From positions 186,001 through 250,000 of the forward strand of contig JAGTXO010000048.1 of assembly GCA_019448385.1 (NCBI GenBank): a stretch of 64,000 nucleotides of DNA, written 5' to 3'. Source of the stretch: Diacronema lutheri (Eukaryota; Haptophyta; Pavlovophyceae; Pavlovales; Pavlovaceae). Made by a program: the position numbers and the translations under genes. Under the pieces are notes generated by a model. That model was given only the letters and a program-made list of their open reading frames with translations, did no database searches and was not told the DNA's origin. Of this stretch, positions 1 through 64,000 are shown one piece after another. How positions within the stretch are numbered: position 1 is the first letter of the stretch; every line of letters begins with the position of its first letter.

Positions 1-57
1 CACCGCCGCCGACGCGATCGACGCGCGGCGAGACGGCGGCAGCGTAAGCGGCACGCC

Positions 58-132
58 GCCATCATTATCATTACTCGGCAGCCCATCGATGGCGGCGCCG
101 CCATCATTACTCGGCAGCCCATCGATGGCGGC
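58..132. repeat. Tandem duplication at the first gene's 5' end
   Basis: A 34-40 bp block (ccgccatcattactcggcag and following bases, ending in the atcgatggcgg core) occurs twice back to back; the first copy carries a 6-base insertion. Each copy contains an ATG in the same reading frame, so the duplication supplies two alternative starts (89 and 122) for the lipoxygenase-like gene. Confidence 0.85.
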
Positions 133-2214
133 GCGCCTGCCCGCCGGGTGCGCGGCGGACCCGACGGGCGCGCTCGACGCGCACACGCGCCTCTACTTTG
201 CGCTGATCCGGACGCTCGACGACGGCGTGCAGCCGGACGCGTCGGTTGTTCGGCCGCCAATCGAGACGGGCGGCTCGGCTCTGCCTGCGCTCGACCTGTT
301 CCCCGGGCTGCGCGTGCCCACCTACGACGAGGACGAGGATCTGGATACGGCCTCGTCCCTTGTCAACCAGCTCTTCGACGCGTACGTGCGCTCGGCGCCC
401 TTCTTCCCGCTCGCAGACTCGGCTGTCGGCTGGGTGCCAACCGACGCCGCCGCCGCGGCGCTCGACGGCCAGCTGCCGCTCGGTGGCGCGTGGGTGGCGG
501 GCGGCGGCGCGGGCGGTGGCGGGCGCGCGGCCGCGCACGCCGCGCGGCCGGCGCAGCCGCCCGCCTCGGCTGCGGCTGCGGTCGAGGCGGCCGCGCGCGC
601 CGTCGACGGCGAGGTGCGTGCGCTGATGGTCCGGCTGTCCGGACGGATGCTGCCCGAGCCGCTTTACGACTATGCGCATGCGCTCGGCGGAGAAGGAGAA
701 GGAGAAGGAGGGGGGCACCCGCTCCTCACGGATGCGGCCCTCGCGCACATCGCCTTTGGCGGCATTGGCGCACACCTGCCGCGCCGCGCGCGCGCGCCGC
801 CCGCCGTCGCGCTCGCCGCCGCCGCCGATGGCAGCGATGGCAGCGATGGCGGCGGTGGCGGCGATGGCGGCGGTGGCGGCGATGGCGGCGATGGCAGCGG
901 TGGCGGCGATGGCGGCGGTGGCGGCGCGTGCGCGGTGCGCGCGGTACCCGAGGGCGCCGCCTTTGAGCTGGACATGTCGTGGATGTGCGCGCTGAGCGTG
1001 CGGCCTGGCTTCGAGCGGTATGGCGCCGTCGCCTTCTTCGACGGCGCGCAGCGCCCGCTCGCCATCTGGTGGAGCCACGCCGGCGTGCTCGTGCGGCCGG
1101 GTGGGGCGCGCCGCGCGCCAACGCGCGCCGCGTGCGCCGCGCGCCGCGCGCCGATCGCGCGGCGCGCGTCACGCGGCCGCGCGCCGTCGCGCTTTGCCGC
1201 GCCGCGCCGCGCTGCGCAGGCGACGCGGCGTGGGCGCACGCCAAGTGGGCGTGGCGCTCGTCCGTGCTGTCGGGCGTGACGCTGCGCGAGCACCTGACGA
1301 TCGTGCACCTCGTCGTCGGCAACGCGCTCGTCACGACCACGCGCGAGCAGCTGCGCGCCTCGCACCCGGTGCGCCGCCTGCTCAAGCCGTTCACGTACCG
1401 CACGGTGGCGGTCAACCGCGGCGCGCGCAACCTGCTCACGTCGGAGCTCTCGCTGCTGCACCGCGCCGTCGCGCTCGACGCGGCCGGTCTGCACGCCGCG
1501 TTCAACGCGTCGATCTCTCTCGCGCGCGCACAGCTCGACCCGCTCTCCGATGCGCTGCTCGGCGCGGCGGAGCCGCCGCTGCGCGTGAGCCCGAGCGCCA
1601 CGCCGTTCGCGCACGACGCGGCCGCGTTCCGTGCAGTCGTGCGCCGCATGGTCAGCGCGTACGTGCTCGAGTATTACGAGAGCGACCAGGCGCTCCTCGA
1701 CGACACGCAGCTGCGCGCCTTCTGGACGGCCCTGCGCGCGTGGTTCGCGCGGCTGCCCGCGCTCGCCGACGGCGGCGAGGTGGTGGAGGGCGCGTGGCCG
1801 CTGCAGCGCACGCGCGCGCGCACGCCGCGCGAGACGCTCGTCGATGCGCTCACGTCGCTCGTCGTGCACGTGACGGCCGTGCACAAGCACGTCGGCCCGG
1901 CGGGCGAGTACGTGCGCGATCCGCGGTACGCGGGCGCGAAGATCCGGCCGGGCGCGGAGGTGGCGGACGTGCAGGCGGCCGTGCAGGTCCTGTCGATCGC
2001 GCTCGTGACCGGCTTCCGCCAGCCGATGCTCATCGACGACTACACGCACGTGCTGCTGCGCGACGAGCACCTCGGTGCGACCCGGCGCATCCTCGACCGC
2101 TTCCAGGCCGAGCTCGCCGAGCTCTCGCGCGAAGTGCGCCGGAAGAACCGCGCGCGCAGATTCAAGACGCAGGCGTTCGACCCCGCGCGCCTGTCAACGA
2201 GCGTCTCCATTTAG
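89..2214 (+). CDS. Lipoxygenase-like dioxygenase, two exons
   Basis: Lipoxygenases are non-haem iron enzymes that add O2 to polyunsaturated fatty acids. Exons 89..1100 and 1220..2214 join across a GT-AG intron (gtgggg...gcgcag, 119 bp, phase 1) to give about 668 aa. Family signals: the W-x-x-AK segment after the intron, the iron-ligand helix with H-x4-H (EHLTIVH), the following helix with HPVRRLLKPF, the segment AFRAVVRRMVSAYVLEYYESD, and a C-terminal isoleucine (STSVSI), whose carboxylate binds iron in this family. The third-ligand region reads VHKHVG, so the usual downstream Asn/His position looks like Gly. The N-terminal half is Gly/Asp/Ala-rich with a GGC/GAT repeat and matches nothing I recognise. 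The frame is open to the window edge, so the 5' end may extend further. Family confident; substrate unknown. Confidence 0.75.
826..926. repeat. GGC/GAT trinucleotide repeat in the lipoxygenase exon
   Basis: An imperfect run of ggcggc, gatggc and agcgatggc units encodes a Gly/Asp/Ser-rich linker. It stays open in all frames and is therefore prone to length polymorphism. Confidence 0.8.
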
Positions 2215-2305
2215 GCGGTGTTATTTTACGAAATGAATGGTGTTCTTTTGTTGGATGCGAGAGCAACGAGCACGCGGCTTGCGAGAGCGCGCGGCTCGAG
2301 AGACG

Positions 2306-3085
2306 TCACGCGGTGCTGTTCGTTGTGCGGGTGCTGTTCGGAGCTGGCGCGGTGCCGCCACCCGCCGACGGCTTGTCGCCGCCACTCCTCGCCGCGTTTG
2401 CAGCGGTCACCATCCGGTGGAGGATCGGCGCGACAATATAACCGACGACACAGAGGATGATGACAAGGATGATGAGTTTGAGCTTGAGATTTCGCCAAAG
2501 CATCACGCGCTTCAGGTCGGTCGCCTGCCTTTGGAAGGTCTGCGCCTCCGTGCGGAGCGCGTCGGTCTTGTCCTCGAGCACCTCGAGGTTCTCGTGCGTT
2601 GCGAGCAGGTGCGTGATGTTCTCGTGCATGAGGCCCTTCACCTCGTCGACCTGCGCCTGCACGCCATGCGTCTTGTCCACGCGCGCAATGTCGTCGTACA
2701 GCGCACACAGCTCGAGCATCGTCCGCTTCGCCTTGCCCGTGAGCCCATTCTCCGGCGCCTCGACGAGCACGTCGCCAAACTGCGACGTAAAGCGGGCGCG
2801 GAGCTCGTCGAGGAGCTTGAAGGCGGTGCGCTGCGGGTACTCGGACGAAGTGATCACAATGTAGATCGCGAGTCGGTCGGTGACGTAGTGCAGCGTGCCG
2901 ACCTCCTTGTCCGTGATCGTCAGCCGCGGGAAGTCCGTCACGCGGTTCGAGCGAAGCACCTTGTCGACAACGGCGTGGCAGCGCGCGGGCATGCCTCCCT
3001 GGTTGCAGTGCACGTAATTGGCCACGACCACCTTGTCCGCCAGCCGGCCCACCGCGCAGTGGCGCACGTTGGTCAGCAGCGACAT
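2306..3085 (-). CDS. Longin R-SNARE, VAMP7-like
   Basis: A membrane-fusion protein of 259 aa with the classical VAMP7 layout: longin domain (about residues 1-120), SNARE helix (about 128-190), one hydrophobic anchor (about 204-226) and a short Ser/Thr/Gly tail. The SNARE heptads align well with R-SNAREs through LEVLEDKTDAL. The ionic zero-layer position, normally Arg in the RGE-x-LE motif, is Thr here (ATHENLEVL). It would act in vesicle docking on endosomal, vacuolar or plasma membranes. Its start is 158 bp from the divergent Cys-rich gene, so the two may share a promoter region. Single exon, no frame problems. Confidence 0.9.
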   Translation of the reverse strand: MSLLTNVRHCAVGRLADKVVVANYVHCNQGGMPARCHAVVDKVLRSNRVTDFPRLTITDKEVGTLHYVTDRLAIYIVITSSEYPQRTAFKLLDELRARFTSQFGDVLVEAPENGLTGKAKRTMLELCALYDDIARVDKTHGVQAQVDEVKGLMHENITHLLATHENLEVLEDKTDALRTEAQTFQRQATDLKRVMLWRNLKLKLIILVIILCVVGYIVAPILHRMVTAANAARSGGDKPSAGGGTAPAPNSTRTTNSTA

Positions 3086-3243
3086 CGCCCGAGGCGCCCT
3101 TCCACCGCGGGCGACGGCGGTGGCGTCAGAGTGCCACTTCGCCTGGAGTTCTTTTTTTTGAAAAAGCGCGCCGCACCCGCGCCGCGCACATCAAGGGCAG
3201 CCAGCGCGCTGCGTCCCCGGGGCCGCGTTCGGTTGCGCAGCCC

Positions 3244-3825
3244 ATGGGCCAGAGGGCGGCGGCCGCGGCGCTTGTGTCGCTTGTGGTGCTGGCCGCCGCG
3301 GGTATATACGTGCTCAGCACGGCGCCTGGGCGGGCGGGGCCCGCGCGCGCCCGCCGAGACGCGCACGGCCGCGGCGGCCGCCGGACGCCAGTGCACTGCT
3401 TCGCCACCACGTACCGCGACGTGATGCCAGCGCCGGACGACGGGCGCGCGGTGTCGGCGGACACGTGCAAGGCGTGGTGCACGGCACACAGCCCCGTGTA
3501 CACCGAGCTCGACGCCATTTGCTGCGAGTACATCCTCTACGCCCACTCGGAAGTCGACCACTGCACGTGGACCAACGGCATGTCGGGCGTGAACGGCTCG
3601 GCGCCGCGCGTGCGCTGCGACGCAAATCGGCCGGACGAGACGATGCCGCAGCCCGCGAGCGGCGCGCTGACCACCCGCCCGGAGTGCATGGCGTGGTGCG
3701 CCGGGCTCCGGCCGGGCCACCGCGTCGACTTGGACTGCTGCCAGCTCATCGTGCGGGTGGACAGCAAAGGCAATCCGAGCTCGGAGTGCACGTGGACCGA
3801 CGCGTCGTCCTTCTCGCTTACCTGA
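3244..3825 (+). CDS. Small Cys-rich signal-anchored protein with duplicated domain
   Basis: 193 aa. Residues 8-26 are a hydrophobic signal peptide or anchor, followed by an Arg-rich stretch and then two copies of a Cys module of about 60 residues. Each copy has the order C-x-x-WC, then CC, then CTWT (first copy CKAWC, AICCEY, CTWT; second copy CMAWC, DLDCCQ, CTWT). The regular Cys spacing suggests disulfides and a lumenal or extracellular location. I do not recognise the family. It lies between the longin gene (divergent) and the myosin gene (same strand). Confidence 0.7.
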   Translation: MGQRAAAAALVSLVVLAAAGIYVLSTAPGRAGPARARRDAHGRGGRRTPVHCFATTYRDVMPAPDDGRAVSADTCKAWCTAHSPVYTELDAICCEYILYAHSEVDHCTWTNGMSGVNGSAPRVRCDANRPDETMPQPASGALTTRPECMAWCAGLRPGHRVDLDCCQLIVRVDSKGNPSSECTWTDASSFSLT

Positions 3826-3965
3826 GTGGGCGATTGCCACGCCCATCGCCATTCCCATTGCCGTTGACATTGCTGCTTCTCGCCGACGCCGGTCGGACCT
3901 ATTCATCCAGTAAATCTAGTTGAGAAACTTTATGCGAAAGGAAGGGCCTCGGCTCGAGCTCCCCG

Positions 3966-6852
3966 ATGCGAGAGGCGCGCTCATCGAACGCGAACGGCGA
4001 CCTGCTCGAGCTCGATGGCGCGCGGGGCGCGAGCGGGGCGACGCGTCTTGACGACGGCGTTATCCTCCGCCAGGTGAAGGGGCGCTTCGAGGATGCACAC
4101 ATCTACTCGTTTGTCAACCGGATGCTGATCGCGCTCAACCCGTACGAGGAGCTCGGCATCTACTCGGCGGCGCAGCTCGCGCAGTACGCGACGCTGGGCG
4201 ACGAGGATGCGCCGCACCCGCACGTGTACGCCGTGGCCGCCGCCGCATTCAAGGGCCTCGTGCGCGGCGGCTCGCAATCGATCGTGATCACGGGCGATTC
4301 GGGCGCGGGCAAGACGGAGACGAGCAAGCGCGTGATGCAGTTCCTCGCGCACGTCGCCGGCGCCGACGTGGGCAGCGCGCTCGATCGCGGGGGTGGCGTT
4401 GGCGGCACGCCGCTTACCGCCGGCGCCTCCGCCGCGGGCGCGCTGCACCTGCGGCTGCTCCGCGCCAACGTGCTGCTCGAGGCGTTTGGCAACGCGCGCA
4501 CGCCGATCAACGACAACTCGAGCCGCTTCGGCAAGTTCGTGCAGGTGCAGTACGACACGTCGGCGCGGCTTCTCGGCGCGCACGTGCACGTGTACCTGCT
4601 TGAGAAGGCGCGCGTCTCCGCGCGCACGCCCGGCTGCGGCGAGTGCACGTTCCATGTGCTCTATTTGCTGCTGCTCGGTGCGTCGCGCGAGGATGCGCGC
4701 GCGCTCGGCCTCGTGCAGCACGCCGAGGCGTACTCGTACACGGCGCTCGGCGCGCAGAGCGAGGAGCTGCTCGCCGCGCTCGCGCTCGGCGCGGGCGCGG
4801 CCAGCCGTGGCGATGCCGATGGTGCACGTGCCGAATGGGGCCGACGGCTCGACGCAGTGCGCGCCGAGCTGCGGTCGGTCGGCGTCTCGGCGGTCGACGC
4901 GGCCGCGCTGCTGCGCGTGTGCGCGGCGCTGCTGCACGTGGGCAATGTGCGCTTCGTCGAGTCGGCGGGCGGCGGGCCCGATAGCGGCGCCGCGCTCGAC
5001 GAGAGCGAGTCGGTGCGCGACGATGGCGCCGAGCCATCCGCCATTGCGTTGCGCGAGGCAGCGCGGCTGCTCGGCGTCGGCGGCGGCGCACTGTGCGACG
5101 CGCTCGCGTCGCGCTGCATCCGCACGGGGCGCGAGTGGTTCGTCAAGCGGCGCGCGATCGGCGAAGCTGAGGCGCTGCGCGACGCACTCGCGCGCACGCT
5201 CTACGCGCGCGTCTTCGCCGCCATCGTGCGGTGCGTGAACGATGCCGTTGGGATTGGTGCGCACTCGGGCGGTGGCGGCGGCTCTGCGGCGCTCAGCTCG
5301 GGCTTCATCGGCATCCTCGACATCTTTGGCTTCGAGATCCTCGGCACCAATTCTCTCGAGCAGCTCCTGATCAACTATGCCAACGAGCGGCTGCAAGGCC
5401 TCTTCACGCGCATCGTCTTCCACGCGGCGCTCGCCGAGGCCGTGGCCGAGGGCATCAGCACGTCGCACTTTGATGCGCCCGCGGTCGACAACACGCCGAC
5501 GCTCGCGCTGCTCGCGGCGCCGCATCTCGGGCTGATTGATCTACTCAACGAGGAGTGTGCCTTCCCCAACGGCACCGACGAAACCTTTGTGCGCAAGTTG
5601 TGCGCGGCCAACGCGCACAACGACAGGCTCGTCGTGCGCCAGCGCGCGCCGATCGCGCGCACTTCGGGCTTCGTGGTCGCGCACTACGCGGGCGAGGTGT
5701 GCCGCGCTCGCCGCCCGCCGCTTCGTCCGCCCCGCCCCGTCCGCCCGGCGCTGAGCGCCGTCAAGCGCGCGCGCGCAGGTGCGGTACGAGGTTGCCGGCT
5801 GGCTCCACAAGAACCGCGACCCCTTCTCCGCGGACGTGGGTGCGCTGCTGCGCGAGTCAACCGAGCCGCAGGTCGCCGCGCTCTTCAGCCTTCCGCCCGT
5901 CGCGCGCATTGAAGCGGTGCGCGCGGCGGCCGCCGACGGCGGTGCCGACGGCGCGTCGAGCGGCCAGCAGCGGCTTGTTTTCCGAGGCGCGGCTAAGCAG
6001 TTCGACGCGCAGCTCGCGCAGCTGATGCGTGCGCTCTGCGCGTCGGTCGTGCACTTCGTGCGCACGGTGCGACCGAACGACGACAAGGCGCCGCGCGTCT
6101 TTCACGACGAGCTCGTCAAGGCGCAGCTGCGGTGCGGCGGCGTCTTTGAGGCGGTGCGCGTCTTCGCGGCCGGCTACCCGGATCGAATCCCGCTGCACAC
6201 ATTCTTTTTCCGCTTCCGCTGCCTCGCGCAGCCCGCACACCTCGCCGCCGTCGCTGCCGCCGCCTCGCCGCGCGTGCCGCGCGCGCCGCCGCCCCGCGCC
6301 ATCGACCGCATCGACCGCGCCCTCGAAGCGCTGGGCGCAGCGTCGCACGGCGACGGCTTGGAGGGCGGCGACGGCTCGCAGCGCGGCGGCGCGCCGGGCG
6401 GCGCGGCGCTCGCGCGAGACGTGCGCGCGCTCCTCGCGTGCCTCGAGCTGGACGGCAGCTCGTTTGAAATTGGGCGCACTAAGGCGCGTGCGCCGCCGAG
6501 CCGCGCCGCCGCGGGGCTGGCGCACGGCGCACGCCGCTGAGGCGTGAGGCGCGCGCGCCCGTCCCGTTCCGCGGCTTGGCGCAGGTCTTCTTCAAGGCCG
6601 CCGTGCTGCCCGCCCTCGAGCGGCGGCGCGACCGGCTGATCGCCCCGACCGCCATCGTGCTGCAGGCGGTGGCGCGTGGCATGGCGGCGAGGCGGCGGTG
6701 CGCCGCGCGGCGCCACCCGCGCGCCCAGCCGCGCCGCGCCGCCAACCGGCGCGGCGCGGCTGGGCGCGGGCGCGGGTTGGCCCCCCGCGCGGCGCGCCGG
6801 ATCCTCTGCCCCCCGCGCGGCGCTGCCCTTCCGCCTCCCTTCTGCTCATCTC

Positions 6853-6884
<32 letters not shown>

Positions 6885-9526
6885 GCCGCGCTGCAGCTAC
6901 GCTCCGATGGTCGAGGAAGCACGCGTGCATGCACAGCTGCAGCGCCAGGCGGAGCGCTCGCTGCTTGCGCTGGCGGAGGCGGAGGCGGAGGCGGAGCGGC
7001 AACGCGAGGCGGAGGCGGCGGCCGCCGCGGCGCGAGCGGACGCGCAGCGCGCAGAGGCGGAGCGCGCGGCCATCGTGCTCGCCCATGCGGCCGCCGTGCA
7101 GCAGCGCGCCGACGCTGAGAGCGGGGCGAGACTCGTCGAGGCGCGCGCGCGCATCGCCGACCTTGAGGCGCAGCTGGCCGCGGCAATTGCCGACGCCGCC
7201 GAGCAGCGCGCGCGCAGGCTCGACGCCGAGGCGGCGCTCGGCGCGGCGACGGGCGGCGCGGACGGCGCCGCCGCCGCCGCCGTCGAGCGCGCCACCACCG
7301 CCGGGGCGGAGGCGGAGGCGATGGCGATGGCGATGGCGCGCGCCGCGCGCGAGCAGGCGGCGCGCGCGGCGCGCGCCGAGGCGGAGGCGGCCGAGCTGCG
7401 CGCGCAGCTCGGCGCGCTGCGCGACGAGAGTGCTTCCGCGCTCGCGGCGGCCAACGCGCAGGCGGCCGACGCGCGCGCCGCCGCGGCAACATGGGAGGCG
7501 GAGGCGGCGGCTGAGGCGGCGGAGCGCAAGCGCTCGCAGGCGCTGCGCGAGGCGGAGCGCGCCGCGGCCGAGGACGCTGCGCGCGAGCTGGCCAACGAGC
7601 GTGACTTGTGGCGCGCCGAGGCGTTCGCCGGCGACCACCCAGCCGACGGCGAGGCGGGCGGGCCGGCGCGGCTGAGCGCGCGCCGGCCACTTGTCCTGCC
7701 GCCAGACGCGCTGGGCGCACGCGGCGCGGAGGGCAGCGGGCGCTGTCCGCCCGCCGAGGCGGCGCGCGCACCGCCGTCGCGCGGCGCGTTCCATGCGCCG
7801 CGCGTCGGCGCGGACGTCGGCGGCGGCTCGGCGGGCAGCGGCGCGTTGCTGAGCGAACGACGCTCCTTTGCGGCGGCCGCTCCCTTCCCGCTCTCGCGCG
7901 CGTCGTCGTCGGTGCACCGCGACATCAACCCGGCGCTGCGGCAGCACTGGACGCCGACGGCGATCGCAGGACTCGGCGCCGCACCCGCGTACGGCGCCAT
8001 GCGGCTGCGCGAGACGCCCAACAAGCGCACGTCCGCAGTGATCGGCGGCGCGCTCGCGTGGCCGGGCGCGGCGCGCGGCGCGCACTCGCGCACGGGCTCC
8101 TTCGGACGGCCCGCGTCGGCGCGCTCCGACGCGTCGAGCAAGTCGACGTACGACGCCGACCTGCTCGCGTACGCGCAGTACATGGGCATCGACCCGGCCG
8201 TCGAGTCGGCGCTTATGTGGATCGCAGAGTCGCTGCGCGAGGCGCCGCTGCCTGACGGCTGGCAGCTGCAGCGCGACCCGAGGGGCAACTTGTACTTTTT
8301 CGACGAGACGACGGGCGAAGCGTCGCTGCAGCATCCGCTCGACCTGCAGTTCAAGGCGCTGCTGCAGGAGCACCGCATCGAGACCGCCGTGAGCGGCAAG
8401 GCGGGCGGGCCGCGGCCCGCGCCGCCCGCCGCCGGCGGCGCGTCCGAAGGCGGCCGGTGCTCGCACGTCGACGCGTTCGCGGCGGTGACGCTCTCGGCGA
8501 CGGACGCGCTGCTGCTCACGCCCGGCCCCGAGAATCTCGTGCGCAACGCGCTGCACACGCCGCAGCGCGCGCGCGCGCTCGCCTCCGGCAGCGGCGACGT
8601 GCTGCTCGGCGCGGCCGGCGTGGGCGCGGCCGACGGCAGCCCGCTCCTCCCCACGTACAATCTCGTCGCCGTGGTCGCGGGCGGGGCGGACGGCGAGCCC
8701 GCCGACGAGTTGCCGCTGCTGCGCGCCTCGCTCGTGCAGGGCGGAATCTCTGACGGCAATGGCGGCGTGCTCTTCGAGCTCTTCGCGCAGGTAAGCGGAG
8801 CGGGCGCGGGCTGCGGGCACACGGCCGTATGGCGCGATGCGCGCTGCCGCGCGTCTCAGCAAGCGAGCGGCGCCACACCGCGCGGCGTGGCGCCGCGCGC
8901 GGCCCTACGCAGCGCCCGGTTGCTGAGACGCGCGCACGCGATCGCGCTCGCCGCTCGCCGCTCGCCGCGCGCAGCTGGGCGGCGGGTGTGAGATGGGCGT
9001 GGTGATTGGCAACGCGGCGTGCGCGCGCTCGACGCTCTACATACCGCCACGCAACGGCGAATTGCTCGAGCGCGAGCTGTCTGCCGTCACGATCCGCGAG
9101 ATCGGCGGCGGTGCGGCAGAACTGGAGGCGGTGATTCCACAGCCTTCCGCCGACGCCATCGCGGTCGGTGTCGATGTGCGTCGGCGCGGCGGCGCTCTGC
9201 TCGCCGCGCACGAGCGTGGTCGCTCTGCCGTCTCGCGCGAGCTGATCGTGCTCACTGGCCGGATCCAAGCGTCCGCGCGCTCGGTGCACGTCAAGCTGTC
9301 GCTGCCGACGGGCGGCGCGGCGGGCGGAGGCGTCGGTTCGAGCGCGCAGGCGGGGCCGCAGTCGCTGCCAAACCTCGTGATGACAATGAGGCAGATGGCG
9401 GGCGGGGCAATGGAGATGCTCTACCGTGATCGAATCGCGCCGCTGCAGGCGATGCACATCGCGCTCGCGCTCGCAAGGTGGTGGAGCGTGCGGCACGCGG
9501 GCCGGCTCTCATCGGCCGTGCTGTGA
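3966..9526 (+). CDS. Unconventional myosin with coiled coil and WW-like motif, five exons
   Basis: An actin-based motor. Exons 3966..5696, 5779..6483, 6585..6697, 6897..8790 and 8993..9526 join in phase to about 1,658 aa. The head shows the P-loop GDSGAGKTET (about residue 110), switch I NDNSSRFGKF, switch II DIFGFEIL with INYANERLQ, HYAGEV at the first junction, and VRTVRPND. The GRTK/VFFKAA converter junction lies across intron 2, which needs a GC-AG site (aag|gcgcgt). An IQ-like helix (PTAIVLQAVARGMAARRR) is followed by a long Ala/Glu coiled coil and a WW-like motif (LPDGWQLQRDPRGNLYFF) whose second Trp is replaced by Leu. Intron 3 carries a 28-C tract before its acceptor. The head starts abruptly without the SH3-like N domain, so an upstream exon may be missing. 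Class not assigned. Confidence 0.88.
6857..6884. repeat. 28-bp poly-C tract in myosin intron 3
   Basis: An uninterrupted C run ends 12 bases before the ctgcag acceptor and apparently serves as the polypyrimidine tract. Confidence 0.9.
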
Positions 9527-9637
9527 TCGGTGTTTACGAGCGCAGGGCGCGAGCTCGTTGCCTTCAACGGCAGCCCTCACCAACGGCAGGGCAGCCCTCA
9601 TGTCAGCTGTCGTGTCTGCACTGGGGGCGCAATGCGC

Positions 9638-12600
9638 TCAGCGCGCGACGCGTGTGATCGCGTTGGCGGCCTCGTCGCGCGTGTAGCCGTGCGCCGCAAA
9701 GCTGGGCGCCTTGTAAAAGGGCCCAAGCTCGTAGCAGTTGTGCTCTCGCGCCCTGTCCTCAAAGAGAGCGCACGGGATCTCAATCTCAAAGCCGGACATG
9801 TCGTCTGCAAGGCCCTGTGCACGCCGCGTGAGGCGCTGCTCCTCCACGGCGTCGTTGAAGAGCCTGCGCGCGCAGGACAAGAGAAGGGGCGCGGGATGGG
9901 GAGGAGGCAATCGCATGGGCGTGGAGGCGTGCCAGAACACAGCCAAGCCAAGCCTGGCCCAGCCCAGCTCATCGCGCCACAGCCAACGCGGCGTCGCGCT
10001 CGACAGCGCGCAGCGTGGCGCGACGGCGCCAGCGCGCCCGCCGCGCCTCCATTGGACGCCCCCCCTCCCCCTGCCACCCCCCCCCTTCCGCCATCGCCCA
10101 CGGCACCTGTCGAGGACGAAGAGGAGCAGCTCGTCAATGTCCGCGCGCAGGTTGAGGTAGCGCGCAAACTTTCGCTCCATCCCCGCAGCGACCGTGTGCT
10201 TCTGCGACGAGATGAAGGAGCGGAGCATTACCGAGATGGCCAAGTCAATGTCGTCGTTCCGCACGTGCGAGCGCAGCTGCGTGCGCGCAGACGCCTGCGC
10301 GCGGCGCGGGAGCGGCGGGCGCGCAGGCGTGCGGCCGTCACACGCGCGAGCGCGCGCGCGTGCCGGACGGGCGAGGGCGCTGCGCGCGCCGGGCGGCGGC
10401 GTGCGCGCGCGCGCGTTGCGCGCGCGTGCGCGCGTGCCTCGGCGAGGCGGATGAGCGACTCGAGGTGGCGCACGGCGATGACGATGCCGCCCGACCTTGC
10501 GCTCTCCTTGCGCAGTTGCGTGTAGAAGCGGACGAGCTTGTCGCAGTCGACGTCCTGAAGCACCGGCCGGCAGTGCGCGCGCGCGTACACAATGTACTTG
10601 CGCAGCGTCAGCTGGTCGATGAGCGGCCGGCCTGACGGCGAGAGCGCGGCCGCTCGCCGCTCGTCCTCGGCGTCGCGCGCGGCGGCGGGCGCGCCCGACG
10701 CGGCGAGCGCCGCGTCGCGCGCGACGCGCGCCGGGTGCGAGCGCGCGTGCGAGTCGAGGACGAACTGCGCGAGGTGCACGTCAAGCGCCGGGTTGGCGGT
10801 GTCGCGCAGGATGGCGGTCACATCAAAGCGCGAGAGGATCGGCTCGGAGAGCTCGACGTTTTCCGCAAACGAAACGGTTGGCTCATAGCGGCCATTGATC
10901 GGGTTGGCCGCAGCGATCACGGCGCAGCGCGCCTGGAGGGAGGTGACGATGCCGGCCTTGGAGATGGAGATGGACTGCTGCTCCATCGCCTCGTGGATCG
11001 ACGTGCGGTCCTGGTCGTTCATCTTGTCGAACTCGTCGATCAGGCAGACACCACGGTCGGCGAGCACGAGCGCGCCGCCCTCGAGCGTCCACTCGCGCGT
11101 CACCTGGTCGCGGTGCACGGACGCGGTGAGGCCGACGGCGGAAGCGCCCTGCCCGGTGGCGTACACGGCGCGGTGCGCCGTCTTCTCCACGTACTTGAGG
11201 AACTGCGACTTGGCCGTGCCCGGGTCGCCGAGCATGAGCACGTTGATGTCGCCGCGGATGCGGTGCTTGCCGTGCACGTCCTTCGACTGGCCGCCAAAGA
11301 GCGAGAGCGCGAGCGCGCGCTTGATGTCGGCGTGGCCGTAGATGGACGGCGCGATCGACTCGAAGATCCGCGCGCTCACCTGCGGGTCCGCCGCCAGCCG
11401 CCGGATCTGCGCGGCGTCCTCCTCGGTCAAGTTGTGCGTGGCGAACTCCTCGTTGCGCTTGTGCACGTGGTTCGCCTCGATGACGGTGGCGAAGACGGGG
11501 AAGCCGGAGCGCTGCACCGAGTCGAGGTTGTTCGTGTACACGCCCGTCACCTCCACCTCCTCGCCCGGCCGCGCGATGTCGATGAGGTCGCCGAGGAGGA
11601 TGATATCCTTGTGGCGCGGCAGCCGACCAGCAGGCACGGTGCCCGGCGCCTCCTGCACGGTCAGCTTCTGGTAGTTGCGGTAGACGGTCTGCTCGACGTT
11701 GAGCGTGAACGGGCCCTTCGAGTGGCATGCCGGGCACACCGCCGGCCGCACCTCCTCGGCGGTTGCGCGCTGCGCAAAGGGTCCGAGCTGCTCGCCGCAC
11801 CGCTGGCAGTCGTACTTGATGAGCTTGAGCTGCGGGAAGACCTGCGTGCGGCGCGTGACGACGCCCGAGACCTTGACGAGGCAGCCGAGGTGGATCTGGC
11901 GCAGGTCGCGGATCGAGTCGTGGATCGGCACGTGCGAGATGCGCACGCGCACGTCGGGGCCGATGCGCGCGTATTCGGGGAAGAAGTGACGCACAAAGCG
12001 CAGCGCCTCCTCGTCGAGCAGCGGCAGCATGGCGGCGGGGCAGTCGGCGAGCCAGATGGCGAGGATTGGCACCGCCTTGCTCAGGTGCGTGTAGTGCACC
12101 TCGAGGCTCTCGCGGTTGTGCGCGCACATCACGCGCACCGCCTCGACGTAGTAGTGCGCGCGCGGGCCGACGGCGGGAGGCGGAGCTGGCGCGCCGGCGG
12201 CGGGCGGCGCGGCGGGCGGCGCGGTGGCGACCTGGAAGGTCTGCAAGAAGCGGTGGAAAATCCGGCGCACCGCCGCCGAGATGTTGGGCGTGCTGATCCA
12301 CTCGTGCAGCGACGTCTTCGTCGCGTCGAAGGCGTCGAGGTTGGGCTCGACCACGTCCACGCCGTCCGCGCCGTCGTCGTCCGCGAGCCCGTCGCCCTCG
12401 GCGGCCTCAGCGGCCTGCGCGTGGCGGCGTCGTTGGAAGCCGGCGTCATCGTCGTCCGCCGACGAGTCCTGCAGCGCGCGCGGCCCGCGCTGCTTGCCGT
12501 AGACCTCGCGCACGTCGCGCGCGTCGAGCGCCCGATCGGCGGCGAGGCGCGCGTCGACGTCGTCCTCGTACTCGTTGTCGTCGAGGCCGTCCTCCTCGTA

Positions 12601-12948
12601 CTGATCGAGGCGGGCCATCGGCTCGTAGTCCGCGGCCATCCCCTCGCCGACCAGGTCCTCGCCGTCCTCCTCCTCCTCATCGCCCGCGCCCGCGCGTGCG
12701 CCCGCGCCCGCGCCCGCGCGTGCGCCCGCGCCCGCGCCCGCATGCGGCGCGCCGGACGGCGGCCCGTCGGTCGGCGGATCGGCGGAGGGCTGGTCGACGG
12801 GCGGCTCATCGGAGGGCTGAATGTCGGACGACAACCCCTGCGGCGGCGCCGCATCCTCGTCGTCCGCCGATGGCGGCTCGTCGCGAGATGCGCGCGGCAT
12901 AGCTCTTGGGCGCGAGTCCCGCCTCGCTCGTCTGTCGGGCGCGAACAC
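9638..12948 (-). CDS. MCM2: DNA replication licensing helicase subunit MCM2, three exons
   Basis: A subunit of the hexameric MCM2-7 replicative helicase in the nucleus. Exons on the minus strand are 12948..10438, 10294..10107 and 9863..9638, giving about 974 aa. Visible: an acidic Ser/Asp-rich N tail; a C4 zinc finger (CQRCGEQ ... CPACHSK); Walker A GDPGTAKSQ; Walker B CLIDEFDKM; the arginine-finger region SRFDV; and the MCM2-type C-terminal winged-helix tail ending in FEIEIPCALFEDRA. Intron 1 must use a GC donor (gag|gcacgc ... gcgcag) to join RLAE to ASARTQLRSHV; intron 2 is GT-AG (phase 2). The start at 12948 is the first ATG; the internal ATG at 12900 is also plausible. It is divergent from the SAP-domain gene 103 bp away. 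Confidence 0.95.
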
Positions 12949-13051
12949 CGCGCGAACTCGCGCCCTGCCACGGTGACGCGTTGCTTCGCGTCACGCGCTC
13001 TTCTCCCCACGACGCGAAAATAATTGAAAAAAGGCAGGAAAAAAGGCCACG

Positions 13052-13930
13052 ATGGCCCTGCGAATTGCACGAGGCACGCGCCTCGTGGGCGGCGGCGGAT
13101 GTGTGAGGAGACGAACGCTCGCGCTCGCCGTGTGGGCGGGCGCGCTGTGCGCGTCAGCGATTGGTGCGCCGCGCGCACCGCAGCGCGCGCGCGCTCGCGC
13201 AGCGCCGCGCCGCGCCCGATCGCCGTGTGCGCGACGCGCCCACGCGCGAGGAGCGCGGCGCGCACTCGCGTCCGCGCCGCCTCACGCCGCGCGCCGCGCC
13301 GCGCCGCGCCGCGCCGCACGCGCCCGCCACTCCAGCTGCTGTGCACTTGCCGCGCCCGGGCGCGCGGGTGTCAACGCAGCCGCCGCACCCGGCCTCGTTT
13401 GCGGCGCGCGCGCCGCGCGTGGCCGGCGCGCTCGGCCGCGGTCGCCGGTGCGCGTGCTGGGGCGGCAGCCGCGTCGCGCTGTCCGCGGCGGCACGGCCCG
13501 AGTCGTCGGAGGGCGGTCGTCGCTCGGCCAAGTCGGCGGCCGGCGCCTCCGAGGAGCTCGCCTTCCTCACCGAGGACGACGAGCTTCCGTTTGGGCTTGA
13601 CGATCTCGACGGCGGCGGCTACGACGAGCTGCCGCAGCTGCCCGCCGCGCTCGCGCAGCAGCTCGGCATCTCGTCGATGGGGCTGAGCGACTTTGACGTC
13701 GACGTGGAGGAGGGTGCTAACGCGCGGATCGCCGGTGCGCCTGCCGCGCCGCGAAAGCGGGGCAAGGCCGCGTCGCCGGAGCGCGCATCCGAGCGCGCGC
13801 CGAGCGCTCGTGCATGCGGCGAAGCCGCCGCCGCCGCCGCGGCCGCGGCGCCGCCCGCCGCGCGCGCCTCGAATCCGCGCGCCTACGTGCAGGGCGAGGA
13901 GATGGAGGGCGAGGACGACGACGTCGAGTT

Positions 13931-13962
<32 letters not shown>

Positions 13963-16518
13963 ACGAGCTGATCGGTGCGCTCTTCCGGCCGCCGGGCTTG
14001 CCGCTCCTCGGCGACGACGACGACGACGACGACGACCGCGTCGAGCGCGGCGTCCGGGGCGGCTTTGGCGGCGCTGGCGGCGGCGGGATGGGCGCGGACG
14101 AGTCGAGCGGTGGCGGCGGTGGCGCGCTCGGCAGCGCGCGCGGCGGCCGGCCCGCGCGCGGCGGCCAAGGAGGCGCGGCGGTGGCGCGCGACGTGGGCGA
14201 GTCGGACGATGGCGCGCAGCTGATGAACGACAGGATGGCCGCGGCGGTGCCCACGCCCTCCGAGCTCAACCTTGACGATGACGACGGCGACGAATCGCAC
14301 GCGGACGTCGACCCATCGGATGCTGAGCGCGACGACGCCGACGGCGACGACATGCTCGACGACGCGGACGGCGAGCTGCTCGACGACGACGACGACGACG
14401 ACGAGGCGCCGGGCGGCTCGGGCGCGCGCAGGCACCGGCGGCACACGGCGGAGTCGGACGACGAGAGCGACGACCTCGATCTGACCGGCGCGCCCGAGAA
14501 GGAGGTGGCCCTCCTCTCCGTCTTCGAGGACGAGCTGAGCGTCGATGCGAAGGGCGACCTTGTCGATGGGATGGGCAACCTGTGGGGCGGCGCGACCTTT
14601 GAGAGCGCCAAGCGCTCCCTCGACCCGTCCGAGTTCCTCACCGATGAGGACATTGATGCGCAGCTCGCGCGATTCATGATGGCGTCGCCCGGCTGGCGGC
14701 GGGGGGAAGTCGTGCGCTTCTTGCGCGAGAGCCTCGACGAGGACTGCGAGCTGCTCGAGGAGGCGGACATCGCCTTCAACCCCGACGAGCTCGAGGAGGG
14801 GGCCGACGGCACGGTGAACGACGCGCCGCTCGACGACAACGCGGAGGCATTCATGCGGTGCGCGCGCACGAGCCGCGCCGCCGCCGCGCGCCGCGGCGCC
14901 GTGCGCGCGAACCGGCCCGGCGCAGCCCGGCGCAGCCCGGCCCGGCCCGGCGCAGCCCGGCCCGGCCCGGCGTAGCCCGGCCCGGCCCGGCGCAGCCCGG
15001 CCCCGACCCAACCTGCGCCGCCCGGCCCGGCCCGGCCCCGACCCAACCTGCGCCGCCCGGCCCGCCCCGGCCCCGACCCAACCTGCGCCGCCCGGCCCGG
15101 CCCGGCCCCGACCCAACCTGCGCCGCCCGGCCCGCCCCGGCCCCGACCCAACCTGCGCCGCCCGGCCCGGCCCGGCCCCGACCTAACCTGCGCCGCCCGG
15201 CCCGGCCCGGCCCCGACCCAACCTGCGCCGCCCGCGCCGCGCCGCGCCGCGCAGTGAATTTTGGTCCGACGTGCCGCCGCAGCTGCAGCTGACCATTCCG
15301 GACGAGTCCGGCATCCCGCGCGACGAGGACCAGATCTCTCGCACGCGCATGTCCCTCGTCGCCATGCTGACGGACGATGCGGTGACCGCGCGGATGGGCG
15401 CCGAGCGCGTGGCGCGCGCGCGCGAGCTGTTGCAGCAGCTGCGCGTGACGGCGGACACACTCGGCGAGAGCAAGGAGGCGGGTTGGAAGTTTACGTTCTG
15501 CCCGTACCTCAAGGCAAGGCGCGCTTTGACTCCACGCGCGGCGGCGTGGTGCCGCGCGGTCGAGCGGTCGAGCGCGCGCGCGCGCTCACGCGCCGCCGCG
15601 CCGCCGCCCGCCGCCGCGCAGGAGGCGCGCGAGCTGGTGCGCACCTACTCGCCGGAGGAGTACTTGTCGACGGAGGACGAGGAGCTCATCTCGCAGCCCA
15701 CGCTGCCCTTCGAGTTGCGCGACGCCTTTGTGATGCCGCCGCGGCCCTCGCCGCCGCGGGCCGTGTCGCCGCCCGCGCAGGCGCCTCGCCAGCCCAGCAC
15801 GGCACCGCCGCAGCGCCAACCGTCAGCGCAGGAGTTGGCCGTGCGCGAGTGGGCGGAGGAGGCGCGGAACGCTGCGCGAGCCGACCAGCAGGGCGCGGGC
15901 GGCAGGGCCGGCGCGTCGGCGGGCGCGCGCGGCGCGCGCGCGGCGGAGGTGGAGGCGGAGGCGGAGGCGCAGGCGGAGGCGCAGGCGGAGGCGCAGGCGG
16001 AGGCGCTGCAGCAAGCGGCGCTCGACGCCGCGCTCGGCGGTGGCGACGACGACATGGCGGAAGCCGCGGTCGCGCCAACGGAGGCGGACGGTGCGGCGGC
16101 CGCGCCGGACGGGGGGGGGACGGGCGAGCAGGCGGAGGACGCCGCTGGCAGCGACGGCAGCGGCGAGCTGGGCGGGGGCAGCGACGACGGGCAGTTGGAG
16201 GCGGCCAGTAGCGGCAGCAGCGAGCCGGTGGCGCCGCCGCCAAAGGCGAAGCGCGGGCACAAGGCCGCGGCGGCAGCGCCGGCTGGCGACGCGCTCCCCG
16301 CGGCGGGTGCCGCCGCGCCCGCTGCCGCCGAGCCCGAGCCCAAGCGCAAGCGGGGCGCGGCCAAGAAGGGCACGGCCGCAGCGTCCGGGCCAGCCGGACT
16401 CAAGGTGACCGAGCTGCGAGAGCAGCTCGCGCAGCGCGGCCTCAAGACGAGCGGGTTGAAGAGTGCGCTTGTCGAGCGGCTGCAGCAGGCGCTCGACGCG
16501 GAGGCGGCCGACAGCTGA
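13052..16518 (+). CDS. Acidic SAP-domain protein with N-terminal signal peptide
   Basis: Proposed exons 13052..13163, 13336..14857, 15255..15513 and 15622..16518 (about 929 aa). The first junction (GT-AG, phase 1) was chosen because it is phase-consistent, but it is uncertain. The second (14858-15254) is secure because it restores MR|EFWSDVPPQLQLTIPDE. The third is a 108-bp in-frame GC-AG candidate (aag|gcaagg), so retention cannot be excluded. The N terminus is a signal-like leader (LALAVWAGALCASA). Long Asp runs follow, then a conserved block (QLQLTIPDESGIPRDEDQ), Ala/Glu repeats, and a C-terminal SAP motif (GLKVTELREQLAQRGLKTSG), a DNA/RNA-binding helix-turn-helix. Signal peptide plus SAP would fit a plastid nucleoid protein such as pTAC3; that is inference. 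A nuclear role remains possible if the leader is misread. Confidence 0.65.
15005..15240. repeat. 35-bp minisatellite inside a SAP-gene intron
   Basis: About seven copies of a 35-bp unit with the core gacccaacctgcgccg and CCCGG-rich flanks, each starting 35 bp after the last (15005, 15040, 15075, 15110, 15145, 15180, 15215). It fills most of the 397-bp intron; one copy has a C-to-T change. Confidence 0.9.
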
Positions 16519-16853
16519 GCTCCAGCTTAGCCCTTGGACGCTGGCGCTCGTGCCCTCGCTCGGCGTGCGATGGCTGCGCACGCCGCCTTCTGCTCTCGGC
16601 TGGCGATGTGCGCGGCGCAGGCACGGGCGGCAGGCGCCGCTGCGAGCAGTGGCAGCCGCAGCGGCAGCCGCAGCGGCAGCCTCAGCCACCTGCTTGCTCG
16701 TCGTGCGATCCGACATCGTGTGCAGTGACCATAGACTAAGTTGCAGCCTCGCGAGTCGCGATACTGTATGCCGACCGGCCTGCACGGCCGTGCGGCCAGT
16801 GCCACTGTGACTACTGTGCGATGTGCTCGGGGTCGCCCTGCTCACTTCTCTCT
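16519..16853. other. Convergent intergenic spacer
   Basis: It lies between the 3' ends of the SAP-domain gene (+) and the STI1-like gene (-). It contains a short ggcagccgcagc repeat near 16648-16682 and no convincing coding frame or RNA gene. Confidence 0.6.
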
Positions 16854-17755
16854 TCACATCTCGTCCTTGTCCCACGCAATGCCGCCCAAGCCGTCGTCGT
16901 CCTTCGCGCCCGCGCCACGCGCGCCCTGGCCGAGCTGTGCGAAGAGGTCGGCCATGTCGCCGCCCTGCTCGCCGCCGAGCATGGCGCCAAATTGTTCGGC
17001 CATCGCGGCCATCGTCTCCGGGTTCATCATCTGCGCCATCGCCTGCTGGAACTTGGCCGCGTGCTCCGGATCGGACAGAACCTGAGCGAACGCCTTCTGG
17101 CCGAGCTCCATCGCGCGCGCCATCGTCTCAGGCCCGGCGTCGCCCGCCTGCATTTGCTGCGCGACGTCCCGAAGCTCCGGGTCGTCCTGCAGCTTGTGCA
17201 GCGCGGCGGAGAGGCCGTCGCCGAGGCCGAGGCCCTCGATCGACTTGCTCAGCTGCTGCAGCTGCGGATTGTGCAGCACGGCCTGCTGCATCTGCTCGGC
17301 AAACTTGAGCATCTGCGCCTGCGTCTCTGGGTCGCTCATCGCCTGCTGCATCTGACGCATCATGTCCGAACCGCCCATCTCCTGCGCGCGAGTGGCGGAT
17401 GCATGGCGTGGCCGAGCGACAGAAAAGGGGGGCGTTTGAGCGATCACGTCGGGGGCTGCGCCGCACGCGCGAGGCACGGCCATCGCGCGCAGCTGCGAAG
17501 CCGGGCGCGCGTGCGGGTGCGCGTGCGCGCGCGCGCGCGCGTGCGCGCGCGCGCCTCCATCATCTTGGCCATGTCGCCTATCCCGCCGCTGAGCCCCATG
17601 CCCTTCATCGCCGCCTCGAGCTTGGTCGGGTCGAGACCGCCGCCCATCTGCTGTAACAAGTCGGCCATGCTCTCATCGCGCGCCGGCTCTGTGCGCCGCT
17701 CAAACGCCCCGACGGCTCCGATCGCGGCCGCGCCAAGAAGAATGGACCACCTCAT
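16854..17755 (-). CDS. Plastid-targeted STI1-like repeat protein
   Basis: Exons 17755..17555 and 17381..16854 join as AKMME|EMGGSD through a GC-AG intron (gag|gcgcgc ... cgcgcag, 173 bp) to about 242 aa. The leader MRWSILLGAAAIGAVGAF followed by ERR is a signal peptide ending in the -GA-F motif typical of secondary-plastid import. The mature part is Met/Gln-rich helices with repeated DPE or NPE turns (SDPETQAQMLKFAEQ, SDPEHAAKF, MNPETMAAM), resembling STI1/Hop-type Hsp70-co-chaperone domains as in Tic40. The start at 17755 was preferred over the in-frame ATG 33 bp upstream because it begins the signal peptide. Head-to-head with the next gene. Confidence 0.75.
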
Positions 17756-17826
17756 TGCCCGCGACACGTGTTCCGCTTCCGGCCGCACGATGGCGGGAGC
17801 GCGATTTTGAACGCGTGGCGTCGCCG

Positions 17827-19536
17827 ATGCACGTGGCGTCGACGCCCGCGCGTGCGCACGTGCGGCCGTTCACGAGCGTGGCGGGCGCACCGTTTAGCCG
17901 CCTCGCGCTCGGCGTGCCGCTCGAGAGCCGACTCGAGCCGGGCTGCACGCAGCACTTTGTGTGCGACGTGCCGCTCCGGCTGTTTGGGCCCGGCCGTGCG
18001 CTCTCCGTCGAGCTGGAGCGCGAGAGCGGCGATCCGGTGCTGATGGGCAGCCGCGACCACGTGCCGACGTGCGATCCGTTGCGCGTACCGATCGTCGACG
18101 CGCACGCGTGGGACGAGCGCGCCTTCGAACAGTCGCTCGAGCTGCACGCGCTCACGTTTGCGCTGGGCGATTCCTCGGACCGCGACGACGAGCGCGCGCG
18201 ATGGGACGCTTGCGGCGAGCTCGTGGGTGGCGAGCAGCACGAAAGCGCATGGGTCGGGCCTTCGACGCCGCCCTCCGCCTATTGCGCCCTGCCGATCGCG
18301 TCCGCCTCCGCGTGCCGCTCGTTTGTCGTCGGCGTCTTCAATTTGAGCGGCGCGCGCCCCGAGCCGTGCCGCTTTGTCCTGCGCGCGCAGCTCGACGGCG
18401 AGGAGGGCGGCGCGGGGGATGTTGGCAGCGGAGGACCGCCGGCTGCACGCGTCGACGTGCGCGCGCGCTCGCCCCGCTCCGCGCGCGGCGCGCAGCGCCG
18501 AGCGTGGATGGTCGCACAGCCCGGCGCGCAACGTGATGCGGGCGGCCGCCGCGCCAGCCGGCTTCGCGCGCTCGCCCACCCGCGCCACCCCGTCGAGAGC
18601 ATCGCGAGGCTCGCGCTCGCCGACGATGCGCACCGACGTGCACACGGTGATGCGCGCGACCCGGCCACGGCGCGCGCACCGCGCGTGGCGCTGGACGCGG
18701 CGTTGCGCTCGCTGCTGCACGCGCACGAGCGGTTGAAACTCCGCTTCCTGTCGCACAGCCTGCTCGCCGCGCTTCGGCTTGCCGACACGCTGCGCGCGGC
18801 GGCCGCGCTCGGTGCCTGGGCGGCCGCCGTGCGCGCGACGCACGCAGCGCCGTCAGCGCGCCGCTCGGATCGGCCGCTCGTCGCTGCGCATGGCGCGATC
18901 CATTCCCCCGTGCGCGAGGTGCTCCACGCATGGCGCGAGCGCGCCGCCGCCGAGATCGCCGAGCGTGCGGCGCGACGTTCGCTCGGCGCGAGCCGCATCG
19001 CGGCCGCGCTGCGTAGCCGGCTCCTCGCGCGGCTCGGCGGCGCGCTCGGCCGTTGGGCGACGGCCGCAGCGTTTAAGGCCGCGTTCTCGCGCCATGCGGC
19101 GGCCGACGCGAAGCCGCGCGGCGCGGCGCCTCCCGCCGCAGACGACGGCGCCGCGCCCGCACGGCGCGACGCGCAGGCGCGCGTCCGCGCGCTGCGCGCG
19201 CTGGTGCGGCACGTTGCGCTGCGCGAGGCGCGCTCGCTCCATTTGGCGTGGAGCGCGTGGCTGCGCCGCGCGTGCGCCGCGCGCGCGGCCGACGCCGGCA
19301 CGAGCGCGCGCGCGCGCGCGGCGGCCGAGCTCGAGCTGCGCGCGCGCGTGCGCGCCCTCGACGCGCAGCTGATCGGCGCGCAAGCGCAGGTGCGCGCGAT
19401 GCGGCTGGCAACCGCGCGCAGCGACGAGCGCCTGCGCGAAGAGCGGCGCGCCCTCGAGGGCGAGGGCGAGCTACTGCAGCAGCAGCTCAATGAGCTCGTG
19501 CGGCTCGGCGCACCAGCTATGCAACTGCCGCAGTGA
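17827..19536 (+). CDS. Protein with PPC-like N part and Sfi1-like helical repeats
   Basis: About 569 aa from this ATG; an earlier in-frame ATG at 17755 overlaps the start of the divergent gene. The first 200 residues look like a beta-sandwich (ALSVELERESGDPVLMGS ... VVGVFNLSG ... CRFVLRAQL), reminiscent of prepeptidase C-terminal-type domains. The C-terminal two-thirds are Arg/Ala-rich helices with repeated W-centred units (VLHAWRERAA, LGGALGRWATAAAF, LHLAWSAWLRRA), as in centrin-binding Sfi1-type repeats, then a coiled coil. A centrosomal or basal-body role would fit, but this is inference. Single exon. Confidence 0.55.
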   Translation: MHVASTPARAHVRPFTSVAGAPFSRLALGVPLESRLEPGCTQHFVCDVPLRLFGPGRALSVELERESGDPVLMGSRDHVPTCDPLRVPIVDAHAWDERAFEQSLELHALTFALGDSSDRDDERARWDACGELVGGEQHESAWVGPSTPPSAYCALPIASASACRSFVVGVFNLSGARPEPCRFVLRAQLDGEEGGAGDVGSGGPPAARVDVRARSPRSARGAQRRAWMVAQPGAQRDAGGRRASRLRALAHPRHPVESIARLALADDAHRRAHGDARDPATARAPRVALDAALRSLLHAHERLKLRFLSHSLLAALRLADTLRAAAALGAWAAAVRATHAAPSARRSDRPLVAAHGAIHSPVREVLHAWRERAAAEIAERAARRSLGASRIAAALRSRLLARLGGALGRWATAAAFKAAFSRHAAADAKPRGAAPPAADDGAAPARRDAQARVRALRALVRHVALREARSLHLAWSAWLRRACAARAADAGTSARARAAAELELRARVRALDAQLIGAQAQVRAMRLATARSDERLREERRALEGEGELLQQQLNELVRLGAPAMQLPQ

Positions 19537-19572
19537 GTCTCAAGCAGGCTCAAGGGGGTTGCGAACAGACCG

Positions 19573-20511
19573 TCACCTGTCCGCCTCTGGCCTGTAGCTG
19601 ACACGCGCATACTTGAGCGCGAGTTCGTACCCGACGAGTGAGATGACTGAGCGAGGCGCGCTCGCAATCACTCGGGGCACAAAGCCGCGCAGCAGCGCGG
19701 AGAGCCCGGCGGAATCGCGCAGCAGCTCGGCGAGGTGCGCGTGGACCGGCCGGTGGTGCGCCGCGCACTGCACGCGCGTCTTGAGCACGTCGAGCGGCGT
19801 GGTGATCGCCGCGGCCGTCGCGCCGGCGAGCGCGCCGGCGCAGCTCTGCACGAGCACGCTCTCGTCGGCTTTACGTCCAAGGGCCTTGCCGACCGTCTCC
19901 TTTCCCGTCTCGTACGTGAGCCACCACACCGCCGACGCGGGGGTGTGCACGGCGAGCGTCGGCCCGAGGCCGCGAAAGAGGCCGACCAGCCCCTCGGTTG
20001 CGAGCACGTGCCGCGCGAGCTGCCAGCCGGAGGCGGGCAGGGCGTGCGGCGCGGGCTGCGGCTGCGCGAGGCCAGACGGCACCACCCCCTGCACCTGAAG
20101 CCGCTGGCTGATGATGTCCGCCGGCACCCACAGCAGCAGCGAGATGGCGTCGGCGCCCGCGCCAGCCGCGAGGTAGACGGACGACGGGTGCTCCTGGCCT
20201 GCGCGCGTCTGGAGCAGCGCATCCTTGAGGACGGTGTAGCTGAGATAGAAGCTGACCTCAGAAGGCAACCCGCCGATGACCGACCAGCCGAAGCCGCGGT
20301 AGAGCGAGCGCACGCCGTCCGTGCGCACGACGCTCGTGAGGTAGCGCAGCGTCGAGCGGTGCATCACATGCGAAGAATTTGGCGACGCCTGCTGCCGCGT
20401 CTTGATCAAATCAAAGGGGTATGTGAGCATGCCCTCCGCCGCCGCAACCGCGCCGCACACGCCGCTGAAGCGCGTGTACGACTGCAGGTCGTGCTCGAAG
20501 GGCGTCGTCAT
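19573..20511 (-). CDS. Mitochondrial carrier (SLC25) family protein
   Basis: 312 aa, the usual length for an inner-membrane metabolite carrier with three repeats of two TM helices. The signature motif P-x-[DE]-x-x-[KR] occurs three times: YPFDLIKTRQQ, VPADIISQRLQ and TPLDVLKTRVQ. The second repeat's VPADIISQ resembles SLC25A44-type carriers, which move branched-chain amino acids; substrate assignment is inference. Convergent with the preceding gene (36 bp gap) and divergent from the coiled-coil gene (195 bp). Confidence 0.9.
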   Translation of the reverse strand: MTTPFEHDLQSYTRFSGVCGAVAAAEGMLTYPFDLIKTRQQASPNSSHVMHRSTLRYLTSVVRTDGVRSLYRGFGWSVIGGLPSEVSFYLSYTVLKDALLQTRAGQEHPSSVYLAAGAGADAISLLLWVPADIISQRLQVQGVVPSGLAQPQPAPHALPASGWQLARHVLATEGLVGLFRGLGPTLAVHTPASAVWWLTYETGKETVGKALGRKADESVLVQSCAGALAGATAAAITTPLDVLKTRVQCAAHHRPVHAHLAELLRDSAGLSALLRGFVPRVIASAPRSVISLVGYELALKYARVSYRPEADR

Positions 20512-20706
20512 CGTCGCGTCACACGGCCTTCACGCGCCTCTGGAAGACGAGAGGAGTGAACTTACTTATCGAGCGAAAAATGGCGGCCGAAGAATCGCGA
20601 GTGTTCGGCCCCTTGCCCCCGCTCTCTCTCTGGTCCTACGCATGGCGGAGGTTAGAGGCGCCACCTGCCCAAACCGATCACGAACCGCGACGAGGGCACG
20701 CGCACC

Positions 20707-22509
20707 ATGCTACCCGCCGAGCTGATGCCGCCGCCCGCGACGGAGGATCCAATGGAGCCGCCCGCGCTCCGCGTCGCGCCGCCCCTGCCGCCGCCGGCCG
20801 AGGCCGTGCCGTCGGGCGCCGACGAGCTGCGCGCCGCATCGGACGCGCTGCTCGACGAGCTGCGGCGCGAGTTGCTGCGCCCGCGCGGCAACTGGCTCGT
20901 CGCGGGCTCGGCGCTCGAGGAGCTGTGCATGCGCACGCTCCCCGCGCACGTGCGCGCGCTCCACAAGTTTGTCGATGCGCGCGCGCGCTCGCCGCCGTCG
21001 TCGCTCGCGCGCGCACTCGACGAGGCGCGCGCGGAGCTGCGCGCGCTGCAGGCGCTCCCGCCGCAACCGGCGCTGTCTGCGAGCGGGCGCGAGCTCGCAA
21101 CACTCGAGGCGGCCAACGAGGAGCTGAGCGCGCGCTGCGCCGCGCTCCGCGCGCAGGTCGGCGCGTGGGTGCACGAGAAATCACGCCTCGCCGCCGAGCT
21201 CGGCGCGGCGCACGACGCGACGCGTCGCGCGCGCGAGGAGCGCGAGGCCATGTCCACGGCGCTGGCGGACGTGCTGCGCAGGGTGGCCGCGGAGCGCGAC
21301 GACTTGCGCGTCGAGCTCGCGCGAGCGCGCCGCGGCGCCAACGCCGACGGCGAGGTGCGCGCCGCGGACGGCGCGGACGGCGCATCCGCCGCGCGCGGCG
21401 AGGCGGCGCAGCTGGGCGCGCGGCTTGCCGAGCTGCGCGCCGAGGTGCGCACGCTCGCGGCCGAGCGGGCGGCGCTCCTGCATGGGCTCGCTGCGCCCGA
21501 GGCGATTGCCGCCGCTGCCGCCGGCGCGCCGGCCGCGGCTGCTCAGCTGTTTGCGCCAACGGCTGCTCAGCTATTGGCGCCAGCGGCTGCGCTCGTGTCG
21601 CGCGCGGGCGGCGTGGCATCGGTGGAGCGCCTGCGCACACAGCTCGCCGCCGCCGAGCTCGTCTGTGCGCGCCAGGCCGAAGAGCTCGCCGCCGCGGAGG
21701 AGGACGCGCAGGTCGCAGCCGCCTTCTACAAGGCCGAGCGCGCCGCGCTCGCGCACGCGGCGGAGCGCGCGGAGGCCGAGATTGCGCGCGTGCGCGCGCT
21801 CGAGGAGGCGGCGCGCGCGCAGGCCGACGCCGAGCGCGCGGTGCGCGAGGAGCTCATCATGCGGCTTGCCGCCGCGGAGCGCGAGGCGCAGCGGTTGTGG
21901 CTGCCCGCGCCCGCCGCCGCATGCGCCGAGGCGTCGTGCGTGCAGTCCATCGCGTGGGACGCGGCCGCGTCGGCGGGCGAGCCGGCGCCCGTTCTGAGCG
22001 CGCCGCCGCGCGCCGGCGCGTGCGGCGGCGCGCTCGCGCCTCCGGCGTGCGCAGAACCGGCCGCGCGGCGCGAGCCGCGAGCAGGCGCTGAGCGCGCAGC
22101 GGGGGCGAGCGCACGAGCCGACGCCGTCGGCCATAGCGGCGGGGCGCTGCTCGCTGGGCCCCGTTGGCGCGGGTTCCTCTGGCCGCGGCTCGGCTACCTG
22201 CTCGGTGCGATCGAGCCACCGGCCGCCGTGCGCGCGCAGGGCGTGGCGCTGCCACCCTCCGGCGCGGCCGGCGCTTCGGTGCCGTCCATCGCCGCAGCGG
22301 GCGAGCGTTGCGGGGCGCAGCCGCCGAGCGCCGCGCCATGCGCGACCGCCGCCGGATGCGCGGCGCACGCCGCCCGCCCAGTGTTGGTGCCGACGGCGAC
22401 CGTGCTCCCTGCGGCCACGCCCGCGGCGGATGGCGGCGCGGAGTCAGAGGATGGCCACACGCCCGGCACGCGCACGCCGCCAGGCAGCCAGCAGGCGGCG
22501 CGCTGCTGA
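20707..22509 (+). CDS. Coiled-coil protein of unknown function
   Basis: 600 aa, single exon. The N terminus is Pro-rich. Residues about 35-85 form a helical block with few repeats (ELLRPRGNWLVAGSALEEL, ALHKFVDA). Residues about 110-410 are long Ala/Glu/Arg coiled coil. The C-terminal 190 residues are low-complexity Ala/Pro. No enzymatic motif seen. Product assumed structural; the family is not recognised. Confidence 0.6.
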   Translation: MLPAELMPPPATEDPMEPPALRVAPPLPPPAEAVPSGADELRAASDALLDELRRELLRPRGNWLVAGSALEELCMRTLPAHVRALHKFVDARARSPPSSLARALDEARAELRALQALPPQPALSASGRELATLEAANEELSARCAALRAQVGAWVHEKSRLAAELGAAHDATRRAREEREAMSTALADVLRRVAAERDDLRVELARARRGANADGEVRAADGADGASAARGEAAQLGARLAELRAEVRTLAAERAALLHGLAAPEAIAAAAAGAPAAAAQLFAPTAAQLLAPAAALVSRAGGVASVERLRTQLAAAELVCARQAEELAAAEEDAQVAAAFYKAERAALAHAAERAEAEIARVRALEEAARAQADAERAVREELIMRLAAAEREAQRLWLPAPAAACAEASCVQSIAWDAAASAGEPAPVLSAPPRAGACGGALAPPACAEPAARREPRAGAERAAGASARADAVGHSGGALLAGPRWRGFLWPRLGYLLGAIEPPAAVRAQGVALPPSGAAGASVPSIAAAGERCGAQPPSAAPCATAAGCAAHAARPVLVPTATVLPAATPAADGGAESEDGHTPGTRTPPGSQQAARC

Positions 22510-22582
22510 GCGGATGTTGTACATGCAAACTGTTTGTGACACTTTTCGTGACACTGCTTCTGACATTTGTCGGGGCATGTGA

Positions 22583-24427
22583 TCAGCCCGAGCTGCATGG
22601 CGACGTGCCGCCAGGCCCGCCAACCGCCGCCGAGTCGGACACCGAGGCAGAGCCCAATGAGCGGGCCGGTGAAGAGCAGCCATCGCTGCCACCACAACCG
22701 CGCCTTTTACCACCTGCGTAACCGCCGTTGGCAGCGGCCGATGCGCACGCCGAGCGCACGTCGGTGCGCGCCGAGCTCGGCGTGGGCGCGTGAAGGCCGC
22801 GCTCGGCCACCGTGGCCGGCGCGGCGGCCAGCCTCAGCTTGGCGACCCTGTGCGCAAACTGCGCGGCCGTGCCGAGGGACGAGCGCACCGCGTGCTCGTA
22901 GGCGGCGAGCTGCCCGACGGAGGCCGCCTGCGCACGCGAGAAGTCCGCGCGCAGCCGCTCGCCGCGCGCCTCGAGCTCGGCCATCTCGCGGTTGAATTTG
23001 GCCTCGCGCGCGTTGAGCTGCTGCTGCACCGCGGAGTGCGCGTGCGTGACGATCTCGTCGGCCGTCCGACCCGCGATCAGCCGCTGCGCGTGTGCGCGCA
23101 CGCGGTGCGTTGCTGGCATTTCGTCAATTGAGAGGAGCGCCGGCAGTTGGGCGAGCAGGGCGGGCACGTACTCTGACGGAGCGAGGTCGTTGTCGTGCAG
23201 GCAGAGGTGGAGCAGCGCGGGAAGCGCCGCGCACGCGTGCGCGACCTCGTGCAGCGATTGCAGCTCGCAGCACGAGACGTCGAGCCGCGCGAGCGCGCCC
23301 GCGCCTACGACGCCATCGAGCGAGCGGAGGCCACTGTTGTGATGCGCGCTGCACGCCTGCAGGCGCGGCAGGCGGCCGAGCGGATCGAGCGAGGCGAGCT
23401 GGTTGCCCTCGACGCTGAGCACCTCGAGCTGCTGCAGCGCGTCGAGACCACTCAGTCGCACGATGGCGTTGTAGCTCAGATCCAGCTCGACGAGGCGGTT
23501 GCACCGACCGATCCCGTCGATGTGCGTGAGGCAATTTGTGCAAAGCTGCAGCTTGCGCAGCCCAGGGATGGGCGGGCCGGCTACGTCGAGGCTGGCGAGG
23601 TGGTTGAGCGACAGATCGAGCGCGCGCAGCTGCGGCAGCGCATAGAAGAACTCGGCGCGCGGCAGCAGCTGCAGCCCGTTGAGCGACAGGTCGATCGAGA
23701 CGCACACGGCACGCGCTCGCTGCCGCGCGGCACGGCCGGTGCCGGTGCCGGTGCCGGTGCCGGTGCCACTGCGGCTGCGGCTGCGGCTGCCGCTGCGGCT
23801 GCCGCTTCCGCTTCCGCCTCCGCTTCCGCCTCCGCTTCTGCTTCCGCCTCCGCTTCCGCTTCCGCTTCCGCTTCCGCTTCCGCTTCCGCTTCCGCTTCCG
23901 CTTCCGCTTCCGCTTCCGCTTCCGCTTCCGCTTCCGCTTCCACTGCGGCTGCCGCTGCGGCTGCGGCTGCGGCTGCGGCTGCGGCTGCGGCTGCCGCTGC
24001 GGCTGCGGCTGCGGCTGCGGCTGGCGCTGGCGCTGGCGCTGGCGCTGGCGCTGGCGCTGGCGCTGGCGCTGGCGCTGGTGCTTGCGCTTGCGCTGGCGCT
24101 GGCGCTCGTCGACCCGCGCGCGGACCGAGAAGGCCGGGCGCGAACACCCGCCGCGCTCGAGCCGCCGTTGCCGGCGCCCAACCCGCGCACCATGCGCGCA
24201 ACGTATCTTCGCGCGAGGCGCCTGCGAACGGCCGCCTGGATCCGCACGGCGGAGGTACGCGTGAGCGCTTTGTGCGAGCGCCGCACGTCAGCGACGAGAC
24301 GTGCCACGGCCGGCGGCTCGCGCAGCTGCATGCTGTGGTATTCGACCGCGAGCATGGCAGAATCTGCCGGCAGCTCGACTCGCCACGACGCCGGCGGCCA
24401 CAGCCGTCGAACCCGTGGCTCCGCCAT
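22583..24427 (-). CDS. IQ-motif and SDS22-type leucine-rich-repeat protein
   Basis: About 614 aa from the ATG at 24427 (an upstream ATG at 24529 adds 34 residues). Order: a conserved N-terminal block, an IQ motif (SAVRIQAAVRRRLARRYV), a long Ser/Arg/Gly/Ala hexanucleotide-encoded stretch, about seven SDS22-like LRRs (LRALDLSLNHLASLD, LVELDLSYNAIVRLSGL, LEVLSVEGNQLASLDPL) with an LRR cap (LLSIDEMPATHRVRAHAQRL), then a coiled coil and a Gly/Ser tail. Such IQ-LRR proteins are common at cilia and centrosomes. The repeat stretch could instead be an in-frame intron, since hexamers stay open in every frame. Confidence 0.7.
   Translation of the reverse strand: MAEPRVRRLWPPASWRVELPADSAMLAVEYHSMQLREPPAVARLVADVRRSHKALTRTSAVRIQAAVRRRLARRYVARMVRGLGAGNGGSSAAGVRARPSRSARGSTSASASASASTSASASASASASASASASASRSRSRSRSGSRSRSRSRSRSRSGSRSGSGSGSGSGSGSGSGSGSGSGSGSGSGSGSGGGSRSGGGSGGGSGSGSRSGSRSRSRSGTGTGTGTGTGRAARQRARAVCVSIDLSLNGLQLLPRAEFFYALPQLRALDLSLNHLASLDVAGPPIPGLRKLQLCTNCLTHIDGIGRCNRLVELDLSYNAIVRLSGLDALQQLEVLSVEGNQLASLDPLGRLPRLQACSAHHNSGLRSLDGVVGAGALARLDVSCCELQSLHEVAHACAALPALLHLCLHDNDLAPSEYVPALLAQLPALLSIDEMPATHRVRAHAQRLIAGRTADEIVTHAHSAVQQQLNAREAKFNREMAELEARGERLRADFSRAQAASVGQLAAYEHAVRSSLGTAAQFAHRVAKLRLAAAPATVAERGLHAPTPSSARTDVRSACASAAANGGYAGGKRRGCGGSDGCSSPARSLGSASVSDSAAVGGPGGTSPCSSG
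23738..24112. repeat. Compound hexanucleotide array in the LRR gene
   Basis: Blocks of ggtgcc, ggctgc, cttccg and gctggc hexamers follow each other for about 370 bp. On the gene strand they read as Gly-Thr, Ser-Arg, Ser-Gly and Ser-Ala dipeptides. Confidence 0.9.
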
Positions 24428-24667
24428 CGTGGCAACGGCCAGCAGCAGGCCGAGTCGGACTTGTCGAGTCAAATCTTCGGGACTCGGGACTCGGGACGGT
24501 GTGCGCAGTGCGAACCGTCCCCGCGGCACGTGTCCTCCATCGCAACCGCTGCTGCCGCCCTCGTGTTCGGTCGCCCCAAGCTGGGGCTGCCACGCTTGAC
24601 ACCCTAACGCGCAGCCGTCCGCCTAACTGCCGCGCGCGGCGTGCGCTCCAAGCGCTCGGCCGCGCGC

Positions 24668-25825
24668 TCAGATGAACGGGTAGAGCGCATACTGCAGATA
24701 GAAGATCTGCCAGATGCCGCCGTAGAAGCGCTTGATCGAGCCGAGCGACGTCGCGTCGAGGCGGCGGTACGTGGCAAGCAGCTTCACGCCGAGCGCCGCA
24801 TGGCCGACGGCCATCGGCAGCCGGCGGAAGACGCCGGCGGGTGCCAAGAGCGCAAGGAGCGTGGCCGCTGCGTACGCGCCACCGAGCGCCGAGCACGCGC
24901 CGCGCGCGACCGCGCGCACGCCGTAGCGCGTCGCAAAGGTCTTCACCTTGTACGCCGCGTCACCGACGACGTCCGGCAGGTCCTTGGTGACGGCGATCAC
25001 CGAGGCGAAGACGGTCATGAAGGTGGCGATGAAGCACACGACCGGGTTCCACCGGAACGGCACGCCAATCGCCTCGCGCACCGCGTAGTAGACGCCAAAG
25101 TTGAGAAGGAAGCCGCGGACTGTCGAGATGACGAGGCCGGCGGCGATGGGGAAGCGCTTGAGCTGGATGGGCGGGAGGGAGTAGAGGCCGCCAATCGAGA
25201 GCCCCAGCGCGTACAACCCGAAGATGAGCTGCGAGAAGCACAGCCGCACCGTGAGCAGCCCGCCGCACAGCGAGCCGAGCACGAGTGCCCATGCGACCTG
25301 CGGCGAGATCTCGCCGGCGGCGATGGGGAGGAATGGCTTGTTGATCTTGTCCACCTCGACGTCGTAGATCTGGTTGATCCCCACGATGAACGCGTTGCCG
25401 AGCAGCAGCGCGAGCAGCCCGCGCAGCGCCTGCGGCACGAGCTGCAGGGAGATTGCGCTCGGGTGCTCGATCAGCGCGCGCGCGACGCCGGCAAACGAGG
25501 CGAGGATCGTGCCGCGGATCGTGTGCGGCCGGGTGAATTTATACAGCGCGTTCGCCACCCCCGTGCGCGCCGTGCTCTCCACCGCGCTCCCCAGCTCACC
25601 GTCGCCGTCGTCCCGCACGGGCGAGACAAATGGCTCGCGCTGAGCGCCAATCGCGTCGCCGCTGCTGCTCGACGCCGCCGCGAGCGCGCGCGAGCGCTGC
25701 GCGATGCGTGGCGCTCGTCCGAGCTGCGGCAGCGCGCGCGCGTATTGCGCGACGCGCCCGCTCGCGCCCGCGACCGACGCGAGCGCGAGCACACGCCATA
25801 ATTGCGTGCACATACGAGAAGCCAT
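24668..25825 (-). CDS. Homogentisate solanesyltransferase-like prenyltransferase
   Basis: 385 aa membrane prenyltransferase (UbiA superfamily) for plastoquinone or tocopherol synthesis in the plastid envelope. Motifs: FTRPHTIRGT near residue 97; the first Asp motif NQIYDVEVDKINKP; LPIAAGE; KRFPIAAGLVISTVRGFLLN; the second Asp motif TKDLPDVVGD; and a C-terminal LYPFI. RPHTIRGT and the RGFLLNFGVY block resemble homogentisate solanesyltransferase (VTE2-2/PDS2) more than phytyltransferase, so plastoquinone-9 is the likelier product. About 70 residues precede the catalytic domain and begin hydrophobic, fitting a bipartite plastid leader. Single exon, 261 bp from the next gene's stop. Confidence 0.9.
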   Translation of the reverse strand: MASRMCTQLWRVLALASVAGASGRVAQYARALPQLGRAPRIAQRSRALAAASSSSGDAIGAQREPFVSPVRDDGDGELGSAVESTARTGVANALYKFTRPHTIRGTILASFAGVARALIEHPSAISLQLVPQALRGLLALLLGNAFIVGINQIYDVEVDKINKPFLPIAAGEISPQVAWALVLGSLCGGLLTVRLCFSQLIFGLYALGLSIGGLYSLPPIQLKRFPIAAGLVISTVRGFLLNFGVYYAVREAIGVPFRWNPVVCFIATFMTVFASVIAVTKDLPDVVGDAAYKVKTFATRYGVRAVARGACSALGGAYAAATLLALLAPAGVFRRLPMAVGHAALGVKLLATYRRLDATSLGSIKRFYGGIWQIFYLQYALYPFI

Positions 25826-26086
25826 CGCTCGGGCGACGTTGGCTGAGGCTGAGTCAGTCGTTTGGGCGCACGTTCACTCCAACTCACAAGTCTGGCTTCG
25901 ACGAGTCGCAGCCTCGCCGGTCAACGGCTGCGCCAACCGGCTTCCCGCTGGCTTCGGCCTGGGCGGCGGCAGCAGACGCGAGGCGCCGCGCGCCGCGCGC
26001 CTGCGCCAGGCGCGCGCGGCGGCGGCGGCGGCGGCGGCGGCGGCACCAACTCCGCGCGGAGCGCACGCCGGCCCGGGCACCGCGGC

Positions 26087-27277
26087 TCAGAGCGGCTCCT
26101 CCTGCAGCCAGATGGCCGCCTGCTTGGCGTAGTAGGTGAGGATCACGTCGGCGCCCGCGCGCTTGAAGCAGAGGAGCGCCTCGAGCGCCGCCTTGCGCTC
26201 GTCGAGCCAGCCCCTCTCCGCCGCCGCTTTGAGCATGGCGTACTCGCCCGAGACGTGGTACGCGGCGACGGGGAGCTGCGTGTTGTCCTTGAGCCGGCGG
26301 ATCACGTCAAGGTAGGGCATGCCCGGCTTGACCATCACCATGTCCGCGCCCTCCGCCTCGTCGAGCGCCAGCTCGATGAGCGCCTCGCGCCCGTTCGCCG
26401 GGTCCTGCTGGTACGTCTTCTTGTCGCCAAAGCCGGGGTGCGAGTCGAGCGCGTCGCGGAAGGGGCCGTAGAAGGCGGACGCGTACTTGGCCGTGTACGC
26501 GAGGATGCCCACCTTCTGGAAGCCGTGCGAGTCGAGCGCGTCTCGGATCGCTCCGACGCGCCCGTCCATCATGTCCGACGGCGCGACAAAGTCGGTGCCC
26601 GCGCGCGCCTGGCAGAGCGCCTGCTTGCACAGCTGCTCGATCGTCTCGTCGTTGACGATCTCGCCGCCGCGCACGACGCCGTCGTGCCCCTCGGACGAGT
26701 ACGGGTCGAGCGCGACGTCGGTGAACACGACCGACTCGGGCAGCGCGGCCTTGAGCATGCGGACGGCGGTGGGCACGATGCCCGCCGGGTTGTACGCCTC
26801 CTCGCCGCGGTTCGTCTTCAGCGCGTCGTCCACTTTCGGGAACAGGACGAACGCCTTGACGCCGACGGCGTACGCGGCCTTGGCCTCGGCGACCATCGAC
26901 GGGAGCGAGTGGCGCTCGCAGCCGGGCATCGAGGCGATCGGGTCGTTGCGGTCGGCGGAGTGGATGAAGAGCGGGTAAATAAAATCGGCGGCTGTCACCG
27001 CATTCTCCCTCACCATCCGTCGCACAGACTCGGACTGCCGATTGCGGCGCGGGCGCGCGCGCTGCGGGAGCCACGGCTCGCCCTGCGTGTCGCGCTGCAT
27101 GAACGGGTTGGGGACCGGGTCGACCTCGACGGCCGCGGACGCGGGCGCGCTCGTCGCGCGCACGCGCTGCAGCGCAGCGCGCGTGGACGCCGGCGCGCCC
27201 GCGCCCGCCCGCGCCCCTGGCCTAGCCATGCCGGCCACCAGCAGCACGCTGAGCGCGAGCATCGTGGTGCCGTACAA
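26087..27277 (-). CDS. hemB: Porphobilinogen synthase (delta-aminolevulinate dehydratase), plastid type
   Basis: Condenses two 5-aminolevulinate molecules to porphobilinogen, a step shared by chlorophyll and haem synthesis. 396 aa. The metal site is the Asp-rich plant/cyanobacterial version (DVALDPYSSEGHDG) instead of the Cys-rich zinc form, so Mg2+ dependence is expected. The Schiff-base lysine lies in MVMVKPGMPYLD and the second active-site lysine in YTAKYAS. The N terminus (MLALSVLLVAGMARPG and following) is a signal/transit-like extension absent from bacterial enzymes. Single exon. Its start is 47 bp from the divergent phosphatase gene. Confidence 0.95.
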   Translation of the reverse strand: MYGTTMLALSVLLVAGMARPGARAGAGAPASTRAALQRVRATSAPASAAVEVDPVPNPFMQRDTQGEPWLPQRARPRRNRQSESVRRMVRENAVTAADFIYPLFIHSADRNDPIASMPGCERHSLPSMVAEAKAAYAVGVKAFVLFPKVDDALKTNRGEEAYNPAGIVPTAVRMLKAALPESVVFTDVALDPYSSEGHDGVVRGGEIVNDETIEQLCKQALCQARAGTDFVAPSDMMDGRVGAIRDALDSHGFQKVGILAYTAKYASAFYGPFRDALDSHPGFGDKKTYQQDPANGREALIELALDEAEGADMVMVKPGMPYLDVIRRLKDNTQLPVAAYHVSGEYAMLKAAAERGWLDERKAALEALLCFKRAGADVILTYYAKQAAIWLQEEPL

Positions 27278-27324
27278 AATAATGAAGAATTAAAAATCCG
27301 TTTCAAACTTCCACAAGCCGCGGG
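27278..27324. promoter_or_regulatory. Compact bidirectional promoter region
   Basis: Only 47 bp separate the ATGs of porphobilinogen synthase (-) and the phosphatase (+). It is locally AT-rich (aataatgaagaattaaaaat). No TATA box is certain; shared control is inferred from spacing. Confidence 0.45.
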
Positions 27325-28386
27325 ATGGCCGACCGGACGGCGGTCGCGGTGGCGTGCGCGCTGGGGGCGACGGGCGCGCTGGCGGTCGTGATTGTTGCGA
27401 TATATCTGACGGGCTGGGCGCCGCGCTGGTTGCTTAGCCTTGAGGCCCGCCTCTTTCGCTCGGTCAAGCGCCGCAAGCAGTGGAGCTGGGACCGTGTCGA
27501 CGAGCGCGTCTTCATCGGAAGCCTGCCTCGCTGGCCCGAGCAGCTCGCCGAGCTGCGCGCGCACGGCGTGGGCGCGGTGCTCTCGCTCAACGAGACATGG
27601 GAGCTCGCCGTTTCCGCCGCGTGTGTGCGTGACGACTGTGGCATGGCCATGCGCCAGCTGCCGACCGCCGACTTCTTCGCGCCGAGCCAGCGCGACCTCG
27701 TCGAGGCCGTCGCGTTCATCGACCGGCATGCGCGCGCGGGCACGGGCGTGTACGTGCACTGCAACGGCGGCCGTGGGCGCAGCGCCGTCGCGGTGATCTG
27801 CTACCTCATCTACGCGCGCGGCGAGACCGCCGACTCGGCCTTTGCACTCGTGCGCGCCGCTCGCCGCATAGCCAACCTGCGCGCGCTTTGCGGGCTGCGC
27901 ACGCAGTGGCGCGCGGTGCGCACCTTTGAGCGCGAGCTCAGGGCAGCGCGGGCCGAGCTTGCGCGGCGTGGCGTCGATGGGCACGGCCTCGACGAGCTCT
28001 TCGCACCGCCGCGCGGCGCGGAGCGCGGCGTGGGCGGTGCCGTGCGGCCGAAGACGTCGCAGGTCGTCCCGGCCGCGGACGAGGGTCCGGCAGGCGCGGG
28101 CGCGGCGGGCGTCGCACAGCCGGGCGTCGCCGCCGCACCGGCCGTGCCGGCTGGAGCGTGCGTCGGCTCGCTCGCACCGGTCGTCGAGCGGCAGCGCGCG
28201 CGCTCTCCTCTGCCGCGCTCGCCGCCGCACCTCGGCGGCTGCACGCCGCCGGCGGGTGCGTCGGAGGAGCCGATGCCGACGGCAGGCGCGTCGACGGGCA
28301 GCCGCGGACGCATGCACGGCGGCGGCACTTTGGAGGCCGTGCAGCGAGCCGTCCCGCCGGTCGCGATGGCGATGGCCGCCGCGTAG
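27325..28386 (+). CDS. Membrane-anchored dual-specificity phosphatase, PTPMT1-like
   Basis: 353 aa. A TM anchor at about residues 8-30 is followed by a DUSP domain: VDERVFIGSLPRW, the VLSLNETWEL strand, a substrate-loop Asp in LPTADFF, and the catalytic loop VHCNGGRGRSAV (Cys-x5-Arg). The order resembles PTPMT1, which dephosphorylates phosphatidylglycerophosphate on the way to phosphatidylglycerol and cardiolipin. The last about 130 residues are Ala/Pro-rich and variable. Substrate is inferred from motif order only. Confidence 0.8.
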   Translation: MADRTAVAVACALGATGALAVVIVAIYLTGWAPRWLLSLEARLFRSVKRRKQWSWDRVDERVFIGSLPRWPEQLAELRAHGVGAVLSLNETWELAVSAACVRDDCGMAMRQLPTADFFAPSQRDLVEAVAFIDRHARAGTGVYVHCNGGRGRSAVAVICYLIYARGETADSAFALVRAARRIANLRALCGLRTQWRAVRTFERELRAARAELARRGVDGHGLDELFAPPRGAERGVGGAVRPKTSQVVPAADEGPAGAGAAGVAQPGVAAAPAVPAGACVGSLAPVVERQRARSPLPRSPPHLGGCTPPAGASEEPMPTAGASTGSRGRMHGGGTLEAVQRAVPPVAMAMAAA

Positions 28387-28533
28387 CAACTAGCATCGTC
28401 TCCGGGCCGACGTTCTTCGAAAGACGATGAAGAAGCCGAGCCGTTTTTGAAAATCCAAGAAGCCGAAAGAAACTATCGACCCTTCCAGCAGCTTTGCACC
28501 ACCCTCTCAAGATTCCTCGCCGAGTGCGGGTAC

Positions 28534-31500
28534 ATGACCAGTGCCAACGCTGCGCCGTCCATCGGCGCGACGCCGCCCACGGATATGCTCGCGACGGACG
28601 CGCAGCCGGCGTCGTTCACGGCGCGCCTGAAGCGCGCGTTTGATCTTGAGCACCACTTCGAGAAGATCGCGCGCGCCATCGTGGTGCGGCCGTACAAGTT
28701 CCTCGCCGCGTCGCTCGTGCTCACGCTGCTGCTCGGCGGCGGCTGGTCGTTTCAGTTCAACGAGACGCGGCCGGAGAAGCAGTGGGTGCCGCGCACGGCG
28801 ATCGCTCTCGAGCACAAGGATTACGTCGACGTCGTGTGGCCCGGCGAGCTCAGCTTCTCCGCGTGGATCGCGACGCCCGCGGTCGAGGGCGGCAACATGC
28901 TCGATGCCAAGGTCCTCAAGGAGCTGCGCGCGATCGAGGAGAAGGTGAAGACGCTCAGCGTCGACGGCGGCGCGGCGGCGGTCGCGCAATTCCCAAACAT
29001 CGACGCCGCGACGCTCGCCAAGGTCGAGGGCGACTGGTCGTACGAGGGCACGGGCCGCACGGAGCGCAAGTGCTTTCGCTTCGGGCCGACGTGCGGCCAG
29101 ACGTCCATCCTCGCGATCTTCAACGACGACCGCGACGTGATCTCGCGGCTGAACAACGAGGCGGTGCTACGTGCCGTCAACTTTTGGGAGGACCAGAAGC
29201 AAAAGTGCGTCGTCTCGATCGCCGCGGCCGACTCGCCGTGCGCGGACCCGTCCGCGTGGGTGAGCGGCGCATCCAAAAAGGCGTGCCAGGCGTACGACAC
29301 GGCGAAGGAGCGCGCCGACTGCCGCGAGGCGGCCGAGCTGTATTGCGACGAATACTGCTCCGACCCCGACGACGACGCGTGCGAGGACGGCGGCTGCAAG
29401 GACGTCCTCTTCTTCAAGTCGGTCGCGAACAGCTCGATGGCCGGCGCGCAGCTCGCCTTTTTGGGCGATGGCTCCGACTTTGAGCCCTTCGCGCTCAAGA
29501 CGGTTGCGTCGTCGGGCAACGGGCCCAAAAAGGATGCGGACGGCGACTACACGCGCGCCGACGCGCTGCGCGGCGCCTTCTTCCTCGAGAGCAGCCAAAT
29601 CACCGTCGGCGGCGATGCGGTCGACGTGGTGGGCGACGCGTGGGAGAAGGAGGCGCTCTGCGCGCTCGGCATCCCGGCGGGCGGGTACACGACGGAGGAG
29701 TGCCCGCTGCCCGAGCACGTGCGCTTCACCGCGCTCTTCTCGCGCTCCTTCTCTGACGAGTTTGGCGGCGCGATCAACAGCGATCTCGTCCGGCTCGGCG
29801 CGGCCGTCGTCGGCATCGCCGCGTACAGTGCGCGCGGGGCGGGGCGCGGCGCGCGCGATGCGCGCCGCCGCGGCCAACGTCGCCTTCCTCCCCTCCCCCT
29901 CCCCTCCTCCCCCTCGCTGCAACAGTGATACTTATGATCTCGCCGTGCGACCCGGTGCACTCAAAGATCGGCCTCTCGTTGGCCACGGTGCTCATCACGC
30001 TGCTCTCGTACGTGTGCACCACGGGGCTCGGCTCGTACGTGGGCATCTTCACCTCTCAATTGTCCAATCTGGTCCCTTTCTTGCTCCTAGGTTTGGGCGT
30101 TGACGATGCGTTCGTGTTGGTGACTGAGCGCAGCGCTCGCCGTGCAGCGCGCCGTCTCACCCGGGCGGCAGATGGCCCGCCGCCTTCCTCACCACACCCG
30201 GCTGCCGTTCGCCGCCCACCGTCCAACGCGCGCCGTGCGGCGCAGGTGGGCGAGTACAACCGGGCGACGCTGATCAACCCGACGGCGAGCGCGGAGGAGC
30301 GGTGCATCGCCGCGACCAAGCACGGCGGCGTCTCGATCCTCATCACGTCGCTCACCGATGCGCTCGCCTTCCTCGTCGGCTCGAGTACGGTGCTGCCCGC
30401 ACTGGAGTCGTTCTGCCTCTACGCAGGGATGGGCATCGTGTTTTGCTTCGCCTTCCAGCTGACCATCTTCTTGCCCGTCCTCCTCCTCGATGCGCGCCGC
30501 GTTGAGCGCAAGCGGTACGACATGCTCTGCTGCCTGAGCTCGAGCAAGGAGCACCCGTTCGACGACCCGCGCGGCGGCTGCTGCGTGGCCGCGGCGACGG
30601 GCGTCAAGTTCCCCAACAACACGCTCGAGCGCGGCTTTGGCGCGTTCGCGCGCACGATCATCACGCGTCCGGGCAAGGCCTTGGTGCTCGCCGTCTTTGC
30701 CGCCATCTTTGCGATCGGCGCGACCGGCGCGAGCCGGATTTACGCCGACTTCCGCCTCGAGTGGTTCATCCCGGACAACTCGTACGTGCAAAGCTTCTTC
30801 ACGCTCAACGACGCGCTCTTCGCGCAGGGCACGCCATTCTCCGTGTACACGGTCGAAGGCGACTACTTTGCACAGCAGCGCGGCTTCAAGTCGCTCTCGG
30901 CCTTCCTCAACTCGACCAAGTACGTCGATCAGAACGAGGACGTGTCCGACTGGAGCGCGGCGTTCCTCACGTACGCCAAGGAGACCGACTCGTCGTGGCT
31001 CGACCGGGACGGCCTCTTCAAGCGCGAGGACGTCTTCTACCGGCAGCTGCTCCAGTGGCTGCACGGCGCGGGCCGCGAGTTCTCGTCCGCGGTCAAGTGG
31101 GTCGACACCAAGTGCGACGACGACGACGAGTACGGGCGCTGCCAGCAGGAGCTCGGGCTGCGAGCGACGCGCATCTCGGCCGTGACCGCGCTCGAGCAGA
31201 CCAACGTCGGGCGCGACCGGTACAACACGCTCGTCGCGCTGCGCGAGGCGATCGACGAGCGCGTGCCTGGTGCCTTCCCCTACTCGGGCACGTTCCTCTT
31301 CTGGGAGGAGACGGGCTCCATCGACCGCGAGCTCGTGCGCAACTTGCTCATCTGCGCCGCTGTGATCATCGTCGTGATCGGCCTGCTCATCCCGGAGAAG
31401 CGCTCGGCGGTCAGCGCACCGCATGCGTCGCGCCGCGCCGCGTTGCGCTGCGCCGCGCGCACGCGCGCACGCGCTCACGCGCTCACGCGCCGCTGCGCCG

Positions 31501-32057
31501 CTGCGCCGCTGCGCCGCTGCGCCGCTGCGCCGCTGCGCCGCTGCGCCGCTGCGCAGGCGTTGGTGGTGATGGGCGTGTTGATGGCCGTGGTGGAGGTGGT
31601 GGGCTATCTGCACTGGTGGGGCGTGACCATCTCGGGCGTCTCGACCATCTACATCCTCATCTCGGTGGGGCTGACGGTCGACTACTCGGCGCACATCGCG
31701 CACATCTTTGTGCTCGAGACCGGCTCGGCGGACGAGCGCGCGATCAAGGCGCTCTCGCGCATCGGCCCGTCCGTCTTCAACGCGGTCGCGTCGACGCTCG
31801 TTGCGGTGCTCGCGCTCTCGACGTCCGCCTCGTACGTCTTCCGCGTCTTCTTTCAGGCCCTGTGCCTCACGGTCGTGCTCGGCGGCGCGCACGGCCTCGT
31901 GCTGCTGCCCGTTTTGCTCTCGCTCGTCGGCGGCAAGCTCGACGCGCCCGGCGTGCCTGCGCCGATCGGCAAGGTGAAGGTTGCCGAGGCGGACGCGGAG
32001 TCGGCCACCGAGTCGGCCGTCAAGCTGCCGCCGGCGAAGGCCGTCGGCGCGGCGTGA
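28534..32057 (+). CDS. Patched/RND-family membrane protein with sterol-sensing-like domain, four exons
   Basis: Exons 28534..29827, 29926..30119, 30246..31409 and 31557..32057 join to about 1,050 aa. Layout: one TM near residue 55, a large Cys-rich lumenal loop, a TM bundle containing GLGVDDAFVLVGEYNRA (the GVDDAFV motif of Patched proteins, restored only after removing intron 2), a second TM and lumenal loop, and a second TM bundle with ILISVGLTVDYSAHIAH. The family moves or senses sterols and other lipids by RND-type coupling. Introns 2 (126 bp) and 3 (147 bp) have lengths divisible by three and lack stops. The ATG at 28534 was chosen since upstream in-frame codons contain no ATG. Confidence 0.88.
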
Positions 32058-32519
32058 AGTCTGGGGCCGTGATCGTCGTGATCGTCGTGATCGGTCGGCG
32101 CGGCGCGAAGTGAAGTATAGATGGTCAAGCCAAATCCGATCAGGGGCACGATCGCGCCCCGAGTGCAGCGCGGGCCGTTCGGAAGGACGTCCTTGTGAGG
32201 GAGCTCTTCGCGTTTGGCGAGCGGGGGAGCACGACGCGCAGCGTTGCTGCGGCGGCGTGCGGGCGGCGAGCAGCGGTCGGGCTGCTCGCGACGAGGCCGG
32301 AGCAGACGGCGCCGTGGCCGCCGGCGCAGGTGACGCGCGCCGACGAGCCGTAGCGAGCGTCCGTGATCCGCACGGCGGTTGGAGCGGGCCGGCTGGTGCG
32401 GCGCGCTCGGCCACGGGTGGCGGCGTGCACGGTCGTGCCGCGCGCGGCACGCGTCGCCAGCCGCGCGCGACCTGGGCAGAGCCCGCAAAGCGTCGACCGC
32501 TGCGCGGCTCGGCCGTGCG
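32058..32519. other. Spacer between the Patched gene and the Fanzor-encoding gene; candidate guide-RNA locus
   Basis: 462 bp between two convergent 3' ends. It contains three gtgatcgtc repeats (about 32070-32096), a GGGGC/GCCCC hairpin (32140-32157) and the 12-bp palindrome aaggacgtcctt (32184-32195). No convincing ORF. Because Fanzor/TnpB guide RNAs usually overlap the 3' end of the nuclease ORF, the minus-strand transcript here is the natural place to look for one; this is inference. Confidence 0.35.
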
Positions 32520-35500
32520 TCAACGCCGGCCGCGCTTCGGCCCGCGCGCGCTGCCGCCGCCGGCACTGGCGCTGGCAGCTCCGCGGGCGGGGGTGCGGGC
32601 GCGAGAGCCGCCGCCGCCACCGCCGCCGCGCCCGCCGCCGTCGTCGCCACCGCCGTCGCCGCCGCCGCCTCCCCCGCCGTCATCGTCGTCGTCGCCGCCG
32701 CCGCCTCCGTCGCCGTCGCCGTCGCCGTCGCCCTCGCCGCCGCCGCCGTCGCCGCTGCCATCGTCGTCGTCGTCGTCGTCGCCCTCGTCGTCGCCCTCGT
32801 CGTCGCCGTCGCACTCGTCGTCGCAGTCGTCGCCCTCGCCGTGCACCATGCGCTCCTCACGCTCCCACACCTCGCCGCGCGCCCACCAGGCGAGCACGAG
32901 GGCAAAGCGCTCAGGCGTCGACGTGGTGTCGCGCCCGGCCGCGTGCGCCGCCATGTCGTGCACGTCGTAGAAGATGTTGCGCGCGGCGTTGTAGTCGCGG
33001 TGCACGGGCTTCTTGCCGCCGTTGCACGCCGGGCAGATGACGAGCGCGTGCACCGTGCGCGTGCCGCCCTTTGCCACGGGCAGGCGCGGGTTCTGCGCGA
33101 GCTCCGCGCCGCAGCGCTGCAGCCTGCCGCCCTTGGCGAGCCGCGGCATCGAGCAGTGCATCGACGTGTACGGCTCGGGCACGAAGACGGCCGCGACGCC
33201 GCGCCGCCGCAGCTCGCGCAGCAGCCCCACCTGGAAGGCGGGCGGCGCGCCCTTGGGCTGCGCGCCCTTGTGGTCGCGCAGCCACTTGCCCACGCACACG
33301 AGCAGCCGGTCGCGCGTCACGCCGTCGACACAGTGCGCCGCGATGAGCGCCTCGGCGACGCGCGCCGCGTTGGACCGCCCGCCGCTGTCGCGCCGCCAGC
33401 GCTCCTTCCGGCGCGCCGGCGCGTCGTACACGTGCTCGGCGGCGCGCTCGCGCACCCGCGCGCTCTCGCGGTGGAAGGCGATGTATTTGCCCGCGTCGAG
33501 CACCTTGGCGCTGTGCGCCTCGCCAAGCCGCGCCTCGTCCGCCTCCACGCTGAACTCCTCGCCGCGCCCGTCCTTGCGCACGCGCCGCCGCGCCGCGTTG
33601 GTCTTGGCCGTCTCGCGCGCAAAGCCCGCGGCGCGCGCGCGCGCGCGCTGCGTGAACTGCCGCCAGACGGCCGCCCGCCCGACGTGCGCAGAGTAGGTGG
33701 TGATGTTGCCCATGTTCGGGTCGGCCGCGACGACGACCGCCGCCTCGACGTCGATCGCCCGCCGCAGCTCGGAGCCGAGCGCGACGGCGATGCGCCCGTC
33801 CGGCCGGCGCCAGCGGTGCAGGACGCCCGAGCCGCCGGCCGGCGCCTGCGCCTTCGGCACGAGGACGGTCCCGACGGCGTGCACGGCGACGCCATCTGTC
33901 ACCACCGACTTGACGGGCTGCCGGCCCGGGAGCGGCACGCGCGGCAGCGGCGCGAGGCCAACCCACGAGCGCCGCGCGTGCCACGGCAGATCGGCCGGCG
34001 GCCGCTCGCGCCCGGCGTAGTCGAAGACGCGGTTGGAGATGTCGAAGCGCGTCGCAAAGACCGCGTACCTGACGCGCACGTCCGACATCGGCGGGGTGTT
34101 GCCGTTTGTGCCTGTCCACTTGATCGGCTCGCCATCGTGGTCGCGCAGGTCCAGCGCCTTGAGCCGCGCGCGCAGCTCCTTGCGCTCGTCATCCGAAAGC
34201 GTCACCCAGATGGCGCTCGCGGCGAGGCGCACGTTGCGCGGCACCTGCGCGCAGCGCGCGGCGCGCGAGCGCGCGGGCGCGTGACCAACCTGGCCGCGGG
34301 GCGGCGCGCACGGCGGCGGCGCGCGCGCTTGGGCGCTCGGCGGCGGCAGCGGCAGCCACGCCTCGCGCGCACATTGTGCGTGCGCAGCGGCGCCACATTG
34401 TACCGCGGCGGCCGTCCGGTCAGCTGCGTGTGGATGTGCGCGAGCCGGCAGAGCAGCGCCTGCCCCTCGGCCACGTGCTGCAGGGTGCGGATCTGCACGA
34501 GGAAGTAGCGCGTCGTGTGCCGGTCGTAGTTCCACCTTTTCGTGGGCGTGCACTTGTAGTCGATCTTGTGGAGGACCATGTCGGGCAGGTGGCGGTCGAG
34601 CGCGGCGGGGCAGCCGACGCGCGCGCCCTCCACGTCGCCGCGCAGCAGCCGCTCGCACAGCTCGCGCACGCGCGCGTTTCGCTGCATCTCGGGCAGCGCG
34701 ACGAGCGCCTCGTCGCGCTCGACTGCCGCGCGGACGACGTCGCGGAGCAGCCCGTTCACGACGCGCGATGGATGCATCAGGCACGCGGTGGACACCTGCG
34801 TCGCCTCCGCCTCGAGGATCTCCGTGAGGCCCACCGCGCAGACGGGCTGGACGCCCTCGGCCATCTCGCCGACGGCGCGCGCCGTCGCCGCCTTGGTCTG
34901 CGCGGCGGCTTGCTCGGCGGGCTTGCCTCGGGGCGCTGCACCGTACGTGCTCTCGTCCTTGTGCCAGCCGATGGCCGAGAAGATCGCACGGACGGTTCCC
35001 TTGTCCATCGTGGTCGACGTGTGCACGCTGGTCGACGGGCCGCCCGACGCCGCGCCGACGGCCTGCGCGCTCGCCACCGCATCCTCGTCGCGCACCACCT
35101 TGTTGATGACGCGGTACGCCTGTGTCGTGAGCCTGTGCACGGCCGCCGCGATGCGCCGCAGCTCCTTCCGCGCACCGGGCTGCGCCGTCACCGCCTGCGG
35201 CCCCGCGTTGAGCGTCGAGCGCTTGACCACGAAGCCCGGGAGCACGCTGACGCGCGTGCGCGCCGTCGCGCCGCCGGCGGCGCGCGCGCTCGGCGCAGCG
35301 GGCTCGTCCACGCGCGCGCGCTCGACGCCGCGCGCGCGGGGAACGCTCGGCGCGCGCGCGCCCGCGGCGTCGCGCGCGCTCGCGGCGGCACCCGCCGCGG
35401 CGCGCTTGCCCGCGGCGCCCGACTCGCCGTGCGCGCGAAGCGGCGCCGACGCCAATGCCGACGCCGCGCCCGCGCCGCCGCTGCCGCTGCCCGATACGCC

Positions 35501-38500
35501 CGCGCGCCGCTTCTGCTCGTCGCGCGTCTTGCGGAACTGGGCGACGAGGTCGCTGCTCACGTTGGCCTCAGGCTCCCACGTGTCGGCGCTCTCGTCGTAG
35601 CCCCGCCACCTGATCCGGAACTGGAACGTCACCTTCTTGCCCGCCTTGCGGCGCTCGTCGACGACCGCCTCGACCTCGTACGTGCGCGCCTCCTCGTCGA
35701 CGCTCGCGCCCGCCGCGCTCGCGCCCGTGTCCGGCCACCCAGCGACCGTGCCGCCCAGCCTCTCGGCGGCCGCGCGCAGCTGCCGCTCGCGCTGGGCGGC
35801 CGCGGCGCCTCGCGCGACCAGCGCGGGCAGCATGCCCGCGCCGCCCGCGAGGCCGTGCGCGCCGACGCTGGCGGTCATCAGCGCGTCGAGGCACGCGAAC
35901 GTTGCGAGCGCACGCGCGCCATCGTCGCCGCCGCGCGGCTGCGAGCGCACGACGGGCGATGGCCGCGGCTCCCCCTCGGCCGCGAGCAGCGGCCAGATCG
36001 CACTGGCCAGCGCGACGGCATGCGCGCCGACCGCGACGGCCACGTCCGCGTCGAGCGGCGCAAAGTCGTAGCGCACGAGCGCGGCCGGGCGCGAGTCGTC
36101 CGTCGGCCGGTCGGCGACGAGCAGCCCGACCGGGCGCGGCGGCTCGCCGGACGGCGCGGCGACGGGCACGCAGAGGAGCACGACGAGCAGGCGCGGCGTG
36201 CCGCCGAGCAGCGCGCGCGCGGCATCCGCCCCGTCGGCTCCGCCGCGCGCGGCCGCGGCGAGCAGCTCGGCCGCGCGCGTCGGGCCCAGCGCCGTGCGCG
36301 CGTCCTTGCGCGCGCGTGCGCGGGCCGTGTACGCGGCGCAGGCGTCGTCGAGCACCGCCGCGCTGGGCGCGGTGCCAGTCGTCGCCCACGCGCGCAGCGC
36401 GTCGCGCACCCGCGTGACGATCGCCTGGTCGACCGCCGCCTCGCCGGCAGCGTGCGCCGGCGCGCACGCCGGCGGTGCGGCGGCAGGCGCGAGCGCGGGC
36501 GCGCCGTCGGCGCCGTCAACGCCGACGGCGCCGTCGGCGCGCCGCCACGCGAGCTTCGCCTCGATCTGCTGCCGGACGGCGTGGCAGTGCCGGTCGATGC
36601 CGCGCGCGTCGTCGAGCGCGGCCAGCGCGTCCTCAGCGGCGGGACGGCCGCTCGCGTCCGCGACGGCCTGCAGGCAGAGCAGCGCGGCCGCACGCGCGTT
36701 GCACGCGCTCTGCGGCTCGGGCGCGAGCGCGAGCTCGAGCTCGAGCGGCGACGCGCCTCGCGCCGCGGCGATCGCGTCCATCAGCACGTCCAACCGCTGC
36801 ACCAGCGCCCTGTGCGCGTCGCGCGGCGCGCCCGTCGACGGCGCGCGCGAGCGCGTCGCCAGGAGCCCGAGCGCGCGCGCCGGCGCGCCCGCCGGCGTGT
36901 GCAGCACGAGCAGCGCCGCGCCCGCCAAGCTCGCGTTGCGCGTGACGAGCGCGAAGATGCGCGTCGCCTCGTGCGCGCCCACCGACGCCCAGATCGCAGC
37001 GCGATCGGCGTCCGTCTGCGCGTCGCACAGGTCGCGCACGTCGTCCGGCGCGAGCAGCGCGCCGCCGCCGGCGGAGCGCGCGACGATCGCCCGCGCCTCC
37101 GCCACGAAGACGGCCTGCGGCAGGTCGGCGTGGCGCGCGTCGACGATGGCGCGCGTCGCGTGCACGCCGAGCTCCACGCCGCGGTAGAAGGCGCGCGCGT
37201 TGGCCGCGCGCGCGTGCGCCGGCCGTCCGTCCGCGTTGCGCCTCGCGCGCGCCTGCTTGCTCGTGCGCGCGAGGCCGTCGCGTGGCGGTGGCGGCAGCGT
37301 GGCGAGGAAGCGCGCGGCGGGCGGCGGCGCGCGCACGCCGCGCTGCCGCCGTGCGATGGCCGCGAGCCGCCGGCCCGCCGCGCTGCCGCCCGCGCCGACG
37401 TGCTGCCGGCGGCCGAGCGCCGCCGGTGGCGGCGGCGGCGGCGGCGCGGCGGCGGGCGGCGGCGCGACGGCGGGCGGCGGCGCGGCGGCGGGCGGCGGCG
37501 CGGCGGTGGGCGGCGGCGCGGCGGCGGGCGGCAGCGGCGGCGGCGCGGCGGCGACGGCAGCACCAGTCGGCTTGTCCGCCCACGCACCCGAGACGCTGTC
37601 CCAGGCCTTGCCCGGTGGCGCGCGCCCACGCGGCCGCGGGTGGCGGGCTCGAGCGGCGGGGGGCGGGCGGCCGGCGCGCCAGTCGAAGACAGGTGCAACC
37701 GTGGCGGCAGGCGCCGAGTGCAGCGCGTCGGTCACAGAGCGCGTGGTGCGCGCGGCGACCGTGGCGCGCATGGCGGGCGGGCGGTGAGCAGCGCCCGCCG
37801 GCGCGCCGGCGGGCGCGGCAGCCGGCGCGCCGGCGGGCGCGGCCGCCTCGAGCCCGGCGGAGGCGCCGCGCTTGCGCTTGCGCGTGCCGCCGCGCGTGCG
37901 CCTGCGCGCGCGCCCGCCGCGCGCCCGTGCGGCCTGCGCGTCGCCAGCCGCGTCGCCGGCCGCGTCGCCGCGCCGCACGTAGACGATCGCGAACGCCTCC
38001 TCGCCGGTCCCGTCGACGCCGCCGCGCGCGCGGCGTAGGACCGACCGCCACTGCAGCCGCCGCGCGCGGCCGGGCTCGCACGCAAACCAGCGCCCACCGC
38101 GCCTGACGACGGCCACAAAGTCGTCGTCGCGCCGCCCGCGCCGGCGCGTGCGCAGCAGCACGCACTGCACGTCGAGCCAGCCCTCGTGCCAGTCGGCCGT
38201 GCTGGGGGCGACGCGAATCGACTGCGGGAGCTCGACGCCAAAGCCGGCGAGGCGCACGATGTGCGCGACGATGACGCTCGAAATGGCGGGGGCGCTCGAC
38301 GGGTCGTCCGCTGCAGCGAGCACCGCCTCGCCCCAGTGCTCACGCGTGACGCAATCCGCGTCCTCGACGTGCACGTGCGCCACGCTCGCGCCGAGCTGGT
38401 GCAGCAACGCGCAGATGTCGGCGTCGACCGTCCTCTCCTCCTCGGCCGCCTCGGCCGTGCCGCGGGCGGCGGCGTCGCCCGCCGGCTGCCCGAGGTACGC

Positions 38501-41500
38501 GATCGCCCGCTCGACGGCCGCGCCCTCCGCACGCGCTGCGCTGTCGATCGCCGCATTGCCGACGGGCGCGCGCAGCGCCGCGATCGCGTCTTGCAACGCC
38601 GTCGCGTCGCCCGTCGCCGCCGCCGCCGTCACCGCCGCCGCGCTCGCGGTGCCGTGCGCGACGGCGTGCAGCGCGGCGGCGCGCGCGGCGGGGATGCGCC
38701 CGTCCAGCGCGAGCACGAGCGGCGGCCCGGCCGGCGTCTGCTGCCGCCGGTGCCGCCGGCTCGCAGCCGGGTGGTCGGCGCGCGCGCGCTCGAGCCGCGC
38801 GCGCCGCTCGACGACGCGCGCCCAGAAGGCCTGCACCCTCGGCTGCGCGAATGCAAGCCAGCCGGCGCCGCGCGTCACGACGTGCACGACGATCCGGTCC
38901 TCGTGCCTGAGGTACTGCACGTAGAGCGCTTTGCTCACGCCGAGGACGTGCATGCCGAGCTGCAGCTGATCGCGGTGCGGCTGCGGCGGCCCGTCCTCGT
39001 GCGCCGTGGCGCCCGCCTTGGTGAGCGTCTTCACCTCGACGAGGACCTGCTCGTTGTTTTCGGGGAGGATGGCGAGCCCGTCCGGCGAGAAGGCGAACGG
39101 CGCGCTCTTGTCGTGCGGGTCCGCACGCACCATCGGCAGGTTGCACACGACGGTGATGCCGTACGCGGCCGCCAGCTTGCGCAGCGCGACGGCCTCGCCG
39201 AGGATGCCCGCGGTCGTCGCCTTGGTCCGCACCTCGCGCCGCCGCCGGTGCACGTACTCGTCGGTGAGCGTCTCGTGCGCGACGCCGGCGTTGTCGTTCA
39301 CGACGTCGCCAACCTTGCTGCCCGTGACCTCCTCCCATCGCTCGTCGTGCCAGCGCGGGCTGCGCTGCGCGGGCGCGCCCGCGCCGACGGCGTCGAGCAC
39401 GCGGCGCAGCGCTGTGCCGTCGGGCGCAGCAGGCACGCGCGCGCGGTCCTGGGCCTCGCGAGCGTCGAGGACGCAGCCCGTAGTGGAATGTTGGGGTAGG
39501 TCGAGCTTGCTCGCCTCGCCGTAGCGGCTCTCCAGCTGGCGCGGTGCGTCGGCAGGGCCGCCGTCCGTGCGCGCACCCGACGCGCCCGCCAGTGCACGGG
39601 GCGCAGCGTCCGAGGCGCCCGCCGCGCCCGCGCCGCCGCCAATCGCGCCAGCGCACGCGCGCGCCGCGACCTGCGGACGGCCAGCCGCAGGGACCTCGTC
39701 CGCTCGGCCGGCCGCTGCGTCGGCCGTCCGCTTGGCCACCTCGCGCACGTCTCCGAGCGCGAGCGTGGCTGGCGCCGTCCAGCTCCCGTTGCGTTTGTCC
39801 CAAAATTTGAGCAGCCCGCCAAGGAAGGGCGTGCCCGTCGGGCGGTCCTCGGGCACCTCCGCCAGGATCGCGTCGACGCGCAGCGCGGCCGCCACATCGC
39901 AGAACGCGCGCGCGGCGCGCGCCATCCGCTCGGCGCGCGCGCCGCCGTCGTCCGCCGCGCGGCGGATGGCGTGGCTCACGTGCGCGACGCGGAGCGAGAC
40001 GACGGCGTGCGCCGGCGCGTCGGCGCCCGTGCCGAGCGTGTGCCGCCGGATGGCCAGCTGCCCATCGCCCATGCGCGGCGGCAGCGACGCGCACGCCGCG
40101 ACGGTCGTCGTGCCGGCCGCGCTGTCGCACAGCCAGCTCGCCTCGCCGCCGCCCGCAAACTCAAAGGTCGCGAAGCCCTCGCGGCCGAAAAGCGCGACGA
40201 AGTGGTCGAGCACCGCCTTGTTGATCGCGCGCGCCGCCGGCCGCGTCGATGCGCCGCGGGCAGCGCCACCCGCCGCGCCGCGCGCATCGCTGCACGTCGC
40301 AGGGCAGGTGCAGCCGGACGCGCGCACGCCGTCCGACCGCGTCCGCGGCAGCTCGAGCTCGCGCACCTTGGGGCAGAACCAGAGCGGGTTGGACGCCTCG
40401 AGGCACAGCACGACGAGCCGCCCGTCCGTGCCGGCCAGCGCGCGCGCGTCGCGCAGCAGCTCGACGGCGAGCTCGGACGTCGCCGCGTGCACCGCCGGCT
40501 CGCCCGTCGCGCGGTCGGGCGGGAAGAGGCCGCCGCCGACGAGCGGGCTGGGGCAGCGGCCGAGCATTACGAGCAGCGGCGGCGGCGGCGTCTGCGGCGC
40601 CTGCTGCCCGACCGCAGCCGCCGTCAGCCCGGCCAGGTCGGAGCTCGTGCGGAGGGCCTTGAGCGCGACGCGCGAGCCGGTGCCCGCCTGCTCGGAAAAC
40701 GTGGCGAGCATGGCGCACGTGCTCGCCCTCGCGCCGCACTGCCAGCTGACGCGCGCGAGGAGGCCTTCCAGCGTGTCGTTTTCGCGCGGCCGCGTGACCG
40801 CGTCGAGCGCCGCCGGGCCGAGCTGGAGGCTGCCGGGCGTGACGCACAGCACCGCCTCGTGGTAGGCGCGCAGCAGCTCCCTCGGCAGCTGCTCGGCGGG
40901 CGTCGCCGCCTGCTCGCCCACCCACCGTACACCGTGGCCGCCGTCGCCCGCGCCCGCGAGCCGGACCGCCGGCCCGCCCGTGATCGCCGAGGTCGGTGGC
41001 GTGCCGAGCGCGTCGACGAGCGCGCGCACGGGCGCGACACGCCTGCGCGCAGCGTCCGCGCCGACGGCGAGCGCGGCGATCTGAGCGCCCTCCCATGCGC
41101 GCTCCCTCGCGTCGTCCCGCGCGGCCGCCGGCGCGGCGCCCGGCCGCGCGCCGGGCGGCACCGCGCACGCCGCCGCGACGACCTCCGCGCGCGCGCCGGC
41201 GGCGTCGGGCGCGTGCAGCTGCGCGAGCGCGCCAAAGAGCGCGGCGGCCGAGCGGTAGCGGCCGTGCGCCGCGACGAGCGCGTAGAGCACGCGCAGCGCG
41301 GCCACGCCCGCCTGGTCGGGCGCGTCGCCAGCGATGCGCCCGACCTCCCACGTGCGCGTGGGCGGCGGGCTGCCGTCGGCCGGGTCCGGACGCAGCGCCC
41401 ACGCGCGCTCGACGATCGCGTTGAACACGTCGCGCGCGGCGCCCTCGTCAAACTCGGCGGCGCCCGCCGCGTGCGCGCACCACCCGTGCACGCGCGACGT

Positions 41501-43061
41501 GGGCGCATCCACGGCGCGCTGCACGACGAGCACCGCCGGCCGGTCGACGCAGCCGAGGCTCACCGCCGCGTGCTTGCCCTCGAGCAGCGCCGCCGCCGCA
41601 GCCTCGACCAAGGCGTCACCAGGCGCGTCGCCGACGACGACGGCACAGCCGTCGCCGTACTCGGCCTGCATCGCGGCGACGCACGACGCGACAAAGTCGC
41701 CGCCCGCGGCCGCCGCGTGTCGCGCCGCCAGCATCCGGCGCGCGATGGCAAGCCAGACGTACTCGGCCGGCGCGCGCGCGGCGCGCGCGCGAGGCGCGCC
41801 GGCCGCGCCGCGTGCGCCAGCGCGTGCGCCTCCAGCGGCCGCAACGGCCGAGGCGGCTGGAGCGGCGGTGAGCGTGCGCCGCGCGCGCTTCGCCGGCCGC
41901 GCGATGGGCGATGCACCCGCCGTCGCACCGCCCGCAGCAGCCGGTGCGGCCGCCACAGCGCCCGCCGCGACGCCACTCGTCACGACGCCCGTGGCGGGCG
42001 GCGCGGCGTCGGACGCGGCCGCCTCGACGGGCGTCGCGCAACTACCGCCAGCGGTCGCGGACGCGCCCGGCGACGCGTCGGCGAGGAGGTGGCGCAGCAC
42101 GCCGCGCGCGAGCGCGACTCGCACGGCGAGCGTCAGCGCGCGCAGGCGGTCGGAAGGCGAGGCGTCGCGCTCGGCGTCGGCGGACGTGGCGGCAGCAGGC
42201 GGGGCGGCGGGCGGCGCGGCGGCGGACTGGGCGGCCGCCGGCGCAACCTCGTCGGCCTTGGCCAGCCAGACGAGCCCGGCGACTGCGAGCACGACGCTGT
42301 ACGCGCCGACATCGTCACCCGCAACGCGCGCCAGCCGGGCGTGGGCGTCGGCCTCGGACACGGCGACGCGGAAGAGCACGTCGTCGCGGGCAGCTTGCTC
42401 GGCAAACTGACGCAGCTGCTTGGCCATCGTCACGCCGGCGACGCACGCCTCGCCCGCCTCTGCCTCGACCTGCTCGTCCTGGCCGATGGCGGACGCGCCG
42501 GCCTCGGCGCCACCGTCGAGTGTCCGGCGGCGCTCGAGGGCAAAGCCACGCACACAGACGCTCTGGAGGCCGCCGAGCGCGCCCGCCTTCTCGTGCAGCG
42601 CGCACGACAGCTCGACCACCGAGTCCACGCGCGTCGCGGCGGCGCCCCCCCGCTCGCCGCGCGTGGGCGCGCGCACGACGAACACCGTGAATTGCGCGCG
42701 CTTCGCCGCGCGCGCCGACGCGCACGCGTGCTTCAGGAGCCGGCAAAGCGCGGGCCTTTGCGCCGCTGCGCCCCGCGTGCACAGCAGCAGTTGGCCGCGC
42801 TCGTCGCCCAGCTCCTGCTCGATGGCGGCCTCGAGCGCGTCGTCCGTCAAATCGCCGTGCTCCGTCGAGGCGAGCGCGCGCGCAGCCGCGAGCGCCAGCT
42901 CGCCTGCGCCCGCGCGCCGCCGGCGGCGCGCACCGGCGGGCGCGTGCGGCGCCGACGCGTGTGACGACGCCGCCGCGTCCGCGCGCGCACACGCGGCGCG
43001 CAACGCCTCACGCGCCGAGGCGGCCGCGCGCGCCCTGGGCGCGAGCCTCAAGAACGTGCGC

Positions 43062-43151
<90 letters not shown>

Positions 43152-46100
43152 TCGCCCGCGTCGCCGGCCGGCGGCGGCGGTGGCGGCGGTGACGGCGCGG
43201 CCACGGCGGCGGCAGCAGCGGCGGCGGCGGCGGTGGCGGCGGCGGCGGCGCCCAGCGCGGGCGGCGGCGGCGTGGCGGCGGCGGTGGCGGCGGCGGTGAC
43301 GCCAGCGGCGGCCTTGGCGACGCGCGTCTGCGGCGGCGCTTCGGCGCGATCGGGGCTGCCCCCGCCACGCACCGCGCTCGTGCCCGCGCAGACGCCGCCC
43401 GGCGCACGATCGCTGGCCGCGCCGGTCAGCGCGACGCGGAGGCGCTCGCCGACAGCGTACATGTCCGCCACGCTGAACGTGCGCGGCGCGGACGAGCAGC
43501 CCGCCGCGGCGAGCGCGTCGTTGAGCGCGCCCACTATCGCGAGGCCGCACGTCGCGCCACGCTGCGCCGCCTCGTCGAGCAGCCGCGCGCGGCGCACGCG
43601 CGAAATGTCGAGACCCGCCGCGTGCAGCGTGGCAGTTATCGCCGTGGCGAGCACGAGCGCCCGCCTGCAGGGCGACGCGAGCGTGTCGACGAGCACCGCG
43701 TCGTAGCGACGCTCGCCCGCGCGCGCGACGCGCACAAGGCGCAACGCGGTGAAATGGCCGGAGGCGAGCTGCGCGCCGTCGTCACCGCCCGCGCCGCCGC
43801 GCTCGTCCGACGGGCTCCACACGCCGATGACAGCCTGCGTCGTCGCCTCGCTGCGCAGGCGGTGCAGCAGCGCGGCGCGCTCGGCGCCGTCCTGGAACAC
43901 CGCGGGTTGCGCGGCGAGCGGCACGTGGCAGACATGCCCGCCGCCGGCCTGCCCGTGCACGCGTAGCACGACCTCGCAGCACGCGTCGACGGTTGAGGCG
44001 AGCATGTCGCCGCTGGCGATGCGCTCCACCTCTGCCTGCGGGAGGCCGGCGCTCGCGGCGGCGGAGGCCAGCCGGCGCGCAGCCGCGTCGCCCGCCCACG
44101 CAAGCAGCGCCGAGTTGGCGGGTTGGAGGGGAAGCTCAAGGGCGGCTGGTTCGGTGGCGGTAGCCTCGTTGGCAACGGGCACGTTGGCGGTGCGCACGTT
44201 GGCGGCGGGCGCGGCGGCGATGGCTGGTGGGGCGGAGGACACGCCCGCGGCGGCAGGCGCGGACGCGACAGCGGCAGCGGCTAGCGGGGCGGGGAAAACG
44301 CCGTCGGTGGCTGGCGCGGAGGCGAGTGCAGGAGCAACTAGTGGGGCGGGAAAATCGGCGGCAGGCGCGAAGGCGGATGCAGCAGCGGCTAGTGCGGCGG
44401 GGAAAACACCGTCGGCGGCAGGCGCGAAGGCGGATGCAGGAGCGCCCAGCGGGGCGCAGAAAACACCGTCGGCGGCAGGCGCGAAGGCGACAGCAGCAGT
44501 GGCCAGTGGAGCGGAGGCGCAGGGCCACGCGCGCGCCAGCCGTGCAAGCCCAAGCCGCGCGCGAGCGACGCACGCGCCGATGGCCGAGGCGGCGGCGCAG
44601 GCCACGACGTGGCCTGGCACCGGTGTGGCCAGCCGCTCGCGGGTGTGCACGTCGAGCCGCGCCCCACGCCAAGAGCGGCGGCGCGCTGAACGGAGGCGCG
44701 CGACCCCGATCGATCCGCCCGCGCACGCGCGCGCCGGCTCAGTGTGGCCAACGCGCGCCGCTATGCAAGGCGCGCGCGCGATAACGGCGGCTGTCGGCCG
44801 TGGCGTGCGCGTGGCGGCGCCGCGGCGACGGGCGCGGCACACGAGCCGCTCGGGCGCGCCGCCGCCGCGCGGCACGATGTCGAGCAGCACGGTCACGCCG
44901 CGCGCGCGCGCGACCGCCGTGCACGCGAGCCGCACGGGCAGCGGCGGCCCGTCCGGGCGCGCGAGCGCCGCCACCTCGGCGTCGGTGAGGCTGTGCAGCT
45001 CGCGGCGCGCGCGCGCGAACGCGGCGATGTCCGCGCGCAGCTCCGCGTCCGTGCCGAGCGCGGCACGCGCGTGCACGGGGAGCGACGCGCGCAGCGCGTG
45101 GAGCACGCCGCCGCGCGCGCCGCGCGGCGCCGGCGCGCGCTCGCGCTCAGCGCGCGCGGCGCGCGTGAGCTCGCGCACCGCGCGCGCGAGATTGCGCCGC
45201 GCGGCCGCGACGGGAGGGCTAGGTGCGCGCGCGCGCCGGTTGTAGCGCGGCCGCGCCGAGTCGAGGGGCGGCGGACGCGGTGCGTACGCCGCGGCGCGGC
45301 CCGCGCGCCAAAAGGCCGGCGGCGGGCGCAGCTCCGTCGCGTCGACCGCGGCCGCGAGCGCGCCGAGCGCGGCGTCGCTGTCGCCCGCCGCGTCGGCCGC
45401 GTCGACGAGCACGAAGAGCGCGCCGAGCGCGCGCGACGCGGCCGCCTGCGCGGCGGTGGGGCGGGCGCAGGCAGCGACGCATGCGGCCGCCATGCCGCGC
45501 GCCGCGGCGAACGCCGGTGACGTGACGGCCGCGCCGATGGCAACGGCGGCGGCGGCGACGGTCGAGGCGGCAGCGCCGGCGATGGAGGTGGCAGCGGCGG
45601 CGGCGCTTGCCATCGCGCGGCGCGCGAGACGCGAGGCGCCACCGACCGCCGCCGCCGCAGCGCGCGCTGCGCGCGCGCCGGTGGCGCGCATCGTCGCCGC
45701 GCCAGGCGCCGCCGCGCCGACGCCGCCGGCGCCCGCGCCGTCGCCGCTCTCGGCCGTGCAGGGCTCCGATGGCGAACCCGGCGTGCGCTGGCGCGTGATG
45801 CGCGCGCCGAGGCGCGCGCTCCGCGCCGCGCGGCCGGCGACGTCGAGGAAGCGCCGTGCGCGCGCCGCGCGCAGGCCACGCGCGCGCGGCGGCGCACCGA
45901 CAGGCGCCGAGCGCCGCGGCGCGCACGCCGGCGCGTCGCTGTCGGGTTGCGCAGCGCGCGCGCGGGAACTCGGCGCGGCGTGTGCGGGCGGCGGGCGCGC
46001 GCCCGCGCGGCGCAGAGGCGCGAGGCGCCGGCCGCAGACGAGGCGTGTGCGCAACCAGGACGGCGAGGGCCGCAGGGCGCCGTCGACGTCGCGCATCGGC

Positions 46101-49100
46101 GGGCCGCGAGCCCGCCGCGCAGCCGTGCGGCGCGCGCGAGGCGCTCGGCGGCGCGCGCGCCGCACGGCGCGCGCGGCGGCGCGCACGCCAGCGACGGCTG
46201 CGGCCACGCCGCGCGCCAACACGGCCGCGGCGTGCGCCATCGCACCGAGCACGGCGCGTGGCGCGCCGAGCAAGCGCAGCAAGCGCGACGCCGTCGCGCG
46301 CGCCGGCGCACCGTGTGCAGGGGCCTCGCCAGCGCCAGCACCGACGCCGCCATCGCCGCAGCCGCAGGTGGCGTCGCCGCCGCCGCAGGCGTCGCGACGG
46401 ACGCCGCCGCCGCCGAAACAATCGCCGCACACGTCGCCGCCGACGTTGCCACCCCAGCCGCCGTTGCGTGCGCAGGTGGCTGCGGCGCGTGCGTGCGGGA
46501 GGCGTGCCGTGCGGCGCGCATCACACGGGCTGCGCGACGCGAGCGACGCCGCCGGGGTCCCCGCTGCGCCAGGCGCGCCGTGCGCGCCAGCCTCGCCGGC
46601 CTCGCCGGCGCGCGGTCGCGCGCTCGCCTCGACGTGGCCGCCTCCGCCGCCATCGCCGCCGTCGAACCGGGCGGCGGAGGGCTGCCGCTCGAACCGCTCG
46701 TCGGCGTCGGCCGCCACCGCCGCCTCGCGCTCCGCCGCCGCGGCGGCCGCACGGCGCGCGTGGCGGAGCGCGCGGCCGCCGTCCGCTGCGCGGCGTGGCG
46801 GCGCGGGCGCCGCCTTCGGCGCGCGCGGCCCCTCGGCGCGCTCGCGGAGCACGGCGAGCGGCGTGCCCGTGGCGACGCTCGTGCAGACGCGCCGCAAGGC
46901 GGCGCTTACGCACGCGTGGACGACGCGCGCCGTCCGCTTGTCGGCGGCGCGCGCGGCGCGGCGCGCGGCCTTGGCGGCGGCCTTTTTGGCGCGCCTCCGC
47001 TCCGCCTGCTCCGACAGCGCGCGCGCCTGGCGCTCGGCTGCGAGCGCGTCCTCGGGCGAAACGGTCGGCCTCGGCGGCCGCGCGCGCGCGCTGCGACGCT
47101 GCGCGCTGCGGCGGTCGGACGGCGGCTGCCGCGGCGGCGAGGACGGCGGGCGCGAGCTCGGCGTGGGCGACCAATCGCCGCTGACGGTTGCGAGCGGCGC
47201 AAACGGGTTGTCGTCCCCGCGCCCCGCGGCGTGCGACAGTGCACGCGGCGTCGGGCGCCGGCCGACCGCTGGCGGGCCCCACTCGGACGGCGGCTCCGAG
47301 GGCGAGCGCGCCGTCGGCGCCGCGCGTTGCGCGGCCGGCGGCGCCTCCCGGTCCAGCGCCGCCTGCTCTCTCGCCGCGGCCTGCTCGTCACCCTCCGGCA
47401 CGCCACGCGGCGCGAGCACCGCGGTGGCGCAGCGCGTCGCGTTGAGCAACGCCGCCTCCATCTGCCGCACGCTGGCCTTGGCGCACGCCACACCCTGTCT
47501 CGCCCGGCGCAGCGCCTCGTGCGCGCGGCGCACTTCCGCGTCGGCATCTTCGCGCATGCCAAAGTGCGCCTGTTGCAGCCGCAGGTCCGCAGGGCGCCCC
47601 TGCGCGCGAGGGGCACGGGCGCGGCGGCGCGCAGGTGACGGAGCTGGCGCGCCGTTCTGCGCTGCGCGCACGCCAATCGACGGGCGCGCGCGCGGCGGGG
47701 CGCGCGCGCGCGCGCGCGCGCGCGCTGCCTACCCAGCCGCCGGCCGGCTCGCGCGAGCGCGCCAGCTGCTCCGCCGCCTCGGCGTCGAGCACGCGCTGCT
47801 GCGCCTCCTCCTCGCCCAGTGCAGCGAGGTGCAGCCGGCGGGCTGCCTTGCGGCAGTTGCCCTCCGCCTTGCCCACGGCCTTGCGCGCCGCGTCGACGGG
47901 GTCGTCGTTGGCTCTGGCGCGCCTGCGCTTGCCCTTGTCGGCGGGCGGCGGCTCGGCGCGCTGCAGCGTGCCGAGCGCGTCGTCGGCTCCGCGCGCGGCC
48001 GCCCGCGGGCGGCGGGCCCCAAAAAGCGCACCGGTCGCCGTGCGCGCCGCGCAAGCAACGACCAGCGCTGACATGCCGGCGAAGACCGCACCGCCCAGCG
48101 CCACGGTTGCCACGATGCGCAGCGTCCCGTGCGCAAGCTGCGCTGCCTCCGCCGCTTTGGCGGCCTCGCGCGCGCGCGCATCGGCGGCTCTCATCTCGTG
48201 CAGCAGCCCGGCCGCGCCGCTCGCGCCGTCGCGGCCGCGCGCGAGCTCGCACAGCACCGCCGCCGCGCGCCGCGTGGGCTCGCGCGCGAGCAGCTGCGCG
48301 CCGCCGTCGGGGCGCAGCTTCTCAACGAACTCGACAAACGTCGCGTCGCGCCAGAGGGACATGCGGAAGGCCCTGTGCACCGCCCCCTCCTGCTCGCGCA
48401 TCCGCCGTGCCGCCCGCCTGCCGTCGCGCGCGTGCGCGTGCGCGGCCGCGTCGACTCCCGCGACGCCGCGCTGCGCGTCGCGCGCGGCCGACGACGGCGC
48501 CGCCGCGCTGCCCGCCAAGGGCGCCGCAGCGGCGACGCGCGCGTGCGGAGCGACGGGATCGCCGGCGGCCGGCGGCTCGGCGCGCTGCGGCGTGCCGTTT
48601 GCTCCGCGCGCGGCCGTCCCGGGGGAGGTGGCCGCGATGGCGCCGCCAGCCGCGCCGCGCGCCAGCCACGCGCATAGGCTGCCGACGAGCTCGCCGAGAC
48701 CCCCGACGGTCGCCGCGGCGGCGAGTGCGCCGGGCTTGCCGGCCGACAGCGGCTCGCGAGCGTCGTCGTCGCAGCCGCCGGCACCCGTCTTGGCGAGTGC
48801 GTCGCGCTCGCCCTCGACGCCCGCCACGACCGCCGCCCCTCCGTCGTCCGCCGCGCCGGCCGCGCGCGCGGCCGGGCGCAGAGGAGGCGTGCCGGTGCAG
48901 CCGTCGCCGCTCGTCTTCGCCGTTTCCTCCACTTTGGTCACTTCGTCGCCACCTGCGCCATCTCCGACGCCGGGGCCCTTGGTCACGCTTGCCGCCATGC
49001 GCGCCGTGCCCGCCGGCCAGCCCGCCGACTGCTCGAGCGCGGCGGCGAGCGGCGCGACGCGCGTCGACTCGGGCGCGCTCTCGTCATCGGGCTCGAGCGC

Positions 49101-51407
49101 GTTGTGCAGGCGCGCGAGCGCGCGCTCGACGGCCGCGGCGCCACTGCCGGGGGCGCGGCTCGCCGCGCGCACCGCGCGCCGCCAGGCCGGCGCGAACATG
49201 AGCGCCGGCTCGAGCGCCGCGAGCGCGCGCGCCTCGCGCGCGTCGCTCGCGCCGAGGCGCGGCGGCACGCGCGCGGCTCCGCGCGGCGCGGTGCCTCGGA
49301 AGCGTGGGCTCAGCGTGTAGGCGAGGTGCTGCGGCACGCCGCGCGCCTCCGCGCGCGCGCGTCCGTCCTCGACCTCGCGCCGCGCCTTCGCGATCGCCGG
49401 CGTGGCGCGCGCGAGCCAGTCGGGGTCGGCGGGCAGGTGGATCACGACGAGAATCGGCGCCCAGTCCAGCCGCGGGTTCTTGTGACGGTCGGGCACGACC
49501 CACACGAGCAGCACCGTGCCCTCCGCGCCGCACGCCGCCTCGTAGATCCTGGGCTGCGAGCGCCAATCGGGCCTGACGCGCAGCGCCCGCGCGTGGTCGA
49601 TGGCGGCGGCGCGGTCGCCATTGAAGTGAACCGTCGTCACCTCGCCGATGACGGACCGGCCGGACCGCCAGCAGAACACCGCGTCCGCCGACCCGCCGGC
49701 GATGGCCGCGAGCGATTCGGGCGCGGCGAGCCGCGGCAAGCCCTCGAAGGCGGCAAAGTCCTCGTGCGCATTGTACACGCCGCCCCAGCCGTCGTGCGCG
49801 TACGCGCGCGCGGCCGCTCGTACCGCGCGCGGCTGGTTCTCCACGCCCGACGTCATGTGCCATGTCGTCCCCGCGAAGCCGGGCTCGCCCAGCTCGGCCC
49901 GCACGACGGTACCGTACCCCGCGCCCTGCGTCGGGGCGGCGAGGTGGTGCATGCCCGCGCCGGTCACGCCCTCCGTGCGCTGCCGCGTGACGATCGTGCC
50001 CGTCGCGTGCGCGAAAAGCGTGTCGACCACGGCGGGCGCGCGCCCGCTGTTCGCCCGTGGCCGCGCCCTGCCCGCTTTTAGCTGCTCGGGGTCCTTGGCG
50101 TCGTACACGCGCGCGTCCGCGTCGCCCTCATCAGGCGCAGTGTAGACGCAGCGGCGTTCGAGCGGCGCCGAGCCACCGCCGTCCGCCGCCGCCGGCGAGG
50201 TTGGCGCCGCGCCCGCCGCCACCGCGCTCGTCGCCGCCGTGCCCGTCGCCACCGCCGCAGCCGCCGCGCCCGCGGGGTCGTCGTCCCCGTCCTCCGCGCC
50301 CTCCCCGTCGTCAGCGGTGGTGGCGTCGCCATCGTCCCCGTCGCCCTCGCCCCCGCCGAGGCTGCTGAATGGTCGGGGCCCCCACGCCGAGGCGGCGCGC
50401 CGCTGCGGCGCACGCGGCGGTGGCGCTCGCGACGGCGGCCTTGGCGCCGCCGCGCCGCGCGGCCTGGCCGCCGTCGACAGCGCGCGGCCTGCAGCGCCCG
50501 TGAGCGCGTCGAGCGCGGCCGTGCGTGCGATGCGGTCGTCGGGCGCGCGCAGCGCCGCCTCGACGGCCTGCAGCAGCCCGTCGGGCGCGGATCCGCCGAC
50601 ACTGGCATCGCACGCCTCGGCGAGCCGCGCGGCCTCGGCGAGCCGCGCGGCCTCGCGGGTGAACGGGCCGAAGCGCCTGGCGCGGTCGCCGAGCAGAGCG
50701 CCGATGGCGGCGCGGAGCGTGCGCGCGCGGGTCTCCTCGTACGCGGCCGTCGTGAGGCGCGCGAGGCGCGCGTCCAAAGCCTTCTTGATGTCGACAAGGA
50801 CACTCGCGCGGCGGCCGTAGAGCGTCGATGCGCTCGCCACGACCTCGGCCGCGACTGTTGCCGCGGCGAAGCAACACGCGGCCCCACTCTGCGGGGGCGC
50901 CTTGAAGGCATCGATGGGCGGCGCTGTTCTGCCGATGCGCTGCGCAAGCTTCTTGATGAGCACGCCGGCCGCCGTGGCGTACGCCGATTCGCCGTTGCCC
51001 AAGGTGCGCGAATCGGCGAGCAGGGCGAGCGCGGCGCCGGGCGGCGCGCCGCGCTGCGCGGGCGGCGCGAGGAGCAGGTACGCCGCCGTCCAGTGCACGA
51101 GGCCGCTGGACGCGCGGAGGCAGAGCGGTAGCACGACCACGAGCACCTGCCCAAACCGGTCCGCATCCGCGCATGCTTTGCGCAGGTTGCGCAGCGCCAC
51201 CTTGAGCGCATGCTGCGAGCACCCCGTGTCGCCCACCCTAACCCTGCTCGTGCCGAAATCCGCGTAACGCAGCAGGGCGATGAGGCAAGTGGATGGGACC
51301 ACGTGGGGGTGGGTATCTCCCGGCGACAGAATGGTGCTGAGGGCCAGCGAGAAACTGTCCGAGCCGCCCCGCCCGCCGGGCAAAGCGTCCTTCACGGAGT
51401 CCTCCAT
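32520..51407 (-). CDS. Giant multidomain protein: Ulp1-like protease, YqaJ-like nuclease, chromodomain and C-terminal Fanzor nuclease
   Basis: Minus-strand exons 51407..47733, 47599..34373 and 34244..32520 join with both introns in phase (GT-AG, 133 and 128 bp; junctions PAGGW|GRPADL and RTHN|VPRNV) to about 6,208 aa. Domains from the N terminus: Ulp1-like cysteine protease (His105, Asp132, Gln173, Cys178); coiled coil (AQQRVLDAEAAEQL); Ala/Arg-rich linker; second Ulp1-like module (about 43.5-44.1 kb); YqaJ-like PD-(D/E)XK exonuclease (38.8-39.3 kb); degenerate protease-like segments (35.8-37.2 kb); chromodomain (about 35.5-35.7 kb); Fanzor/TnpB nuclease to the end; and an acidic Asp/Gly tail. 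Function inferred: RNA-guided DNA cleavage by a mobile element, with chromatin targeting and proteolytic maturation. More in-frame introns, or separate genes, cannot be excluded because stops are rare in such GC-rich DNA. Exons upstream of 51407 are possible (ctgcag precedes the ATG). Confidence 0.7.
32880..35240 (-). other. Fanzor/TnpB-like RNA-guided nuclease domain
   Basis: The RuvC-like triad is complete: Asp in VAADPNMGN (codon 33720-33722), Glu in FVPEPYTSM (33174-33176) and Asp in HRDYNAARNI (32994-32996). A zinc-finger-like Cys set lies between Glu and the last Asp (MHCS, QRCG, CPAC). The Glu just before the T-S of the zinc region fits the rearranged RuvC-II position described for Fanzors. 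The helical N-terminal half (VHRLTTQAYRVINKVV ... YNVAPLRTHN) is encoded before the last intron. Known family role: RNA-guided double-strand DNA cleavage. Confidence 0.85.
35513..35700 (-). other. Chromodomain fused directly upstream of the Fanzor domain
   Basis: The sequence TYEVEAVVDER ... FRIRWRGYDESADTWEPEANV matches the chromodomain fold. The three cage aromatics expected to bind methyl-lysine are present (Tyr in TYEVE, Trp and Tyr in RWRGY). It lies about 90-100 residues before the Fanzor N-terminal helices, in the same frame. Chromodomains on mobile-element integrases steer insertion to heterochromatin; a similar role here is inference. Confidence 0.85.
38812..39324 (-). other. YqaJ/lambda-exonuclease-like PD-(D/E)XK nuclease domain
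   Basis: GILGEAVALRKLAAAYG gives the first helix. The catalytic Asp lies in FSPDGLAIL (codon 39080-39082). Glu and Lys lie in LVEVKTL (39035-39037 and 39029-39031), an ExK spaced 15 residues after the Asp. The closing helix is RDQLQLGMHVLGVSKALYVQY. The YqaJ family degrades one DNA strand from ends in viral and phage recombination. Confidence 0.8.
43058..43152. repeat. GGC trinucleotide repeat encoding poly-Ala
   Basis: About 30 GGC/GCC units, read as an alanine run on the minus strand of the giant gene, just downstream of the second protease module. Confidence 0.9.
43500..44110 (-). other. Second Ulp1-like protease module
   Basis: A helical lead (VERIASGDMLASTVDACCEV) is followed by ASGHFTALRL (His), DAVLVDTLASP (Asp) and AAQRGATCGLAIVGAL (Gln, Cys), in the order of a C48 peptidase. 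The usual Trp after the His is Phe. Activity plausible but unproven. Confidence 0.5.
44190..44515. repeat. Degenerate ~60-bp tandem repeat in the giant gene
   Basis: Four to five copies encode the peptide theme SAFAPAADGVFPAPLAAAA, with length and sequence drift between copies. It forms an Ala/Pro linker immediately before the second Ulp1-like module. Confidence 0.75.
50870..51407 (-). other. N-terminal Ulp1-like (C48) cysteine protease module
   Basis: Catalytic order H-W ... D-S ... Q-x4-C is visible: LVHWTAAYLLL (His105), LLADSRTL (Asp132), PPQSGAACCF (Gln173, Cys178 or Cys179). Spacing agrees with Ulp1/adenain-like proteases. Such domains process SUMO or viral/transposon polyproteins. Confidence 0.6.
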
Positions 51408-53311
51408 CTGCAGACTGTGGGCACGTCAGTGTCCGGATGGCGGCCCGGATGATACTCGGGAGAATTTACATGATGCCCTGGAGAATGCCCCGCTCTCCCA
51501 CAACCAGGACCCGCCAGCGCGCCGAGCCTACTCGTTTGCCCGCGCCGCCTCTCTTTGCGCGCCCGAGCGCGGCCTCCGAGCGCGGCCAACGTCCTCCGGG
51601 GGCGTGCATCGTGGCTGCTCGGAGGGGCTGCGACGCGGCGAAAGCTCGCTGCGCGGCCGCAACGTGAGCGCGCGCGCGCGGCCGCGCGCCGGCCTGCGCT
51701 GCTCTGCACGGCCGCGCGCCGGCCTGCGCAGCCTCGTCGCGCAGCGTGAGCGCGAGCGCGCGCGAGGTGAGCTCGGCGGATGGGTGCGCGGCGGCGTTGG
51801 CGGCGGGTGCGGCGGCAGGCTGGGCGGCGGGTTTGGACGGAGAGTGTCGGGGAAGAACGGGGCGCATCCTGGCTGGGAGTTGGACGGCGCCCACCACGCG
51901 CTGGCGGATCCTGGTTGCCACCACCACCCCCCCCCCCCCCCCCGGAGACGAGGACCAGGGGCATGGCCGACTCGCTGCGCCGCACAGCGCGCGGCGCGCG
52001 GCATGCTGCGCGACCTCAAGCACATCCAGCCGCGCTCCGCCCACGCAACGCGCGCAATGCCGCGTTGCACTGCAGGTGTGCACGTGCGGCTCTCACGCGC
52101 ACTGTGTTGCACGAACGGCATCACGCCACCGAGCTGCGTCCGGACCACGCGCCGCGCGCAGGCGACCACACAGGGGCGCGCCGCGCCGCGCGTGCGCGCC
52201 CTCGCAACCGTTGCAGCACGCTCTGCCTTGCACTGCGCCGAGCCGCCGCGCGCTGTGCGCGTGCATGCAGGGCGCACGCGTGCGACGAAGCGCGCGCGCG
52301 GCGAGGCGCGCGGGCGGCTCGCTGCGCGGGCGGCAACGCGCCCAGCTGCGCCCAGGCCAGGCGCGCGCCCGCGAGTGCCACCGGGACGCACTGCCCCCGC
52401 CGGGGTCGCCGCGCGCTCTGTGTGTGCGCTCGCGCGCTGCGAGCGCGGCGGAACGTTCGTGCATGGCGCGAAGAGCGCGGCACCCGAAGACGGCTGCCCC
52501 GAGCCCGCGCCGGGTGGCAGCGAGCGGCGGCACCTCCTCGGCGAGCCCGCCCCGCGCCTTCCCCTCCACGTGGCGTTTTGAGGCAGACGGACACGCGCCC
52601 ACACTGCGACTGGGCACGCTGCTCGAGGCAGACACGCACCCAACGCGCGCGCACCACGCGCCCGCGTCGGCGGGCCGGTGTGAACGAGCGAGAGCTCGGT
52701 GTCGCCAACGGGGGCACGGGCGCGACTTCGGTCCGCCTCTCGACGGACGCAGGCGACGCTGCCGGGAACTTCCCCGACGCCTGCACATCCAGGGCTTCGA
52801 GGTACAGAGCTGGGCAACAGTGCCGCTCGTCACCGATGAGGCGGCCAAGCTCGCTATCCTTGCTGCCCTCGGCTCCACCAAACAGCCGGGCGACCCAACG
52901 GTTCGTGATCGCCTGGCCGCCAGGTGCGAACCGCGCCCGTGCAAGCGCTTCACCCGCATTCTCCGCCCCGCTGCGGACGTCCGCCTGCCGGCCGCGAACA
53001 CGGCCGGTGCGCGTTGCCGCCTGGCCCAACACGAAAACCCGCCCGCCCCCGAGGCCGCAGGTCCTACCTGCCCAAGCGCAGCCCAACGGCACGCAGACAG
53101 CCCGCCTTGGCAACCGACTCGTGCGCGAGCGCTCCGCCCTCCACAAGAGCCTGCCCCACGCCACCGCCGACGCGGAGCCAGCGCAGCCGACGCCCCTCCG
53201 CGACGCTCGCGCCGCAAGGCGCAAGGGCCCCGGCGAGACGGCGTCAACCAAGCCCGCCGCTGGCACAGCGCCGGCACCCGGAGCCCACCCCAAGCCCCCG
53301 CGCACGCCTCG

Positions 53312-53347
<36 letters not shown>

Positions 53348-53858
53348 ATCGGCGGACCGATTGCGTTTTGGTGCGCCAGGCTCAATGCGCCATCGCAGTG
53401 GCGGGCCCGCAGACGCAGACGCTGACATGCCCAACGCTGGGCACTGAGGCCGCAGGCCGGCCCTCCTGGACCTGGCGGGCGAGCTGCCCGCGCAGCGGCC
53501 ACGCGAGCCTCGCACTGACCGTGGCGGTCGCTGCCACCGTGATAGCTGCGGGTGCGGCGGCCTTGGCCCCAACCCCATCATCCGTCTTCATCCCCGCCCT
53601 GCTCGCGCTCGCGGCCTACGTCGGCAATCCCTGCACCGGGATCCGCCCCGCGAAGTCCACACAAGACTTATCCGTGCTGCACGCCAGCCGCGCGCGCCGA
53701 CGCGCGCCGCTCCCACACGCTCACCTCCGTTTCCGCGGGCGGCCCAACGCCCCCCCCCCCCCCCCCCTCCCCCCCCCCCCCCCCCCGGCAGGCGGCCATC
53801 GAGCCGCATTAGCACACCCGCCCGGGGCCTCCCGCCGCACCCGCAGCGGCTCGGCGCC
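51408..53858. other. Accessory region without a supported gene
   Basis: GC-rich DNA open on both strands with long C runs (17 bp at 51927, 35 bp at 53312, and two runs around 53749-53786). A better-composed stretch near 52780-52960 reads on the plus strand as GFEVQSWATVPLVTDEAAKL and on the minus strand as FAPGGQAITNRWVARLFGG. Third-position GC in either reading is clearly lower than in neighbouring genes. I could not decide whether either is coding. Confidence 0.5.
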
Positions 53859-54160
53859 TTGAATCCTCCCGTCCCCCGGGGTGAGGCCTTCAACCCGGGC
53901 CCAGCGCGCTCCGACTGCCTCACGCGCGCCAGCGCCAACCTCGGCGGCATGGTAGACCCCGAGCGAAAAGCCGCACTTCTCGCCGTCCTCGTCAGGCGCA
54001 AGTACGTTATCCTGCTCCTACTGCCGACGCGGCTCCCGCGCGCGCGGACTACTACGCCGGGCAGATCGCCGCAGACGCACGTGAGTGCACACGTGCGGAC
54101 AAGGCGCACACGCTCGACGTCCAGTTAGCGCACGTGCACGTGCGCGCCACTGGTCACATT
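53859..54160 (+). pseudogene. Possible LINE-type endonuclease N-terminal remnant
   Basis: The plus-strand frame reads GEAFNPGPARSDCLTRASAN, continuing LGGMVDPERKAALLAVLVRRKYVILLL. This resembles the first strand, helix and second strand of AP-endonuclease-like LINE proteins (N-x-x-G..., then K/R-rich helix, then Y-x-I-x-L). A frame shift follows and no reverse transcriptase is seen. Low confidence; composition differs from host genes. Confidence 0.3.
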
Positions 54161-54333
54161 TGAGCGTCCGTGCTCGCCCACAGCGTCGCCATCCACAAGA
54201 TGCGCGCTGGAGCCATCCAAGCAGGGCTCTGCCTGCTCGGCTTCCGCAAGGCAATTTGGGCCGCGGACAGCGGACAGCGGACGGCGTGCGCGTGCGAGGT
54301 GCGAAAGGAGGAAGAAGGTAGGGAGAGTTGTGT

Positions 54334-54347
<14 letters not shown>

Positions 54348-54364
<17 letters not shown>

Positions 54365-54369
54365 GGGGG
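54348..54369. repeat. TG dinucleotide run joined to a 22-G homopolymer
   Basis: About nine TG units followed by 22 G. On the minus strand it becomes poly-C then CA repeats just after a potential donor (gct|gtgccc) of the protease gene, so it may sit in that gene's intron. Confidence 0.85.
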
Positions 54370-54372
54370 CAC

Positions 54373-55798
54373 AGCGGCCGCCGGAGACGAGGACGCACTC
54401 ACCGCTGTTGGCAATGCGCGCGTCACGGAGACAACTTGGCGGGCCTCGCACGCAGCTGGGCCGATCGCCGCCGTAGAGATGTCTGCAGCCGTCTCCGCGA
54501 TGCCGATCGTCGCATCTGTTGGCACCGCTGCCATCTGCCGCACCCGCGGCCAGGCTGCCGGCAAGGTCGGCGCGTCGGGCTCCGAGCTCGGCCACGCAGG
54601 CGATGCGGCCGACGGCGGTGACGCTGAGCCCAGCGCCGGGTCCAACGGCTCCACGTCGAGCCGGCTGTGAACGAGCATGCTCGCACCACTTGCCCACGCC
54701 AGCGCGTCGGACTCAGGCACGTTGTAGATCTGCGCGGGCAACGCGCGTGCGTGCGGCAGGCGCGCGCGCGAGCTTTCAGGCCACGCGCGCGTGCCGCGCG
54801 GGAGGACGGGGCGGTCGCGGCTGCGCTCGACCGCCGGTCGCGGCACCGAGCGACCGTGCGCGCCGCCGCACGTTGTAGTCGTCGCACGGAAACCAAGCCT
54901 CGTTGCGGAGCACGATGGCGACAAGGTGCCCGCTCATCGGCCCCTCGCCCACGTGCACCACGCCGGCGACGGGGAGGTGGTCGCGCCCGCCGAGCAGCAG
55001 CCGCGGCGCGCACACGAGCGCGCGGTTGTTCTTGCACTGCGAGCCATTGCCGCGCGTCGTGCGCGGCGCCTCGACAGCAATGCTGGCTGGCGTGAGCACG
55101 CCCGAGTGGCCCGCGTTCGTGTGGCGATCCCGCGGCGGCCCAGCGGCGCCCCCCAGAGCGTGTGCAAGCGCGCGCGCCGCATCGCCGCCGACGCTGACGA
55201 GTACGGCGATGCCCTCGCCGGCCTCTGAAGGCACGGCGATCTGCTCGAGCACTGGCCCGACGCGTGTGTCGGCTTCAAAGGCCGCAGCGAGCCCGGGCAC
55301 TCGGCCGAGCAGCAACCGGAAGAACTCAGCGGCATCCTGCGGCGTCCTTCGCGCGCCACGGCCCGAGATGACGTCGATGACGGACACAAGACACAGCCGT
55401 GTCGGCGCCCTGGTGTCCTCGATCAGCGTGCCAAAGTCCCGAAAACGCGCCCTCTCGACGCTGTTGGCACGGCGCGAAGCGGAGCGAAGCATCGCACGGA
55501 GCATGTTCAGGGCGAAGAGCGATTGCATAAGGACGGTCGTGTAGCACGCGCTGCCCTCGTTTTTCGCGCCTGCGCCGCGCCGCGCAGCGCCGGGTGTGCG
55601 GGGTGCGCACGCACGGTTTGCGGCGGGATGGAGAGAGGCTGGCTGGGCGCGCGCCGAGCCCGGCAAGCCGTGCAGGCGCTCACCACGCGGCACGCCGGGC
55701 ACTCTCACCGGCCACATCGGGCCGTCAAACGCGTCTTCCACAGGCTGCCGACCGACGACGTAAAACTTGCTCAAGGCGCCGCGCCGTGCACGCGCCAT
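54373..55798 (-). CDS. Ubiquitin-specific protease (USP/UCH)-like gene, partial model
   Basis: A cysteine protease that removes ubiquitin. The USP boxes appear in order: Cys box NEGSACYTTVLMQSLFALN (Cys codon 55544-55546), QDAAEFFRLLL (the Q-DA-EF motif), and His box GPMSGHLVAIVLRNEAWFPCDDYN (His codon 54926-54928). A GT-AG intron (54871..54730) joins CDDYN to IYNVPESDALAWASGASMLV, restoring the closing strand of the fold. The model runs from the ATG at 55798; the stretch before the Cys box (about 55565-55730) is Arg/Ala-rich and probably contains another in-frame intron. The 3' end beyond the poly-C at 54372 is unresolved. Same strand as the giant gene; it may belong to the same element. Confidence 0.65.
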
Positions 55799-57299
55799 GC
55801 GCGCGCTGTTGCGGGCTGCGCAGCAGGGACGACGGGGGAATTGGCGAGCGAGGGTTGGGCGCAGATCAGCGTGGTGGCGCGGCAAGACGAGCGCGCGCCG
55901 GGCGCCTGGCGCGGAGGCGCCCCGCGCGAGGACGCGAGCCGCTTCTCGCACCGGACGGGCGCCCACGCGCAAGCCGGCTTTCGAGGGCTGGTGGATGGTG
56001 GCAGATGCCGAAACGGACACATGGAATGATGCGTCGGCGGCGCGAGCGCGGGACGATCTTGCCCGGGCAATTTTGCGCACGCTGCCAGCGCGCGTATGCG
56101 TGCGCATGCAGCGGGCGGCGCGCACGTTGCGCGTGACGGGGCGCCGAGCGGCACACCGGCGGGGACGCGCTCGCCGCTGCCGTGGCATCGTACGCTGCCT
56201 GCGTGCTGGCCCGCACGCACGTTGCCGGCGCGAGGGGACGGCGAGTGCGCCTCGGCCGAACAGGCGCGAACGTTACGCCCGAGCGCGTGGCCGGGCCCCG
56301 CCGACTGCAAGCAGCGCCGGCCCAGGCGCGCATCCGCCCGACGCGGATTTGGACGACGCATCGACCGGCACGCCGAGCGTCTGCGCCCGCCTCGCGGCCG
56401 GTCGCGCCGGCCCCTCTTCGGCCCGAGGCCGCACGTCCGCCGCGCGCCGCTTTGGCGCGCGGCGCGGCGCTCCCGGAACGCGCATGGCACACGCGCGGTG
56501 CGCGGGCACGCCCGCAACGCGCCATTCCAGCGCGAGCAGTTCGGCAAGCTTGCAGCGCGCGAGCAGCCGGGCATGTGCCGCGGAAACACAGTTCGCTGTG
56601 TGCGCCGGCCGCGACGACACGGCGTAGCGGCGCGAGGCTGGCCGCCGGGGCCACGGGCGTACTGCCGTGGCGCGACGCCATGGTATGAGCAATAATTTCA
56701 TCGGGGGGTGGGGTGGGGGGGGGGGGGGGGCGCGTTGTGCGCACTTGGCGCGCGAGTAGTGCGAGTGGCGGGCGAGCCTCGTCGCCCACGGAGCCCGCCC
56801 CCGGCTCGGCGGCGCGCCGCCTGCTCGCCGGGTCGCGCACCGCCGTCGCCGCCGCTGCGCACTTGCCCAGCTTGCCGGCAGGCGGCAGGCGGCGGCGACG
56901 GCGGCGGCGGCGGCTGCGGCTGCGGCGCGAGCGCGACGCCGGGCGGCGGCAGCGCCGACGGCACGCGCGCAGCGGCGACCCACGCGGCGGCGGGCAGCGC
57001 GCCAGCGTGAGGCCCCTGCGCGCCGGCCGCATTGGCGCCGCCCTGCGCGCCCTAGAAGGGCGCGCAGGTACGCGGGCCGGTCGCGCGGCGCGCGGTGCTG
57101 GCGAGCACCCGACGGCTGCGCGTCGGCGCGAGCGGCGCGGCGGGCGTCGCGCCGGCGGGTGCTGGCCAGCACCGCGCGCCGGCGGCGCGCCCGCCGCCAG
57201 CGCGCCGCCCGCCGCCGGCGCCGCGCGCGCCGTCCGCGCCCGCCGCCACCGCGCGCCGCCGCCGCGCATTCGCGCGCGGCGGCGACGGCGGCCGCGGCG
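55799..57299. other. Accessory spacer between USP-like and helicase genes
   Basis: GC-rich, with a G run near 56716-56730, a 27-nt perfect hairpin (57042-57068) and two GGTGCTGG(C/G)(C/G)AGCACC palindromes (57096 and 57158). Open frames are Arg/Ala-rich and show no domain. I see no supported gene. Confidence 0.5.
57042..57068. repeat. Perfect 12-bp stem hairpin
   Basis: cctgcgcgccct, loop aga, agggcgcgcagg. It lies about 230 bp downstream of the helicase remnant on that gene's strand. It could be a transcript-end or element-end structure; no CTRR-type Helitron terminus was found beside it. Confidence 0.6.
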
Positions 57300-59699
57300 A
57301 GCGCCGCCGCCGCCGCCTCGCCACCGCTGACCGCGCGGAGCACCTCTTTGAAGACGACGCTGCGCGTCACGAGGTCCGCGCCGAGCGCAAAGCGGACGCG
57401 CGACGTGTGCCCGACGCGCGAAGCGGCCACGTGGAGCTGGCCGTGCGTGAAGCACGGCTCGGCGAGCCACACGCCCGCGCACCCGAGCGCTTGCCCCTGC
57501 GCCTCGTTACGCCGGCCGCACCGGGGAACTGGCGGCGCATCCGCACAAGCGCGAACGTGCCGTCGTCGGGCGAGTGGTGGTCGACACGCGCGACGAGCAC
57601 GGTGCTGTCGCGCCCGGCGGCCGCGCCGGGGCGTGCGCACTCGAGCAGCCGGCCGCCGGCGCGCACGCCGCGCACGATCAGCCGCGTGCCGCCGCACAGC
57701 CCCTCGCCGGGCGAGAGGTTGCGCGGCAGCATCACCACCATCCCGGGCTTCAGGTCGAGGACGCGGTGCGGCATCTGCGCGTGCTCGAGCGAGTCGAGGA
57801 ATTCGACCGACGCCCGCGCAATCTGCTTGCCCGCCCCGTCGTCGCGCCAGCTCGTCCGCCGACGCGCACCTCGCCGCCGCGCCCGGGAAGCGGCCGATCG
57901 CCAGCCAGTTGATCCGCGCCACGTCCGTCTGCTTGGCGCAGAGCACCGCGCGGTCGCACAGCGAGCCGTCGTCGGTCCAACACGTCGCGCCGTGGACAAA
58001 GTCGTCACGAGCTCCGTCGGGTAGGCCGAGCCCACGCGGATGGGGACGCCGCCGACGGCCTCGGGCAGCTGCACGGGATCGAGCGGGAATGCGCCGGGCA
58101 TGGCCCCGGCCGCCGGCACCGCCGCGGGAACGGCGCCGTCGCCGGGGCTGCGCAGCAGCTCCGCCCACTCGCCCGCGCCGAGCGCGTCGCCCGTGTCGCG
58201 CGCCGCGCTCGAGGCGCGAACGTTCTCGACCAAGGCGTGCTGCCGATCGTGCTGCCACGGCGCCGAGTACTTGAGGCAGGAGCGCACGATCTGCGCGCGC
58301 GAGCCGCGCCGCACCACCGGCAAGCACTGGCGAAAGTCGCCGGCGAGCAGCAGCGTCTCGCCGCCGAAGCGCTCGTCGACGCCCGTCACGTCGCGCAAAC
58401 ACCGATCAGGCGAGTCGAGGTGGCACCGCGTCTGCATCGGCGCCTCGTCCCACACGACCAGCCGCCGCGGCGGCCAGGGAGCGCCCGCGCTCGGAGCGCG
58501 GCACGCCATTGAACGGCTTGCCCGTCGGAGTCGGCACCGCCGGGCACCTTGAAGGTCGAGTGGAAGGTGCGGCCGTCGGGCAGCAGCGTGGCGGCGACGC
58601 CCGAGGACGCGCCCACGACGACCGCGTGCCCATCCGCGCGCACGGCGGCGATAATGGCGCGCTCGACGAACGTCTTGCCCGTTCCGCCCGGCGCGTCGCA
58701 AAGATGCAGCCGGTTGCCCACGCCGCGCAGCGCCGATTTGACGACCGCGCCGTGGAGCGCGCACTGCTGGCCGCCCTCGGCCATCGCCGCGCGCGCCGCC
58801 GCCGCGCTCGCAGCCCGCTCGGCGCGATGGTAGCCCTGCGCGCGCGCGAGCTCGCGCCCGCCCGGCCCGGCCGGCGCGCGCGCCGTGCGCAGACCGGCCA
58901 CCGCCGCGAGCGCCGCCGCGCGCTCGCGCTCGTCGGGCACGTACAGCCCCGTGGAGTCGAACGTGTCGGCCCAGGCGGGCACGCCGTACGAGGCGAAGGC
59001 GTCCGAGCCGGGCTGCGGCCGCTGCTCGGCGCGCTTCAGGAGCATGACCCCGCACACGTTCCACTTGGTGCCAAACATCGAGCCCGTGAGCCCCGTGTAG
59101 ACGCGGTCGAGCTGCGTGGCGATGGCGCAGACGTCCTCGTGCCGGATCTCGTCGACCGGTTCGCGCCGCGCGTCGACGAGCGGCACGACGCGCTCGGAGC
59201 CCGCCCACGTGAACGTGCGCGTCGACATGTTCAGCCGCGTGTGCGCGAGCGTGTCGTCCTCGTACTTGGGCTTGACGGCGGGCGAGAGCTTGCCGCGCAC
59301 CTCCTCCTTCGAGAGGCCGCGCGTGTTGAGCAGCTCCTTCTGGCGCGCGTGCACCGTCTCGACGCGCTGATCGTCGATGGCGCGCAGGGCGCCAAAGTAG
59401 GCGTCCATCTGCGCGAGCGGCGCGCCTTCAATCGGCAGCTCCTTGTCGGTCACGCCGGCCGTGTACGCCGCCTTGTCGACGTCCGTCGGCCCGTACATGG
59501 TGCCAAAGTTGCCGTCGCCCGTGAGCTCGGGCCAGTCGACGACGCAGGGCGGCGAGACGAAGGCGAGCGCGCGGCGCGACGGCCCGTAGCTCAGCTTGTC
59601 GACCGTGCGCGCCTGCTCGCTCGGCTTGACCGGCCGCGTGCTCACGATCTCGCAGTTGACGAGCGCCGCGTCGAAGGCGCGCAGGTCGATGGCGGCCAT
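57300..59699 (-). pseudogene. Pif1-like helicase with an ssDNA-binding-like N domain, frameshifted
   Basis: From the ATG at 59699. The first about 250 residues (KLSYGPSRRALAF ... TFTWAGSERVV ... GSMFGTKWNVCGV) resemble the ssDNA-binding-type proteins of large algal viruses; this is a weak, memory-based match. Helicase motifs follow: Walker A CDAPGGTGKTF, ASSGVAATLLPDGRTFHSTFK, WDEAPM, LLAGDFRQCLPVV, LVENVRA, GMVVMLPRNLSPGEGLCGGTRLIV, then NEAQGQALG and THGQLHVAASRVG. These motifs fall in different frames: changes are needed near 58540, 58460, 57985, 57850 and 57515, none with intron spacing. So the copy is degenerate, or the assembly has indels. The Pif1 group unwinds DNA in Helitrons, viruses and nuclei. 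Confidence 0.75.
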
Positions 59700-59704
59700 G
59701 GTCG

Positions 59705-60175
59705 TTGTGCGCGGGAGATCACGCTGCAGGCGGGCTCCACAGTAGGTTCGAGAAAAAAAAAAGCTGGGCCAACGGTCAGTCGAGCGCCACAAGCAATCCT
59801 CGGGAGCCGGTGGCCCAACCCAACCCAACGATCTTCGTCGCCACCCTTCGCGCGTTTTCCGTTCGCGCCCAAGCAGACAATGAGACCACAATCTCGGTGC
59901 TGCTCGGCGCGATGATGGGCCTCAGCGGCTCGGTGGCGATCGTGCTCTACGTGCGCGCGCGACGTCGCGAGGTGCAGCACGGGCGCGTGGCGACGCCGCG
60001 CATCATCCAGCGCCAGCTCGAGCTGCAGCTGCCGTGGGGCCGGCCGGACGAGGCATCCGTCGCCTCGCGTGCCGAAACGCCGGGCGTCGAGGCCGCGTCG
60101 CGCTCGGTGCGCGACGCGGCGCCCGAGCCGGACCCGGACGAGGGCTACGTGCGCGTGGCGAGCGCGGCGTTCTGA
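59705..60175 (+). CDS. Single-TM protein fragment
   Basis: The frame encodes RAFSVRAQADNETTISVLLG followed by AMMGLSGSVAIVLYVRARRRE (one TM segment), then an acidic-ended cytoplasmic-like tail of about 70 residues to a stop at 60175. The first in-frame ATG (59912) falls inside the TM, so a 5' exon is missing or the copy is truncated. Divergent from the helicase start. Not recognised. Confidence 0.4.
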   Translation: MCAGDHAAGGLHSRFEKKKSWANGQSSATSNPREPVAQPNPTIFVATLRAFSVRAQADNETTISVLLGAMMGLSGSVAIVLYVRARRREVQHGRVATPRIIQRQLELQLPWGRPDEASVASRAETPGVEAASRSVRDAAPEPDPDEGYVRVASAAF

Positions 60176-60257
60176 GGCGCGCACGACGTCGCCCAGCCAG
60201 AGCAGCCCGGGGCGGGGCGAGTCCGGCTGCGCGGAGGTCCGGCTCGAGCGGGCGGGC

Positions 60258-60605
60258 GCCATGCTCTGAGGCGCCGCCGCTTTCTAAAAGGGTGTAGGGT
60301 GTAGGGTGTAGGATGCAAAACAAGCCCTCCCCACATTTGGGCCCGACGTCATTCCTTCTTCGAAGCCGTGACGTTACTCACATACGAGTACTTTTACTTA
60401 GTGTAGGATGTATCTATTCTCTAAGTATTTGCATAGTGTAGGGTGTAGGATACGTACGGTTACGAAAGTCCTACAGGGAGTGAAGGAATGACGCTGTGAC
60501 GAAAGAAGGAATGACGTCGGGCCCAGATGTGGGGAGGGCTTGTTTTGCATCCTACACCCTACACCCTACACCCTTTTGAAAAGCGGCGGCGCCTCAGAGC
60601 ATGGC
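60258..60605. mobile_element. MITE-like element, copy A
   Basis: About 350 bp bounded by terminal inverted repeats of about 100 bp (from gccatgctctgaggcgccgc inward to gtcattccttctt) that match with only a few differences. The heptamer GTGTAGG(G/A) is repeated three times in each TIR and again internally, as expected of subterminal transposase-binding repeats. Noncoding. Confidence 0.8.
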
Positions 60606-60808
60606 GGCTCGACAGCATGGCGCCTATACAGCATGGCGTCGTCCAGCGTCACGCCGCGTCGTGGTCCTGCCGCTCCTCCGTGGCGCACGGATGGCGCTCC
60701 TCCGTGACGCAGCCGAACGACGTCGCGGCGTCACGGCCCGGGCGCAGTCGCCATCCTGGACGCCACGCTGGACGACGCCATGCTGTCGAGGCGCCATGCT
60801 GTCGAGCC
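60606..60808. repeat. Inverted arms between the two MITE copies
   Basis: The first about 45 bp (cgacagcatggcgcc and following to cgtccagcgt) reappear in reverse complement at the right end of the spacer, so the palindrome continues inward from both MITE copies. Confidence 0.75.
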
Positions 60809-61142
60809 GCCATGCTCCGAGGCGCCGCCGCTTTCTAAAAGGGTGTAGGGTGTAGGGTGTAGGATGCAAAACAAGCCCTCCCCACATTTGGGCCCGACGT
60901 CATTCCTTCTTTCGTCACAGCGTCATTCCTTCTCCCCCCTATGGGACTTTCATAACCGTACGTATCCTACACCCTACACTACGCAAATACCTAGAGAATA
61001 GATACACCCTACACTAAGTAAAGGTACTCGTATGTGAGTAACGTCACGGCTTCGAAGAAGGAATGACGTCGGGCCCAAATGTGGGGAGGGCTTGTTTTGC
61101 ATCCTACACCCTACACCCTACACCCTTTTAGAAAGCGGCGCC
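60809..61142. mobile_element. MITE-like element, copy B, inverted relative to A
   Basis: The same element in reverse complement: TIRs of about 100 bp, GTGTAGG heptamers, and an internal part about 90% identical to copy A reversed. The right end stops at gcggcgcc, a few bases short of copy A's outer end. Confidence 0.8.
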
Positions 61143-61554
61143 GAAGGTGGGAGGATGCCACCCGTATGCGCGCGTTTGAACGTGCGCGGACGGCCGTTGG
61201 CTTCGCGCCCTTTCGCCCACGGTTTGCGCGCCAACGGACCAGTCCTCCGCGGGCGCCGCGCATCGTCTCAGGGGCGGTCGGTGTGGTACGCCGCGCGCAT
61301 CGTCAGCGCCGCGGCGTCGAGCTCGGCGAGCGAGGGCGCGTACGTGACGCCGCTCAGCACCTCGTCCGCGCCCGCCCTCGTCGCGCTCGCCGCCTCCGCA
61401 GTGCGCGCAGGCGGCTTCGTGACGGCACGCGAGGCCACGCCGCGCGCCGCAGGTGCCTTCGCGCGCTGCATCGTCTGTCTGCCGGTCCGACGCGCTCTGC
61501 TCTGAACGAACGGACGGCACGCCCGACGAGATCTCGTCGCGTGCACGCTCGCAC

Positions 61555-62389
61555 AGCATGTACCCCCAGAACGTCTCCGAGCTGCTGCCCGACGAGATCT
61601 TCGGCGACGAGCTGCTCGTCGACCGGCACTACCGCGTGCGCATCCTTCAGCGCGTCGCCCGCCGCCGCGATGCGGCCGAGGCCAACTTTTGGCTCGACGG
61701 CGGGCCCGCCGACTCGGTCGTCGGCGCGTGCATGTGCGGCCGAATCTACGCGCTCAAGTGCATGGGCCGGCTCGTCCGCGGCGCCCGGATCCTCGCGCTG
61801 CTGCGCAAAATGTGGCGCTCGCCACGTGCCGCGCACACCTCATGGGCCACATGCTCCAGCGCATCGTCGGCGACAGCGGCGTCGCGCGGCTGCTGCAGCT
61901 GGTTGCAGCTCGTTCGCGAGGATCACGACACGCTCAACGCCGAGCACCAGGCCTTGGAAGCACAGCATGACACCGGCCAAGTCATGCGACGGCATGTGCG
62001 CGCGCGCCGACGCGCTCTCCAAGGACCTCGCACGGGCGCACGAGCACGCTCACAAGCTCGATGGCTATCTGGTGTGGTGCAGCGAGCGCCTCGGTGAGAG
62101 TGACTCTTTCAACGGAGCGCTCGAGAACCTGAACACGCGGTGCAGCATGAGATGTGCTGGCTCCACGCCGAGATGTCGTCGCTCGTTGCGAGTTCGCCCG
62201 AGGCTTACGCGAACGACAGCGAGGCCACCGACTTCAAGGACCACGGCGTGTGCGTCGAGTTCGATGTCTTCAACCGCGACGGGGTCGAGGGCGCGCCCGT
62301 GCCCGCGACCGCGCCCACGAAGGCAGAGCCGGGCATCGAGTCCGAGTGCATCGCGCCCGCACAGGCAGAGCCGGGCAGCGAGTCCGAAG

Positions 62390-62422
<33 letters not shown>

Positions 62423-62600
62423 GGCAGAGCCGCGCACCGAGCCCAAGTGAGCCAACGTGCCGCCGAACTCGCCCAAGCTCTCGTCGGTCGACAGTCAGGC
62501 CACCGAGTACAAGACCTCCTACGCGAACTCACGTGCTCGCCACCTGCAACGCCTCGAGTTTACGCACGCGTTCGAGTCTGTGCAGGCCGAGGTCGCTTAG
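61555..62600 (+). pseudogene. Frame-broken coiled-coil protein remnant
   Basis: Pieces of one protein appear in successive plus-strand frames: MYPQNVSELLPDEIFGDELL then ALKCMGRLVRGARILALLRKM; LATCRAHLMGHMLQRIVGDSG; REDHDTLNAEHQALEAQHD; ADALSKDLARAHEHAHKLDG then YLVWCSERLGESDSFNGAL; EMCWLHAEMSSLVAS then DFKDHGVCVEFDVFN; QRAAELAQALVGRQSG. At least four frame changes occur without intron signals. The family is not recognised; the helical heptad look suggests a structural protein. Confidence 0.5.
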
Positions 62601-63050
62601 CCAAAGCGCGCCAAGGTTCCGGCCACCGGCGCATCCAGCCGCTGGCTGCGCAACACGGCGGTGCGCAACACCCGCAGCTCGGCCAACGGCAAGTAGCGCG
62701 CCGGCGCAGCGCACGGTATGCCGCGGCGAGCTCAGTCGCGAAGAGTGTCCGACTGGCCGCGCCCTCCACGGGGTGCACGCGCACTCGGCGCGGTCCGGTC
62801 AGTCAGGGGGCCTCAGCTTGCGCGATGCCAGTTGCGAGCCCCCCCGGAATCCGCCATTCTATTCTACTAGGCGTAAATCACCCAAGCCCTTCCGGTCGCC
62901 CGCATTCCGGGGTCGGACCCGCCGTCGGCCCGGCTCGGGCCCTCCGTCCGCCGCGCCCGCTCGACCCCGAATTCTACTCCAAATCGGCCGGTCAGGAGGG
63001 TGTCTCGGTCCTAGGCTCGTCATAAGCCTCGCCCCGACCCCTCGAGCGCT
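62601..63050. other. Noncoding spacer
   Basis: No supported ORF or RNA gene. Base composition is less extreme than the rest, with stops in most frames. Confidence 0.5.
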
Positions 63051-63140
63051 CATTGGCTGGCTTTTAACCCTTGATTGTACGACCCGGGTCGTACTCTCAG
63101 CCTTACACTGGCCGGACCAGCCCGGACCGCGCCGTATATA
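63051..63140 (+). promoter_or_regulatory. Promoter-like block: CCAAT, palindrome, TATA
   Basis: An inverted CCAAT box (attgg, 63052-63056), a perfect 18-bp palindrome GTACGACCCGGGTCGTAC (63077-63094) and TATATA (63135-63140) lie in that order. The next gene on this strand starts at 63411. A GTGAGT donor (63163) and a ttgttttgcag acceptor (63371) could bracket a 5'-UTR intron. Promoter function inferred from arrangement. Confidence 0.4.
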
Positions 63141-63185
63141 GTGCGGCGTGAAGTCATGGGACGTGAGTCCTGCCCTGCACAGGTC

Positions 63186-63305
63186 GTCGCCCTGACTTTG
63201 GGCCGACGCTGCGTGCACTCTGTCGCTCGCTCCGTTCGTCATGCCTCGTCACGCCTCGGCCCCGTGCACGCCCCCCCCTGCTTCAATATTCAAAGTCAGG
63301 GCGAC
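63186..63305. repeat. 15-bp perfect inverted repeat with 90-bp spacer
   Basis: gtcgccctgactttg at 63186-63200 is the exact reverse complement of caaagtcagggcgac at 63291-63305. A second inverted pair (ttcaatattca 63282-63292, tgaatattgaa 63345-63355) overlaps it. Confidence 0.8.
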
Positions 63306-63410
63306 CCTAAGCGTCGTCACTATAAAATAAGTAAGAGAAAATTCTGAATATTGAATATAATTGTTTTGCAGCCCCGTTTTTCCTCGGACGCGCCCTCGTC
63401 CACGCGCGGG

Positions 63411-64000
63411 ATGTGGAGGGTGGCCGGCGTGGTGCTCGTCATCGCGGCACTCGCGGCGACACCGCGCCTCGGGTTGCCCGCGCATTGGTTCGGCTCGGAA
63501 TCGTCGCCAACCTCGCCGGCGCATGCCGGCGCGCCGCCGATCGGTGGCGCGCACACGCCTCGGGCTGCGCCGTCGCCCTTCGCGCCGCGCGGCGTCGCGA
63601 CGGTGATCGGCTGGCTGCGCGCGCGCACTCCGTGGCCGTCTGCGCCGTCCGCGTCGATGACACCGTCCGCGCGACCGCAGCCGCGCGGCTGGGCTGCGCG
63701 GCTCCTCGCGCGCCACGCGCCTGCCGTCGCCACGTGGCTCGCTCCGCGCGCGGACGCGCACGCGAATGGCGGCCCCGGCGACGCGGCGGGCGACGAGACG
63801 CGCGTGTGGGGAACCACCGCATTCGCTGCGCTGCTGCTCGCGTCGGCATGGACGGCAGGCGCAGCGCTCTCGCTGCTCCTCCTGCTGCTGGCGGTGGTGC
63901 GCGCGGCGCGCGGCGCGCGCCGTCCGGCGGCGGGCGCGACGCCAGCGTGGGCGCAGCCGCTGCGCGAGCGGAGCGACAAGGCGCAGCTGCAGCTCGAGAG
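63411..64000 (+). CDS. Partial membrane protein running off the window
   Basis: Open from the ATG at 63411 to the window end with no stop (196 codons). It starts with a hydrophobic leader (WRVAGVVLVIAALAA), then a Pro/Ala/Trp-containing linker, and a second hydrophobic segment (AALLLASAWTAGAALSLLLLLLAVV) followed by basic residues. No family recognised. The plus frame was chosen over the antisense open frame because it has a leader and an anchor in sensible places. Confidence 0.45.
   Translation, partial: MWRVAGVVLVIAALAATPRLGLPAHWFGSESSPTSPAHAGAPPIGGAHTPRAAPSPFAPRGVATVIGWLRARTPWPSAPSASMTPSARPQPRGWAARLLARHAPAVATWLAPRADAHANGGPGDAAGDETRVWGTTAFAALLLASAWTAGAALSLLLLLLAVVRAARGARRPAAGATPAWAQPLRERSDKAQLQLE

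Follow-up and report, generated by a model that had tools for sequence, protein, structure and literature searches.

The DNA analysed here, hereafter the window, is a 64-kb stretch of the genome of the haptophyte Diacronema lutheri (43,492,796 bp in 103 contigs). The region of interest, positions 32520-51407, holds three long minus-strand frames that form the main gene of a larger repeated unit (Table 1). All exon lengths are multiples of three, and phase 0 joins yield 6,208 residues closed by one terminal stop, in agreement with the product of about 6,200 residues proposed in a first-pass annotation of this DNA.

Table 1. Features of the giant gene and of the element that carries it (window coordinates).
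Feature	Position	Strand	Basis or remark
Giant mobile element	32115..63141	- (main gene strand)	31,027 bp; identity loss at both borders
Exon 1 of giant gene	47733..51407	-	1,225 codons
Putative intron 1	47600..47732	-	133 nt, GT-AG; basis: frame and GT-AG alone
Exon 2 of giant gene	34373..47599	-	4,409 codons
Intron 2	34245..34372	-	128 nt, GT-AG; NCBI model KFE25_006464 with same join
Exon 3 of giant gene	32520..34244	-	Fanzor catalytic part and acidic Gly/Asp-rich tail
Protease-like H-D-Q-C arrangement 1	50850..51095	-	post hoc regular expression, motif only; no Pfam C48 match
Protease-like H-D-Q-C arrangement 2	43505..43756	-	post hoc regular expression, motif only; no Pfam C48 match
RecE/lambda-exonuclease-like (YqaJ) domain	38801..39376	-	phrog_434, 6.2e-15
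Chromodomain	35528..35680	-	PF00385, 3.9e-13, 49.5 bits (cut-off 25.1)
Likely Fanzor N-terminal part (end of exon 2)	34373..35257	-	position and spliced join; boundary by eye
TnpB/Cas12f-like zinc domain with RD	32973..33212	-	PF07282, 1.7e-6, 28.5 bits (cut-off 26.3)
ORF like ubiquitin C-terminal hydrolase (USP type)	54776..56272	-	PF00443, 4.3e-8
Pif1-type helicase	57323..59699	-	PF05970, 1.8e-24; PF21530, 6.2e-13
Noncoding 3' region, 405 bp; candidate guide-RNA scaffold (inferred)	32115..32519	-	position, weak conservation
Near-palindrome, 18 bp, near 3' terminus	32143..32160	.	sequence
Long imperfect palindrome (89.6%) inside element	60272..61143	.	sequence
Perfect palindrome, 18 bp, near 5' terminus	63077..63094	.	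sequence

Reading frame and domains of the giant protein

Long open frames come cheaply in this window because its GC content runs from 66 to 83% in 2-kb bins. The central frame of 4,508 aa is not a product of chance, since it is longer than the longest frame (1,497 aa) in 100 dinucleotide-preserving shuffles of the same stretch. Third-position GC peaks in the three called frames, at 0.90, 0.91 and 0.95. A EukProt record (Pavlova_lutheri scaffold1219_cov502, P0012), which we take to be transcriptome data for Pavlova lutheri, matches residues 3522-3946 of the giant protein at 98.8%. The first-pass annotation had joined the frames through two phase-0 GT-AG introns, and coordinates, borders and phase held for both. 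Independent support extends to intron 2 and not to intron 1. The D. lutheri gene model KFE25_006464 (P0013), built on another copy of the element, has a join (LRTHN/VPRNV) identical to that of intron 2, and this join is evidence-aided because, according to the available text of the genome paper, the annotation was made by BRAKER2 with RNA-seq (PMC8379373). A copy on contig C69 keeps the GT...AG borders and the 128-nt length of intron 2, with 125/128 bases identical. KFE25_006464 is itself chimeric: after the element sequence it continues, some 2.3 kb away, in exons that encode a SAM domain.

The frame recurs across the genome. Slices of exon 1 and of the exonuclease in exon 2 were scored at 121 genomic places (among 192 candidates) and 150 genomic places (among 236 candidates), respectively. 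In 88 of these 150 copies the exonuclease slice sits in a frame that stays open for 4,470 aa or more; frames exceed 5,000 aa in 8 of the 150 and fall below 3,000 aa in 23. On contig C11 a single 6,136-aa frame is listed for both slices, so exons 1 and 2 may be read through without intron 1 in some copies. We infer from the sequence that the gene yields one very large protein, possibly processed.

Profile searches bore out three of the domains that had been assigned to this protein. The exonuclease matches PHROG 434, described as 'RecE-like recombination exonuclease', with weaker matches below cut-off to TIGR03033 (3e-5; 24.2 of 68.05 bits) and PF09588 (4e-4; 21.1 of 22 bits). The chromatin reader is a chromodomain with 2dnt_A, a CDY-like chromodomain, as its best PDB chain (7e-10). 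For the RNA-guided nuclease, the zinc-domain match above cut-off is joined by a full Fanzor/TnpB motif: exon 3 residues D175, T360-S361, C364/C378/C404/C407 and R416-D417 form D175-x184-TSxxC...-x8-RD, which falls within the pattern D-X(125,275)-[TS][TS]-X-X-C4-X(5,50)-RD given in the available text of PMC3627910. The Fanzor part scored only 14 of 100 bits against NF040570, and the presumed Fanzor N-terminal stretch at the end of exon 2 had no family match of its own in a Pfam profile search. Exon 3 matches an ENA record (P0004) at 99%, and four predicted proteins (P0005, P0006, P0007 and P0014) are 39-47% identical to it by BLASTP; scans found no relatives in viral contigs. A comparison of exon 3 with PDB sequences gave nothing significant (Cas12f1, E 0.31 with a single sequence and 0.012 with a profile). 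The Fanzor fold of exon 3 is unconfirmed, since AlphaFold returned a mean pLDDT of 43.9 from a 5-row alignment. Among the remaining slices of the giant protein, no Pfam family reached its cut-off.

Ulp1-like protease domains, in contrast, had also been claimed and were not confirmed. The Pfam C48 profile has no match in the window copy or in slices of the giant protein: PF02902 gave nine genome matches at E<=1, none of them in the window copy, and ten slices of the protein lacked a C48 match at a threshold as loose as E<=10. Repeated Ulp1 modules were rejected when six candidate stretches, once aligned, shared no invariant column. A regular expression for an H-D-Q-C arrangement matches twice, compared with 6 of 2,000 local shuffles with one match and 0 with two. 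Because the expression was written after the sequence had been viewed, these arrangements count only as a lead to a possible protease. With Ulp1 proteases unsupported, proteolytic self-release of parts of the protein is speculation.

Two further genes accompany the giant gene. The USP-like ORF has Cys and His boxes, located by eye, at residues 240 and 448 of 498. The helicase undergoes three frame changes across 8, 10 and 11 nt (landmarks by eye), and its frame is broken in the window copy, as gaps of 8-11 nt leave no room for introns. Searches with Pfam on the frames scanned, and with PHROGs on two minus frames, gave no profile match to a transposase, integrase, polymerase, capsid or reverse transcriptase.

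A multicopy element with sharp borders

Comparison with other loci delimits the element, which the first-pass annotation had missed. At its 3' border, 14 other copies (15 loci) stop matching the window at 32111-32118. At its 5' border, the best 40 of 644 candidates for a query of positions 61200-64000 include 39 other long matches that stop at query bases 1,846-1,955, and 32 of these 39 stop at 1,941-1,946, which places the border near 63141; seven further rows were short and weak. Terminus patterns searched across the whole genome with at most two mismatches gave 223 (3') and 228 (5') matches, and reversed controls gave 0. Many copies with sharp borders rule out an isolated odd host gene.

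Among the ends listed, 58 of 97 3' ends pair with a 5' end on the same contig and 39 are unpaired. The paired elements fall into size classes near 31.0, 29.2, 26.3 and 21.6 kb, with 24 at 30.96-31.08 kb, 7 at 29.1-29.4 kb, 8 at 26.0-26.9 kb and 12 at 21.4-21.6 kb; the remaining seven range from 12.7 to 35.9 kb. A 26.3-kb copy (L028) has no match to window positions 55634-60642, the helicase-bearing part. The discreteness of the shorter classes suggests that they are derivatives moved in trans. At a mean paired length of 27.7 kb, a copy number between 150 (exonuclease slices scored) and 223 (3' ends) corresponds to 4.2-6.2 Mb, and the family is estimated to occupy 9.6-14.2% of the assembly, an extrapolation given that 39 of 97 listed ends are unpaired. 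The genome paper reports 22.9% repetitive sequence and names LTRs and LINEs; its main text, as available, does not name a large element family of this kind (PMC8379373). Scored copies are 98-100% identical at the protein level, and the element thus looks recently active.

Several contigs begin exactly at the element 3' terminus, and C9 begins with CCCCTA-type repeats. Telomere targeting was considered and rejected, as the contigs that start exactly at the 3' terminus have no telomere-like repeat outside it. Such starts are better explained by assembly breaks, because the repeat is longer than the read N50 of 23.458 kb reported in the available text of the genome paper (PMC8379373). A tandem array at C70 was also dismissed: the 1.4 kb that follow the 3' terminus of one copy match no part of the element.

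Insertion sites were compared for 19 paired copies, of which C5:140862, C34:175755 and C9:1156474 were left out with one end altered or missing, leaving 16. The element ends read 5'-(C)TATATA(C/G)GG...CCATCTATAC-3'; the base outside TATATA is C in 12/16 pairs and the base after CTATA is C in 16/16. Flanks of 14/16 pairs share no exact repeat of at least 5 bp at offsets 0-5. The flanks of C36:932378 match off-set over 5 bp, and C9:2936713 has a clear 13-bp target duplication, GCGAGGACTATAT, the one such case among the 16. No duplication length or offset stands out, the top of 832 combinations being 2 bp with 0.41 identity versus 0.22 in mismatched pairs. In 5/16 pairs one flank recurs in other loci compared, several of them at the apparent end of another repeat.

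Ends of the TATA type might conceal the duplication of a constant word, so we searched for unoccupied related sites. Such sites, contiguous and elsewhere in the genome, were found for 3 of 11 pairs searched: 13 places for C27:83734 (partial ones counted), 1 for C5:258264 and 2 for C5:715596. One unoccupied site per pair was read, and in 3/3 the alignment has a gap at the junction. The unoccupied sites carry about 6-8, 8 and 7-9 bases, respectively, that are absent from the occupied sites and have no resemblance to the element ends. Given these extra junction bases in all three, the target seems to lose about 6-9 bases instead of duplicating, with the reservation that the compared sites are related repeats of 78-93% identity and not alleles.

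Relation to known systems and rival explanations

The element resembles Fanzor1 elements in its TnpB-type nuclease motif, in a Fanzor near one end and in a noncoding stretch from stop codon to terminus. Known Fanzor1 carriers, as described in the available texts, are roughly 2.1-kb single-ORF elements or transposons with separate Fanzor genes (PMC3627910, PMC10432273), whereas in D. lutheri Fanzor forms the C-terminal part of a giant ORF that also encodes a chromodomain and a RecE-like exonuclease. Phage RecE/lambda exonucleases (YqaJ) share the exonuclease profile; unlike them, the domain here sits in a eukaryotic element protein upstream of the chromodomain and Fanzor. In size, number of domains and high copy number the element is like Polinton/Maverick, Teratorn and the KDZ elements of brown algae, and algal giant transposon families exceeding 30 kb are described in the available text of PMC12477816. 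It differs from these in having no polymerase B, capsid or DDE domain in Pfam scans and no common target duplication; of the Polinton/Maverick genes, PolB, integrase and capsid were all absent from Pfam scans of the element. The architecture had been called new, and this stands within the literature covered: no description of an exonuclease-chromodomain-Fanzor fusion was found in open-access literature, a coverage that leaves out most subscription journals and bioRxiv. The fusion is absent from the available texts of PMC3627910, PMC10711439, PMC10432273, PMC6338049, PMC6431247 and PMC12477816, and the first of these (Bao and Jurka 2013) nowhere uses the words 'chromodomain', 'Ulp1' or 'YqaJ' in its main text. 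The best reading is that the element represents a new giant Fanzor-carrying transposon family.

Taking all parts jointly, we consider it rather probable that a giant DNA mobile element has its main gene at this locus, that this gene makes one giant protein, and that this protein acts by a Fanzor cut followed by exonuclease-aided copy-back. The most serious competitor keeps the same element and divides the product: exon 3 would have its own promoter or start, exon 2 and Fanzor would be separate products, and the long frame would be mainly a decaying GC-rich relic. The four relatives P0005, P0006, P0007 and P0014 all begin precisely with residue 1 of exon 3, as this proposal would have it, although GTG opens exon 3 and these starts may therefore be gene-caller starts after an intron. 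Decay would also fit the 23 of 150 scored copies with frames below 3,000 aa and the substitutions: exon SNPs among the copies compared are 39 synonymous and 104 non-synonymous, a synonymous share of 27% versus 29.6% expected without selection, so substitutions show no constraint in these young copies. Three distinct 1-nt indels in exon 1 are frame-breaking (3/3). On the other hand, both distinct indels in exon 2 are multiples of three (2/2), compared with 7 of the 37 found between 51.4 and 54.7 kb, and none of the SNPs creates a stop, an outcome expected for 1.7% of changes. Moreover, the spliced join of exons 2 and 3 is present in the annotated model of another copy. We regard separate products as unlikely, if deserving of serious weight.

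How the element moves admits other answers. It could be a rolling-circle transposon of Helitron type, with Fanzor and the exonuclease as passengers and a Rep that has diverged beyond detection. Helitron insertion is precise, between two bases. Shared with Helitron and Helitron2 are the encoded Pif1-type helicase, palindromes near both ends and the lack of a target duplication common to copies; Fanzor1 is also known from a Chlamydomonas Helitron2, many copies of which have variable 7-19 bp duplications according to the available text of PMC3627910, and the 13-bp duplication at one D. lutheri insertion resembles these. However, Pfam scans of six frames found no Rep (HUH) domain, the Rep profile PF14214 has one genome match, at C63, and none in the window copy, and a simple scan gave no convincing HUH motif. 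The ends differ from TC...CTRR, a length of 31 kb and a giant ORF also set the element apart, and the target bases missing at three related empty sites are unexpected for precise insertion. Taken together, a Helitron-like origin seems improbable. We hold it very improbable indeed that this is an ordinary DDE transposon enlarged by captured genes. Its short imperfect inverted ends (TATATACGG / TATAGATGG, 7/9) would suit such an element, yet Pfam scans show no DDE domain and the 16 pairs no common duplication of fixed length; a hidden constant duplicated word, such as TATA, is disfavoured by the 6-9 other bases held at the three related empty sites.

A proposed cut-and-copy-back mechanism

The favoured reading, one giant protein that cuts and copies the element back, draws on the Fanzor of Spizellomyces. 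Its guide RNA spans the stop codon to the right end plus 14-15 nt of variable flank (PMC10432273). Cutting of the sister chromosome, in the authors' suggestion, could promote propagation, and the available part of their text calls the role of Fanzor for its carriers open (PMC10432273). As the Spizellomyces guide RNA sits between stop and right end, the 405 bp that separate the Fanzor stop from the D. lutheri element 3' terminus would be the expected place for a guide RNA. RNA folding of this region gave a z of -1.13, not significant, and its 3' 408 bp hold 1 distinct SNP versus 19 in 1,722 bp of exon 3, in raw counts uncorrected for depth.

On this analogy we propose a Fanzor cut-and-copy-back with help from the exonuclease and a chromodomain tether. 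RNA from the 405-bp region, running a few bases into the flank, would load the C-terminal Fanzor, which would then cut a matching unoccupied site on the sister or homologous chromosome. The fused RecE-like exonuclease would resect the cut ends, allowing the element to be copied back by recombination, and the chromodomain would tether the complex to methylated chromatin. New insertions would be made by an enzyme not recognised in the profile searches, and full copies would move the shorter size classes in trans.

It is also conceivable, if rather doubtful, that no conventional transposase is needed and the element spreads through the Fanzor cutting, RecE-like resection and chromodomain reading of a single giant protein, with end joining or recombination-dependent copying helped by its own Pif1-type helicase. 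Transposase-free spread would explain the unrecognised transposase, the missing shared duplications and the loss of about 6-9 target bases at three related sites. Small target losses fit such a route; other end-joining routes would also yield them. If true, this eukaryotic element would insert itself or home under the guidance of RNA.

The giant frame combines a nuclease with a chromatin reader and a recombination exonuclease, and the element that carries it looks recently active and belongs to a culturable alga. Because these three share a frame in an abundant, young-looking element, cut-and-copy-back is directly testable in D. lutheri, and Fanzor proteins would reach a greater size and a wider set of domains than before. 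As part of a 31-kb multicopy element, the odd protein raises a wider question about the machinery of giant transposons.

Features inside the element

Within the giant mobile element, a helicase region, a palindrome and a weak coding signal were located (see table), and Pfam gave no match for the plus-strand coding signal. Genome-wide, a profile search found a single match to the Helitron Rep-type profile Helitron_like_N (PF14214), at G000:C63:35738-36019.

Features of the element and of an annotated chimeric gene
Feature	Location	Strand	Remark
Pif1-type helicase and further N-terminal part	window 57323-59699		three breaks in the reading frame of this copy
Long imperfect palindrome	window 60272-61143		89.6%; within element
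Weak coding signal	window 61423-63025	plus	near element 5' end
KFE25_006464 chimera	L090 and G000:C69:1672449-1675608		

Contig ends and insertion sites

An element terminus occupies the first bases of eight contigs (G000:C1, C5, C6, C10, C12, C83, C91 and C92), and termini also lie at the end of C71 and at base 2 of C32; the element probably caused breaks in the assembly. Contig C9 opens with CCCCTA/CCCTA repeats (G000:C9:1-140, locus L088), likely a telomere. Judging from their flanks, the insertions at C4:9707, C4:1126356, C34:86221, C34:379023 and C36:932378 fall at or near the apparent terminus of a different repeat family (...AAGCGYCGTTAGT), and the element may thus prefer such sites.

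The C69 copies and possible element subfamilies

The annotated gene KFE25_006464 is chimeric, with the end of exon 2 and the start of exon 3 of the element's giant gene spliced to SAM-domain exons approximately 2.3 kb away. Its apparent donor reads GGTGAG, versus GGCGAG in the window. Exon 3 of one C69 copy (L090) differs from that of the window at 12 of 377 bases, and 5' element ends come in two variants, TATATACGG and TATATAGGG. The two terminus variants suggest that the element comprises two subfamilies.
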